A DNA stretch of 64,000 nt from Polytrichum commune (taxonomy: Eukaryota; Streptophyta; Polytrichopsida; Polytrichales; Polytrichaceae). How positions within the stretch are numbered: the stretch's first letter is position 1; each line of letters begins with the position of its first letter. The stretch covers positions 46,276,758 to 46,340,757 of the forward strand of contig OX485805.1 of assembly GCA_950295325.1 (NCBI GenBank), given 5' to 3'. The position numbers were made by a program, and so were the translations under genes. The notes under the pieces are model-generated. The model was not told the DNA's origin. It was given only the letters and a program-made list of their open reading frames with translations, and did no database searches. Shown piece after piece: positions 1 to 64,000 of the stretch.

Positions 1-2519
1 TGCTTTCTTGTCAGCCAATTTCTTCCTTTGTTTGTCAGATATATAGTTGTCATCACCCACCTCCGATGCATCTTCTTCAATATGCACCAAATTCTCAGCC
101 TCTAATTGTTGCATCATATTGTTACAACTAGCCTTCAAGGCTCTCTCCTCTCCCGGACATCTTTTATTTTCCTTTAACTCAAGATACCAAGGACATTGAA
201 GAAGATGAGGTCTTCCAAAATATTTTTTCTGATAGTCTAAAAAAATACATTCACTACTAGAAACATCCACCCACTTGTTAAAACGTTGAGGAATGTTCTT
301 CCTATCAATGGCCCCCTTAATCACCAACTCCCTCTAGAAATATCTCAAGATAGCTCTCTTCATAGCATTCTCAGTACCTGCTTGGACAAGAAATAACTCC
401 TTCTTCGTATAAGTGCCATCATTTGAAAAAAATTCTTTGAAAGCCTTCCTCCACAAAGTAATAGAATGAGACTCAATCCAAGTTCCAATATCATCCACTG
501 GGTTGGGCAAGTCCTCGGTCTTCAATATGATAGCATCTTCCTCCATAATTTTTTCAAATCGATTTATTGCCTTTTTATCTAACTGCAACAATGTACAATT
601 ATTCAGCAAAACAAATTCAATTCAATCCATCTAATTCTCAAATTTTAGATATAACTTAAACTTCATAAAAAATACAAATATACGGTTCAAAATAACATAC
701 CCCAGCCTAGAAGGCAGCTTGATCTATCCAAATCCGAAGAACTGAATCAGAAGCGAGTGAGGGAGGAAAGTTGTATTCTTTACGACTCTCCTTACTCATA
801 TTCCACCACCTTAACCATCTCTCTTTGTGCTTCGAAGAAACCTTTGTTGTTGCAATAAGTTGTAGTTTCTCTGAAGTCATCTCAGGCTTCACTTGAAAGA
901 TATAAAAGTGACGAATAATCTACTTTCAAAAGTACAATTAGATTAGTAAAAATTTGCACTACAAAAAAACACATAATATAAAAAACATTTAATGACATAT
1001 ATACAAAATTTACGACATTAATTGTTTCTTTTATCTCTCTCAAACCCGTAATCAAGCCTACTACACAAAATAACATCACAAAAACCAGTGAAGGCCTCAT
1101 AATTTAACTAATCACTTACCTCAGCCACATAGAACTTCTTCTAAAACAAAGCACACAATAACCATGTAAAAGGCAGTAAGAGGATTATTATTTCATAAAT
1201 ATTTATTATAAACGTCCCATCTAACTTTTTTCGGATCCAAGACCATGCAAACCAAGTTGAATAAAATTATAAAAAAAAAAATCTATGATAGATGGTTGAG
1301 CACATACCTCTCTTATGAAACCCTCTCCATTTGCTGGATTGGCAATTGCGAGGTACCGAGATAGGTCTGTGGAGAGGGAGGTCTTCTTTGCCTCAACAGC
1401 CTTAGTTGCGGCGGCCTGTAGTTCAAACGGACTTCCAATTCTATCTTCGCCTGTACCGGTGACAAGACTGTCTTTGTACCACCTGATTGCCTCTTCTTGT
1501 ACTGCGGAGATTTCTCGCTACAAACAAAGATAACAAATCCATACAAGTTCTCATTTAAATTTGTAGGTGACAAATTGAAAGTAGACAAGTAATTTACCTC
1601 GTATAAACAATTGACGAATGCATCGTGAGTAAGATGATACCACTTCCGTCTCTTTCCACCGTGACGATTCCACTCAAGAATACTAGCTTGAAGGTTTTCA
1701 TCACTGACAAGTCCTTTAAGTTGATCAAAGTCTAGCAATCCCAATTGCTGGACACGCTTGACTTTGTGCGTGAAGTGTTGGGCGACGTGATCAACCTGGT
1801 TTTTCCTGGATTGCATACACCTCAACTAAGAATACAAATGATACACGATGCATTTATTAACATGAGTATTTAAATAATAAATAACAAGAAATTTGAAATT
1901 CAAATAACATATTTTGAAGAACTTACTTGTTCCAATCTGTCATCGGATGCAATAGCATGTTACAATTTTCTGAAGATACGTTGATGAAAACAGAACGTAC
2001 GGGAACATGAAAAAATGCATCATCTTTATGGAGGGCACTAATGACATCCATCCATGCAATATGACGGTGATTCCCGTCCCATACGTAGAAAAACCGATTA
2101 GAATACTTTCCTAATGCTGGATTTTTTGCCAATCGAGCTTCAAACTCCAAATCCTCCTTGCGCCACAAATCCGACCATGAAGCCCGATGAGTCTCCGTGA
2201 CGGTTGCTTCTTCCATTCTGAAACTCCTTAAGGATAGATAGAAGCAGGCTGATGCCCGCCTATACCCACGAGAGAACTCTGCCTTCAACTTCTGAATGTC
2301 AGTCTTCAAGGGCTCTCTAACATCCTTCATAGGAATCATCCTGCACAAGGGCACGTCAAGTTCACAATTTGGAGATTCAAGTGCACTTTGAATTGCATCA
2401 TGTGAATTGCCTCTCACGGCTCTCCGTAATTTCTCCTCAATCTCTGCTAAACCACCATCTTCAACCTCCATGTTGACCTTTGGGCTCTCGCTTTCACCCT
2501 CTGCAAATTCGTGAGTCAT
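1..2519 (-). pseudogene. ParB-like spliced gene with two in-frame TAG codons, partial
   Basis: Five exons fit GT-AG introns with consistent phase: 1927-2519 (ATG at 2517-2519), 1598-1820, 1308-1517, 701-886 and 1-582, which runs off the window. Exon 1 contains WDGNHRHIAWMDVI, which resembles the G-x-HR motif of ParB/sulfiredoxin-fold proteins, where such a loop binds nucleotide. The exon 2 segment around LKGLVSDENLQASILEWN looks like a helical, helix-turn-helix-type region. Phases join exactly (phase 2, then 0, 0, 0), so this was a real gene. TAG codons interrupt exon 4 (707-709) and exon 5 (334-336). Both are one G-to-A change from TGG, and the frame stays open on either side, so I read it as a recently inactivated copy. 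The function is unknown. The ParB relation rests on one motif and the family name is an inference. Confidence 0.5.
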
Positions 2520-2529
2520 TTGCGCATAT

Positions 2530-3375
2530 GGAAAAGAGAATTGAGAAATAAAGCATTTTCGAAAAAAAAAACTACAACCAAACAATGAGGACAAGAGCAT
2601 TTTCAAAAAAAAGAAAATGAAATAGTACCCGTCCACCCTTGTCTCAAATCTGAGACAACCCATTTAATGCACAATCCTAGAGGAAAACTGACGGGTTTCT
2701 CTGATGTACATGAAACCCTGCCCGCTTAGAACCCAAGGCTATGAGAACAAGCGCATTTTCAAAATAAACAAAACAAATAGTACCCGTCCACCCTTGTTTC
2801 GGATCCGAGACAACAAATTTAACGCACAAAATTGGAGTGAGTCCCTTAACGAATTGAGACATAAAGCATTTTCGAAAAAAAAAACTACAACCAAGCAATG
2901 AGGACAAGAGCATTTTCAAAAAAAAGAAAATGAAATAGTACGTTCACCCTTGTCTCGGATCCGAGACAACCCATTTAATACACAATCCTAGAGGAAAACT
3001 GACGGGTTTCTCTGATGTACATGAAGCCCTGCCCGCTTAGAACCCAAGGCTATGAGAACAAGCGCATTTTCAAAATAAACAAAACAAATAGTACCCGTCC
3101 ACCCTTGTTTCGGATCCGAGACAACAAATTTAACGCACAAAATTGGAGTGAGTCCCTTAACGAATTGAGAAATAAAGCATTTTCGAAAAAAAACTACAAC
3201 CAAGCAATGAGGACAAGAGCATTTTCAAAAAAAAAAAATGAAATAGTACCCTTCCACCCTTGTCTCGGATCCGAGACAACCCATTTAATGCACAATCCTA
3301 GAGGAAAACTGACGGGTTTCTCTGATGTACATGAAGCCCTGCCCGCTTAGAACCCAAGGCTATGAGAACAAGCGT
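2530..3375. repeat. Composite tandem array, ~310-bp unit made of two ~155-bp half-units
   Basis: The landmark ACAATCCTAG recurs at 2671, 2982 and 3292, giving steps of 311 and 310 bp. Each unit holds two related halves. Each half has an A-rich tract, a GTACCCGTCCACCCTTG-like lead and a GATC-centred palindrome followed by AACNNATTTAA. The array starts just upstream of the ParB-like gene's ATG, so it occupies that gene's promoter or 5' UTR. Small open frames here repeat with the unit and are not genes. Confidence 0.85.
2639..3279. repeat. Five copies of the TTGTCTCGGA-type palindrome inside the array
   Basis: Palindromes lie at 2639-2658 (degenerate centre AATC), 2794-2813, 2950-2969, 3105-3124 and 3260-3279. 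The best copies are perfect over 20 bp: half-site TTGTCTCGGA followed by its reverse complement. The second and fourth copies carry one change, TTGTTTCGGA. Confidence 0.9.
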
Positions 3376-3711
3376 ACTTTTTTATGTATGTTTTTACAGT
3401 GAATTAAGTCAACACTACCTTGAAACTAGTATTATTAAGTGTGTTTTTGTATTAAGTGTGATTCAAGTCCCCGTGAATTTGGCCCTTGAAAGACACGTCT
3501 CTTAGTGATCAGACTTCGCATCCTAAGAGCTCCATATTGCGTGCAGCAGGATTGAGCTTATCTAGACCAAAGTCTCCAGCCTCACACCACCTGTACTTAT
3601 CTACAACTTCAGAGCAACCCAAAATTCCTTTCCATCAAAGAACCTGAATCCATCCACCCATTGCAAATAAAAGGAATAACAACAGGAAGAGTAAATCACA
3701 CATTGTATTAC
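3376..3711. other. Non-coding stretch, nothing recognised
   Basis: Unique AT-rich sequence between the tandem array and the atpB-type exons. A short open frame on the minus strand downstream of the second exon does not match the expected continuation of ATP synthase beta. Confidence 0.4.
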
Positions 3712-4105
3712 CTTAATTCCTGTCTCAAGAATCTCTTGCTCTATTCCCTGCTCAATGAAAGAAGGAGCCTCACGATGAATGCCAAGGACATGCTCCCTAC
3801 CTGGACAAACATAGCACGTCCAATATATCAATCCCCAGATCTACCTCATCAGGCTTACAATAACTCAAGAACTACTAAGTTAGGCACCCTTCTTTCAGCT
3901 CCAACCTTATCAGCTTCAAAAATTGAAGAGGATTGAAATGTTGGTTAACATTAATCAAGTCTGCAACCATAGGCATATAGCATAATCAAAACTATTTCAA
4001 TAAAAATAAACTAAGGAATGATTTCTTACTGATATCACCACGTTCATCAATGGCTTCTCCAATTACATTGATAATACGCCCTAACGTTGCACGACCCACA
4101 GGAAC
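3712..4105 (-). pseudogene. Mitochondrial-type ATP synthase beta subunit, two-exon fragment
   Basis: Two exons join in frame. Exon 4030-4105 follows a GTGGTGCAG acceptor and reads [20 protein letters not shown] plus ERGDI, ending at a GTAAGA donor. Exon 3712-3800 reads SREHVLGIHREAPSFIEQ and then EQEILETGIK. These match the segment of F1 beta between the N-terminal barrel and the nucleotide-binding domain. INVIGE-IDERG and EQEIL-TGIKV favour the mitochondrial over the plastid protein. The P-loop exon (GGAGVGKT) and the N-terminal exons are absent from the flanks, so this is a captured or left-over fragment and not a working gene. Several residues differ from the usual consensus, for example GEAID for GEPID. 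The intron (3801-4029) keeps good splice sites, so the copy came from genomic DNA and not from mRNA. Confidence 0.75.
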
Positions 4106-5848
4106 CTGCACCACCAAGCCACATGCACATTAAAGTGAAGCTCATCAGAAGCAACACCACAATATTTGAGCCTAAATGGGGCAACACAGTTTAAGTCACA
4201 AAGAAAATTCCACATATTCCTGGTCCTCGTTTCTAAACTGATAAATATTTGCTCTGATAAATATTGTAATTCTTTTGCATGTGGAAGATTGAACTCATCA
4301 CGACAGCTCCCTTTAAAAGTTTGCTCTGAAATACATTGTAGAGCCGTCTCTAAACAGAGTACCATCGATTCACCAATCAACTTCTTCCTCACTTCCAACC
4401 TAGAGTAATCAGATTTATTGGTCCATCATGATAGTCATATTCCAGGTTATCAAGATTCAATTTCGAAATGTGCACAGTGATAGAACTAACTAAAACGATC
4501 GTTAATACTAACCACATTCCCACTGCAACATGCATTGCATCCAAAAGTGCACAGGAGAGTGCATGTCGAAAAGACTCAAAACTTCCATTCGGGGTAAGAC
4601 AGGTCCAGCTTGCAGGGTCCCCGTGACTATGTAATCTATGTAATTCAAACCTATCAGACCTCTCATTCATAACTTGTCTGCTTAGATCAGTATTTGTAAG
4701 TTCTTGTAATTTCTTCAAGAGCTTCGGCCATGGCTACCACTTGTTTGGCGTGACCCTCCATCGCCGCCTCACGCTTCAGGTATGGTTTGTTGGTTCGCAT
4801 TTCCTCTTGTAAGAATCTGTTTGCTATCAATTCTGTGTTCTTAAAAACAATTGATGCTCTACTAGCCAGGTTGCATCGCAGTTGGTCTTGTCGATTTGGG
4901 GAGTTTCTAAAGAAGGGATTGCGATTCTTGTAAGAAGTTGTTTAGTTTGTAATACTGGATCGCATCCTCTCTTCCATACAAATAACCACGTGGTTTTTTC
5001 GTACTCTGCTTTGACACCCACTCTAATTGGCATAAAAGCTGGACTTTGTTGTGGACTTTGTTGTGGTGTTCATTTTACTCCTCTGATTGTAACCAGTTCA
5101 GGGCTCGGGGCCCCCTGGCGGTTAGTTACAGATGATCCGGTAATTGGGTTTAGGAATTTACCGGTGGGAGTTGAAACTTCTGAAGAATCACCGATTATTT
5201 TAGATAATTTGGCAACATATTTGGACGAAAAATCACTTGCTTGCAACACTGTAAGTACAGGTACACTTTGAAAACCCTAAAACTTGGGATGTAATATGGC
5301 CATGCATGATTGAAATTTGGACAAAAAATCACTTGGTGACTGATTCTAGTTGCAACACTGTGAATCTATAGTCCCCCAACAGTTCATTTGTAACTACAAG
5401 CAATGAATAGATAACTCCTGCCGCGATCTTAAAATTGTGAGAGGCAAGATTAAGATCTGCCTAAATACCCACCACTCAAACAACATCGAATGACAAAAAT
5501 CAATTCATAAGAACAGAACAATACCTAACCCTAATTGGATTCACTCTGCTAGAATATGACATAAAGCAATCTAAACTTCATCAACCACAAGCTTGAAAAA
5601 AATTGGACTCACTCACAAATTGAACCTAACTGGACTCGCTCACCAAATCTGAAATGAATCAATCACAACCAGGAATCAAAAGCTTCAAACAAAAATGAAC
5701 ATATCTGCTATACACTACACTAGATTCGAGGTCTCACAAGAGCCAAGAGCAACCATGATATTGTGAGAGGCCAGAAGGCACTGGCTTAAGTACACTTTGG
5801 AAACCCTAAAACTTGGGATGAAATATGGCCATGGATGATTGAAATTTA
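4106..5848. other. Mostly non-coding, with a ~60-bp direct repeat
   Basis: I recognise no gene. Segments at about 5257-5320 and 5786-5848 are near-identical (CCCTAAAACTTGGGATG then AATATGGCCATG), about 530 bp apart. The second copy runs directly into the palindrome at 5849. The longest plus-strand open frame (4882-5271) has no recognisable motif. Confidence 0.4.
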
Positions 5849-5870
5849 GTTGTCTCGGATCCGAGACAAC
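5849..5870. repeat. Perfect 22-bp GATC-centred palindrome upstream of the 25S fragment
   Basis: Half-site GTTGTCTCGGA followed by its exact reverse complement. It is the same element as in the 2.6-3.3 kb array and lies about 40 bp before the first recognisable 25S rRNA base. Confidence 0.9.
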
Positions 5871-5908
5871 CATTCCTGACGTGAGACTGAGCCGTGAAAA
5901 TCGACGAT

Positions 5909-6238
5909 CAGACCTCAGATCAGGAAAGACTACCCGCTGAGTTTAAGCATATCACTAAGCGGAGGAGAAGAAACTAACCAGGATTTCCCTAGTAACGGCG
6001 AGCGAACCGGAAAGTGCCCAGCTTGAAAACCGAGGGGCTTCGCCCCTCGAATTGTAGTCTGGAGAAGCGTCCTCTGCAACGGACCGGGCCCAAGTTCCCT
6101 GGAACGGGACGTCGGAGAGGGTGAGAACCCCGTCGAGTTCGGACCCTGTTGCTCCACGAGGCGCTGTCTGCGAGTCGGGCTGTTTGGGAATGCAGCCCTA
6201 AGTGGGAGGTAAATTCCTTCCAAGGCTAAATACAGGCA

Positions 6239-6273
<35 letters not shown>

Positions 6274-6635
6274 GAGGGCGCGGGGGTCGTGGAGCAGCTT
6301 TGGGCGTGAGCCCGAGTGAAACGGCCTCCGGTGCATATCTTGGTGGTAGTAGCAAATATTCAAATGAGAACTTTGAAGACTGAAGTGGAGAAAGGTTCCA
6401 TGTGAACAGCAATTGGACATGGGTTAGTTGATCCTAAGAGATGGGGCAATCCTGTGTCAATGGCGCAATGCGCCCCGTGGATCGAAAGGGGATCGGGTCA
6501 ATATTCCCGAACCGGGCCTCGGCAGCGGACGGCGACGTGGCCGAATCTAGAGACGCCGGCGAGGGCCCCGGGAAGAGTTCTCTTTTCTTTTTAACAGCCC
6601 GCCCACCCTGGAATCGGATCACCCGGAGATAGACA
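5909..6635 (+). pseudogene. 25S rRNA 5' fragment with ~1-kb internal deletion
   Basis: The sequence opens like nuclear large-subunit rRNA (CCCGCTGAGTTTAAGCATAT, then GGAGGAGAAGAAACTAACCA) and follows it to AAGTACCGCGAGGGAAAG. It then jumps to a region about 1 kb further into 25S (CATATCTTGGTGGTAGTAGC, then CAAATATTCAAATGAGAAC) and fades after ACAGCCCGCCCACCCTGGAA. The jump falls at a GAGGG direct repeat, which suggests a microhomology deletion. There is no 5.8S or ITS upstream and no downstream 25S, so this is a stray fragment and not part of an rDNA array. Open frames across it on either strand are not proteins. Confidence 0.9.
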
Positions 6636-7215
6636 CAGATCGTGTTACAGGAAAGGGCAGAGCAGCTGGCTAATGAGGGAAAGGCCAAAGCATATGCCCT
6701 TTCAATGGCGGAGAAGCAAACTCCCTCTCCGGACACGGAAAGGAGAAGAGAAGAGGGTGGGGGGGGGGGTAAAAGGTTTCTGGATGGATGGATGGATGAC
6801 CGGGACTAGGTGGGGGAGAGGCTAAAACTCACCACACTGGTCTCACTCACACAACCTCGAAATCGACACTCTCCCCCTCAACTCACCACACATTTCCCAC
6901 AAATGACGCAGTTTAGGGTTTCGGGTGAAGAAGCAGACTTGTGATTTGTGAGCAAGTATGCAATGGAATGAGTCTACAAAAAAAATAATGAACAATCCGT
7001 GTAATGTAATGTAAGAATTGGATATGCGCACCTCGCTATAGCAGTTGAGATTGTGAAGATGCTTCTCTAGGATCCCACCCGACCTCGAAGCTGCACACTG
7101 AAAGTCACCCGCCCACGAAGCTGCACACTGAAACTCTCGCCAGGTTGGATGCTTCAATATCATATTCCTCGCCCGAGATTTTCAAAAGAATCAGGAAAAA
7201 ATTGCCCTTTCACCC
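6636..7215. other. Low-complexity and unassigned sequence
   Basis: Contains a G-rich run and a GGAT/GATG simple repeat at about 6757-6800, then unassigned sequence. A short direct repeat (CGAAGCTGCACACTGAAA type) lies near 7084-7133. No gene recognised. Confidence 0.4.
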
Positions 7216-7235
7216 TGGTCTCGGATCCGAGACAA
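7216..7235. repeat. GATC-centred palindrome with array-like left flank
   Basis: A 16-bp perfect core (half-site GTCTCGGA) lies in TGGTCTCGGATCCGAGACAA. The upstream CCCTTTCACCCT resembles the CCCTTCCACCCT that precedes the palindrome in the 2.6-3.3 kb array, so part of the flank belongs to the element. Confidence 0.85.
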
Positions 7236-7357
7236 GGCTTCATGTAGGTTGTTCTAGAGCCGGACCGCACACTATGAGGGATGTGTAAACCCGGCGAAGC
7301 CTCCTCTCCTCCAGAAATAATTACATAAGGCATTCAAAACTAATTACTAAAACCTAC

Positions 7358-7853
7358 CTCTTCGGCAAGGGGAGATTGAGCCTCAATCGTTGGCTGATCT
7401 CCGGGGCATGCGTCCCCTAGGTCGCCAACTTCACAGGCAATACCCTGCGAATCATTCAACGAATGCTCAAAACCCTAATGATAAAAACCCTAGTGATCAC
7501 AGTCAGAGTCACAAAAATGCAGGTTACGCAAAAAGCTCCGAGTTTTCTCAGCCATAGTTTAAGTCTATGAATACATAGCTTGGTCAATACGCGAACCCTC
7601 AACAGACTACCCATAAACCATTGAGAATATTTACCTTGCAAATATCCCCTAATTCCTTAAAGTTCAAATGGTTTGTGTCATTTGAGCTGCTATCAACCTC
7701 AACATTTTGATTAAGAGCCATTTTTTCCCGTCGTCTCCGTTGAGCCTTTAGTTGCTTTGGCAGTGTAAAATGGCTACTTCGTCTTCTTCCTCTACCTCTA
7801 CATGATCTAAGAGCTCTTGGAACTACTGCGCTTGGAACCTCCCCCTCCTTCAT
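7358..7853 (-). CDS. Unknown basic-protein gene, 5' part of two or more exons
   Basis: Exon 1 (7635-7853, ATG at 7851-7853) encodes a basic stretch, RGRGRRRSSHFTLPKQLKAQ then RRRREK, followed by a more acidic part. It ends at a CAAG/GTAAAT donor. Exon 2 (7358-7444) starts after GCAG, keeps phase 0 and reads GIACEVGDLGDACPGDQPTI. A further donor (GAG/GTAGG) closes it. A possible third exon after 7303 ends in TGA about 10 bp before the palindrome at 7216-7235, so the gene may be truncated there. I do not recognise the family; the Arg-rich region suggests nuclear localisation or nucleic-acid binding, which is inference. Confidence 0.35.
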
Positions 7854-8111
7854 GTGTCTGATTCACAATCACACCACAACTAGTCACTACTAGAAACGAA
7901 ATAGAAGCCAAGGATAATGTACATTGTCATTTCAATAGAATGACTCATTATTCTCTTCAAATTGCTTTAGGGTCTTCCAATCAGATACTTCACTAATGGT
8001 TCATGATTAATATTTTCAGATCATGGCTCATGATTATATTTAGATAAATATTCTCATTGTTATTATTAGAGTACTTCTACACGATGTTCTCAATACAGGT
8101 CTTCCAAAACA

Positions 8112-8512
8112 AACAAGTATAGCAATTGATAATTATAAAGCATCTAATTAGCTCATAGGACAAAGTACGATCGTCACGCAATTTTAAGTATCTAGGATCT
8201 AACAAATTTAAGTGACTATGAATAGTGGTCTTAGCTTGCATGCCTTAAAACAAATCGATAATTAAAAAGCATCTAATTAGCTCATAGGATAAAATACAAC
8301 GGTCATGCAATTTCAAGTATCTAGGATCTAACAAATTTAAGTGACTATGAATAGTGATCTTAGCTTGCATGCCTTAAAACAAATCGATAATTAAAAAGCA
8401 TCTAAGGAGCTCATAGGATGAAGTATGATTGTCACACAATTTCAGGTATTTAATAGATTTAACAGATTAAAGTGACTATGAATGGTGGTCTTAGCTTGCA
8501 TGCCTTAGAATA
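8112..8512. repeat. Tandem repeat, three ~130-bp units
   Basis: TAGCTTGCATGCC recurs at 8232, 8361 and 8492, each time with the same surrounding sequence (AAGCATCTAATTAGCTCATAG and GTGACTATGAAT). The units are diverged and carry no coding frame. Confidence 0.8.
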
Positions 8513-10199
8513 GAGTCATGAACTCCATTTCAGTGCTATTAAAGGACATCTATAATTTTGGCATAAATACGGCTGGATATTATTATTGTATCACCTAACA
8601 CCTTTATGCTTGGTGGTCTCAGCCGTCAATGGAGTTCTTAAGTTCAATGCTTTATAAAATATGCTTTGCCTCTTTCAACACCTACTTTATAGATCATTGT
8701 CATATACAACAAATATTCTATTGAGCTTCCACCCACTACCTATAGTGTGACCACAAGGTCTACAATCCCATCCTCAGTGAGATATATAATGAGCATATCA
8801 ATTGGAACCTTACATCTTCTTCTAAGCATTTTCTTATTCAATGCATGATTGTACGTCTTCCATCTTCTATAGCACACTTAGAATGGCTTCTCTTAGATCC
8901 CACGCTGGAGGTGTTCCATTTGTGATGTCTTTGGGCCCAGACGACAAGGTAGTTGTCCATGAACAACTTCTTAGTCTTAGGTTTGGTTTCAGATCTGGTA
9001 CAATTTATGTGGAAGAGGAAGTGTTTGATGCTAATGGAGAGTTATGTGAGTCTATATTTCAGGTCAAGGATAGTGCTGATGAGGGCTATGTCTGGAATTT
9101 AACAAGTGGTACTTACAAAGTGTACGGTTTATCAGATGTTCAAATGTCCGGGTCTACTATAATCATGACACCTCCTACTTCCACATCAACCGTTCATGTA
9201 CCTGGTTTAGCTACTGTCAAAGTCGAACCGACTGAATCAAATGTACAGATATTGAGTGATTCAGACGATGACAATGTTAATGAGATCAAGCTAAGTGACA
9301 TTTCAAGTAATCCATTTCAGTCACGTGGCTTGCTTGGATCCGCACGTCCATTTCAGCACCATAGTCGCTCAAGTGTGTCACCGTCACTCTTTTCAGGACA
9401 TCCACCTATTCATCCTAATTTTAGGAAGAGTCGTAGTATCTTATTTGCTATTAGAAAGACTGCCTCTAGAAAGGGTTCTCGTTCAGAGCTTTCACGAATA
9501 GATTTTGACAGTATTGATCACGAACAAGTCAAGTATTTATCTCCAACTTCTGATGGAGAGAAGATATTTGAGTTGCCTCCTCTTCCTGAAGGAATTCCAA
9601 CTCAATTTGGAGGTAATATGGATGGAATGAGCAAACAATACGATGGCCATACGTGGTGCAAAAACATGACAACTAATATCAAGAATGAATTTGGCCTTAC
9701 CTATCGTAGGTCCTCTTGTACTGGACACCTTGAGTGCCCAAACCAAAGTTGTGATTACATCTGCAGGAACAATGGCAAGGTAAACTGCACAGAGTGGTCT
9801 GGACTGGCTTTGATACCATTTTCAATTGGAGGGGGTCCAAGTGAGAAATCCACATTAGCGTGTAAGGTTTGTCAAACACCTCCCATTTGCTTACACTACT
9901 AGAAAATCATGACCAAATCAACAAAAAATCAACAGATCTTTGTCGATCCGGGCACTGCAATGACCGATTTCACTGATTTTTGAATTTTTGTAAAAATCAA
10001 CAGTTTACTACCTACATTTTTGTTGATTAGAATAGTACAATGACCAAATCAACAAAATTTTAGTAAATGTGAAATCTTTTTTGAATCTTTTTTGGAATAT
10101 TCTAGGATCTATTGGAATATTGTAAAATCTTTTTAATTTTTTGCAATTTATGGACTTGTAAGTGTATGGGTATGGAAATAATTACGAATTCAAAGGTGT

Positions 10200-10560
10200 T
10201 TAAATATTATAAATATTATATTAGTTGATAGTTAATTTTATATATATTAATATTAATATATTAATATATTAATATGTATATAATATATGTAACATATAAT
10301 ATATATATGTATGTATATATATAATATATGTTACATATATGTATATAATATATATAACATATATGTATATAATATATGTAACATATATGTATACAATATA
10401 TGTAACATGTATGTATATAATATATAATATATAAATATGTATACATTTACAGTATATATTTACTGTAATTATATACTGTATATATACTATATATATTTAC
10501 TGTAATTATATACTGTAATTATATACTGTATATATTTACTGTAAATATATACATCAAGTA
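10200..10560. repeat. AT-rich microsatellite inside the CACTA element
   Basis: TATATA and ATATGTAACATATATGTAT-type repeats fill this stretch. The open frame of Tyr/Ile runs on the minus strand is repeat translation and not a gene. Confidence 0.85.
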
Positions 10561-10621
10561 GGTAGTAAAGAGAAATTAGTGGCCTTATTCTAGAAAGGTT
10601 TAAAACACTCTGTTTATATCA

Positions 10622-10855
10622 TGTGTGATGTGATGACCTAGTGGTTAAGGCACATGTGTGGGTATCACTAGGTGCAAGGTTCGATTCCCGTGGCCAACAC
10701 CTTCGGCCTTGGCCTTGCCACCTATGTGAGTGGTAGGTAGTCTATACTTGTAGGTGAGGTATATGTTGAGGGTTACTTGGGAGGAGTTAGGAATTGCAGA
10801 TCTGACATTTATTCATTTTTTATTTTTTAATGTTATATATATATATATATATATA
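10622..10855 (+). mobile_element. tRNA-derived SINE nested in the CACTA element
   Basis: An A-box-like TGACCTAGTGG (10634-10644) and a perfect B box GGTTCGATTCC (10678-10688) sit at the spacing of a Pol III promoter. An unrelated body and a T-rich, (TA)n tail follow. Boundaries are approximate. Confidence 0.65.
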
Positions 10856-13575
10856 ATAAGTTTTTTTAAAAAAATATTTTTGTGACCATATCAACAGAAA
10901 AAATCAACAAAATTGTGTTACATCATGTCCAGGTCAACGCGTCCTAAGTAACAACCGCGACCAACGCCTTTCTGTTGATCCGGACGCAAAATTTTCTACT
11001 AGTGTTAGCATTATGTGATGCTAGAATCTACCATGTATCGTCCAATGACAATGATGTCACTCGTGCTGCAATCCACTTAGGATGTCACAATCATCCAGTA
11101 TCTCAAGGAACATGTCAAGATTCCATGGACATTATGTATGATTGTGTTGCCGAGGAAGTCCAGAAGACTCCTAATGCAAAGAACTCTGCTATCATCATGG
11201 CGGCAAGTAAGAACTATCTTGCGGATGCCTTGATTCGTCCAACTCCAGGCGGAAGCAATCTTCAAGGAGCATCTATGGATGTTGTTATGGACCAGTTTGA
11301 GACGCTTACTTCACCAAACTTACGCAACTTCGTATATGGAACAAAGAGATTCTTCCGTCAGGGGAGAGGAGTTACAGATAGCATTCTCGAACTCAAAGAC
11401 TACTCCAACTTTGTTTTCATCCACCAAAATCAATTTCCAGGTCAAAACAAGAGAAAGGTATTTGTTTTCAAGATGTCCGTGGACCGTCCAGGGAGTGGTG
11501 TGGACTTGGTGAAGCGCATGCAGCCCGGCGGTGACCTTCAAGATTGTTGGGTCATGTTCGACCATGTGAAGCGTGTTTCTAGTTGGACTACTATGGCATG
11601 CCATGTCTACGACAACAAGTACTGTAAGGTAATGACCATTGCCCTTTGTGATATGCAATCTGAGGATGCAGAAGCCCAAGAGTTGTTTTGGCTTCATCTG
11701 AACGAAGTTATGCGGAAAAATGGATTAGAGACTACAAACTTCAAGGGCTTCATGGCTGATAGTGCTGGAGCCAATTGGCACGCCGTTCGCAAAGTATATG
11801 GCAACGGAGATCCCAACAAATGCATGGAGAACCGGGAGCGGACATGTTTGTTTCACTGGACAAAGTGCCTTCAAAGAGCCACCTCTAAAAACATTCTACC
11901 GGGTTTTCAAGACCAACACATCGCTATGTGCAAAGTCTGGAAGGATGCTAAGTCTCAAGAAGAAGCAGAAGCGCAGTATAACGTCATTCGGGGTTGGTGG
12001 CTTTCATCTGGTGCTACAACAGAGGATGGAAGGCGTTCTCTAAATGACTGGATGGCATTCTGGCACTTTCGCTACAGACAGTGGGGCGGCTCTATGCAAC
12101 TTGTAAGTTTGTGCATCATTTCACATGTTTTAACACACTAAACCTTCACTGTAATTCATATCGTTAGGCCATTACTCATCTTTGCATGTGGTTTCTCCAG
12201 GACCTCACTCTTGACGAGAGGGCGGACATGCCTTCTTGCAATCTAGCGGAAACTGTCCACAACAGATGGCTGCAACAGTCCGGAAACACAATGACATGTT
12301 TGTACGAGCTAGGCTACGGTGGACGATCTCGTTCGTGCTTTCATGCAGATTACAAGCTACCGATTTTGGTTGAAAGGGGGGAAGGGAGGAAAGGGACCAG
12401 ACAAATCTGAACTTCGTTTACGCCATGCACAACGCTCTGAAGACCCTAAGCTAATAGCTGAGGCGGTTAACTCTTACCCTGGGGCTGCAGATCTATTGAC
12501 CAAGAAAGGAGGCCTTGAGGGCGCAGAGATTTTTGGGTCCACAAAACGAAAGTTAGATTTGCCACCAGGATCAAGTCATGATTCGCATCGGTCGGATACA
12601 GTGAATTACTCTATTCCACGTGATGGTACCAGGTCCACTAAAGCACGCATTAAGGAGGCTCTATCTAAACCTGACTCGGGCATCCAACACACTACCTCCG
12701 TTTTGGAAACCAACTGCGATCCTTCGAAGTGGCATATTGCCCGTCTTTCAAGAAAATCCGCACGGAAATGCCAGGCCATGTGTGCTCATACTAATGAGAA
12801 ATGCGATACCAGAGTAGGACGAGGTCCACATGGCACCCCTGCCCCTACGTATGTTGGCGATAAGAAGGGGTACAAAACTCATCGAACTATTTCTACAGAA
12901 TTTTGGTTTTGTGCAGATGACATTAATCGATGTGTGAAGGGGACCAAGAAATCCTTTGTGGTAGGTTGGCCATCTGTTCCTATGACCTGGCTTGTGAAGA
13001 AGGGTACAAACTTAACTATGAAGGAAATCTTGGCTCTAGAAGAGGCAGGTTTCCAACTCCAACAACGTGGTGCCTTATCTCCGCGCCGTCAATTCCATAA
13101 TGCAGCAAACATGCCACTTCCAAGATCACATTTCCCAACTCCTGTGAATCCAGACTCACATCCTACAACTCGAGACGGTTTTGCCATCAGAAGAAGCTCA
13201 GATGCACCCACTCCTGAGCATCGCAATAAGTGGAGCAGTGCAGGACTTATGAACAATTGTCATGTGACAAGCGTTACGTCCATACCATACCCTGCATATG
13301 GGTGTGTTATATCCATGGATAGTGGTAATGGAAAGGTGTATTGTATTACCATCACTGATTTACCGGGATGTACCTGCCCCAATTTCATGAAGATGACATC
13401 AGAGACCTTAGGAAAGAAGGGTTAATGGAGGTATTGCAAGCATGTGTACTACATCTTTCGCTATTTCTGCAAGATGGATTACAAAGTGGACACTTTCATG
13501 CACGCACCCAGCTTTAGCTACAATGGGGTTATGCATATTTTAGAACTTGCTAAAGTTGTTGAACCACTTGTGTAG

Positions 13576-14200
13576 TTCCTTGACTTCCTTCATGCTTCAA
13601 GGTGCTTGGTAGTGATCTTTTTAGTTCGTGAATCCCATCTTCAAATAGCGGAATTGATTTGAATTGCCTTTGATTTGTATTTGAATCTGCACATTATTAA
13701 AAGATCATATTTATGAAACCATGAATTTTCCAATCTTGGATACAAAAGGATTGCCATGAAAATGACTATTTTTCTCTATTTTTTATTCTCAATTGTGACT
13801 ATAGAATATTCTTGTCTCGGATCCGAAAGGACTTGGACAAAAAAAATTCATTTTTTTTATCTGTTTTCCTTTTTTTGAGTTTTCGTGGATAAATACTTAA
13901 AATTTTAATTTACATTCTTATCCCTTATTTTATGTTCCCTATTATTTTGGAAGTTTTTTTTCTAAATTTTTTTTTCGTTTTCTTCCGTTTCTTTTTATGG
14001 ATGGTTTTTTCAAAAGTTTATAATTTCTTCCACTCCACGGTTATAGGCACCATCCACAGTTAAACGTACCATCTACTTTTAGTCATATTTGTAAAGAAAC
14101 TATATGAAGAGTCCTACTCGGTGTAAGAATTAAGTCAAATATTCTGATTTTTTTTCAAAAATTTCAAATTTTCTGCTCACCGCTCGCCGCTCACTGCTCA
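13576..14200. other. AT-rich non-coding stretch with a partial palindrome
   Basis: Contains long T-rich runs and, at about 13812-13826, TTGTCTCGGATCCGA, a copy of the palindrome lacking the last five bases of its right arm. Near 14175-14205 a CCGCTC(A/G)C short repeat occurs. Confidence 0.5.
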
Positions 14201-14226
14201 CCGCTCACAAGATAGCGTCGCTGACT

Positions 14227-14427
14227 GTGAACCATGACTTGGAGGAGAATGTTGAAGAAGAAGATATTTCTGATCCAACCATACCATTCATGAATGTGGT
14301 TGAGAAATGCTTGGATGCAAATATTGAAGCACCAACATCATCATTTGTACATGGAGCAACAACAAAGAAGAGAAAGAATACATCTAAAAAGATTGACAAG
14401 AGAGGTAAACAGAAAACCTTAACCTAG
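14227..14427 (+). CDS. Unrecognised acidic-then-basic open frame
   Basis: Reads MNHDLEENVEEEDISDPTIP, with a basic tail KKRKNTSKKIDKRGK. A GTAAAC after AGAG near 14404 could be a splice donor. There is no family match and no strong start context. It may be an isolated exon or a chance frame. Confidence 0.2.
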   Translation: MNHDLEENVEEEDISDPTIPFMNVVEKCLDANIEAPTSSFVHGATTKKRKNTSKKIDKRGKQKTLT

Positions 14428-15624
14428 TGAGTTTTAGGTAGACATACTTTATAAAATAGTTCATTTAGATGTACTATCAAGGTCTAAAAATGGATTGATG
14501 GACCATGGAGTTATGTAAATGTGACAAGTAATGAAACATACCTTTGGAGTTGATGTCTTTTATTCAATGTTGTCTCCTAAACTTGTGTCATGGGAAGGAA
14601 ATGACAGCAACAATCAATGATTTTCAGATAATAGTCCAGGTGGTCATTTCCATGTATAAACAGGTAAGCAAATATTTACAAATGGAAGGGTTTTTCTTTC
14701 TTTTCTTCCAAATACTGCATTTACTGAAGAAAAGAATTCAAAGTGTAAGTTATTTATTTCATTGGCAAGACTCCAGAGGTACATTAAACTTAGGGTACCT
14801 GGTCCCACCACAATTGCAAATGAAATATGTAAACAAGGTGGTAGATAAACAACTCAATCACAATTTTGAAGGATGGACAGAAGACCCACTGAAAGCAGCA
14901 GCTACATGCTAGCTTGAGCCAATTGTTGGTAGTGCTTGTTGTCCTGTCACAGTTGTAACTTCCACAAAATTGTTTGTGACTCGTGACAACATACCTTCGA
15001 CTAACCAACCTTTTCCATCAAAAAGCTCAATCCTGCAAATAAATGCTAATCAACTTTAGCCTCAAATTTATACACAACCATAAATTGCGAGCCTTTCTTA
15101 CAGTCCAAATCAAAGTCCCACTGCTCTATAAAGACCCCTCAGAGAACATGTTATCCATTGCCCGAACAATTTCCATCAATCTTCTCAACGGTGGCAATTT
15201 CTCAGAAATTGTGCGATCTTGTTGATCTTTTTTTCATAAACAAGCTATGTAAGTCTTCTTTAGTCTCAACGGTCCCAATCGTGAAAATTACCCCACACTA
15301 ATAAGAAATTGAGCTTGCTACAAGAGCTAATCAAGAAAACATGACCTAAGCTAAAACACCCCTGGTCCTTTAGGGGTTAAGAATCTAACATAAGGTGCCC
15401 ATGAGCTCTAGTTTTCCCTTGCTCCTCACATTTGTGGTAAAACCTAAACATATGTATAGGTGGAATCTTTCCATTTCCCAAGGGTTAATCCAGTTACACA
15501 ATGTTGAACTCAACTTCCACAGTTGCCAAAAACTGAGGACCACCTTTTTGCAGTTCAAATATCAATATCTCTTTGTAGACTAGCAAATAATTGTAACGTA
15601 ATTCAGATGGTAGCAAAACATTTC

Positions 15625-15935
15625 ACTAGCATCTGAAATCTCCAATTTGAATAAAACGTCTGCAACTTGCTGCCTATGTAACACTATGTAACTAAGCATT
15701 TGGGACAGACGAATAAACAAGAAGCTGCTGTCTAAGTCATCCAACATTCAACCTAATTCAAGTATGGCATTGTTATGTGATAATCACGAGAATCTGAAAT
15801 GTCCAATTTGACTAGAACTTTTGCAACACACCACATGTGTAACACAATTTAACTAAGCATTTTGAAAAGAAGAAGAAACAAGAAGCTGCCTGTCTAAGTA
15901 CCTGTCATCAACATTCAACCTAAGCACTCTTGTCA
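15625..15935. repeat. ~160-bp tandem duplication spanning an intron-exon edge
   Basis: 15625-15780 and 15785-15935 share AACTAAGCAT, AAACAAGAAGCTGC, CTGTCTAAGT and AACATTCAACCTAA in the same order. The second copy includes the 3' end of exon 3 of the RsmE-like gene and its donor; the first is a decayed copy without the donor. Confidence 0.7.
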
Positions 15936-16254
15936 TGTGCCAAAATTCATCCCCTGCCACTTGAACCACCGAACCCTACACGCCCAGAATGTCCCCACCT
16001 CTGTTGTGAGTGCTCGGTTTTTGTGTGTTAGCGGCAAGTGACCATACCATATCTGCTGACAAACTCAGACCTCCCCAAAGCTGAGGGAACACTACTTGAG
16101 AAGAAAGTTGTAGTAGCATTAATTTCTTGCAATTGGTGGGTTTACCTTCATAGTTGGTAATGCATCAATGTGGAATCGTGGGAGACCGCCTCTTGGAGTG
16201 CCTGCACTGAGTAGCGAAATCTTGTCTGCTTTCATGTTTGAGTCCTGAGGAGGG

Positions 16255-17045
16255 GGCAAAACATCTCCGAGTCAGAATAATTCTTCTTCAGAGCAACCCT
16301 AGAGCAGACAGTCAAGAAGTTGGTTGAAATGTTTTGCACTTTTGAAAATATTGTAAAAACCTTAGTACTTCAAATAAAAAAACACTAGATCTTGAACGAT
16401 TTGGCTAAAATCTCATCCAAGTTCTGCCTAAAGTTCTCATCCTTATGGAACTTGTTACAAGCACTTCAAGCAAAAACCCAACACTTTCATGTCGGAGTCA
16501 TGAGGAGGGGGAAGCACATCACCGAGTTAGAATTTATCCTTCTAGAGCACCTTGGAGCAGCACGGTCAAGAAGTTGATTGACATGTTTTTAACCTTTGAA
16601 AACATTCAGAGAACCCTAGAACTTGAAATTCAGAATCTTGGTATGATTTGGCTAAAACCATATCCAAGTTTCTGCCTAGTACTCTCATCCTTGTGCAACA
16701 TTCTACGCAGCAACCCAACAGTCCAGTGGATTCCAGATTGCTGCCTGCATCACTCAAAATCCTTCTAGAGTCGGATTAATCCTTCTGGAGCGACCCTAGA
16801 GCAGCACAGTCAAGAAGTGGGTTGGGATGTCTTGTACCTTTGAGAACATTTAATTTAACCCTAGACCTTCGAATGTGATTGAAAACCCTACAACCAGACA
16901 CTTCGGAACTTAATATCATTTCCCTAAAATCATATCCAAGTTTCTGCCTACAACTCTCATCCTTGTTCAACATTTGACATTCAACATCCAGCAATGAAAT
17001 TACAGCACTATGTTCTAGAATTTCTGAATATCTGAAGAAGGACCT
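16255..17045. repeat. Three degenerate ~255-bp tandem repeats in intron 1 of the RsmE-like gene
   Basis: The phrases CCTAGAGCAG-CAGTCAAGAAGT and ATCCAAGTTTCTGCCTA then CTCTCATCCTTGT recur at about 16300/16410, 16555/16660 and 16795/16930. They add about 800 bp to the intron. Short frames here are repeat shadows. Confidence 0.75.
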
Positions 17046-17519
17046 TATATTATTACCTCCGAGGAGCAAGCTGTGGCATGAACAGATTGCCGGCTGCAAG
17101 GCGCAATTCCTCTTGAAATCGGGTTTTGTTGAATGATGAAGCTTCTAAGCCCAGGATTTGGCCGTAATGCTAGAGCAGAATTAGCCCCCACATTGTTGCA
17201 TAAATGTTGTTCAAATGCATACTTGTGATGCCCAACATGAAAGTGCATACCTCCACGGTGATGTCGCCCATGGCGGTGTGGAGGACCACCTGGGGAGCCT
17301 CGAGGTCTGCCAACTAGGGTTTCAGAAGGAGGGCGCGATGACGGAGGCGGGGGCGGGAGCGGAAAGATGTGACAACGGACAGATTTCGACGAGTCCGCCA
17401 ACGATTATTTTGCTTTTCGACAGCTCGGCCTTTTAATAATAATAAAAATTCGACAATTATTTAAATAATTTAATTATCGTCGAAACTGGCCTATCACATA
17501 CGGTAGTATACAACATCGG

Positions 17520-17712
17520 GCAATCCGACGTGAATTTGGCCCTACCTTGCTCAAGGATCCCCTTGATGCAAGGTGGGGTTTTACTGCCTACCTTGCAGTA
17601 GGCGGGCTCTTGGTTGTTTCGTCAAGTAGAGAGAAGATTTCACAGTTGGGAATCGAACCGCCAACCCCTCCGTTTGGATTTGGGCACCTCTCCACTGTCA
17701 TCCGGTAGTTTA
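17520..17712 (-). mobile_element. tRNA-derived SINE at the left edge of duplication copy A
   Basis: On the minus strand an A-box-like TGACAGTGGAGAGG is followed by a perfect B box (plus-strand GGAATCGAACC at 17649-17659). The element lies at the very start of the duplicated segment and is shared with copy B, so it was present before duplication and may have supplied the breakpoint. Confidence 0.6.
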
Positions 17713-18131
17713 GGGTCATCTCAAACCATATACGAATGCATTTTTTTGTAATTGGTGACCACTTTCAATGAATCCGATTACCGTGCTTACCCTTTGAATA
17801 TCCGTGGTTATTGTGACTACCCTCTGGCTATGTGTGGAAATCGGAGTGATTAACCTTTGAATATCCGTGATTATCCACCACTACCCATTGGATATCCACG
17901 GAAATTGGTTTGATTACCATTTGAATGTCCTTGGTCATTTGTAATTGCCCCTTGGATACCTATAGGAATATCTAAAGGGTGATTCAATTACCTAATCTAG
18001 CTCAACCTCCAGACTTTACAAGGATAGCCTCAACCTGACCTGCTAAGAATTCAAATAACCTTCAATACCCCTAACCTTCATTTGCAAGAACTTCTTTCTT
18101 GAAAGGATTATTCTTATCCTTCACTTGTTGG

Positions 18132-18541
18132 CACGGGTAGATCACTCCATTGTCAAGTTGAACACCACGTGCGACCAAAAAAAATCTTCTTTTGGTAAGT
18201 TGCACCACCAAAATGGGTCAAAATTATATTAATTTTTTTTCATGAGTAGATATACACAGTACCTATGACATAGTTAAAAATAGAAACTAAATTTGATGAT
18301 TTATCTTTTTCATTAAACATACCATTTCTAACTAGAATGACACGGAATTGAACTAAACAAATTACTAAAAAAAATAAAGATGACTAAAAAATTCAAAAAA
18401 ATATACAAAAGATACTATCAATGGTTATGTATATGTAGAAAAAATATCATAAATTTTAAAATTATATATGGCATGTAATATAGGGGTAGCAAACTTTGTC
18501 CGCAAGTGGTGTCAACTTGACAATGAAGTGACCTCCCCGTG
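18132..18541. mobile_element. hAT-like MITE with 8-bp target duplication, copy A only
   Basis: Terminal inverted repeats pair CACGGGTAGATCACTCCATT (then GTCAAGTTG) with CACGGGGAGGTCACTTCATT (then GTCAAGTTG) over more than 40 bp. The 8-bp CTTGTTGG at 18124-18131 repeats at 18542-18549. Copy B has the single uninterrupted CTTGTTGG at 39214-39221. The 410-bp body is non-coding. Confidence 0.9.
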
Positions 18542-18835
18542 CTTGTTGGCCACCTTGAAGAAGACGTTAACTCGCGTTTCCATGGGTGCTCAATATTATT
18601 AACCACTTGACATTGATATGTACATGCAAACTTGTCTATAACTAAATGTCATCAATTGTGTTAATTACCGTAATGAGTTCCTTGGGGTCCTAAACTTCAA
18701 CTATCTGCATACATAAAAGGTTGCAAGTATGCAAAAACATGTGGTTTCACTTGGTCCAATCTCTCCAGAACAACTCCAAATTTAAAATACTATACAACCT
18801 GATCTTTTATTTTTCCTTGGCAAAGAAAATCTATC

Positions 18836-21800
18836 CTACTTCAAATCGTAACCTAGAAATTGTGGCACACTCAATGTACCTAAAACTCGAAGGTTATATC
18901 CAGGATCATTGATTAAGTAGTGTCTAGGTGCTAGGAGAGCTTTCTCCGCGTCTTTGCGCGCTTCGTTTTTGTGACGTAGCTTGAAGTTCACATATGCTCG
19001 ATGCTTTAGAGCTTCATAATCATCCACCGGTTCGCCCAACTTAGAAGCACGGTTTAGATCCTCCAATGCCTCTTCATAATTGCCCATGAGCTCTTTTAGT
19101 ACACCTCGCTCTTGCCAAGCAAATTGATTATTTGGATCCGCTTCCAGTGCCCGATTAGCACTTTCAAGTGCTCCACTATAATCCCCTATCATTGTTTTGG
19201 CAAAACATACGTTCCTACACACATTTTGCAGAAGGAGGATTTCTAGTGAATATGTGAATTGAAAATTTTCTAACCAAATAATCATATGTGAGCAGTGTTC
19301 CAATTGGGGCCATTTCCTAGGTAGAGGAGGCCCTTAGTTAATTTAGAAATGCAATACCAACAATTTTTGAGAGCGAAGGGGCAATAAGAGGGGGTATGGA
19401 AGCAAAATTGGGGTTGGGACTTGCTAGCTTGTGTGCTCATTCGTTGGACAATCACGACCATTGAAACTAAATGAAGGGTTGCATTGGACAACCGAAGTTG
19501 TCAATGAGTATTTCATGTGTTAAGAAGTAGGTGCATGTTCTTTAATGTTGGTTATCTCATTGCTTCTTGCATCCCTCTACTCTTCCTCTAGAATTTTCCT
19601 TCTCTCCAATTTATAGGGTATTGGGAAGGGGGGTCCACTAATGGAACAAAAGTGGGTGAAATAAGTAGAGAAAATATTGTGCATGTAATTAACGACACAA
19701 GTGAAACCTAGCAAAGTTTAAGGTGTAAAGGTCTTACAATTTATGAATATTGTCATTATCCGGATCATCGAAGTCGGCCGACTCAAAATCTGCAAGGGCT
19801 TCCTTGTAGAGTTCGAGTTTCATGTTGACTTTCCCCCGGGCCACCTTTGCTGCGATCGAATTCAACTGGACCTTGTTATACTTCTCAGGGTCCATATAAG
19901 TCAGTATACGAATGGCTCCACATTGCATATCATCATCGACGTCGTCATGGAGGAAATTCTCCAATGTGGCCATGATCTCTGGATTTTGAGTTGAAATGAA
20001 GGCCCGGTTCATCTTGTTGGCAGCAACGAGAGTCGACAAGCAAGTGATCAACCCATCCAGTGCCAAAAACTCATCTTCCTTGCCATGATTGGCTTCCAAA
20101 TGCCGGCCAAGTACGGAAACCACGCTGGTCGAATTCATGAGTTTTAGCGAAGTCTCCTCGTCGTCTGCAATACTTGACAAGGCATAAGCCACTCTGGTTT
20201 TTAACCAAGGCTCATCTTTGGGTTGGTCCATATCAAGTGCACTCACCAATGTGTCGATAAGCCCTTCGATGCTCACGATTTTGATTCGAGCGCTTTTGGA
20301 TTTCGCCAAATCACCTAAGCACTCAATAGCGAACGAGTGAATCTTAATATCGATCTTGTCCGGTTGAAGTATGGTTTCTAGTAGTGTTTGTAGCACAAAA
20401 ACATTGTCCAAAATGGAGTCGCAATTCGCAGGATGGGCGAGGCTAGATAATGCCCAAAGCGCTATGATTTTTAGGTCATCCGGTACTTTGGGTGAGAGCA
20501 TATTGACCAACCTTTCGTGAGTGAGTCTTGTGTGTATGGTCAATTTGGGCTGCTCCTCCGTATTCCAAACCCACGACATAGCTATCAAAGCTACAGAAAC
20601 ATGAGTGAATGTTTCCTTCGCTTCGAGTAATTGTGCACAACTCTGATCATCCAACTCCATGTGAGTGATGAACCTCATAATGACCTGCAAAGCAATAGTA
20701 GTAAAATTGATCAGTCTTTATATGTATCGTGAATAATAAGAAGTCCTCATAATAGCAAGAGGAGGATTCTTATAGAGAAGTTCATATTACACTGACTATG
20801 GTAAACACTGTGGGTCATACTATTGAGCTTATTTCCACATGTGGATGCACAATGTGTACACCAAAAAGTTCGGGGATAATATTGTGGATGCACAATATTT
20901 AACATAAGAGCTTCGCGCTGTAGAGTACAATATATCTTTTGGATTGATAGTAGTGGGCAATAAAAAGACTTAAAACTTAGAGGGAGGAAGTGGGCACATC
21001 ACGGGGCAATGACAAGTGTAAATAGGGCTAAACACAAATACTTGCACGATGCTCCATATTGTGGGTCACATTACACGGTTGCCAGGGTCAGTCACACTAA
21101 AACATCCGCCCCCGATATTCAACATAATTTGTACAATCATGACAAAGATACAAATGTCAAAGTACATCAGTGACCCAATTCCAACACAAGCAGACAACTA
21201 TGTCCTTCAAAAAAATTACTGATGGCATTATGCTAAGCATCAAAAAGACAACACTATCTGGATTTTGTATTCTGGTTTTTTCGGGGCTGGGGCAGATTGT
21301 GTAACCAGTTTACATCACAAAGGAACTTGGAATTTCGTTGATCATATCAAAATCACGAAATGTTGAAATTTCATGAACTCAACATGCATTGACTCCAAGT
21401 GATGGATTTGCTACTTTTCAATAACTTCCGTGAAATGAATCAAGCACATTAAGCTTCTCAAGTGCTCAACGTGTCAATTACAGGTACTTCAGAGATTATT
21501 TGTGCTAGATCTCAATTCAAGTAAAATGGTATAAGGGGTCACGGGAGGCGTATTCACATCACCTTTGACACAAGCTGGTGACTTCGTATTTTCCGTTTGT
21601 CTCCATTTTGTGAAGGTAGTAAAATGTGGACAAAATGTTCAATGGCTTCCTTTAGGTCCTCGATCCTTTCGTGTTGCTCGAGTGGAAGATTGAGCGTCTT
21701 TGAGACCTCCATTATCGTCTTGGAAGCCTCAGTAGTGAAGATATCCTTCTTTGGGTTGGCATAGAGAACAGAAAGGGCTCTCGCGAGTTTGCTCTCTTCG

Positions 21801-24164
21801 CTTAATATGTCATGACCAGATGTCATGTTGTTGTGTACCATCATACTGCAAAGTATTTTGCTAACCTCATCCTTGAATTTTTCCAAAATCACGTATCGGA
21901 GGGGGCCCGACAACGTCCATTCGTTTTCGAATTTCATCTGAAACGGGGGTTCGGACATGGAAATCTCAACCAAGTCGACCGAAATGAAATCGCGGTCCTT
22001 GAGGCGTTTGAGGTCCGTCTTGAAAGCAACTTCAGAGCATTTTGGACGGATGTGCTTGAAGAAGATCACAAGAAGAGGTTCTGGCAGAGCTTCAGCATCA
22101 CAAAAGGCCATACAAAACAAAAGGTTTTGAGCATCAGATGACAAACCTTTTATGGCAATGACATACGCCGCAATCACATTGTCATATCTCACATGCCCAA
22201 AAGCATTATCCTCGTCATCGTCTCCGTCTCCTTCTCCATCCTCATCCTCATCATCATTTTGTTTGAATGACATATACTCATAGAAACGTTCATAGATATT
22301 AGTCCAGTTACCACTATTATCCGGGTTATGGTCAATTTGTCTTCCAATATTTACAAGAATCACAGGCAGCGAGTCTGCTTCTGATATTATTTTGTCTGCA
22401 ACATCCCGTAAAACACCAACTTTTGAAAACTGTTAAGATTGACTCGATTCACTGGATTTAGAAGTTCAAAATCTGGTTATGGTGCAATATGGTAGACTCG
22501 TGATGTATATCAACTAATTACATGACTTGAACAAGTTGTGAAATGAGTTGAAGCGTGAACTTCACGGATGTGTTCTTCCACATGTAGAACATGTCACAAT
22601 TGGAAATGCTTTAGACACAATAATACCAAAGGTGCATAAGAATCGGATACTCACTTGAACACTGCTGGGAATCTCCCCATTTGGCAAGTTCGAAACATAG
22701 TTACCGAGAATTTGACGTGCTTCCTCACGTGTAGGTTTTTCCATGTGGACTTCTGTTGCACCGGGACAAATTCCTCTGCCACCACGACCGGAGGTGATAA
22801 GATACTTCACCTTCTTTGCATCCAAAACCCTGAGATCCCTCACCAGTTTCTCATTATGCACATCATCGAGAATTATGAGAAGATTTAACTCGAGAAGCCG
22901 TCGTCGCAGTTTTCTGAGATGAGACAAATTAGTCTTGCCTTCTGGATTTGAAACCTTCCTCAAATCACCTTTACCCTCTTCATTCGACTCAGATGTCATG
23001 TCAAACCCCAAATTCTTCAGCAACTTGATACAGACAGAGCGACTGTTTGCTTTCGGACCGCATGGTAGAAATTGTACCCCATCTGTAAACAATTGCGTGG
23101 ATGGTCCTGGCTCTGGTGAAGACTGTGCAATTTGTCGGTAGTGTTGAGCTAGGGATTTGGCAAGACAAGTTTTACCTGACCCGGGGCCTCCATACAGAGT
23201 GACAACTTGATTCCCTTGCATATCCTCCAAATGTTTCTTCACCGATTCTTGGGTAGACAGTTTCACAATTTTCTTGTCCAGAGTATTTTGCGACACATCT
23301 GGAAACTCATCAGCAATCCTTCCGAACATCAAGACAGCCTCCTATTAGCTGGTTGTAATTAATAGTGAATACAACTGTCAGTTACTAGTTACTAGTAGGA
23401 ACCTACGTGTCAATCTACGTGGCACTCCACGTCAACACTTCACAGCAGCTACCTCCAAGGCCAAACAGAACACGTCATCTCGGATTCCAGAAGCTTCCCC
23501 GAGCTCATTCTTCTAGAAGTTTCGGAGCTGCTCTTTGGTGATATATACCTCGCACACAGACATCAATAAGTTAGTTCTCATAGACACAGTTACTGAGCAA
23601 TCAGATGTAGCATTCTTAGTCTACTCAGAGTTAGATTCATGCATATTGTTTACTTTGTAATTCTTACAGATGCAATAAAGATTACTATTCTGAATATTCT
23701 GAGTGAGCGTGCATGTCATAAAACAAATGGGCTAAAACCTCCTGCTTCTCTCTAATTACTGAAGGTATTCTTTCGAACGCGCGAACCACTTTGTGCATGC
23801 AATCTTTCAAAGGGATCGGAAACGCATGTGCTTTGAACATGAATGACAGGCAAGGGATTTGGAAAGCGTGGCTCGCCTTGTACATGAATGAGAGACAACC
23901 ATTGCTTTGCAATTCCTCCAATATCTTGCTCTCTTCCTGGAGGCATTTTACGGCGATCGCGAGTGGCTCCCGCACAATTTCTTCGTGTGCTAAACCATTC
24001 CTTCTTATGGCATCCACCCACCAGACTTTCTTCTCTTCCAGTTTGGCTTTCAGATCTTTGAATTCTTCCAAATCTTTTGAGGCTGCGTACCACTTATCCT
24101 CACCGTCTTGTACAATTTTTGTAGCTTCTGTTGCTAATGTTCCAAGTAATGTGGATATGTCCAT
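18836..24164 (-). pseudogene. NB-ARC-ARM-TPR immune receptor gene, copy A, probably damaged
   Basis: Exons by comparison with copy B: 23739-24164 (ATG 24162-24164), 22655-23341, 21563-22405, 19738-20684 and 18836-19214, about 1,093 residues if all splice. It has a helical N-terminal domain, P-loop GGPGSGKT, kinase-2 LLIILDDV, a LPVILVNIG motif in the GLPL position, a winged-helix-like part, an ARM-repeat block and C-terminal TPRs (ALESANRALEADPNNQFAW). Two differences from B matter. A 394-bp insertion splits B's first exon, although it could splice out as an in-frame intron. The acceptor before exon 21563-22405 reads CGG where B has CAG. The next AG is 10 nt inside the exon and would shift frame. 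An acidic Asp/Glu run is longer here than in B. Role by family: intracellular immune sensor; ligand unknown. Confidence 0.7.
23344..23737. mobile_element. 394-bp LTR-like insertion with 6-bp target duplication, copy A only
   Basis: CCTCCT occurs at 23338-23343 and 23738-23743 and once in copy B. On the plus strand the insert has a TATA-like GATATATACC and a late GCAATAAAG, the layout of a small LTR or Pol II promoter-terminator unit, but it lacks clean TG...CA ends. On the minus strand the flanking repeat AGGAGG supplies both a GT donor (G from the repeat, T from the insert) and an AG acceptor. Confidence 0.75.
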
Positions 24165-27100
24165 ATTTCGGAGCTTCAAAACACATGATAAGTTGTAACA
24201 AAGTCAGTATACTACTTACTCAGCGCAATTTAGTGTTATTTAAAAAAAATTGAGCACTACGTAAACTTTGTTGAAAAATCAACAACATGATGGACCAAGA
24301 TGAGCTTGACCATCTATTTGCAACTCCCCACCCCAGCCATACTGATCCACTTAGTGGGTTGATTGGAACCTGAACCTCTAATGATGACCTTCTTGGAACC
24401 CTGCTCTTCTAGTGAAGTTTTCCAAACCCCAACAAAGCACTTGGGGTTTAGCCTCACTCGATGATTTGTCAATCACAAAATTATTGTAAGTTCACAATAT
24501 TTAGAGGTTTGGGTGTAACGAGGAAACACCCTATGCTGACTACAAATACTAAAAAGCTCAAGAAAATATATACTCATCAAGGCAAAGGTTTCAGAAACTC
24601 AACGTAAACTCTGTAGAGTTGTATAACATTCTCTAGCACCAAGGAAGCTCAGTGCGGATTATGTTAAGAACCTCATGCAAGTAGTGAGCAGAAAGCACTT
24701 GTGTATCCAAACAATGAAACCCACCTTACCCAGAATTCTGTGGAAAATTATTTTAATTCCACAGATTCCTTAGAGCCCGTCTGATTATCTCTCCACCAAA
24801 GGGATATGGAAAACGTCACAAGTAACCCAAATATGTGCAAAAGCATCCACAGCTTCCTCTTCACTCTCAACTCACTGTCACCAGAAACTCTTGCTTGCAA
24901 ATCCTTAACCCTCAACACTGTCTTCACATTGTGCAGACAATAAAATGGCACAACACAGAATGATGGACACAAGTGGAGTGGAAGTGTAACAGACGTGCCT
25001 TGTCCTTTTCAGGGGAGACTATTAGCAGACGCTGCAACAGTGGCAACTCCGGACAAACAGGAAGGCGGAATTAAAATACAGTAGATGTGCCTTTAGATGG
25101 ATGCTTTTCTACTTCAAATTTACGCCCACTTCTCGTAGAATACTACGAATCACCCAATTAGTGCGAAATGCTAAGCCAATCCAAGTGCTCCCTGTAGCCA
25201 TTTCTCTGGAGCTCGTATGAATATCTTATGCATTATCAAAGTAAAGATTCTTGTACTCATCAAGTGGTCATATACTGGAGGTCCCATCAATCATGTTGAC
25301 TATTGAGCAAGCTAGAATGGGTAGCATCTTTTGAGAGCGTAGTCCACTCTCCTTTCAACACGTGTATTATTGGTGCCAATTCTTAGATCCACACCTAACC
25401 ACATACAACTTAAATATAGGTGTCCAGATTCGTGTTGTGTTGGATTTAGGCACGACTACATTGTGGCCAAACTTATGTTTGGTGAGTTATGCCAAAGGGT
25501 GAAAGTTCATGATATGACATAATAGTGACCTACCGGGGGAGAGGACAACTTGGGGTGAAAGTGTTGATTATCATTGTAGGAGCTTGGTGTTTGTTATTTC
25601 TAACCAAATTAACCACTAAATCAGAGTCATGAGCCATGAATTATTCTAGTGAGCTTGAGCTGGGATGAATTTGTAAGCAACCTATAAGGGGTATGCTTTT
25701 ATTATCACCTTCGGTAGGTGTTACAAAACCAAACCCCATGCATAAGCTCAATTTATGGCAGCGATAATATCATGATGGAGCAGCATTGACAAAAGGTATT
25801 GAACTTTCAATACGGAAGTGAAAAGGTTTATTATGAGAAAGATCTTGTACGTTTCTTAATTAAAGTAATGTATGGCAAATATTGATACAAATGTGCCTTG
25901 CAGTCAAACATCCACTCAATTGGTCATGGCAGTAGAAGAAATGATCTTGTCCAAATGAACCCCACATGGTAGTTCTTTTTGCTCTGAAAATTGGCCCCAG
26001 TAGTTGTTTGGTGTAAACTTGCATTTCAATTGAGATGGCCAAGTGGAACCCTGGGTAAGATAGTGGCCATGTCACTTGTTTTGGTGGCCTCTATTGTTTT
26101 GAGGTGACCACCACCCATGTCAGTTTTGTATACCATTCGCCAGACATACCAATTGAGGGTGGATAGTCTAGGTAGCACCGTGGAGCCCTCCAACCTTGGT
26201 TGTGTGATTGTTCATGATAGGGGTGCGCAAGAGGGAGGCAATGAGTTGTAACCTTACCCACATGGTGTGATTTACCTTGACGAAGAGACTTATTGATTGA
26301 ATTATAAAATAATGAAAGACTAATCATACCGAGTTGTACTTATAAGCATAATTAGCATGTGAGCATATGGTGTTTGTATCAAACAACTCCAAAAGACAAA
26401 ATGCAACAGACAACCCAAGACAGAATGTCGTACAAGGGCTAGACAACCCATGAAGGAATATTGCATGGGGGGTAGATAGCTTCCGATGGAAGATGTTTAC
26501 ATTAGAGTTACACAACTCCAACTAGGAGTTAGACACCTCCTTCTTAAAGATCTTTCTAGAAGAGTTAGACAACTCCAACTAGAAGATATAAATCGGAGTT
26601 GGATAACTTTCAACAAATGGATGTTATTCATTGGAGTTGGACAACTCAAGGCGCAAGCATGATCAAGTGGATAGTTCATGTACCTTGCATAGGTTTAAGT
26701 GAAAGTGATTCAAAACTAGACACTAACTTTGAATTTTGTGAAGGGAAAAAATCATAAGCATTTTAAAAACACATTGATCTACAAAGCCAAGAAACTTATG
26801 TTGACAAAAGTTTTTTCAAGAAAAGTGTACATATGTTAGTAGACCGTGGAAGTTGTGTACAAGTAGATGATATTCAACAAGTAATTTCCTAAATTAGTTC
26901 AAAATATGATACAACTACATAAAATTCATGTTTTTCTTCAAATTTTTGTAATGGTGCCCTCAAGTTCATAATACATTCAAGGAATATGAAAATAATAATA
27001 ATAAATAAGTCCAACTTCAAAATATTTAAGGTCATGAAATCTACGTCCAAAACCATATTTGGCCATTACCTTTTGAGCATCACTTTCAATGATGATTTTT

Positions 27101-28541
27101 TCATATTTCATCTTGATATTCTATGTTTGATTATCTAACACAACAATAGAGGTCGCATGGGAAAGAAAAAATATTCGAACAACACTTTGCTACTTCTTTT
27201 AGGCATTTAACCAAAAAAAACAATTTTAGAGTATCATAAGCATTTTTTTCATACACTTGACCGTGCTTGCTCCCCTCTCAATGATTCATAGATTGAATAG
27301 ATGAATCAAGTTGGAATTAGATAGTTTCAACTAGAAGAATAAATGAATGAATCAACATGGAAGTAGATGGTTCCAACTAGATGATTGTGATTGAGCTAGA
27401 TGATGGAAGATGATTTTAGAAGAACCAAAGATAGAAGATTTGTAATAAAACCAAAGATAGAATAATGAGAAGAATGATTTTTTGTATGACAGTTAGAATT
27501 TAAAAATAATGCCTTTGGCATATAAGCAAGCTTGGAGGAGGAGAGAGGATCTTTTGTCTCTCTCCTACGGTCGGGTGATTTAAGCTCATAGGCAATTACA
27601 ACATCGTGGCTAAGTTTTTACGCTTTTGAAAAGTACAAAGTTTGAAAGTTCACAATGTTAGTGATGCATGTGCATTCATAATTGTATTCTCTTTTTGGTG
27701 TAAAAGAGGAACTTGACACATGGTCACCAAAGGTGGGTTGGCCTAGTCATTGTTGTATCCACGTATGCCGCAATGGTTGTGGGCCAGTTACCATAGAGGT
27801 GGCATTGGTTACTCGTGAGTGGATGCAACTCATGGGAGATAGACACTTCATAATACATATAGTATGAACTAACATCATGAGTGTAAGAAGGGGTATTATT
27901 TGAGGCATTAGCATACATAGTATACATAAGTGAGAGGTATGATTTTTTCTCTAGTGTGTACATTTAAAAAGGCTATCAAGAATGTTGAAGTAAAGGTAGA
28001 TGTACAAAAAGGAGCCCTTTGGGTTTAGAGAAAAATTGACAATAAATATAATTCCATCTAATTCATGTCTTCATTCATAGTTATCATATGGTAATAACCC
28101 TCAATGGCTGCCTTGTCCATTCTTGTTGGGGATTGCATATGGGTTCTAGGTTTTACAAAATGCAAGCTTGACATGGGCTCCCTTGAGTTTTGCTCTCGGA
28201 ATTGTGGCTAATTTATTGTGCTCTTGTCTTTGCTTGCTTGATGCAATCATTGAGTTACATGCTATGGATGAGAAAACTTTCTTATTGGATAGTGAAAGTG
28301 GATTTTATATGCAATAAATGCCTATTTAATTCGAGCTTTATATTATGTATATGTAGTGGAGGCAATTATTACATTACATTGAAAAACTTAGTACAAATAC
28401 ATGCGTCCATTTTCTAGCTAGCAATTAATATGTATGCACTTGTTTCCCTCTATAAACTTCTTGAATATAGGTGATTTAATTTCATAGTGACCCACGCACA
28501 TCATTTAGGTTTCCAATATAAGGTCCAAACCCTGGGGTGCC
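24165..28541. other. Copy A flank, no gene recognised
   Basis: Long non-coding flank upstream of NLR copy A, matched base by base with 44406-48781 in copy B. Reading frames are short and are broken between the copies. It holds a short repeat family rich in (A/T)GTTGGA-CAACTC words at 26370-26660. Part of it (about 24,640-24,970) recurs as a diverged third copy near 32,320-32,600. Confidence 0.55.
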
Positions 28542-28925
28542 TATGAGCCCAAAATGAGTGCTCATATTGGTTTTATGTTTAGAATTTAATTAGAATTGCA
28601 ATTGGAGTGTTATTGAAACAATTAAAAGTATGAAAAGAATGAGGCTTGGTGTGGATTTATGTTTAGGCCTTAAGCCATTTTGTGTGGTTAAGTAGAGGTT
28701 TAGTGGCATTAGGGAGTGTTTTGAATAGAGGAGTAGTGTTTGAGGAAGCAAGGGTAAGGGCCTTTGATTTAAATGTTTGAATTAGAACATGTTCTTGTTG
28801 GTTTAGGGGGTGAGGTGTTAGTGGATAGGATAAGGTCCTACTAAGTAGGAAAATGTTAAAGGGGTTGTAGTTGTGGGATGCCCTCTCTCATTCCTTCCTT
28901 CTCTCTCAAAATTTTTTTTTTTTTT

Positions 28926-28943
28926 TCTCTTGTGGGTGTGTGT

Positions 28944-28984
<41 letters not shown>
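28926..28984. repeat. (GT)n microsatellite
   Basis: An almost pure TG/GT run follows a T-rich tract, inside the 2.1-kb insertion. Confidence 0.95.
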
Positions 28985-28985
<1 letters not shown>

Positions 28986-29040
28986 TAGAGAATATAGTTG
29001 ATTAGAGGGAGCTTAGAAAATTAGCTTATTAAGGGGACTA

Positions 29041-29260
29041 AGGCAACAGCTCACGAAGGGTAGCCGAGACAGCAACTGGGACGAAGGGTAGCCGAGACAG
29101 CAACTTGCTAAGGGTGCTGCGACAGTAGCTTAGACGAAGGATAGCTGAACCAGCAGCTTGCTAAGGGTGCTGCGACAGTAACGGGGACTAAAGGTGCTGC
29201 GACAATAACTGGGACTAAGGGTGTTGCGACAATAACTGGGACTAAGGGTGTCGCGCACCT
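29041..29260. repeat. ~27-bp minisatellite, about eight units
   Basis: Units follow AAGGGTNNYGCGACAGYAAC and GGGACT with variants; related units reappear at about 30218-30315. Minus-strand frames here repeat a Pro/Val/Ala pattern and are not genes. Confidence 0.8.
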
Positions 29261-30637
29261 CTCCATGAGGAGTGCCCGAAACACCATGGGCACAAGGGGG
29301 ACCCCGGAGTGACACCCGGGACTTGTGGCGCCATTGGTTAGAGGGCCCAAGTGATCCTAGTGTGGGTGAGGGCCTCGGGCGTTGGGAACGCCTCCCACCC
29401 TCGGAGACTAGGATGCACAAGGGTAAGGCCATGAGCTATGCGTAGCTCATGGCGTGGTGATTCTAGAACGCTCAAGAACACCTCAATCGGAGGTGTGAGC
29501 TAGGAGTTATGGCCATTTGAGTGGGGCGTTGTCCCGGGACAGCGCCCTGGTCCAGCAGTGCCTAGGAGTGATTCCCGGGACTGCCAAGGTTCAAACAGGC
29601 ATTACGTCGTCAATACTTGTCTGAATGGGGCAAGTGAGGAGTCCATCGGCATCTACGTGAAGCGTAGATGAAGATGGAGTGGTTGCTTGTTGGCATTAGA
29701 CATCATACAAGGAAGTTATGATGGTCTGAAGCTGCTGGGGCTTCTAGGCTCAACGGCTAAGGGAAAATGTCTACTTGGCCCCAACTCTTGGTAGAGAGAC
29801 AAGAGGTTTCTTGACGGTGGGGTAGGGGCCCCGCGTAGAGTCCTAGAGGCTTATATGGGTGAGGTGGTGTGGCCTCACCCACCCGAGGCCGAACGGCACG
29901 ACCTCCATGGGCATTAGCCCTATGTGAGGCCATAGTTGCCTAGTATGGTTCGGGTTGTTGTAGTGTTGCTCCGGCAACGCGATGATCAACATAAGATTGG
30001 ACTTCCACGGATGGAAGTCCACATCTAAGAATTGGTTACCGATTAAGGGGTGAGTCCCAAAATCAAAGTAGGAGGGTTGGTTCCCCTCCTATGAACTATA
30101 TGGTCCGGGGTAAGAGCAGCTAACCATTAGCATGGCGGAATGGGAAGGGTTAGCGCTCGTACCTTTGCTAGAAAATGAAAATTGGCAAGATTGTCAAGGG
30201 GGCTAGCAAGGGTTGCGACAAAGGGTGTTGCGACAGTAACTGGGACTAAGGGTAGCCGAGACAATAGCTGGGACTAAGGGAAGCTGAGACAGCAGCTATA
30301 CTACGGAGCAGTTGGACTAAGGGGCAGTTAGAATGAAGGGTTAGTTAGGTCTAGTACCCTAAGTTAAGATGGATGGGTTAGCTAGGTAGTTAGCTATCCG
30401 TGTAATCGGGGGTGTAATCGTGTGGGAAGTTGATAGAGGGTGTGAAGATAGTACCAATAAAGAAAAGCGTTTATCAACGCTTGTACTCATAATATGGAAT
30501 AAATTGGTGTGACCCAAGGTATGTGTGATGTCATGGGGATGAATGACGGAGGAAGGGTAAACTAGGATGAATATGAATGTGATCATCATACCCTCACCCG
30601 GACTAGGACGCTTAAGGGTGGGCAGTTTGGCCTCACA

Positions 30638-31428
30638 GTGCCACTGAGGGTGGCCAATGGGTGAGGGTGCGTTGATATCGAGTTGGTGTGCATTAGTGTT
30701 GGATGGGTGTTGAGTGGGGGTTAGGTGGGTATTAAATGGGCGTTGAGTTCGCGTTGGATGCCAATGGGTTAGTAATGGGCGCCAATGGGTTGAAGTCAAA
30801 ATGCCAATGGGTTAGTACATGATGCCAATGGGTTGGTGTTGGGTTGGAATTGGTAGGTGTTATGGGGTTTCTTTGGCACATTACGTGCAAATCCCAATTA
30901 TTCTAAAAGCATTTAAAAAAATCATTTAACCTCCTTCGCCTTCAAAAACCCAAACCCCTCCACAAATGAAGGATTTGGGCTTTAAAATATGCATCCAAAA
31001 AATTGGACGTCAACAATCACTTCACCTCCTACACCTTCAAAAAACCAAAATCCACAAATATTAAGCACGTGGACTTCAAAATATGCATCAACATCAACAT
31101 ACATTTAACCATTAACACATCCAAAAAAAACAAAAACCCACAAAAATTAAGCACTTGGGCTTCAAAATATGCATTACAAATTGATTATTAACATACGTAT
31201 GACCTCCAATATTGAATCAAAGAACCAAGCAAAACCAAATAAGAAAGAAAGAAAAGAACTTACCTTGAAGATGGCCAATTGACTAAGAGCACCAACGTGA
31301 CCAAAAGAACCAACACTATGTGTGGCAAGCGAAAGAGGAGAGGGGGGAGAGAATAGCAACACTAGAGTTGTTATTCTCACTAGTGTAGTCGCAGTAGTGT
31401 TGAGTTCAAGATGACAATGGCATTTAAG
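30638..31428. other. Right end of duplication copy A
   Basis: Includes a short GCCAATGGGTTRGTA repeat at about 30745-30840 and A-rich sequence, all shared with 48777-49566 in copy B. No gene recognised. Confidence 0.5.
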
Positions 31429-34203
31429 ATTGAAGAATCCATATGCATCGCGCTCTATGGCAACAACTAACCTCCCACAGTAATTGTGCTAAAAAATACA
31501 ACCCAGTGGTCACCCTACGACCCCAGATATATATCCTTAACACATAAATTACTACCTAGTGGCTACAAGAGTGGTATCATATCATGTCCACGTATACCAT
31601 CGGTGCCAAAATACATATTAATCTTTATCACAATATTGAAATTATCCTAATGTCAACCTTGTTCTAGTCAAAATTGCACTCAAAATGGTTGTACCAATCA
31701 CAACGAAATGGAAATGGAATTGGTAGAGATGGCTATAGTGAACCCAAAAGCAATTGGCACCACCTGCCACAGATCATTTGCACACAATTTCAATTGCTTT
31801 GAGCTCATGTTTTGTACCTTAATTATGATAAATGTTGTGGGTATATGTATTGAAATCAAAAATTTTGAAGTCTACCTTCTATTCCACTTTACATATATGA
31901 AAGAATCCAAAAACTAAACTTTTCATTGCATTTGCAAGTTCTATATGTCTAAGATTTCAACAATGCTACATAATGAAAAATACGACCTCACCAAGGACCT
32001 CCTGAGGGTGGAAGGCGTGAGTGCGGGTGGATAGCCTTAAGAGAGGGAATAGCCAAACTCAATTTGATTTGTTTTCGGCAAGCTTGATCAGGAGGTAGAT
32101 GACTCTTGCTTTTGTAGATTACATGTAGTCATCTTTCTGATGACCTCATACCTCTATAAAAAATTCTATCTCTAAATAATTATTGGATATTGTTAAGGGA
32201 GTCCATTGTTGGAAGCAATGATAAAAAAAACAAACATTTGGCTTGTTTCATTCGGGGAGCCCTATTAAAGACTTGCAAAGTATATAAGAACTTCAGGCAA
32301 GGAAAGCACAGAGAAGAAACACAACAGCAACCAAAGACCATTTCTCACACTTGTATATCCAAACAATACAAAGCCATCTTAGAATATGTTTACACCCACA
32401 AAGTCCTCAAACCCCATCCGATTCCCTCTCCACTACAGGGTTATGAAGTACGTAAATCACAAGTAACCTAAATAAATGCAAAAGCATCCACAATTCACTG
32501 TTGACAAAATTGATTAACCTCTCACTTGGGAATTCCTAACCTCAACTTAGGTCTTTGCATTGTGCACACAAATATAGAACGATGGACACAAGGTAAGTAT
32601 GTTGTTGCTAATCACAGAGAAAAGGGGTGGGCACATGGCCTAATTGTGTTGCCCCACAACTGTTTTTAGTCATTAGAGAGGTCGGGCAATCGGGCCAGCG
32701 GCGGTACAACACAACAAGAAGTGGTTGTTGCCAAGGCAAGCCACCATAAAAGCTATGTAATGTTGAAAAATAAAGCCTGCATTTTGTCTCAATGTAATAA
32801 ACACATTGCCTATGTTCTACCCGACGGTCAATTCATGTGTTTCTATCACAATTTTTTACTATCACCTCCAATATTTATTTTTTAATTGTCGTAAGCCAGG
32901 TCCTCCAAGGGCCACCCCGGCTATGGAAGCGGAGGCCATGTGCCCAGCCCTAGAGCTTTGTCATGCAAAGTGTTGGATTTATACAACTCTTCAACGATAG
33001 CTGGGAATCTTGTAACTTTTTGTGCCAATGTGCAAATATGGTAACATGTGCGGGCCAATTTTTGGCTTCAAAAATTCATAGTAAATTCAATTTTAAGGAA
33101 TAAAATTACCAAAAAATTTGAAATCTTGCTATTTTAATGCTAAAAAGAGCTAAGACATGATTAGAATTTATTGAATTTATTTCGTCTAATGAAACCTTTC
33201 CAGTATAAATTTAATCAAATTTGTTTTATATTTTTTCAAGCTCGTCTCCTTCTCCGAATCAGTCCACAACTTTCACATATACAAGAAATGTTTTCACCAC
33301 CTTATACTCCTCCAAATCAAGAACATAAATTGTGCCTTGACAACTGTAGTTAGAATTCATATTTGTACTTCTTTGATTTTTAGGTAAGAAATTTACAAGC
33401 AATTGACATGGTGTTAAAACATTTAGTCTTGTGATCATGAACAATACCTCACTTCCAAAGGATTCACTGTGATGGGGTTGACTTTCGAACCTTGTGTTCT
33501 AGGGTGGTGATCAAAGTGTTGCATTTGATATGCTTTTTCATCAACTGCATGGCTTTTCCCTTCACAGGCTAGTACTCATAAATTTTGTGTGTTTCATCAT
33601 AACTATGTCAATCGTAATATTTGTAACACATCAATGTTAGGGAAAGAAACATAACCTAGGGTGATGTTCTCATTGTTCTTAAATGATAATTGCTGATGTG
33701 TGGAATTATAGTTTCCAACATAAATTTATAAGTTATGCATAAGTTGGTAGTCTGAATATGGTGAATGCACAAAAGAACTCTAGAAACTACATGAGGTAGA
33801 CGTGCCTAATTTAGTTAAGTAATCTCAATTTGACACCTCTATTTGAGTGGTGTGTGGCTCCCACAACACCAACATCAAGAAGGCGTGTATTCAAAGACAT
33901 TGGACTACATGCTCAAAATATGTTATTTAGTCTAGGCTCAATAGTCAACATAAAGGAGGAGGGGGACCAATATGACTGTTCAATGAGCATAAGATCCTTC
34001 ACTTTTAATAATGAATAAGATGTTCATAGGAGCCCCAAAATTTATTAGGAAAGTGGATGTGGAGTTGATTTGGATTTGCTAACCATCTCGTATCCATCAC
34101 GTGTTTCACATCCTAGAAGAAGTAGGCTAGCCAAAAAAAGTTACCATTTAGAACTCTTTGCAACTATGTCACTCCACTGTAATGTAATACAAGTGTAAAG
34201 AGG
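31429..34203. other. Spacer between duplicates, no gene recognised
   Basis: AT-rich unique sequence. At about 32,320-32,600 it keeps diverged words of the flank of NLR copies A and B (TATCCAAACAAT, CAAAAGCATCCACA, ATTGTGCACACA, GATGGACACAAG), an older relic of the same segment. Confidence 0.5.
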
Positions 34204-34431
34204 TACTACACTAAATATTGTATTTAGTGTCACTTACTATATGGAGTTACAAAATGCTATATATTTCCACTATTGATTTTTGCAACCAAGTAAAGATGCT
34301 AATGTTCTATAATGCCCAAACAACCAATTTGAACTTTGTTAAGAAAAAAAAATGGGATATACAATAAATTGTTATAGCATTGCATAATTCCAAATAGTAA
34401 GTGACACTAAATACAATGTTTAGCGTAGTAT
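34204..34431. mobile_element. 228-bp MITE with ~45-bp imperfect terminal inverted repeats
   Basis: The left end TACTACACTAAATATTGTAT (then TTAGTGTCACTTACTAT) is repeated inverted at the right end as TACTACGCTAAACATTGTAT (then TTAGTGTCACTTACTAT). TA flanks both ends, suggesting a TA target duplication and a Tc1/mariner-type (Stowaway-like) origin. Each arm is itself a hairpin (ACACTAAATA, TTG, TATTTAGTGT). Confidence 0.75.
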
Positions 34432-36842
34432 GTCTTCGGGCACTCCTATGGTAACCGCGCCTTGTACAAAACATTAACCCCTAAATCCCCAAGCCTTCTG
34501 TGAGGCCTAAACCTCCACCCTTGCTTGCGTCATAGTCCAGGTGGGGATTTAGAGCTCCCATATCATTTCCTTCTTCCTCCAATGTCGAGGCCCATTTAAT
34601 CTTCATTACTCAATTCATCAAGAAGACTCCACTCTTTATTATGGAACACAAGGCTATCAGTAATTAAGAATACTCCGCGCCTTGTGTCCAATTCCCACAC
34701 ACAACCAGCTAAGCAATTCAGTAACACGTCTAACTAGGCCAAGTGTACAGTTTTACACTTAGGTTGCAACTCCAACCCCCCTCTCCTAACGTAGACCATT
34801 ACCCTCCTATCCTAATCTACTTCCACTTCTAAGCCCTAAGCTTCCCCTCCCCTAACCACTGCACCCTCAATCCACACTAACTAACACCTAAATGTTGGCA
34901 TTCACCTAATCCCCCTAATTATCCATTCACTTGCAGCCTAATCCTAATTCCCACTCCTAATGTCCTCCCTTAGGATGAGCTGCCCGGCCTTCAGTCTCAA
35001 CCGTTCAGAGTTAAATCCACGATGTTTGAAGGTTCATGGAACCCGTCACCACCCGTCAACCTGAACCGGTTGGCCACTGCTCTTCGGCCCTCTCAGCTTA
35101 CCGCTCCCAGTTCAACTTTTGCAGATCCCACCTTAAACCTTGGACACCAGGCCCCTCCCGTTAGGCACCCTCCTTCCAGAGAGCAGCTGACAGCCTCGAT
35201 CACAGCTCGAAATGAGCGAATCCCTTGGACTCTCTGCAATGAGCCTCGCACACCTGCATTCGGTGACCCTGAATGCTCGAAGATGTGATTCAGTTGATGC
35301 CCATGTCCGGCATTCACCCACCCAGGTGCCCAGCTGCATTCCGATTGAGCTCCAGCAATCACCCAGTTGCAGCTGTTGGGTTGCTTTGCAACTCTTACCC
35401 TCTTAGCAATGCAGTCGCGATTCCCAGGGTGTGGATTTGTGATAGGTTTCGCCCCACTATCGATCCGAATTTGATCCCTCACTCTTCCCCTGTTCCTCCT
35501 CAACCAACATTGAGTAGATCTTCGACCCGTCCGCACTCAGTGACCTCTAGAATCTCCCCAATTTTACCAGCATTGATCCTTAAGCTGGAACCCAGGTTTC
35601 CTCACGCTGCTGTTCCCTTCGGCAACCCAATTGTCACGGCTGAACCTCCGAATGGCCAGCTTCCTCCTTGCGGCCGTGACCTGAATTCTTGGGCCTCTGT
35701 GTGAATGTACCTCAGTTGGTTTCCACCTTTTACTCTCGCCCTACCGGATCCCCCCTTTTGGCAGCTCCAACCTCCTGCCGGCTCAATGTGTTTCCTTCTG
35801 GATTTCGCCGGAGCTCCGCCCTGGCTCCGGCTGCTACTAGAGAGAGTGAGAGAGAGACAGTCTGGGACTCTCCCGAATCCTAACTGTCTCCGCCCCTTGG
35901 GATCCGAAATTAACTAGGGCACCGTGACCCCTAGCCTAAAACAAACATCAACCAACCTCCTTAAGGGCAATAAAAACCCGGAACCAAGCCCAACAACTAA
36001 CTTCAACAATTCACTTCATCAAAATACCATTAACTCCCCCCCCCCCTCACAAATCTGTAACGAACTAACACACTAACCTACGGTTCAATCCCACAACTCT
36101 AGCACTAGCTTCTAATTTACTTCCATCCTTTGTCAAGCTCTAAATACTAATACACCCTTCTAGACTTAAAAGCAATCACCATTAAATGAATCACTCTTTT
36201 TATGTTTTGAATACTTGATCAGAGCATCAAATCCTAAGTTCTGATGACCTTTAAGACTAAGTACACATGTGAGCACCCAATTTGGGCTCACACCTTCACG
36301 TTTGATTTTCAGGTAAGCGCAGTTTTGATACTTCAAATTTCCATTATGTAGCCAAAAAAACCCTATTTTTCTTAAATTTACTTGTATGGATGTGAACTAG
36401 ACTACCATTTATTCATGCTAAGAATATCTAAAACCAATCAGATCACATTTGCTAGGTCCGATTGACATGTGAACAAGGCCTTTGTTAAGAGGCAGCTAGA
36501 GAGAACTTTATTTTTTTTTGTTTCATGGCCATTCAGGTCAGGCCACAAGTTTTTGATAGATGGAAACTTTGCCATAATATATTATGTGGTTGACAATTGA
36601 GCTACTACCAGAAAATTGGGTTTTTTTTAAAGAAAATTAATCCATCACCCTCAAAGTTGAAGGGTCGCATAAGGAAATTTGGGGGTATTCACTCTTTGAT
36701 TGGGAGTAAGCAACATGTGGGTGCAAGCATAGGAAAGTGGACCCAAAAAGTGCTCCATTATATGAAATCCATAATTTTTTGGGGGTCAAAGGCGTAAAAG
36801 TAGTAGCATGGTGTTGTTTAAATTGGACTTTTTAATAATTTT
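34432..36842. other. Spacer with a GC-richer block, no gene recognised
   Basis: About 34,970-35,930 is richer in G+C and open in several frames on both strands at once, with no splice pattern or motif I recognise; I treat the frames as chance. A GA-rich run lies near 35838-35858 and a C run near 36037. Confidence 0.35.
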
Positions 36843-37130
36843 CATTATGACCTCTAATGTTGTGTTAAATACTCAAATGTAGAATATCAAGATGACATCT
36901 TCAAAACTAATCTTTAAAGGTGATGCTCAAAAGCACATGGTTAAATTTGGTTTTGAACGTACATTTCATGACCTTAAATATTTTGAAGTTGGAATTTCTT
37001 TTCATATTCCTTGAGTTCATTATACACTTGAGGGCATCATCACAAAGCTTTGTAGAAAACCATCAATTTAATGTAATTTTTTCGTATTTTAAACAAATTT
37101 TAGACAATTACTTGTTCAATATCACCTATT
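36843..37130. repeat. Inverted diverged copy of sequence in the duplicated flank
   Basis: Read in reverse, this matches about 26,870-27,160 (copy A) and 47,110-47,400 (copy B): CTTGATATTCTA, TAACACAACA, AAATATTTAAGGTCATGAA and CAAGTTCATAATACATT-like words occur in the same order. It is a dispersed repeat, probably an old mobile element. Confidence 0.7.
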
Positions 37131-38348
37131 TGCACACCCACGGGTAGGTCACTCTAAGGCATTTTTGTGCACCACGTGCGGCTGGGGGTTTTTTGTTTTG
37201 GGGCTATTTACCTTCAAGGGCTGAATTAAAGCCTCCCTATAATTACTTAAATTTCAAAAATGGCCCATTTGTTTGCACCCTTCCATTACTTATATTGTCC
37301 AAGTCACTGCAATTTTTTGTACTCTATATTCCTTTTAAGTAATAAAAGCTAATCTACTTCCTAACGCATTGACAAAACCATGGAAACAAAGAAGGGTGCA
37401 AACAGTAATATCATTGCAAACAAAGTTATGAAGAAAACACATAGGAGACCATAGCAAACATACTAAACATACCTTCTAGGATCCTTATCTTCAGCCCCTA
37501 TATTAATTTTACAAAAAAATAATGGCCCACATTTTATGTCCACTAACTTACTTATAATGGGATTGTCTACATTTAATGGCCCCTTCATTATTTGGAATTC
37601 CTTTATAATTTTTATTTCAAATGATTTTAATCCTCTCTATATTATGCCGCATGTCGTTTTTAAAATGCACTAAGTGACCTACCCGTGTGCACACCACTTG
37701 CACCGTCTTCTAAAATATGTAGACCACTTTTGGAATTGTTTTGGTCATTATAAATTGCTTGGCATTATATCAATATGTCTTTTTTATATGTCTATTAATA
37801 TTTGCTTTACAAAATTCAAAGTTAGTGTATAGTTTTGCATCACTTTCACTTAAGCCTAGGCATGGATTAGGAGCTATCCACTTTACTGTGCTTGCACCCA
37901 TATGCACTAGAAAGACTCCAAATCCATTCGGTCAAGTTGTGCACAATCATCACCTGGTCCTAAGGGGAAAAAATTCCCATCCAAACTCGGCACCTTATGT
38001 GAAAGATATTGGCTCCTAAATTTTGGTAGCTCATGGACTGACTCCCCAAAACAAGCAATTTCAAATTAATGAAAAAAAACCCTACATGCTTGGAGTTTAA
38101 GGTTTTCATATGTTATTTTGGCCCACTTGGTAGGGGCACCACCCTACACAAGTAGATACCTTCCATCCACGTAGATTGCCACCTAGTGGGTCGCAAACCC
38201 CACTAGAATATTCGGTGGCAACCTATTTTGGTTTGCATGAGCATTTAAAGGTTTAGTAGCAATTCTAGTGGGGCACCCTTTGGGTACCCGCAATATTATC
38301 TTGACATGAAGAGAAAAGCTTGCACAACAAGGGTGAATGAATGGGAGA

Positions 38349-38382
38349 CTAATAATAATAATAATAATAATAACAATAATAA
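38349..38382. repeat. (AAT)n microsatellite
   Basis: ATAATAATAATAATAATAAT with one AAC interruption, about 200 bp left of the copy B boundary. Confidence 0.95.
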
Positions 38383-38604
38383 AAGTAGTGTTCAAAAGGG
38401 TTCAAGAAGGTTTCCAATGCAGATTTCGGAGGTCTTTTTCAAAAAACACAACCATCTTTTGGGCCCCACCAACTTTTTGGCATGTGTTGAGAAGAACAAT
38501 AACCTTACTCTTGGCCTTAATATAGGAAAAGAAAGAGAACCAAAAAAAAAAAAAAAACTATCAGTTATTCTATTATACCTATGCATAGTATACAACATCA
38601 GGCA

Positions 38605-38792
38605 TTCCAACGTGAATTTGGCCCTACCTTGCTCAAGGATCCCCTTGATGCAGGGTGGGGTTTTACTGCCTACCTTGCAGTGGGCGGGCTCTTGGTTGTT
38701 TCGTCAAGTAGAGAGAAGATTTCACAATTGGGAATCGAACCGCCAACCCATCCGTTTGGATTTGGGCACCTCTCCACTGTCATCCGGTAGTT
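38605..38792 (-). mobile_element. tRNA-derived SINE at the left edge of copy B
   Basis: Same element as in copy A. The B box complement GGAATCGAACC lies at 38731-38741. It marks the left boundary of the duplicated segment. Confidence 0.6.
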
Positions 38793-39510
38793 AATTTAGG
38801 GTCATCTCAAACCATATACGTATGCATTTTTTTGTAATTGGTGACCACTTTCAATTATTCTGAATACCGTGCTTACCCTTTGAATATCCATATATGGTTA
38901 TTGTGACTACCCGCTGGCTATGTGTGGAAATCGAAGTGATTAACCTTTGAATATCCGTGATTATCCACGACTACCCATTGGATATCCACGGAAGTTGGTT
39001 TGATTACCATTTGAATGTCCTTGGTCATTTGTAATTGCCCCTTGGATACCTATAGGAATATCTAAAGAGTGATTCAATTACCTAATCTAGCTCGACCTCC
39101 AGACTTTACAAGGATAGCCTCAACCTGACCTGCTAAGAATTCAAATAACCTTCAATACCCATAACCTTCATTTGCAAGAACTTCTTTCTTGAAAGGATTA
39201 TCCTTATCCTTCACTTGTTGGCCACCTTGAAGAAGACGCTAACTCGCGTTTCCATGGGTGCTCAATACTATTAACCACTTGACATTGATATGTACAGGCA
39301 AACTTGTTCATAACTAAATGTCATCAATTGTGTTAATTACCGTAATGAGTTCCTTGAGGTCCTAAACTTCAACTATTTGCATAAATGAAAGGTTGCAAGT
39401 ATGCAAAAACATGTGGCTTCACTTGGTCCAATCTCTCTAGAACAACTCCAAATTTAAAATACTGTATTGTAACCTGATCTTTTATTTTTCCTTCGCAAAG
39501 AAAATGTATC

Positions 39511-42500
39511 CTACTTCAAATCGTAACCTAGAAATTGTGGCACACTCAATGTACCTAAAACTCGAAGGTTATATCCAGGATCATTGATTAAGTAGTGTCC
39601 GGGTGCTAGGAGAGCTTTCTCCGCGTCTTTGTGGGCTTCGTCTTCGTGACCAAGCTTGAAGTTCACATATGCTCGATGCTTTAGAACTTCGTAATCATCC
39701 ACCGGTTCGGCCAACTTAGAAGCACGGTTTAGATCCTCCAATGCCTCTTCATAATTGCCCATGAGCTCTTTTAGTACACCTCGCTCTTGCCAAGCGAATG
39801 AATTAGTTGGATCCGCTTCCAATGCCCGATTAGCACTTTCAAGTGCTCCACTATAATCCCCTATCATTGTTTTGGCAAAACATTCGTTCCTACACACATT
39901 TTGCATAAGGAGGATTTCTAGTGAATATGTGAATTGAAAATTTTCTAACCAAATAATCATATGTGAGCAGTGTTCCAATTGGGGCCATTTCCTAGGTAGA
40001 CGAAGCCCTTAGTTAATTTAGAAATGCAATACCAACAATTTTTGAGAGCGAAGGGGCAATAAGAGGGGGTATGGAAGCAAAATTGGGGTTGGGACTTGCT
40101 AGCTTGTGTGCTCATTCGTTGGACAATCACGACCATTGAAACTAAATGAAGGGTTGCATTGGACAACCGAAGTTGTCAATGAATATTTTCATGTGTTAAG
40201 AAGTAGGTGCATGTTCTTTAATGTTGGTTATCTCATTGCTTCTTGCATGCCTCTACTCTTCCTCTAGAATTTTCCTTCTCTCCAATTTACAGGATATTGG
40301 GAAGGGGGGTCCACTAACAGAACAAAAGTGGGTGAAATAAGCAGAGAAAATATTGTGCATGTAATTAACGACACAAGTAAAACCTAGCAAAGTTTAAGGT
40401 GAAAAGGTCTTACGATTTATGAATATTGTCATTCTCCGGATCATCGAAGTCGGCCGACTCAAAATCTGCAAGGGCTTCCTTGTAGAGTTTGAGTTCCATG
40501 TTGACTTGCCCCCGGGCCACCTTTGCTGCGATCGCATTCAACTGGACCTTGTTATACTTCTCAGGGTCCATATAAGTCAGTATACGAATGGCTCCACATT
40601 GCATATCATCATCGACGTCGTCATGGAGGAAATTCTCCAATGTGGCCATGATCTCTGGATTTTGAGTTGAAATGAAGGCCCGGTTCATCTTGTTGGCAGC
40701 AACGAGAGTCGACAAGCAAGTGATCAACCACATCGGTGTCAAAAGGATGTCTTCCTTGTCATGCGTGGCTTCCAAAAGCCGGCCAAGCACGGAAACCAAG
40801 CTGGTCGAATTCATGAGTTTTAGCGAAGTCTCCTCGTCGTCTGCAATACGTGACAAGGCAAAAGCCACTCTGGTTTTTAGCCAAGGCTCGTCTTCGGGTT
40901 GGTCCACATCAAGCGCACTCACCAATGTGTCGACAAGCCCTTCAATGCTCGCGATTTTAATTCGAGCGCTTTTGGATATCGCCAAATCACCTAAGCACTC
41001 AATAGCGAACGAGTGAATCTTAATATCGCTCTTGTCCGGTTGAAGTATGGCTTCTAGTAGTGTTTGCAGCACAGAAACATTGTCCAAAATGGAGTCGCAA
41101 TTCGCAGGATGGGCGAGGCTAGATAATGCCCAAAGCGCTTTGATTTTTAGGTCAGCCGGTACTTTGGGTGAGAGCATATTAACCAACCTTTCGTGAGTGA
41201 GTCTTGTGTGTATGGTCAATATGGGCTCCACTGAATCCCAAACCCACGACATAGCTATCAAAGCTCCACACACCTTAGTGAATGTTTCCTTCTCTTCGAG
41301 TAATTTTGCGCAACTTTGATCGTCCAACTCCATGTGAGTGATGAACCTCATAATGACCTGCAAGGCAATAGTAAAAAAAATTGATCAGTCTTTATGTTGT
41401 TGTGAATAGTAGGAAGTCCTCAAGATAGCAAGAGGAGGATTCTTAGAGAGAAGTTCTTATTACACTGACTATGGTAAACACTGTGGGTCATACTATTGAG
41501 CTTATTTCCACATGTGGATGCACAATGTGTACACCAAAAAGTTTGGGGATAATATTGTGGATGCACAATATTTAACATAAGAGCTTCGCGCTGTAGAGTA
41601 CAATATATCTTTTGGATTGATAGTACTGGGCATTAAAAGACTTAAAACTTAGAGGGAGGAAGTGGGCACATCACGGGGCAATGACAAGTGTAAATAGGGC
41701 TAAACACAAATACTTGCACGATGCTCCATATTGTGGGTCACATTACATGGTTGCCAGGGTCAGTCACACTAAAACATCCGCCCCCGATATTTAACATAAT
41801 TTGTACAATCATGACAAAGCTACAAATGTCAAAGTACATCAGTGACCCAATTCCAACACAAGCAGACAACTATGTCCTTCAAAAAAATTACTGATGGCAT
41901 TATGCTAAGCATCAAAAAGACAACACTATCTGGATTTTGTATTCTGATTTTTTCAGGGCTGGGGCAGACTGTGTAACCAGTTTACATCACAAAGGAACTT
42001 GGTATTTCGTAGACCATATCAAAATCACGAAATGTTGAAATTTCACGAACTCAACATTGACTCCAAGTGACGGATTTGCTACTTTTCAATAACTTCCGTG
42101 AAATGAATCAAGCACATTAAGCTTCTCAAGTGCTCAACGTGTCAATTACAGGTACTTCAAAGATTATTTGTGCTAGATTTCAATTCAAGTAAAATGGTAT
42201 AAGGGGTCACGGGAGGCGTATTCACATCACCTTTGACACAAGCTGGTGACTTTGCATTTTCTGTTTGTCTGCATTTTGTGAAGGTAGTAAAATGTGGACA
42301 AAATGTCGAATGGCTTTCTTTAGGTCCTCGATCCTTTCGTGTTGCTCGAGTGGAAGATTGAGTGTCTTTGAGACCTCCATTATCGTCTTGGAAGCCTCAG
42401 TAGTGAAGATATCCTTCTTTGGGTTGGCATAGAGAACAGAAAGGGCTCTCGCGAGTTCGCTCTCTTCGCTTAATATGTCATGACCAGATGTCATGTTGTT

Positions 42501-44405
42501 GTGTACCATCATACTGCAAAGTATTTTGCTAACCTCATCCTTGAATTCTTTCAAAATCACGTCCAGGAGGAGGCCCGACAACGTCCATTCGTTTTCGAAT
42601 TTGATATGAAACGGGGGTTCGGACATGGAAATCTCAACCAAGTCGACTGAAATGAAATCGTGGTCCTTGAGGTGTTTGAGGGACGTCTTGAAAGCAACTC
42701 CAGAACATTTTGGACGGATGTGCTTGAAGAAGATCACAAGAAGAGGTTCTGGCAGAGCTTCAGCATCACAAAAGGCCATACAAAACAAAAGGTTTTGATC
42801 ATCAGATGGCAAACCTTTTATGGCCATGACATACGCCACAATCACATTGTCATATCTCACATGCCCAAAAACATTATCCTCGTCATCGTCATCATTTTGT
42901 TGGATTGACACACGGTCATAGTAATCATCATAGACCTCAGTCCAGGAGCTACTATCATCCGGGTTATGGTCAATTTGTCTTCCAATAGTTGCAAGAACCA
43001 CAGGCAGCGAGTCTGCTTTTGATATTATGTTGTCTGCAACATCCTGTAAAACACCAACTTTTGAAAACTGTTAAGATTGACTCGATTCACTGGATTTAGA
43101 AGTTCAAAATCTGGATATGGTGCAATATGGTAGACTCGTGATGTATGTCAACTAATTATATGACTTCAACAAGTTGTCAAATGATTTGAAGCGTGAACTT
43201 CACGGATGTGTTTTTTCACATGTAGAACGTGTCACAATTGGAAATGCTTTAGACACAAAAATAACAAAGGTGCATAAGAATCGGATACTCACTTGAAAAC
43301 TGCTGGGAATCTCCCCATTCGGCAAGTTCGAAACACAATTACCAAGAATTTGACGTGCTTCCTCGAGTGTAGGTTTCTGCATGTGGACTTCTCTTGCACC
43401 GGAACAAATTCCTCTGCCACCACGATCAGAGGTGATAAGATACTTCACCTTCTTTGCATCCAAAACCCTGAGATCCCTCACCAGTTTCGCATCATGCACA
43501 TCATCGAGAATTATGAGAAGATTTAACTCGAGAAGCCGTCGTTGCAGTTTTTTGAGATGAGACAAATCAGTCTTGCCTTCTGGATTTGAATCCTTCCTCA
43601 AATCACCTTTACCCTCTTCATTCGACTCAGATGTAATGTCAAACCCCAAATTCTTCAGCAACTTGATACAGACAGAGCGACTGTTTGCTTTCGGACCACA
43701 TGGTAGAAATTGTACCCCATCTGTAAACAATTGTGTGGATGGTCCTGACTCTGGTGAAGATGTTGCAATTTGTCGGTAGTGTTGAGCTAGGGATTTGGCA
43801 AGACAAGTTTTACCTGACCCGGGGCCTCCATACAGAGTGACAACTTGATCCCCTTGCATATCCTCCAAATGTTTCTTCACCGATTCCTCGGTCCCAGACA
43901 GTTTCACAATTTTCTTGTCCAGAGTATTTTGCAACACATCTGGAAGCTCATCAGCAATCCTTTCAAACATCAAGTCAGCCTCCTGCTTCTCTCTAATTCG
44001 TGAAGGTATTCTTTCGAACGCGCGAACCACTTTGTCCATGCAATCTTTCAAAGGGATCGGAAACGCACGTGCTTTGAACATGAATGACAGGCAAGGGATT
44101 TGGAAAGCGTGGCTCGCCTTGTACATGAATGAGAGACAACCATTGCTTTGCAATTCCTCCAATTTCTTGCTCTCTTCCTGGAGGAGTTTTACGGCGATCG
44201 CGAGTGGCTCCCGCACAATTTCTTCTTGTGCTAAACCATTCCTTCTTATGGCTTCCACCCACCAGACTTTCCTCTCTTCCATTTTGGCTTTCAGGTCTTT
44301 GAAATCTTCCAAATCCTTTGAGGCTGCGTACCACTCATCCTCACCGTCTTGTACAATTTTTGTAGCTTCTATTGCTAATGTTCCAAGTAATGTGGATATG
44401 TCCAT
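39511..44405 (-). CDS. NB-ARC-ARM-TPR immune receptor (NLR-type), copy B
   Basis: Four exons: 43293-44405 (ATG 44403-44405), 42231-43043, 40414-41357 and 39511-39889, with standard GT-AG sites and consistent phases, giving 1,082 residues. Order: helical N-terminal domain (about 1-140, begins MDISTLLGTLAIEATKIV), P-loop GGPGSGKT (about 193-200), kinase-2 LLIILDDV (about 296-303), KYLITSDRGG (RNBS-B position), DSLPVVLATIG in the GLPL position, a winged-helix-like segment LPSDDQNLLFCMAFCDAEAL, a GHDIL motif where MHD is expected, ARM-type helical repeats in exon 3 and TPRs in exon 4 (ALESANRALEADP). Family knowledge: NB-ARC proteins are ATP/ADP-switched intracellular immune receptors. Here ARM and TPR replace LRRs. 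The in-frame upstream AAG/CTC codons lack an earlier ATG, so 44405 is the chosen start. No lesion seen; likely functional. Confidence 0.8.
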
Positions 44406-47400
44406 ATTTCGGAGCTTCAAAACACATGATAAGTTGTAACAAAGTCAGTATACTACTTACTCAGCGCAATGTAGTGTTATTAAAAAAAATTGAGCACTAC
44501 GTAAACTTTGTTGAAAAATTAGCAACATGATGGACCTTGAGCTTGACCGACTATTTGCAACTCCCCACCCCAGCCATACTGATCCACTTAGTGGGTTGAT
44601 TGGAACCTGAACCTCTAATGATGGCCTTCTTGGAACTCTGCTCTTCTAGTGCAGTTTTGAAAACCCTAACAAAGCATTCGAGGTTTAACGCCACTCGATC
44701 ATTTGTCAATCACAAAATTATCGTAAGTTCACAATATTTAGAAGTTTGGGTGTACCGAGGAAACCCCTATTTTGACTACAAATACTAAAAAGCTCAAGAA
44801 AATATATACTCATCAAGGCAAAGGTTTCAGAAACTCAACGTAAACTCTGTAGAGTTGTATAACATTCTCTAGCACCAAGGAAGCTCAGTGCGGATTATGT
44901 TAAGAACCTCATGCAAGTAGTGAGCAGAAAGCACTTGTGTATCCAAACAATGAAACCCACCTTAACCAGAACTCTGTGGAAAATTATTTTAATTCCACAA
45001 ATTCCTTAAAGCCCATCTGATTCTCCCTCCACCAAAGGGATATGGAAAACGTCACAAGTAACCCAAATATGTGCAAAAGCATCCACAGCTTCCTCTTCAC
45101 TCTCAACTCACTGTCACCAGAAACTCTTGCTTGCAAATCCTTAACGCTCAACACTGTCTTCACATTGTGCAGACAATAAAATGCCACAACACAGAATGAT
45201 GGACACAAGTGGAGTGGAAGTGTAACAGACGTGCATTCTCCTTTTCAAGGGAGACAATTAGCAGACGCTGCAACAGTGGCAACTCCGGACAAACAGGAAG
45301 GCGCACTTAAAATACAGCAGATGTGCCTTTAGATGGATACTTTTCTACTTCAAATTTACGCCCACTTCTCGTAGAATACTACGAATCACGCAATTAGTGC
45401 GAAATGCTAAGCCAATCCAAGTGCTCCCTGTAGCCATTTCTCTGGAGCTCGTATGAATATCTTATGCATTATCAAAGTAAAGATTCTTGTACTCATCAAG
45501 TGGTCATATACTGGAGGTCCCATCAATCATGTTGACTATTGAGCAAGCTAGAATGGGTAGCATCTTTTGAGAGCGTAGTCCACTCTCCTTTCAACACGTG
45601 TATTATTGGTGCCAATTCTTAGATCCACACCTAACCACATACAACTTAAATATAGGTGTCCAGATTCGTGTTGTGTTGGATTTAGGCACGACTACGTTGT
45701 GGCCAAACTTATGTTTGGTGAGTTATGCCAAAGGGTGAAAGTTCATGATATGACATAATAGTGACCTACCAGGGGAGAGGACAACTTGGGGTGAAAGTGT
45801 TGATTATCATTGTAGGAGCTCGGTGTTTGTTATTTCTAACCAAATTAACCACTAAATCAGAGTCATGAGCCATGAATTATTCTAGTGAGCTTGAGCTAGG
45901 ATGAATTTGTAAGCAACCTATAGGGGGTATGCTTTTATTATCACCTTCGGTAGGTGTTACAAAACCAAACCCCATGCATAAGCTCAATTTATGGCAGCGA
46001 TAATATCATGATGGAGCAGCATTGACAAAAGGTATTGAACTTTCAATACGGAAGTGAAAAAGGCTTATTCTGAGAAAGATCTTGTACGTTTCTTAATTAT
46101 AGTAATGTATGGCAAATATTGATACAAATGTGCCTTGCAGTCAAACATCCACTCAATTGGTCATGGCACTAGAAGAAATGATCTTGTCCAAATGAACCCC
46201 ACATGGTAGTTCTTTTTGCTTTGAAAATTGGCCCCAGTAGTTGTTTGGTGTAAACTTGCATTTCAATTGAGATGGCCAAGTGGAACCCTGGGTAAGATAG
46301 TGGCCATGTCACTTGTTTTGGTGGCCTCTATTGTTTTGAGGTGACCACCACCCATGTCGGTCTTGTATACCATTCGCCAGACATACCAATTGAGGGTGGA
46401 TAGTCTGGGTAGCACCGTGGAGCCCTCCAACCTTGGCTGTGTGATTGTTCATGGTAGGGGTGCGCAAGAGGGAGGCAATGAGTTGTAACCTTACCCACAT
46501 GGTGTGATATACCTTGACGAAGAGACTTATTGATTGAATTATGCAAGAATGAAAGACTAATCACACCGAGTTGTACTTATGAGCATAATTAGCATGTGAG
46601 CATATGGTGTTTGTATTCAAACAACTCCAAAAGACAAAATGCAACAGACAACCCAAGACAGAATGTCGTACAAGGGCTAGACAACCCATGAAGGAATATT
46701 GCATGGGGGGTAGATAGCTTCCGATGGAAGATGTTTACATTAGAGTTACACAACTCCAACTAGGAGTTAGACACCTCCTTCTTAAAGATCTTTCTAGAAG
46801 AGTTAGACAACTCTAACTAGAAGATATAAATTGGAGTTAGATAACTTTCAACAAATGGATGTTATTCATTGGAGTTGGACAACTCAAGGCGCAAGCATGA
46901 TCAAGTGGATAGTTCATGTACCTTGCATAGGTTAAATAAAGTGAAAGTGATTCAAAACTAGACACTAACTTTGAATTTTGTGAAGGGAAAAAATCATAAG
47001 CATTTTAAAAACACATTGATCTACAAAGCCAAGAAACTTATGTTGACAAAAGTTTTTTCAAGAAAAGTGTACATATGTTAGTAGACCGTGGAAGTTGTGT
47101 ACAAGTAGATGATATTCAACAAGTAGTTTTCCTAAATTAGTTCAAAATATGATACAACTACATAAAATTCATGTTTTTCTTCAAATTTTTGTAATAATGC
47201 CCTCAAGTTCATAATACATTCAAGGAATATGAAAATAATAATAATATATAAGTCCAACTTCAAAAGATTTAAGGTCATGAAATCTACGTCCAAAACCATA
47301 TTTGGCCATTATCTTTTGAGCATCACTTTCAATGATGATTTTTTCATATTTCATCTTGATATTCTATGTTTGATTATCTAACACAACAATAGAGGTCGCA

Positions 47401-48776
47401 TGGGAAAAAAAATTTATTCGAACAACACTTTGCTACTTCTTTTAGGCATTTAACCAAAAAAACGATTTTAGAGTATCATAAGCATTTTTTTCATACACTT
47501 GACCGTGCTTGCTCCCCTCCCAATGATTCACAGATTGAATAGATGAATCAAGTTGGAATTAGATAGTTTCAACTAGAAGAATAGATGAATGAATCAACTT
47601 GGAAGTAGATGGTTCCAACTAGATGATTGTGATTGAGCTAGATGATGGAAGATGATTTTAGAAGAACCAAATATAGAAGATTTGTAATAAACCAAAGATA
47701 GAATAATGAGAAGAATCATTTTTTGTATGATAGTTAGAATTTAAAAATAATGCCTTTGGCATATAAGCAAGCTTGGAGGAGGAGAGAGGATCTTTTGTCT
47801 CTCTCCTACGGTCAGGTGATTTAAGCTCATAGGCAATTACAACATTGTGGCTAAGTTTTTACGCTTTTGAAAAGTACAAAGTTTGAAAGTTCACAATGTT
47901 AGTAATGCATGTGCATTCATAATTGTATTCTTTTTTTGGTGTAAAAGAGGAACTTGACACATGGTCACCAAAGGTGGGTTGGCCTAGTCATTGTTGTATC
48001 CACGTATGCCGCAATGGTTGTGGGCCAGTTACCATAGAGGTGGCATTGGTTACTCGTGAGTGGATGCCACTCCTGGGAGATAGACACTTCATAATACATA
48101 TTGTATGACCTAACATCATGAGTGTAAGAAGGGGTATTATTTGAGGCATTAGCATACATAGTATACATAAGTGAGAGGTATGATTTTTTCTCTAGTGTGT
48201 ACATTTAAAAAGGCTATCAAGAATGTTGAAGTAAAGGTAGATGTACAAAAAGGAGCCCTTTGGGTTTAGAGAAAAATTGACAATAAATATAATTCCATCT
48301 AATTCATGTCTTCATTCATAGTTATCATATGGTAATAACCCTCAATGGCTGCCTTGTCCATTCTTGTTGGGGATTGCATATGGGTTCTAGGTTTTATAAA
48401 ATGCAAGCTTGGCATGGGCTCCCTTGAGTTTTGCTCTCTGGATTGTGGCTAATTTATTGTGCTCTTGTCTTTGTTTGCTTGATGCAATCATTGAGTTACA
48501 TGCTATGGATGAGAAAACTTTCTTATTGGATAGTGAAAGTGGATTTATATGCAATAAATGCCTATTTAATTCGAGCTTTATATTATGTATATGTAGTGGA
48601 GGCAATTATTACATTACATTGAAGAACTTAGTATAAATACATGCGTCCATTTTCTAGCTAGCAATTAATATGTATGCACTTGTTTCCCTCTATAAACTTC
48701 TTGAATATAGGTGATCTAATTTCATAGTGACCCACGCACATCATTTAGGTTTCCAATATAAGGTCCAAACCCTGGG
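44406..48776. other. Copy B flank, no gene recognised
   Basis: Counterpart of 24165-28541. Small indels between the copies break every long frame, which argues against a protein gene. It may hold the promoter of NLR copy B just upstream of 44405. Confidence 0.5.
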
Positions 48777-49566
48777 GTGCCACTGAGGGTGGCCAATGGG
48801 TGAGGGTACGTTGATATCGAGTTGGTGTGCATTAGTGTTGGATGGGTGTTGAGTGGGGGTTAGGTGGGTATTAAATGGGCGTTGAGTTCGCGTTGGATGC
48901 CAATGGGTTAGTAATGGGTGCCAATGGGTTGAAGTCAAAATGCCAATGGGTTAGTACATGATGCCAATGGGTTGGTGTTGGGTTGGAATTGGTAGGTGTT
49001 ATGGGGTTTCTTTGGCACATTACGTGCAAATCCCAATTATTCTAAAAGCATTTAAAAAAAGCATTTAACCTCCTTGGCCTTCAAAAACCCAAACCCCTCC
49101 ACAAATAAAGGATTTGGGCTTTAAAATATGCATCCAAAAAATTGGACGTCAACAATCACTTCACCTCCTACACCTTCAAAAAACCAAAATCCACAAATAT
49201 TAAGCACGTGGACTTCAAAATATGCATCAACATCAACATACATTTAAGCATTAACACATCCAAAAAAAAACAAAACCCACAAAAATTAAGGACTTGGGCT
49301 TCAAAATATGCATTACAAATTGATCATTAACATACGTATGACCTCCAATATTGAATCAAAGAACCAAGCAAAACCAAATAAGAAAGAAAGAGAAGAACTT
49401 ACCTTGAAGATGGCCAATTGACTAAGATCACCAACGTGACCAAAAGAACCAACACCATGTGTGGCAAGTGAAAGAGGAGAGGGGGAGAGAATAGCAACAC
49501 TAGAGTTCTTATTCTCACTAGTGTAGTCGCAGTAGTGTTGAGTTCAAGATGACAATGGCATTTAAG

Positions 49567-50340
49567 GGCCGGTTTACACTACGGTGGAGAAGTCCACCGG
49601 TCATGAAAAAAAGGGCGTTTCTCAATTGTGATTGGTCGAAAATGCAACTCTTGACCGGTGGGTGTTTACACTAGGTGAAGAAAACAATGGTGGTGAACTT
49701 TTCTCATGGATGATAAAATGACATGGCCGCCTACATGGCGGCACTTTTTGGAGTTGGGCTTCTCCGGAGGAGGAGTTTCTTGTATGGCCTCAAGAGGCCG
49801 GAGAAGCCCAACTCAATAAAAATAATTTATTGCCTTTAATTCTTCTCCGGCACATTCACCATTTGCCTCATAACACTATATTAAACATTTCGGGACTTTC
49901 GGGAGTCCCAAAGTGAAGATTTTTTTACATTTTGGGGACATGGGAACATATTTATTGCTCCCAGGAACATGCAACTAGCTTGTGGGAACGTGGGAACAAT
50001 GAATTTAGACCATGTGAATGCCAGATGCGCACGTGGGAACCTATGTATGGGAACGTTAAAGCGAACGCATAAACGCTCTATGGGAACATGGGAACGATAT
50101 ATGGGAACGTTGGGAACGTTCTATGGGAACGCGGGAACGCTCTATGGGAACGTATGTGCGCACTGTGGAACGGGGGAACAAGAAGACATTTTGTGGCTAC
50201 ATGGGAACGGTGTGTGGTCGCGGCAGGGTAGTGTGGTTTGCAAACGTGATAGAAGGGGTGTTTGTGGTGTGCACAGTGACAGACCGAGGGCTCATTAATA
50301 CAAGTAAACCCAAACCCACATCCAAATACAAAGGATAGAC
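49567..50340. mobile_element. Possible PIF/Harbinger-like left end and hairpin-rich sequence
   Basis: Homology with copy A stops at TTTAAG and the new sequence begins GGCCGGTTTACACTA, similar in style to Harbinger/Tourist ends after a TAA target. An exact 17-bp inverted repeat (GAGTTGGGCTTCTCCGG at 49751-49767 and its complement at 49798-49814) follows, then a degenerate GGGAACG tandem repeat at about 50020-50180. No matching right end was found, so element identity is tentative. Confidence 0.35.
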
Positions 50341-50669
50341 CTTGCATTACATACTTCAAAGTTCAAATTACAACACTTCACATTAGATAAATGAACCCAC
50401 CCTCTATAATGCTGGTGGTTTCCATTAAGAGTTGCACGGGTACACCGTGCCCACAATGGGGTTCCATTTAGCTGCATAGTGTTGAAATCAACAAAAATTG
50501 CACCCACATGTCCGAGAGGAGCCATGATGGTCTCCCATCGAGGAACCACCCCAAAAAAATTAGTACCAATCATTGGAGTATTTGATGTGGTGTCTCACAT
50601 TGTCAAGGAAATCACATCTAATCATGAATCATTGTGTGACGACTACGATGTGGGTTTTCCAGTCTCGCA

Positions 50670-53600
50670 TTACGAGGAAGGGTTGCCCCGAGCTCCCCGT
50701 CTACCAGTTGCACGGCCACGACCTCGAGTTCCATGTCCACCCCCTACATTTCCACGTCCACGACCTACTCGTCGCGCACTCGGCACATCAACGTCCTCCT
50801 CAACCGCCATCCCTCCGCGCTCTTGCGCAGAACAACGGCGAAGGTTGTCTTTGGCAAATTCAATCTGCTCTGGTGGAATAGTAATCTTAAGGGGCTCAAC
50901 ATCTTCATGTGCAGGTAGAGGCCATGCTGCCAAGATGCAGTCAATTGGTTGCCAGTCGGGGATGGAATATTTCGAATCGGCTTTCCACTTGAAGTTCGTG
51001 TTGGAGTCCCAACCATGGTATTTCTTTGTTATGTCTCTAGCAGTTGAAGTGGGAGTGAACCATTGTACCAGAATCTGACGGGGATGGTCCCCAGTGACGT
51101 TCAAGTTTGGTGGACACAAAGCTCGGCACACCCAAATGGGTCTATCAATATCTTGATCTTGGGGTCGAAGAATGAGGAAATGCCCCTCATGCACGTTGTC
51201 GGCAATGCGGAAAGCCGGTGCAGGTCGAAGGTTAGAGGGGCCCACATAATGGTCATCTGGTTGGTGTTCCTCACGAAGTTCACCAGTACTCATGAAAGGA
51301 TGTGCGTCCCTTTCGATTCGGGAGGATGGCCAGAATCCCTCCTGGAGTGCCAATCCCGCAGTGTACACATTTGTGAGGGGTGCCCGTAATGCCTCCAGTA
51401 CCCCAGTCCAGTATTGTAAAAGATGTGTTTGTGAGCCCCTATATGCTCCGGTCATGTCATGGTCACATATAGATTGCCAGTAGTCAACAAACCCTTGCAA
51501 CCCAACAAGAACATCGTCCAGTTTTGCCATTTCTCGAGGTTTAGCAGGGTAAGGTTCCCCAGGTGGGAAAACTGGCTCCCCCTTTATGTTGGATTTCCAC
51601 ATCAATATGCCATCCTTGGGCAACCATTCATCATGCGTACTAAGCACCTTGTAATGCATGACGGGCCAACCATCATCCCGTACAACAAATTTGAATTGTT
51701 GGGCTTTCGTATGGCCAATGAGTTTGTCTTGGCCATCAGGAATGTACTCACTAACAAAAGCCCTCCAATCTGGAAGCTCCTCTATCATATGTGGGATGAT
51801 AGGGACCTTCTCCATGTCCATGTATGATTTCATGAGCAAGGGGATAGTGGGGTAATCATGTTCACGCAAGTCCATACTCCATCTACCAAATGAAGCGTCA
51901 ATGTCGTCATGTGTATGACCAACTAAAAGGTAAGACACGTGGACCTCTGTGAATATACCTTTGGCCGTGAGCATGGACCAAAATGCCTTCACATATCTAC
52001 ACTTGTTGTCCTTCCAACAATTATCGAGTTGAACATGCAAAACGGGTGGAAGCGAGACAGCTGGAATAGGCTCACTAGGTGGAGGTCATAATCCTGACAA
52101 ACATACATCACTCCCATGAAGAACAGCACGATAAAGCGGTGACCGACCCGCACCATGGAATAGCATGCGAGATGATGAAGCCGGGGGCTGTTCCAAATCG
52201 CGAAGAAGCCTCGCAAATGAGCCCACAGTATGGTTGCAATCACCAGGATACAAATCCAATGCATAATGAGCATATCTCTCATCTCCATGGCCATGAGCCA
52301 TCATGCCTGTCACGGAAAGTGGTAGTTTCGTGAACATATCAGTGTCTTTGTTCTTGTTAGCAAAGCATGGAGATGCAGTTTTGCCATGGTCCATTTTGTC
52401 GTGAATGATGGTCAAAACCTTGCGCGGATGCTCAATGGACAACGCTCTCATACAACGGTAAGCATTACGAGCGGATTCTTGCTGTGCCTGGTGCTTCTCC
52501 AACTGCTTGGAAAACCCGATGTGTGCGGCAGAACCTTTAACATGTTGAAGAATAATAGCCATAAGTGAATCGCATTTCCCACAGCGAGCAAAATTGTCCC
52601 CTGCTCTTTTTGTCACGTAGTGCTTAAAATAATTCTGTCTTATTTGGCTCAAAGTCGAAAGAGAGATTGGTTGCAACCCACATTTGTCATTCACCTGAAT
52701 ATCATACCACATACAACATTTAGACAGCCACAGAAATGAGAACACCTGGATTGAGGCAATCACTAACAACACATTGAAAATGGACTAAGTGGAACATCGG
52801 GAGCCTACTAACCTGGTTGATTGTAACTAAAAATTTCTTCCATTTTGTGCCGCGAGGCAAGACCATCTCCACTACTCGAGTACCATTAGGCAAAGTGCGG
52901 GATTTATGAGGCATCATGTCCGCTTTGTCCTCTAAGAGGTTGGAAAGAGTGGCAGTGGCTTGCTGAGTGGACACACGATACCGTTTGGTGTTCAAGTTCC
53001 CATGGTCTCGTGGTCGCACCCCACAATTGAACTCTTGTCGATTTCTGTAGAACGCGGTTTTTGAAATCACAAATATGTGCCTCCATGCGATTAGGCAAAT
53101 ATCACGTCCACTAAGTGTTACCACATTCGTATGCCCCCCCGGAAGTGGATGTACTTGTCCGTGGACCTCAAGACGTTTTGCATGCCTCATCCTTGTGGAG
53201 CAATCATAAAATTCAGTTCGAAGAGCGAGAGCCTCATCTCTAGGAAAGAATCTAAGGCACTCGCGATCACAACACAAAACTGCAGATAGTTGTTGTATGC
53301 TTGCATTGGTTAGTATTTGGGATTTTTTCGTTGGCTTACGACGCTCTGGTATCCTGGATGTTTCATACGCTCTCTTCCCGTCCTTCCTTCGCTTCTCCAG
53401 CGACTTGGTTTGTGCCCGTAATCTGTGGCCACTAACAAGGAGATGATGTGCCAGAGTGCAACCACCGTGGAAAACACGAGAGATTGGCCACGCCCTCAAA
53501 GCAAACATGGCCCCCATGTCCATCATGCCATGAATAGGCTCCATTATTAGTACACCAACGTGATCAGGTCCCAAACATTTGTCTTCCACGCAGTCAATTG

Positions 53601-53863
53601 GGTTTACATTACGGCAAATTCCTTTTGCCATATTGTGTCCATGTTCATTCACAAGCATAACAGGCTTGTTCACCCAATCATCCCTACGAAGTCCACTGCA
53701 ATTCGGGTCAATATCTTCAACCGGAACAGTTTCATCTTCCGAGAATATTGCGTCGGAAAGGGATGACCCCTGCACAAACACTTCATTAGTAAAACATATT
53801 CCAACAAACAATGTGAAACATCTTAGTTTAGAAAACCACCTCTGTGGTAGATTCCGCATCCAT
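50670..53863 (-). pseudogene. DUF7869-type transposon protein gene with one internal TGA
   Basis: Three exons: 53840-53863 (ATG), 52813-53769 and 50670-52694, all phase 0, 1,001 codons before the final stop. A single TGA (52086-52088, about codon 530) interrupts exon 3; the frame is otherwise open. About 20 codons after it comes VLHVQLDNCWKDNKCRYVKA, and about 40 residues later VGHTHDDIDASFGR. This pair (D-N...K and HTHDDID) is the signature of the DUF7869 family seen in transposon-like genes of plants and animals and looks like a DDE-type catalytic core (inference). A Cys pair (ARCGKCDSLM) may bind metal. The C-terminus is Arg/Gly rich. TGA may be nonsense decay of a TGG or CGA codon, or a sequencing error. 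The 94-bp palindrome lies about 220 bp upstream of the ATG. Confidence 0.65.
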
Positions 53864-54085
53864 GTGCTCGGCCAATCTGCACAAGAACACTTGCGCGGTC
53901 AGTGTTACAACTTAGGCCTGATATAGCTTCACGTACCATTCGCTATTGAATCATATTAGTGCTTGTACTCGCAATCACCAAACGTTTAAACTAAAAACAC
54001 AACTGTAGATATCCTAAAGAACGAAAACTTCATCCTGTATTATCTGCCTTGTGACCTCACTAGATATCACCTATATCACCTGTTA

Positions 54086-54179
54086 CAATATGTCGTGTAT
54101 GTGGCGCGGGCATGCATCCCACTTTCACTCGATCGAGTGAAAGTGGGATGCATGCCCGCGCCACATACACGACATATTG
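54086..54179. repeat. 94-bp perfect palindrome
   Basis: Every base pairs about the centre 54132/54133, 47 bp per arm with no loop. The inner arm is ATCCCACTTTCACTCGA; the outer arm runs through GTGGCGCGGGCATGC to CAATATGTCG. The inner 24 bp is the ACTTTCACTCGA palindrome found in ten other places in this window. It lies in the 5' flank of the DUF7869-type gene. Confidence 0.97.
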
Positions 54180-54378
54180 GGCCCTTCATGCCTTTTCTTT
54201 TCTCAGAAAATCCGGTCATAAATAGATGTTACCCAATCTATCCCACCCGATTAACACCTACCTCCCTCTATACATATTATTTGTGTCGATAATAAAAACG
54301 TCGATCACCAAACAATCACATCCTCTCCCCAGAAACTAATCACATCCTCATCCCCAAACAATCACATGTTCATCCCCA

Positions 54379-54527
54379 TGCAATCGACTCGCCAGCCCAC
54401 TTTCACTCGATCGAGTGAAAGTGGTGGGCCTGCCAGCGCCGCGCCACAAAACTTTCACTCGATCGAGTGAAAGTGGGCTGGCGAGTCGATTGCAGGCCCA
54501 CCACTTTCACTCGATCGAGTGAAAGTG
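54379..54527. repeat. Three-palindrome cluster with inverted, exchanged flanks
   Basis: Palindromes at 54397-54424 (28 bp), 54451-54474 (24 bp) and 54502-54527 (26 bp) share the CTTTCACTCGA half-site. The 44 bp at 54379-54422 recur inverted at 54451-54494. The right flank of the first palindrome (GGTGGGCCTGC) recurs inverted as the left flank of the third. Spacers are 26-27 bp. Confidence 0.95.
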
Positions 54528-55582
54528 TTGGGCCTCCCAGCGCCGGTTGTTCGGGCCGTACTGTACGGACTGCAGGGATGGGTACAGGGCCCCGCAAATA
54601 TGGTGCCGCTGCAATGCTCCATGCATATGGAACGGCACATTGAACAGCGCCTCTTCGATCAGGTGTTTCTTGTTGTGTAGGACCGAACCTTGTGTGAAAT
54701 TGATCCCTGGAAGGGATAGAAAGAAGAATGTTGTGGTGTTGTGCTCCCTGGCACAAAGGGCGACAAAAGAGGGTTCGAGTGTGCTCCTTCCAGGCTTATA
54801 TAGTCGGGTGTAGCAGAATTGGTGGGAGAATAGTGCCCTAATCCAATTTTGAAGGTTCCCTCCCTTTCGTTTTAGGCCGTCACAGATCCGTATGCGGACG
54901 GCTTTTGATGCCTTTGGGTGGGTTTTTACATGCACCTTGATACAATTGTGTTAGTGGGATTGTTTTGCATTATTTTCGGCATGATGTGTTTAAGCCAATC
55001 CGGTCCACCCCCAATCCTGTAATGATAGTTAGCACATCGCCCACTCTTGGGCATCACTACTATGAGCGCGTACTACCCGCTGGTACACCTTTGGATCCAA
55101 GTTTGATTGATGAGATGAAAACACGCCAGAATGTGGTCCTATCAACAGGTACCCTCAGCCCACCACTTCCATCGCACTTGTGGCATCACACCCTGCTATT
55201 GAGGCGCGTACAACGTTGAGGTACTCACAAGCGCTCATTGTCGTTGCAACCTACATTTGTGCACCGGCTTCAAGGTTGAAGATATTTGCACCCCTAGACC
55301 TTGAATCTCTTGAAAAGAAATGGATGTCCCCAACATGTCATAACAATTACAATTAAATCATCGGCCCTCATCCCAACGTATCTATGTATGCTTGTAGTAT
55401 TGCAGATAAATTGCCATGCTCCCAATGCTATCGGAGTGGTTTATGGCACCCCGATGAGTTCTCCTTCCGAAATTCATATTAACTATTTCAATATTAATCC
55501 AAAATTAATTATTATGTGGGTGGGTCCAATTTCCAATTACAATGTGCTTTGCACATCTCTCAACATTGACATAATGTCTTAA
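54528..55582. other. Unassigned sequence beside the palindrome cluster
   Basis: The first 50 bp hold CCCAGCGCC and, further on, GTACTGTACGGAC; related words flank the 63.5-kb palindrome array. A minus-strand frame at about 54,600-54,935 reads on without a known motif. No gene is supported. Confidence 0.35.
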
Positions 55583-55870
55583 TAACTTCCCAATAGAGGT
55601 TAGTAACTTCCCAACTTCCCAATAGAGGTTACTAGTAACTTCCCAATAGAGATTAATAACTTCCCAATAGAGGTTAGTAACTTCCCAATAGAGATTAGTA
55701 ACTTCCCAATAGAGGTTAGTAACTTCCCAATAGAGATTAGTAACTTCCCAACTTCCCAATAGAGGTTACTAGTAACTTCTCAATAGAGATTAGTAACTTC
55801 CCAATAGAGGTTAGTAACTTCCCAATAGAGATTAGTAACTTCCCAACAGAGGTTAGTAACTTCCCAATAG
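55583..55870. repeat. 21-bp minisatellite, about 13-14 units
   Basis: The unit is TAACTTCCCAATAGAGGTTAG with GGTT/GATT variants. Its length is a multiple of three, so it yields a false TNLYWEV peptide repeat on the minus strand. Confidence 0.95.
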
Positions 55871-56129
55871 AAGCAAATTAGGAAGGGGCTTATTAACCCC
55901 ATTATAGTAACCCCATTGGGCTTATGGGGTTCAACAATTCATAAATTAAATTGGAAGAATTTGAAATTTGCGCCTCCAACTTCATCTGAGGATGCCGTCT
56001 CGAATTGACCCTAGACCCTTCTACCCTATTTAACAATTAGTCCAATACCCTAAATGAAAGGTGAAAAGTGCATGTGTGGGTTAATATTAGTGAAGATTGA
56101 GTAGCCTCTGGAGGCCCATCAGCCTACTT

Positions 56130-56164
56130 AAACCCTAAACCCTAAACCCTAAACCCTAAACCCT
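56130..56164. repeat. Interstitial telomere-type repeat, five AAACCCT units
   Basis: Five exact units of the plant-type telomere repeat in the C-rich orientation, embedded in unique sequence. Confidence 0.95.
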
Positions 56165-57414
56165 ATACTCGAAGTACCACTTTGGTTTGCATTTGAAGCA
56201 AATAATGAATGGGCTACCATGATACAAAACCAATCCCAAATATATTTGATATTCATATTAAGTGCTATGTCTGAATCGGTTGCTTCCACCATTGGTCACA
56301 CTTTTTACATTATTTTGTTAGGTCCAATAGCTAAGTCATAGTCTAAGAACTCTAAAATGATTTGAATCAGCTGATCAAACTAGTCAATTTAAAGCGTTGT
56401 CTACATTTGAGCACGTCGTAAGTTAATCTCATCCTAACACGTGTTCATTTAGTGTTCCCTCATAACTGCACGTATTACAAGCATACAACTCTTGGACAAT
56501 TGATCTGCGTTAGTGACAAATATAGGTGTTTAATTAAGAAGCGCGAACATAAGGCCCTCAAACCTTAATCACCATGTGTCCAAGTGTCTTCGTGGCAATA
56601 ATGCATCCAAATAAATGCATGGCTTGGACCCTGTAGGAAGCAGTTACAACACTGGCCATTCCCGCAAATTCCTGTGAGCATGCCACGTGTCACATATCTT
56701 CACATCATGTCTTCAAAAGTTCACGCCCAAGCAGTTGCTCTTGCAATGGTCGGAGTCAATTGTTGAAAGTGCCTATATTGTTCGTAATTGGGAGTTCACC
56801 CATTGGATCTCCCCTTTATGACCTCTCCACTTTCCTTCCATCCACACTCATAACCTTAGTACGTGTAATTAGGTTGCCTTCGCAAATGGGTAAAGTTGTG
56901 TTGCCTCTTACATCGCCTCTTTACGCAAGCAACTTTCCATAGGTCAAACTCGGATCAAAAACCTTATATTAAGTTTTTTGGTTCATTCCTATCACAATTA
57001 AAGTCCATACAAAATTTGTGTATTTTGTTGTACTGGTAATAAATAATCAAGTAATGTGACATGCCAATAGATTAGTGCAAGACTACCTAATTGCCAATAT
57101 TGGTGTAGGTAGATTCATTGGCATTTATTTGAGCTACTAGTCTAAGAGACAAATTGAATCCAAACTTAAGTTAGAGTTAGAGCAAACCAAGAGCTACCTC
57201 AATTGATGGAAACAGGGATTTGAGTATATTTGGATTATGCATTAATTTTGGACAACACAACTGCCTAGTAGTATATGGCGTGCACTAGATTGGAAAACTA
57301 CATGAAATTAATATAATGGTGGTTGGCAAATATGGCATACATTGTCAAACATTTGAAGTTGTCACTGATTGTTGTGTTGTCACTCCCACTCCAGTGCGCA
57401 ATAATTGTGAACTT
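56165..57414. other. Non-coding segment between inverted telomeric motifs
   Basis: AT-rich, with no reading frame or motif that I recognise. Confidence 0.4.
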
Positions 57415-57435
57415 TTTAGGGTTTAGGGTTTAGGG
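57415..57435. repeat. Interstitial telomere-type repeat, three TTTAGGG units
   Basis: Three exact units followed by degenerate TTTGGGG. The orientation is opposite to the block at 56130-56164. Confidence 0.9.
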
Positions 57436-58200
57436 TTTGGGGTTTATGGGTTAAGTTATTTAGTGGGCTCCAATCTGCCTTTGAAATCCAATGAGCTCAG
57501 TTATGTGCAAAATGCAAGGGTGGCCATTACGAATGGAACGGTCATTTGAAGCTCCAATGTGGTGTTTTGAAAAATGGGGTAACGTTATGGTCACTAACCT
57601 TTCACCATTTAAACTAGTGATCAATCTTGGGTCAAGTAACATAGTGACATTTCAAACATATTGGCATAAATATGCTTACAATTCAACCTACAAGCCTCAA
57701 CCCTCCATCCTAAACATGCACTCTAAAAACTAAAACTCTATGCCTGAACCCCAAGTTCTAAACGTTACCCCTAGACAATGAGTTTAATATCTAGCCGACG
57801 TTGAATGAATCATATCATCGTGACGAAGGCCACAAACCTATGCATTGGGGAGTCAAGTGTTCCACATGTTGATGGATGAGAGTAAACTTGTCAAAGCATA
57901 ATTATTATACCCATAAGAAGTTTACACATTTGGTATGACACTAGTCTTATAACTAGTGTTAGACATAAACGCGCCACCACCCTCCCTACGACCATGCACC
58001 TTCTCTTATCTTTGTTAAGAAATTTTCACATCCTTACTAACACTAAATTTGGGCATGTGACTTACCATAGTCCAAGTTTAGTGTTTGAGTTCACAATGAA
58101 TGTTACTTACTTTCATCTAGGGTTACTAATATTTAGTGTATGCGTTCGTATTTTGTGTATCTAACACTAAATATCACTAGAGTGGGTTGGGACATATATG
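57436..58200. other. Non-coding stretch, nothing recognised
   Basis: AT-rich unique sequence with no supported gene. Confidence 0.4.
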
Positions 58201-58203
58201 CAC

Positions 58204-60235
58204 CACTATAGTTAACTAATCATTAATAGGTCAATGATCATGCACAAATAATATCATCGTGAACTAAACCTTAAAGGTCAGCAATCATGCACCACTATAG
58301 TTAACTAATCATTAATAGGTTAGTGATCAAGCACCACTATAGTTAACTAGGTTCTGAGAGGATTGTTTATTGCGCACCACTATTCACCACTTAGTGTAGT
58401 TAGTGGCGTTGTAGTTGCCACTATTATTTAGTGGTAGAAGGTCTCGAATACTTGCCAGCAGATTGCCTACTAGTAGGCTTATGAAAGTGCACAATATTAA
58501 TATCGGATGGAGGGCTAACCCTTGCGACACCCACTTTCACCATATGTTATAATCAACACAACAATAACATAACATCTGTTATGTTATTATAACCAACAGA
58601 CAACCTTAAAGTTTACCACCTTGCAATAAAGAAGTTCAACCCAAGTTAACTTATGCGTAGTACAATGAACACACGACATCCTTACACCGTCGCGTAGGCC
58701 TAAGGTATAGACACCCATAACCGATAACGCACCCATCACCGACAAGTAGACCTATGCATGAACGCGCATGGCTTAAATTAGCAGAAGTCGATGTTTTTAT
58801 ATTATAAACGTGAGGACCATATGACTTCGTGGAGGGGAAGTTGTCGAAATAGTTGTTGTCGGTCATGGGTGAAGCTATATGTTGGTTATGGACTCTAACC
58901 AACTTTCATGTTTGCAAAATTTGTAGTAATTCTAACTTTACTTAATCAATTTTGAAAAAAAGCTCGACATTCATCATGGACATTATTTTCCTACGCAGAA
59001 AAATTAACTCCTTCTTGATAACCGAAGATATGCTATGCTGAAATTCTTAAGTTATCGGTTATAGGTATAATATGTACCTTAACTTAAATTTAGGGGAAAT
59101 CTAGATATATTTAAAGATCCTACTACAGGCCACCGGTCCCTCTATAAATGTCCGTGAAGGATAGAAGATTTCAAGAGTGATTTAGATTGTGAATTTCTTA
59201 CATCTTTCTGCTACTGCTTTCTTGTTGTCCTCGAGATTATCATTGATACATTCTATTAACCTTGATAATGTCACCCTTGGTAATAGAACACCTTAAAGTT
59301 TGAAACCGATTTTCTTAGTGTAAAACTCCCTTGTTATTATCCCTATCATCCTAGACAATGCCACTATCCAAAATCCAAAATACATCCAAAATACTCCAAA
59401 ATACTCCAAAATCCGTAGTGTGAACGTTATAATATCAATTATGGATGGATTGTATGTGATGGTTGGATGGACAGATTGTAATAGCCAAAAGGGTCATGAG
59501 CCGCCCCCTGTGATAATGCAATGCTATTCACATGGTCATGAGCCGCCCATGTGCACCAACTTTGAACGGTGTTGTCTATACACGGCACTCAAAGGTGTTG
59601 TATGGGACGGCACTGTCAAGACTTCAGACCTTAAACAACTGCCAAAATAACTAGAGTTAACTAGAGTTTTTTCAAGACATTAGAAAACAACTATAGTTAA
59701 CTAGGAAATTTTCAAACCAATTTGAAGAACAACTATAGTTAACTAGAAATATTTAAGACCATATTAAAAAACAACTATAGTTAACTAGAAAAAAATTCAA
59801 CCAACTACAACTTGAGAGTTCCAAAAAATGTAAGGAGTCAACCAACAAGTTATTTCATTTTTGAATTAACGTATATTACATAACTTCTATAATAGACCTT
59901 ATGTTTGTCACCCATGAAGGCCCATCCCAAGAAGGACTAGAACCCATTATACTCTAAGTAACTTAGACATAATGAAGTCATCATCATGATGCTCATTGGG
60001 TGTTGATTGAGTGCGGATCACAACTGGAATCAAGTCCCAAATTTAAATTTTGAATAAAAGAGAAGGAAAATATATAGATGCTATGATCTGTCATGGTACT
60101 ACACTACAGGTTGTGCCCAACTTTAGTTAACTAGATATAACTATAGTTAACTAGATTTTTTGGCATACCAAAATCAAAACAACTATAGTTAACTACATTT
60201 TTTGGCAGGTCAAATCACAAACAACTATAGTTACG
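58204..60235. repeat. Dispersed ACTATAGTTAACTA motif cluster
   Basis: About nine near-identical copies of (A)ACTATAGTTAACTAG occur, three near 58.2-58.35 kb, three at 59.68-59.79 kb and three at 60.14-60.23 kb. The first group is embedded in ~40-90-bp direct repeats with CACCACTATAG and ATTAATAGG words. The second and third groups lie ~40 bp apart, each preceded by AACA. The motif is partly self-complementary. No gene lies between. Confidence 0.8.
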
Positions 60236-60539
60236 AAAGGCAACTAGTTAACTGATAGTTGAATTAGTTGGTTAGTTGTCCAAGGTCTGCAAGACTTCTC
60301 GGCCTCTAATATGCATCCCACCTTCCGTCACATGTGTTCACCTAATATGTGTCTATGAGGGTTTCGGCTTGTGTGAAGTAATTTGGGATGTTAGTTAAGT
60401 TCTACGGTTAGGTGAGCTGGTCTAGGTACAGAGTAAGTGTCGACTTAAGCTAAATTAGTTCAATTGGTTTGCAGTGCAGGTGTTATTCGTTGTGTTGTTG
60501 TTTTTGTTGTTGTTGCTACATTGGAAGCTAGTGATTCCA

Positions 60540-60830
60540 TGGAAGAAGACCCATTGATTGTTGATAGCAGTCACTGTGATGACGAGTCTAAAGTAGTATA
60601 GCTAAGCGATCATGCACAAAAATATGCTAAAGATGTTTTGAATTTTATGGTTAGCCAAGGTTTTCAGATTTTCAACACCCAGGAGTTGTTAGGAATGGAA
60701 AAAATCCATAACAAACTCATTAGAATTGGTGTTGGACAATAAACATCACTAAAACAATGTGACATTAGAAGCTCCTTTGTCTCTAGTGAGAGGTCTTTAC
60801 CTGGTCTCAATGACAGATTATGATGTGCTC
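60540..60830 (+). pseudogene. Decayed coding remnant, family unknown
   Basis: From ATG 60539 the frame reads MEEDPLIVDSSHCDDESK, hits TAG, then continues as HAQKYAKDVLNFMVSQGFQI and FNTQELLGMEKIHNKL before TAA. The composition and length between stops suggest old coding sequence, but nothing identifies it. Confidence 0.25.
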
Positions 60831-62490
60831 TTGCTGTTATTCACAATTTTGAATTAGAGTTTACATGTAAAAACATTGAAGTCTTGTATTTGTTATTTTC
60901 TTTTTTTACATTGAAATTTTATTTTGATTGTCTACCTATTTTTTTTGATAATATCACATTATGCACAAATCTTCAGAATGTGACATTATCAAATATGACA
61001 CCTTCAATGCTTATATCACACTTTATGGTGAAACGGATGCTGTGATATTATCAAGGTTAGACTGTACCAATATGTTGAAATGTCAGTACCGTTTCAATAT
61101 ACTCAAACATCAATGTTTCATTATTGAAATTATTATTCTATCTTTTCACCATGTGTGTTCTTTAAGTTTGGTCTCACTTATATTATAATAGTATTGAACA
61201 TCGCTTAAATGATAAACATGATAATGTGCACTTTGAACAAAAATTTCAATACATACATGAAGGGCAATTTTTGAGCTAACCCTTCATTTTGAAAGGGAAA
61301 ATTTTAAGTTACCCTTCCTTATGAAATACAAGCAACCCTTCAAATTTATTCCCTGACACTAAACACCATAAACAATGTAACAATACTTATTGAATGCAGG
61401 GCCTAGTAAACAAATTAAACTTTTTAGGTTTGATCACCCCACCTTATTTTTCACTCGGAAATTAAACTCAAGGTTTTGATGATGATTTCAAGACAAAATT
61501 GCTCAGAAAAGAAATATTTGGACTACAAGGGAGCGCTAAATTGTCGTCCAAAGTATTCCAATGTGCTACTCTCACTGTCATAATGTAGATTTTTCAATTA
61601 ATATTTTTGCTTAAACATGTTACTTATGTTGATGAATTGTATCATATGGGCAATTAGTAGGCTAGCCTTGACACTTTGAGACCCCGCCAGCATCTAGTTT
61701 AGGCCCTTCGCAAATTGTGCACTTGACACTAAACATCATAAACGGTGTAGTACCTTCTTACATGTGGTGAAATATATATGTATATGAATATGTATGTGTA
61801 TATGTATAATTTTTGAGCTGCATATATATAGGTCCATTCAACTGAATCGTTTTTGAGAGTAGAGATTATCAACGTTTCAATACATAGTACACTCTTTTAA
61901 ACGTGTCTTCTTGATGTTTGCTCTTTGATCCTCACTGAACCCCATACCATTCAAATATAGGGGTTTCGGTTTATATACCAGCCAAGCGGTGGCGGTGGCC
62001 GTATCATATCTAAATTGAACCATTGTGATGGAATCAAGCCATTTGGACGAAAGCTCATTTGGTAAGTTAAGTGAATCATAAGTGAAAGCACCAACTAACA
62101 TCATACAGTTTGCAATCAATACCCTCTACAGTTAGTAGGAAGTACCCTTCCTACTAACCCACACCCTCCTTAATGAGAACGGGTGAAACTACACCCTAGC
62201 CTACTCGTCCGCCCATCATGGTCCGGCGTCTAGGATCTGGGCCGTCCATTATTGATGGCACAATCCTGACCATCGGCACTTGGGCGAAGGGACGTGGCCG
62301 TTCCCAATCTTGGGTCCAGAATGACCTCCCCCGCTCAACACTTTCATTGTGTTTTCTCCTCTTCGATCCTAGTGTTTTCTCCTCTTGGTTCTTCCGTTGC
62401 AACATTGTGCACCCTCTCCCTCTCCGCACCCGGCTCCAAGTGTATTATGCATTTGCCTTCGTCTATGCTCCTTGCTTCATTGAAATTGCT
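60831..62490. other. AT-rich non-coding stretch
   Basis: Contains a short TATATGTATATGAATATG tract near 61780 and a repeated phrase ACACTAAACA(C/T)CATAAAC at 61357 and 61728. No gene recognised. Confidence 0.4.
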
Positions 62491-62640
62491 GATCTAGTAT
62501 GCACCTTGCACCTTGCTTCACTGCCATCCGGTTGATCTCTTCTAGTATGCACCTTGTTTCATTGAAATCTGGTTGATATCTTGTAGTATGCACCTGGTTC
62601 ACTCCAATGTGGTTGAGCTCTGCCTCTAGTATGCACATTG
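62491..62640. repeat. ~55-bp degenerate minisatellite, three units
   Basis: CTAGTATGCACCTTG (variants CCTGG, CATTG) recurs with TTCA-TG---GGTTGA-CTCT between. The same phrase appears again near 62911, so it is part of a dispersed repeat. Confidence 0.7.
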
Positions 62641-63440
62641 CTCAACAATCTGCATCTTCCTTTTTTCAATTCACAATCTGCATCATATCTCCCTTTTCGC
62701 ACATTCCTCCACCCTCCTGAAGTGCCATCCACACCTGGGATCCACTCAGTATATCACAAAGAGCATCCTGGTTATGTTTATTTCATTGAATGCATTTTGC
62801 TTGACGTTTTTCTATACATTAGGCACCCTGAATTCTTATTAAGAAATCTTCTTTTGTTTGTTCCATCTCCATGGATTCGGGATGTTCACCCTGATACTCT
62901 TGATTTCTAAAGAGTATGCACCTGGAGCCTCCAAGTGTATTAAGTCAATTTTCGTGTTCCACATTGTTTGTTTGCTATGCTTCATTGAAATCTTCACCCC
63001 CAGCATCCTAAATTTGTTCAGTGCAATCGGCATCTTGAATTTTCCTTCGATATGCTCACTTTTTGAGGTATTTACAACTGGAACCTAATCACATTCTGGT
63101 TTTTCTTTTTCAATCCAGGCCCCTGAATCCTTGCAGCATAAGCATTCAGATTAGCCATATTCCTGTACACAATATTAAATAACCTCCATCTTGATCCATG
63201 TAGCAAGACATGGTATTGGTTTCTACAGTAATCAGAACTTATGTAAAATCCCCACTCCTGCTCTTATTGTTGATTCCAAGTGAAGGTCGTGCAAGCAGAG
63301 ACTGAGTAGCAAATATACATCCATACTCTTCACACATCAGGTACACTTCCCGGCTTGCATTGAATGTCAAAGACATAGAAATAAGAAGTTTACAGTCGAA
63401 GTATATTTCAAGATATAGTGGTGGGAAATATCCCCGTTCA
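62641..63440. other. Non-coding stretch before the palindrome array
   Basis: No supported gene. CTGACTGTACGGACACTC at 63444 resembles a word beside the 54.5-kb palindrome cluster. Confidence 0.4.
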
Positions 63441-63474
63441 CACCTGACTGTACGGACACTCTTCAGGGTTGGAG

Positions 63475-63959
63475 GCGCTGGGCCACTTTCACTCGATCGA
63501 GTGAAAGTGGCCCAGCGCTGGCGTGCTGGCTGCCTGAGAGCCATGGCTGGCCACTGGCCACTTTCACTCGATCGAGTGAAAGTGGCCCAGCGCTGGCGTG
63601 CTGGCTGCCTGAGAGCCATGGCTGGCCACTGGCCACTTTCACTCGATCGAGTGAAAGTGGCCCAGCGCTGGCGTGCTGGCTGCCTGAGAGCCATGGCTGG
63701 CCACTGGCCACTTTCACTCGATCGAGTGAAAGTGGCCCAGCGCTGGCGTGCTGGCTGCCTGAGAGCCATGGCTGGCCACTGGTCACTTTCACTCGATCGA
63801 GTGAAAGTGGCCCAGCGCTGGCGTGCTGGCTGCCTGAGAGCCATGGCTGGCCACTGGCCACTTTCACTCGATCGAGTGAAAGTGGCCCAGCGCTCGCGTG
63901 CTGACTGCCTGCTTGTGCCATGGACAACCATGGCTCACTTTCACTCGATCGAGTGAAAG
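63475..63959. repeat. 75-bp tandem array of seven GATC-centred palindromes
   Basis: Palindrome starts at 63481, 63556, 63631, 63706, 63781 and 63856 are exactly 75 bp apart; the seventh (63938-63959) is 22 bp with a changed spacer. Core half-site: CTTTCACTCGA. The first copy extends to a perfect 44 bp (63475-63518). The spacer holds smaller palindromes: CCAGCGCTGG, GCCATGGC and two TGGCCA. Because 75 is a multiple of three, long open frames appear on both strands (peptides with SLDRVKV); these are artefacts. Confidence 0.97.
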
Positions 63960-64000
63960 CATTAATGTTGAGTTGAGTGATGCATTAATGTGGTTTGAAG

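Follow-up and report, generated by a model that had tools for sequence, protein, structure and literature searches.

A perfect palindrome in Polytrichum commune is an internal part of a DUF7869 TIR transposon that carries repeated dyads near its genes

The window analysed in this study was a stretch of 64,000 nucleotides of the Polytrichum commune genome. Its right part contains a DNA transposon with terminal inverted repeats (TIRs). The window locus and a second copy on C1 were nearly identical across about 22.4 kb, and the ends of this identity were sharp. The perfect palindrome at 54086-54179 was shown to be an inherited internal part of this 22.4-kb TIR transposon, which has nearly identical copies. 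The features of the transposon within the window were as follows.

49872..64000, + strand: in-window part of the TIR transposon of 22,419 bp, running on to 72290 in window numbering (C3:46326629-46349047); from alignment with the C1:63.19M copy, the sharp ends and the TIR positions
49872..49899, + strand: left 28-bp TIR, with the target duplication TCAT alongside; from end comparison
50673..53898, − strand: DUF7869 gene with introns, in open-frame pieces 53898-52723, 52784-52089 and 52085-50673; from PF25273, with splice sites by eye
54086..54179, no strand: perfect palindrome of 35-bp arm, 24-bp core and 35-bp arm; from self-complementarity
54121..54144, no strand: 24-bp core dyad ACTTTCACTCGATCGAGTGAAAGT, the palindrome centre; from core search and copy comparison
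54379..54494, no strand: sister module of 20-bp arm, core, 28-bp spacer, core and inverted 20-bp arm; arranged like the two-core allele described below
54503..54526, no strand: fourth core of cluster 1, its flanks mirrored in part; from core search and context comparison
54793..54805, − strand: TATA-box-like sequence GACTATATAAGCC, by eye
63475..63959, no strand: array 2, with seven cores in units of 75-77 bp, just 5' of the gene for a 993-aa protein; from core search and copy comparison

The TIR is 28 bp long (AACACTATATTAAACATTTCGGGACTTT). A 4-bp target duplication was found in 12 of 12 pairs examined; one of these was a short element, and the rest were 11 of the 14 copies that carry the palindrome. 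With at most 3 mismatches, the TIR pattern occurred genome-wide 70 times in forward and 62 times in reverse orientation. Several TIR ends of the family, some of them nested, lie within 96 kb at C2:23193592-23289424, and a 3.6-kb deletion derivative is included there.

The DUF7869 gene was identified by a PF25273 match on 50670-52040 (E=6e-31). A further PF25273 match on 52086-52772 had E=2.9e-4 but scored 20.9 bits, below the 26-bit cut-off. A profile of the DUF7869 proteins gave one match in the PDB, which was not credible (E 0.44). The transposon also contains an ORF for a NIF-type phosphatase (PF03031, E=4e-10) and a plus-strand gene for a protein of 993 aa, whose start codon lies near 64033, past the window end. 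The 993-aa frame was open in two of three copies read and broken at codon 82 in the third. The window copy has a stop where eight other copies read through; seven further sequences did not cover the position. The 993-aa protein had no Pfam or NCBIfam match, its PDB matches (E 0.91 and above) were not credible, and no DNA-binding domain was found in it by domain and profile searches. BLASTP gave no match between it and the window's other 'DGNHR' protein. By eye, two stretches of the 993-aa protein (about 64.0-67.4 kb in window numbering; also in L019) resembled known motifs: INGQHTVAAS was like a ParB box and VLNLFGGLKPVATAL like a methyltransferase motif, with no credible profile or PDB match.

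Other repeats and genes were also observed. Inside the transposon, about five telomere-like TAAACCC units stand at 56129-56165, and about five TTTAGGG units stand inverted at 57415-57452, 1.25 kb further on. Repeats of this TTTAGGG/TAAACCC kind suggest a plant-like genome. A 21-bp tandem array, AACTTCCCAATAGAG(G/A)TTAGT, occupies 55579-55871 and is separate from the cores. Elsewhere in the window, two similar minus-strand ORF runs (18836-24179 and 39511-44420) and an NB-ARC match at 43200-44420 suggested a duplicated NB-ARC-type gene.

The two arms of the palindrome (54086-54132 and 54133-54179) are 47 nt each and 100% complementary, with 0 nt of spacer. The flawless, loopless 47-bp inverted repeat described in the initial annotation was therefore confirmed, with 0 mismatches. 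Reuse of the inner core elsewhere, described there too, was also found. The 22-bp core CTTTCACTCGATCGAGTGAAAG occurred 11 times in the window and 0 times in 100 dinucleotide shuffles. The 408-Mb genome contained 211 exact cores and 280 matches with at most two mismatches, 69 of which bore one or two; the pattern read backwards gave 0 matches in the genome search. Exact cores past C2:57.2 Mb were counted, with positions known only in the fetched copies. On contig C1, the 29 exact cores among the matches listed were all inside two TIR-bounded elements.

Several candidate identities of the palindrome and core were rejected. A fold-back element or MITE insertion was rejected because, by eye, no target duplication borders the palindrome: the flanks ...CCTGTTA and GGGCCCT have no repeat in common. 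The core gave 0 exact matches in viral_contigs and genome_contigs, and a site shared with viruses or prokaryotes was rejected. A known RNA family was ruled out by 0 Rfam matches in 49000-64000. The initial annotation had also likened the palindrome to sites resolved by hairpin-forming enzymes, and nothing supporting this was found: the scanned ORFs gave no resolvase or HUH Pfam match, though the 993-aa protein has no family assignment, and the palindrome is internal to a TIR element.

The copies of the palindrome were compared across the genome. The 41-bp arm pattern was found at 14 places, and 28 of 28 arms had 0 mismatches though 3 were permitted. The palindrome is thus not a single copy genome-wide, the case that the initial annotation had set against its own reading. 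The adjoining 200 bp gave 15 genome matches, 14 of them long and at least 98% identical. The loopless single-core form was present in 13 of the 14 copies. This form had been thought to need recent origin or active maintenance at the site in order to survive; it is instead the same in 13 transposon copies. No change in the palindrome was seen in the 14 copies against about 1.9 expected, a difference that was not significant (P about 0.16).

The remaining copy, at C6:34.30 Mb, carries a two-core form of 148 bp, in which the same two 35-bp arms surround a core, a 30-bp spacer and a core. This spacer is not a palindrome, and the sister module at 54379-54494 has a similar one. By eye, the spacer of the two-core form differs from the sister spacer of its own copy at about 3 of 31 positions, compared with differences of 0.4-1.3% between the two-core copy and the other copies; the extra spacer therefore looks old and not like a recent insertion. 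When a tree was built from 1,428 coding bp with the diverged C2 subfamily as its root, the two-core copy branched outside the other 13, with a weak support of 63. In an unrooted FastTree of 12 copies it was joined instead with C3_26.0 (support 0.34), which has the single-core form. These two copies share two variant bases and a sister-module spacer that is longer by one base.

The flanks of the cores were compared within the family. The 187 exact cores in the fetched copies fell into 49 distinct contexts at 25 bp. The palindrome around most cores measures 22-32 bp. Past the 22-bp core, mirroring around the same core extended for 36 bp in the 94-bp palindrome, 14 bp in one context, 11 bp in three contexts and 10 bp in another, with at most 6 bp in the rest. 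Mirrored flanks had been claimed for 54086-54179 alone; besides these further cores, the module at 54379-54494 has mirrored 20-bp flanks across two cores. Three of 46 distinct 16-bp flanks occurred on both sides of the core. One core of the C2 subfamily carries an asymmetric one-base change and lies 48 bp from its exact reverse complement; in the same subfamily, one spacer is, by eye, an imperfect reverse complement of the next. In array 2 of the C6:34.30 Mb copy, one spacer is mirrored at both its ends. Flank mirroring is recurrent in this transposon family, which makes template switching a reasonable idea for the origin of the arms. Palindromic sites would let repair or replication switch between them in either orientation, and this would leave direct and inverted flank copies around an unchanged core. 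Homogenisation of inverted-repeat arms by template switching is described in the accessible part of one report (PMC8604942).

The palindrome probably became loopless when 54 bp, comprising a core and the spacer, dropped out of an older module of arm, core, spacer, core and arm. Loop loss is judged most likely because the two-core allele with the same arms branches, with weak support, outside the other 13 copies. We infer the direction of this change, since the fetched stretches of the C2 subfamily have no counterpart of the region. The 54-bp loss would have occurred by pairing or exchange between the two identical cores. The initial annotation had instead proposed a direct origin, in which a snap-back template switch at a single core hairpin copied the flank as its mirror image. 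The spacerless perfect arms agree with that proposal, as do mirrored flanks at other cores, and template switching between inverted repeats is a mutation process described in the part of PMC8604942 that was available. The sole other allele, however, has the same arms with two cores and a spacer apparently older than the copies, so that mirroring probably preceded the loopless state, and a direct snap-back origin is considered improbable. Inverted flank copies beside cores do occur in the family, and single-core mirroring as the origin here is not supported. The template-switch idea suits the transposon family better than the site at 54086-54179, though the arms of the palindrome may themselves stem from a template switch across the two-core module. 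An assembly artefact has a practically negligible probability: sequencing and assembly of palindromes are error-prone in general, but the identical form was assembled at 13 separate places.

The core dyad was found in three clusters per element, one 5' of the DUF7869 coding part and two at the 993-aa gene, of which one is 5' of that gene and the other is intronic (gene models by eye). The cores of cluster 1 lie between the TATA-like box and the likely first DUF7869 coding exon, near 53860-53884 (by eye). At the 993-aa gene, array 2 lies directly 5' of a splice acceptor and the start codon, and an intron contains array 3 (by eye). Cluster 1 had four cores in 13 copies and five in one. With imperfect cores counted, array 2 had 3-15 cores (13 copies) and array 3 had 1-5 (14 copies). 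Mutated cores were present in copies C3_26.0 and C4_18.8. The three clusters of one element have the core in common and differ in their spacers.

Other DUF7869 genes were investigated for repeated dyads. The genome gave 1,491 first-look DUF7869 candidates, 150 of which were scored, and several had open frames of 500-975 aa. In the 14 control genomes the DUF7869 profile had matches in none. At least four copies of a dyad were found in eight of nine sampled neighbourhoods of other DUF7869 genes; such a dyad family was found in 1 of 20 control bins (2.5 kb each, window 1-50000). Three of the nine neighbourhoods were 7.0-8.5 kb long against bins of 2.5 kb, and the six 2.5-kb stretches alone gave five of six. 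The nine also do not represent nine independent families: one dyad is common to three of them and a second dyad to two, and a further neighbourhood is close to the second. The repeated dyads were 20-34 bp long, and several types were distinct from the focal core: CCCACGGGTG-TT-CACCCGTGGG and the related CCACGGGCGATCGCCCGTGG; GGTGAGGCATATGCC(T/C)CACC; GGTTTGGGTCGATCGACCCAAACC; and AGGTTTACGGACGYGCGTCCGTAAACCT. The L076 neighbourhood had no repeated dyad, and in L070 two of seven dyads stood after the first long DUF7869 frame and not upstream of it. At L071:6942-6969, the end ATATAGTGTT resembles the focal TIR with 8 mismatches in 28 and is a possible right end of a 502-aa DUF7869 family.

The dyad GGTTTGGGTCGATCGACCCAAACC has the same centre, TCGATCGA, as the focal core and occurs 462 times exactly in the genome. 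Among the DUF7869 matches listed on C1, a GGTTTGGGTCGATCGACCCAAACC cluster lay upstream within 6 kb in 5 of 23 and downstream in 0 of 23; random placement gave a mean of 0.03, and 0 of 10,000 trials reached 5. The other 18 of the 23 had no exact GGTTTGGGTCGATCGACCCAAACC within 6 kb upstream, and many of them may be other families. Eleven other GGTTTGGGTCGATCGACCCAAACC clusters on C1 had no DUF7869 match within 6 kb upstream among the 150 of 1,491 candidates.

The lone positive control bin belongs to another multi-copy unit, whose dyad has 132 genome matches. In the window, the dyad TTGTCTCGGATCCGAGACAA stands at 2639-3279 and also at 5850 and 7216, in units of about 155 bp just 5' of the minus-strand ORF 1923-2663, which contains a 'VWDGNHRHIAW' stretch. 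The dyad had 132 genome matches with at most one mismatch, and the 50 matches listed were in clusters of 2-7. The TTGTCTCGGATCCGAGACAA unit has the look of a further multi-copy element that carries a dyad of its own.

The dyads are read as putative binding sites of an element-encoded dimeric protein that would affect the expression or silencing of the element genes, since the dyad differs from one DUF7869 family to another while its place stays similar; our confidence in this reading is just above even. Dyads that are regularly placed near genes and change in sequence between families suggest binding proteins encoded by each family. Another reading is that the cores are transposase binding sites required in cis for movement. 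The dyads are repeated within a DNA transposon, and transposases often bind repeats. CACTA (En/Spm) elements offer a model: they have TNPA-bound subterminal repeats, a terminal CACTA and a 3-bp duplication, and their arrays are needed for movement. Like them, the focal element is a TIR DNA transposon with motifs repeated in direct and inverted orientation. It differs in its ends (AACACTA) and in its 4-bp duplication, and its core arrays are internal, the cores being about 4.2, 6.6 and 8.8 kb from the nearer transposon end. The repeats near the transposon ends are a different, GGGAACG-based sequence (by eye). The 3.6-kb element has the same TIRs and joins the leftmost 185 bp of the full-length transposon to its rightmost 3.4 kb. 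It is flanked by a separate 4-bp duplication and contains no core (best match, 9 mismatches in 22). Since this derivative, the one coreless deletion derivative read, appears to have moved, the core seems dispensable in cis for movement, and the reading as required transposase sites is very improbable.

A possible but unlikely alternative to a binding site is that the cores have no function and are a palindromic minisatellite seed, spreading by template switching and unequal exchange, with seeds that differ between families by accident. The wide variation of core number between arrays, the copying of flanks both ways, the mutated cores in C3_26.0 and C4_18.8 and the share of mismatched genome matches would all suit such a seed. 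Accident would not be expected to give repeated dyads in eight of nine sampled DUF7869 neighbourhoods or the 5-to-0 upstream bias of GGTTTGGGTCGATCGACCCAAACC, and the three clusters of an element keep the core in common but not the spacers. The sites could also act as RNA, with hairpins in the 5' leader or intron steering splicing, translation or small-RNA pathways. A 131-nt strand around the palindrome has a predicted fold of -96.1 kcal/mol (z -16.8), and mismatched pairs on the sense strand were G-U in 80 cases against A-C in 38 at three loci with one dyad. This G-U excess, however, was counted over repeats of a single dyad type that are not independent, weak sites (up to 5 mismatches) among them, and altered focal cores show G-U and A-C pairs alike. 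Most cores offer only a short palindrome of 22-32 bp, and the Rfam search was negative; action as RNA therefore has only a small chance of being correct.

The arrangement was compared with known systems. VANDALs are Mutator-like elements with a target duplication of about 9 bp, and in their VANC anti-silencing system a protein binds the motif and removes DNA methylation. The focal element is not a VANDAL, as its ends, its duplication length and the form of its motifs differ: it has 28-bp TIRs, 4-bp duplications in 12 of 12 pairs and DUF7869. The accepted Pfam matches in the scanned transposon ORFs were DUF7869 and NIF only, and a VANC relative was not among them. In the accessible parts of the reports on VANDAL21/VANC21 and VANDAL6/VANC6 of Arabidopsis, short family-specific motifs are described as tandem repeats in the introns and the non-coding upstream parts of the elements' own genes, with copy numbers that change between copies and different motifs in related families (PMC5735166, PMC10398659). 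According to the same parts, VANC motifs are 8-9 bp long, and those of VANC21 are arrayed in one orientation (PMC5735166, PMC10398659). The focal dyads are likewise tandem, family-specific and placed in introns and upstream regions, a likeness of layout, with leaders and introns assigned by eye. They differ as palindromes of 20-34 bp with flanks in both orientations. The VANC-target arrays are the closest known layout, and a VANDAL-like anti-silencing function would be suggested by this likeness. A literature search, with most subscription journals outside its scope, gave nothing closer than the VANC work and nothing under the name DUF7869.

Bacterial parS sites are bound by ParB. The half-sites of the core (TTTCAC...GTGAAA) are similar to parS, and the INGQHTVAAS stretch of the 993-aa protein is like a ParB box (by eye). 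The core centre is longer (TCGATCGA), the transposon is nuclear, and there was no ParB profile match; the similarity is only a lead. Quasi-palindrome correction by template switching is described, in the available parts of two reports, as giving mirrored flanks and inverted copies beside short inverted repeats (PMC8604942, PMC3820800). Compared with that process as described there, the seed here is a repeated palindromic core, and loop loss explains the perfect state better.

The best explanation overall combines an inherited transposon palindrome, loop loss and dyads that are putative binding sites; it is held with confidence somewhat above even. A broader proposal can be put forward tentatively, and it is on balance doubtful. 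DUF7869 transposons may have a family-specific recognition of their own, independent of VANDALs, in which arrays of 20-34-bp palindromic operators and a matched dimeric protein would activate or de-silence the protein's own family. The form of the operator would itself drive turnover: exchange between operators in either orientation would shuffle and mirror flanks and spacers while the operator persists, and the 94-bp palindrome would be a collapsed product.

If the dyads are operators matched to element proteins, transposons would have evolved targets specific to each family beside their own genes a second time, independently, and in a group of elements that is abundant. Several dyad types in one genome would make the matching of dyads and proteins directly testable. 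The finding would also account for one class of perfect palindrome seen in assemblies, with no need for a dedicated maintenance enzyme.
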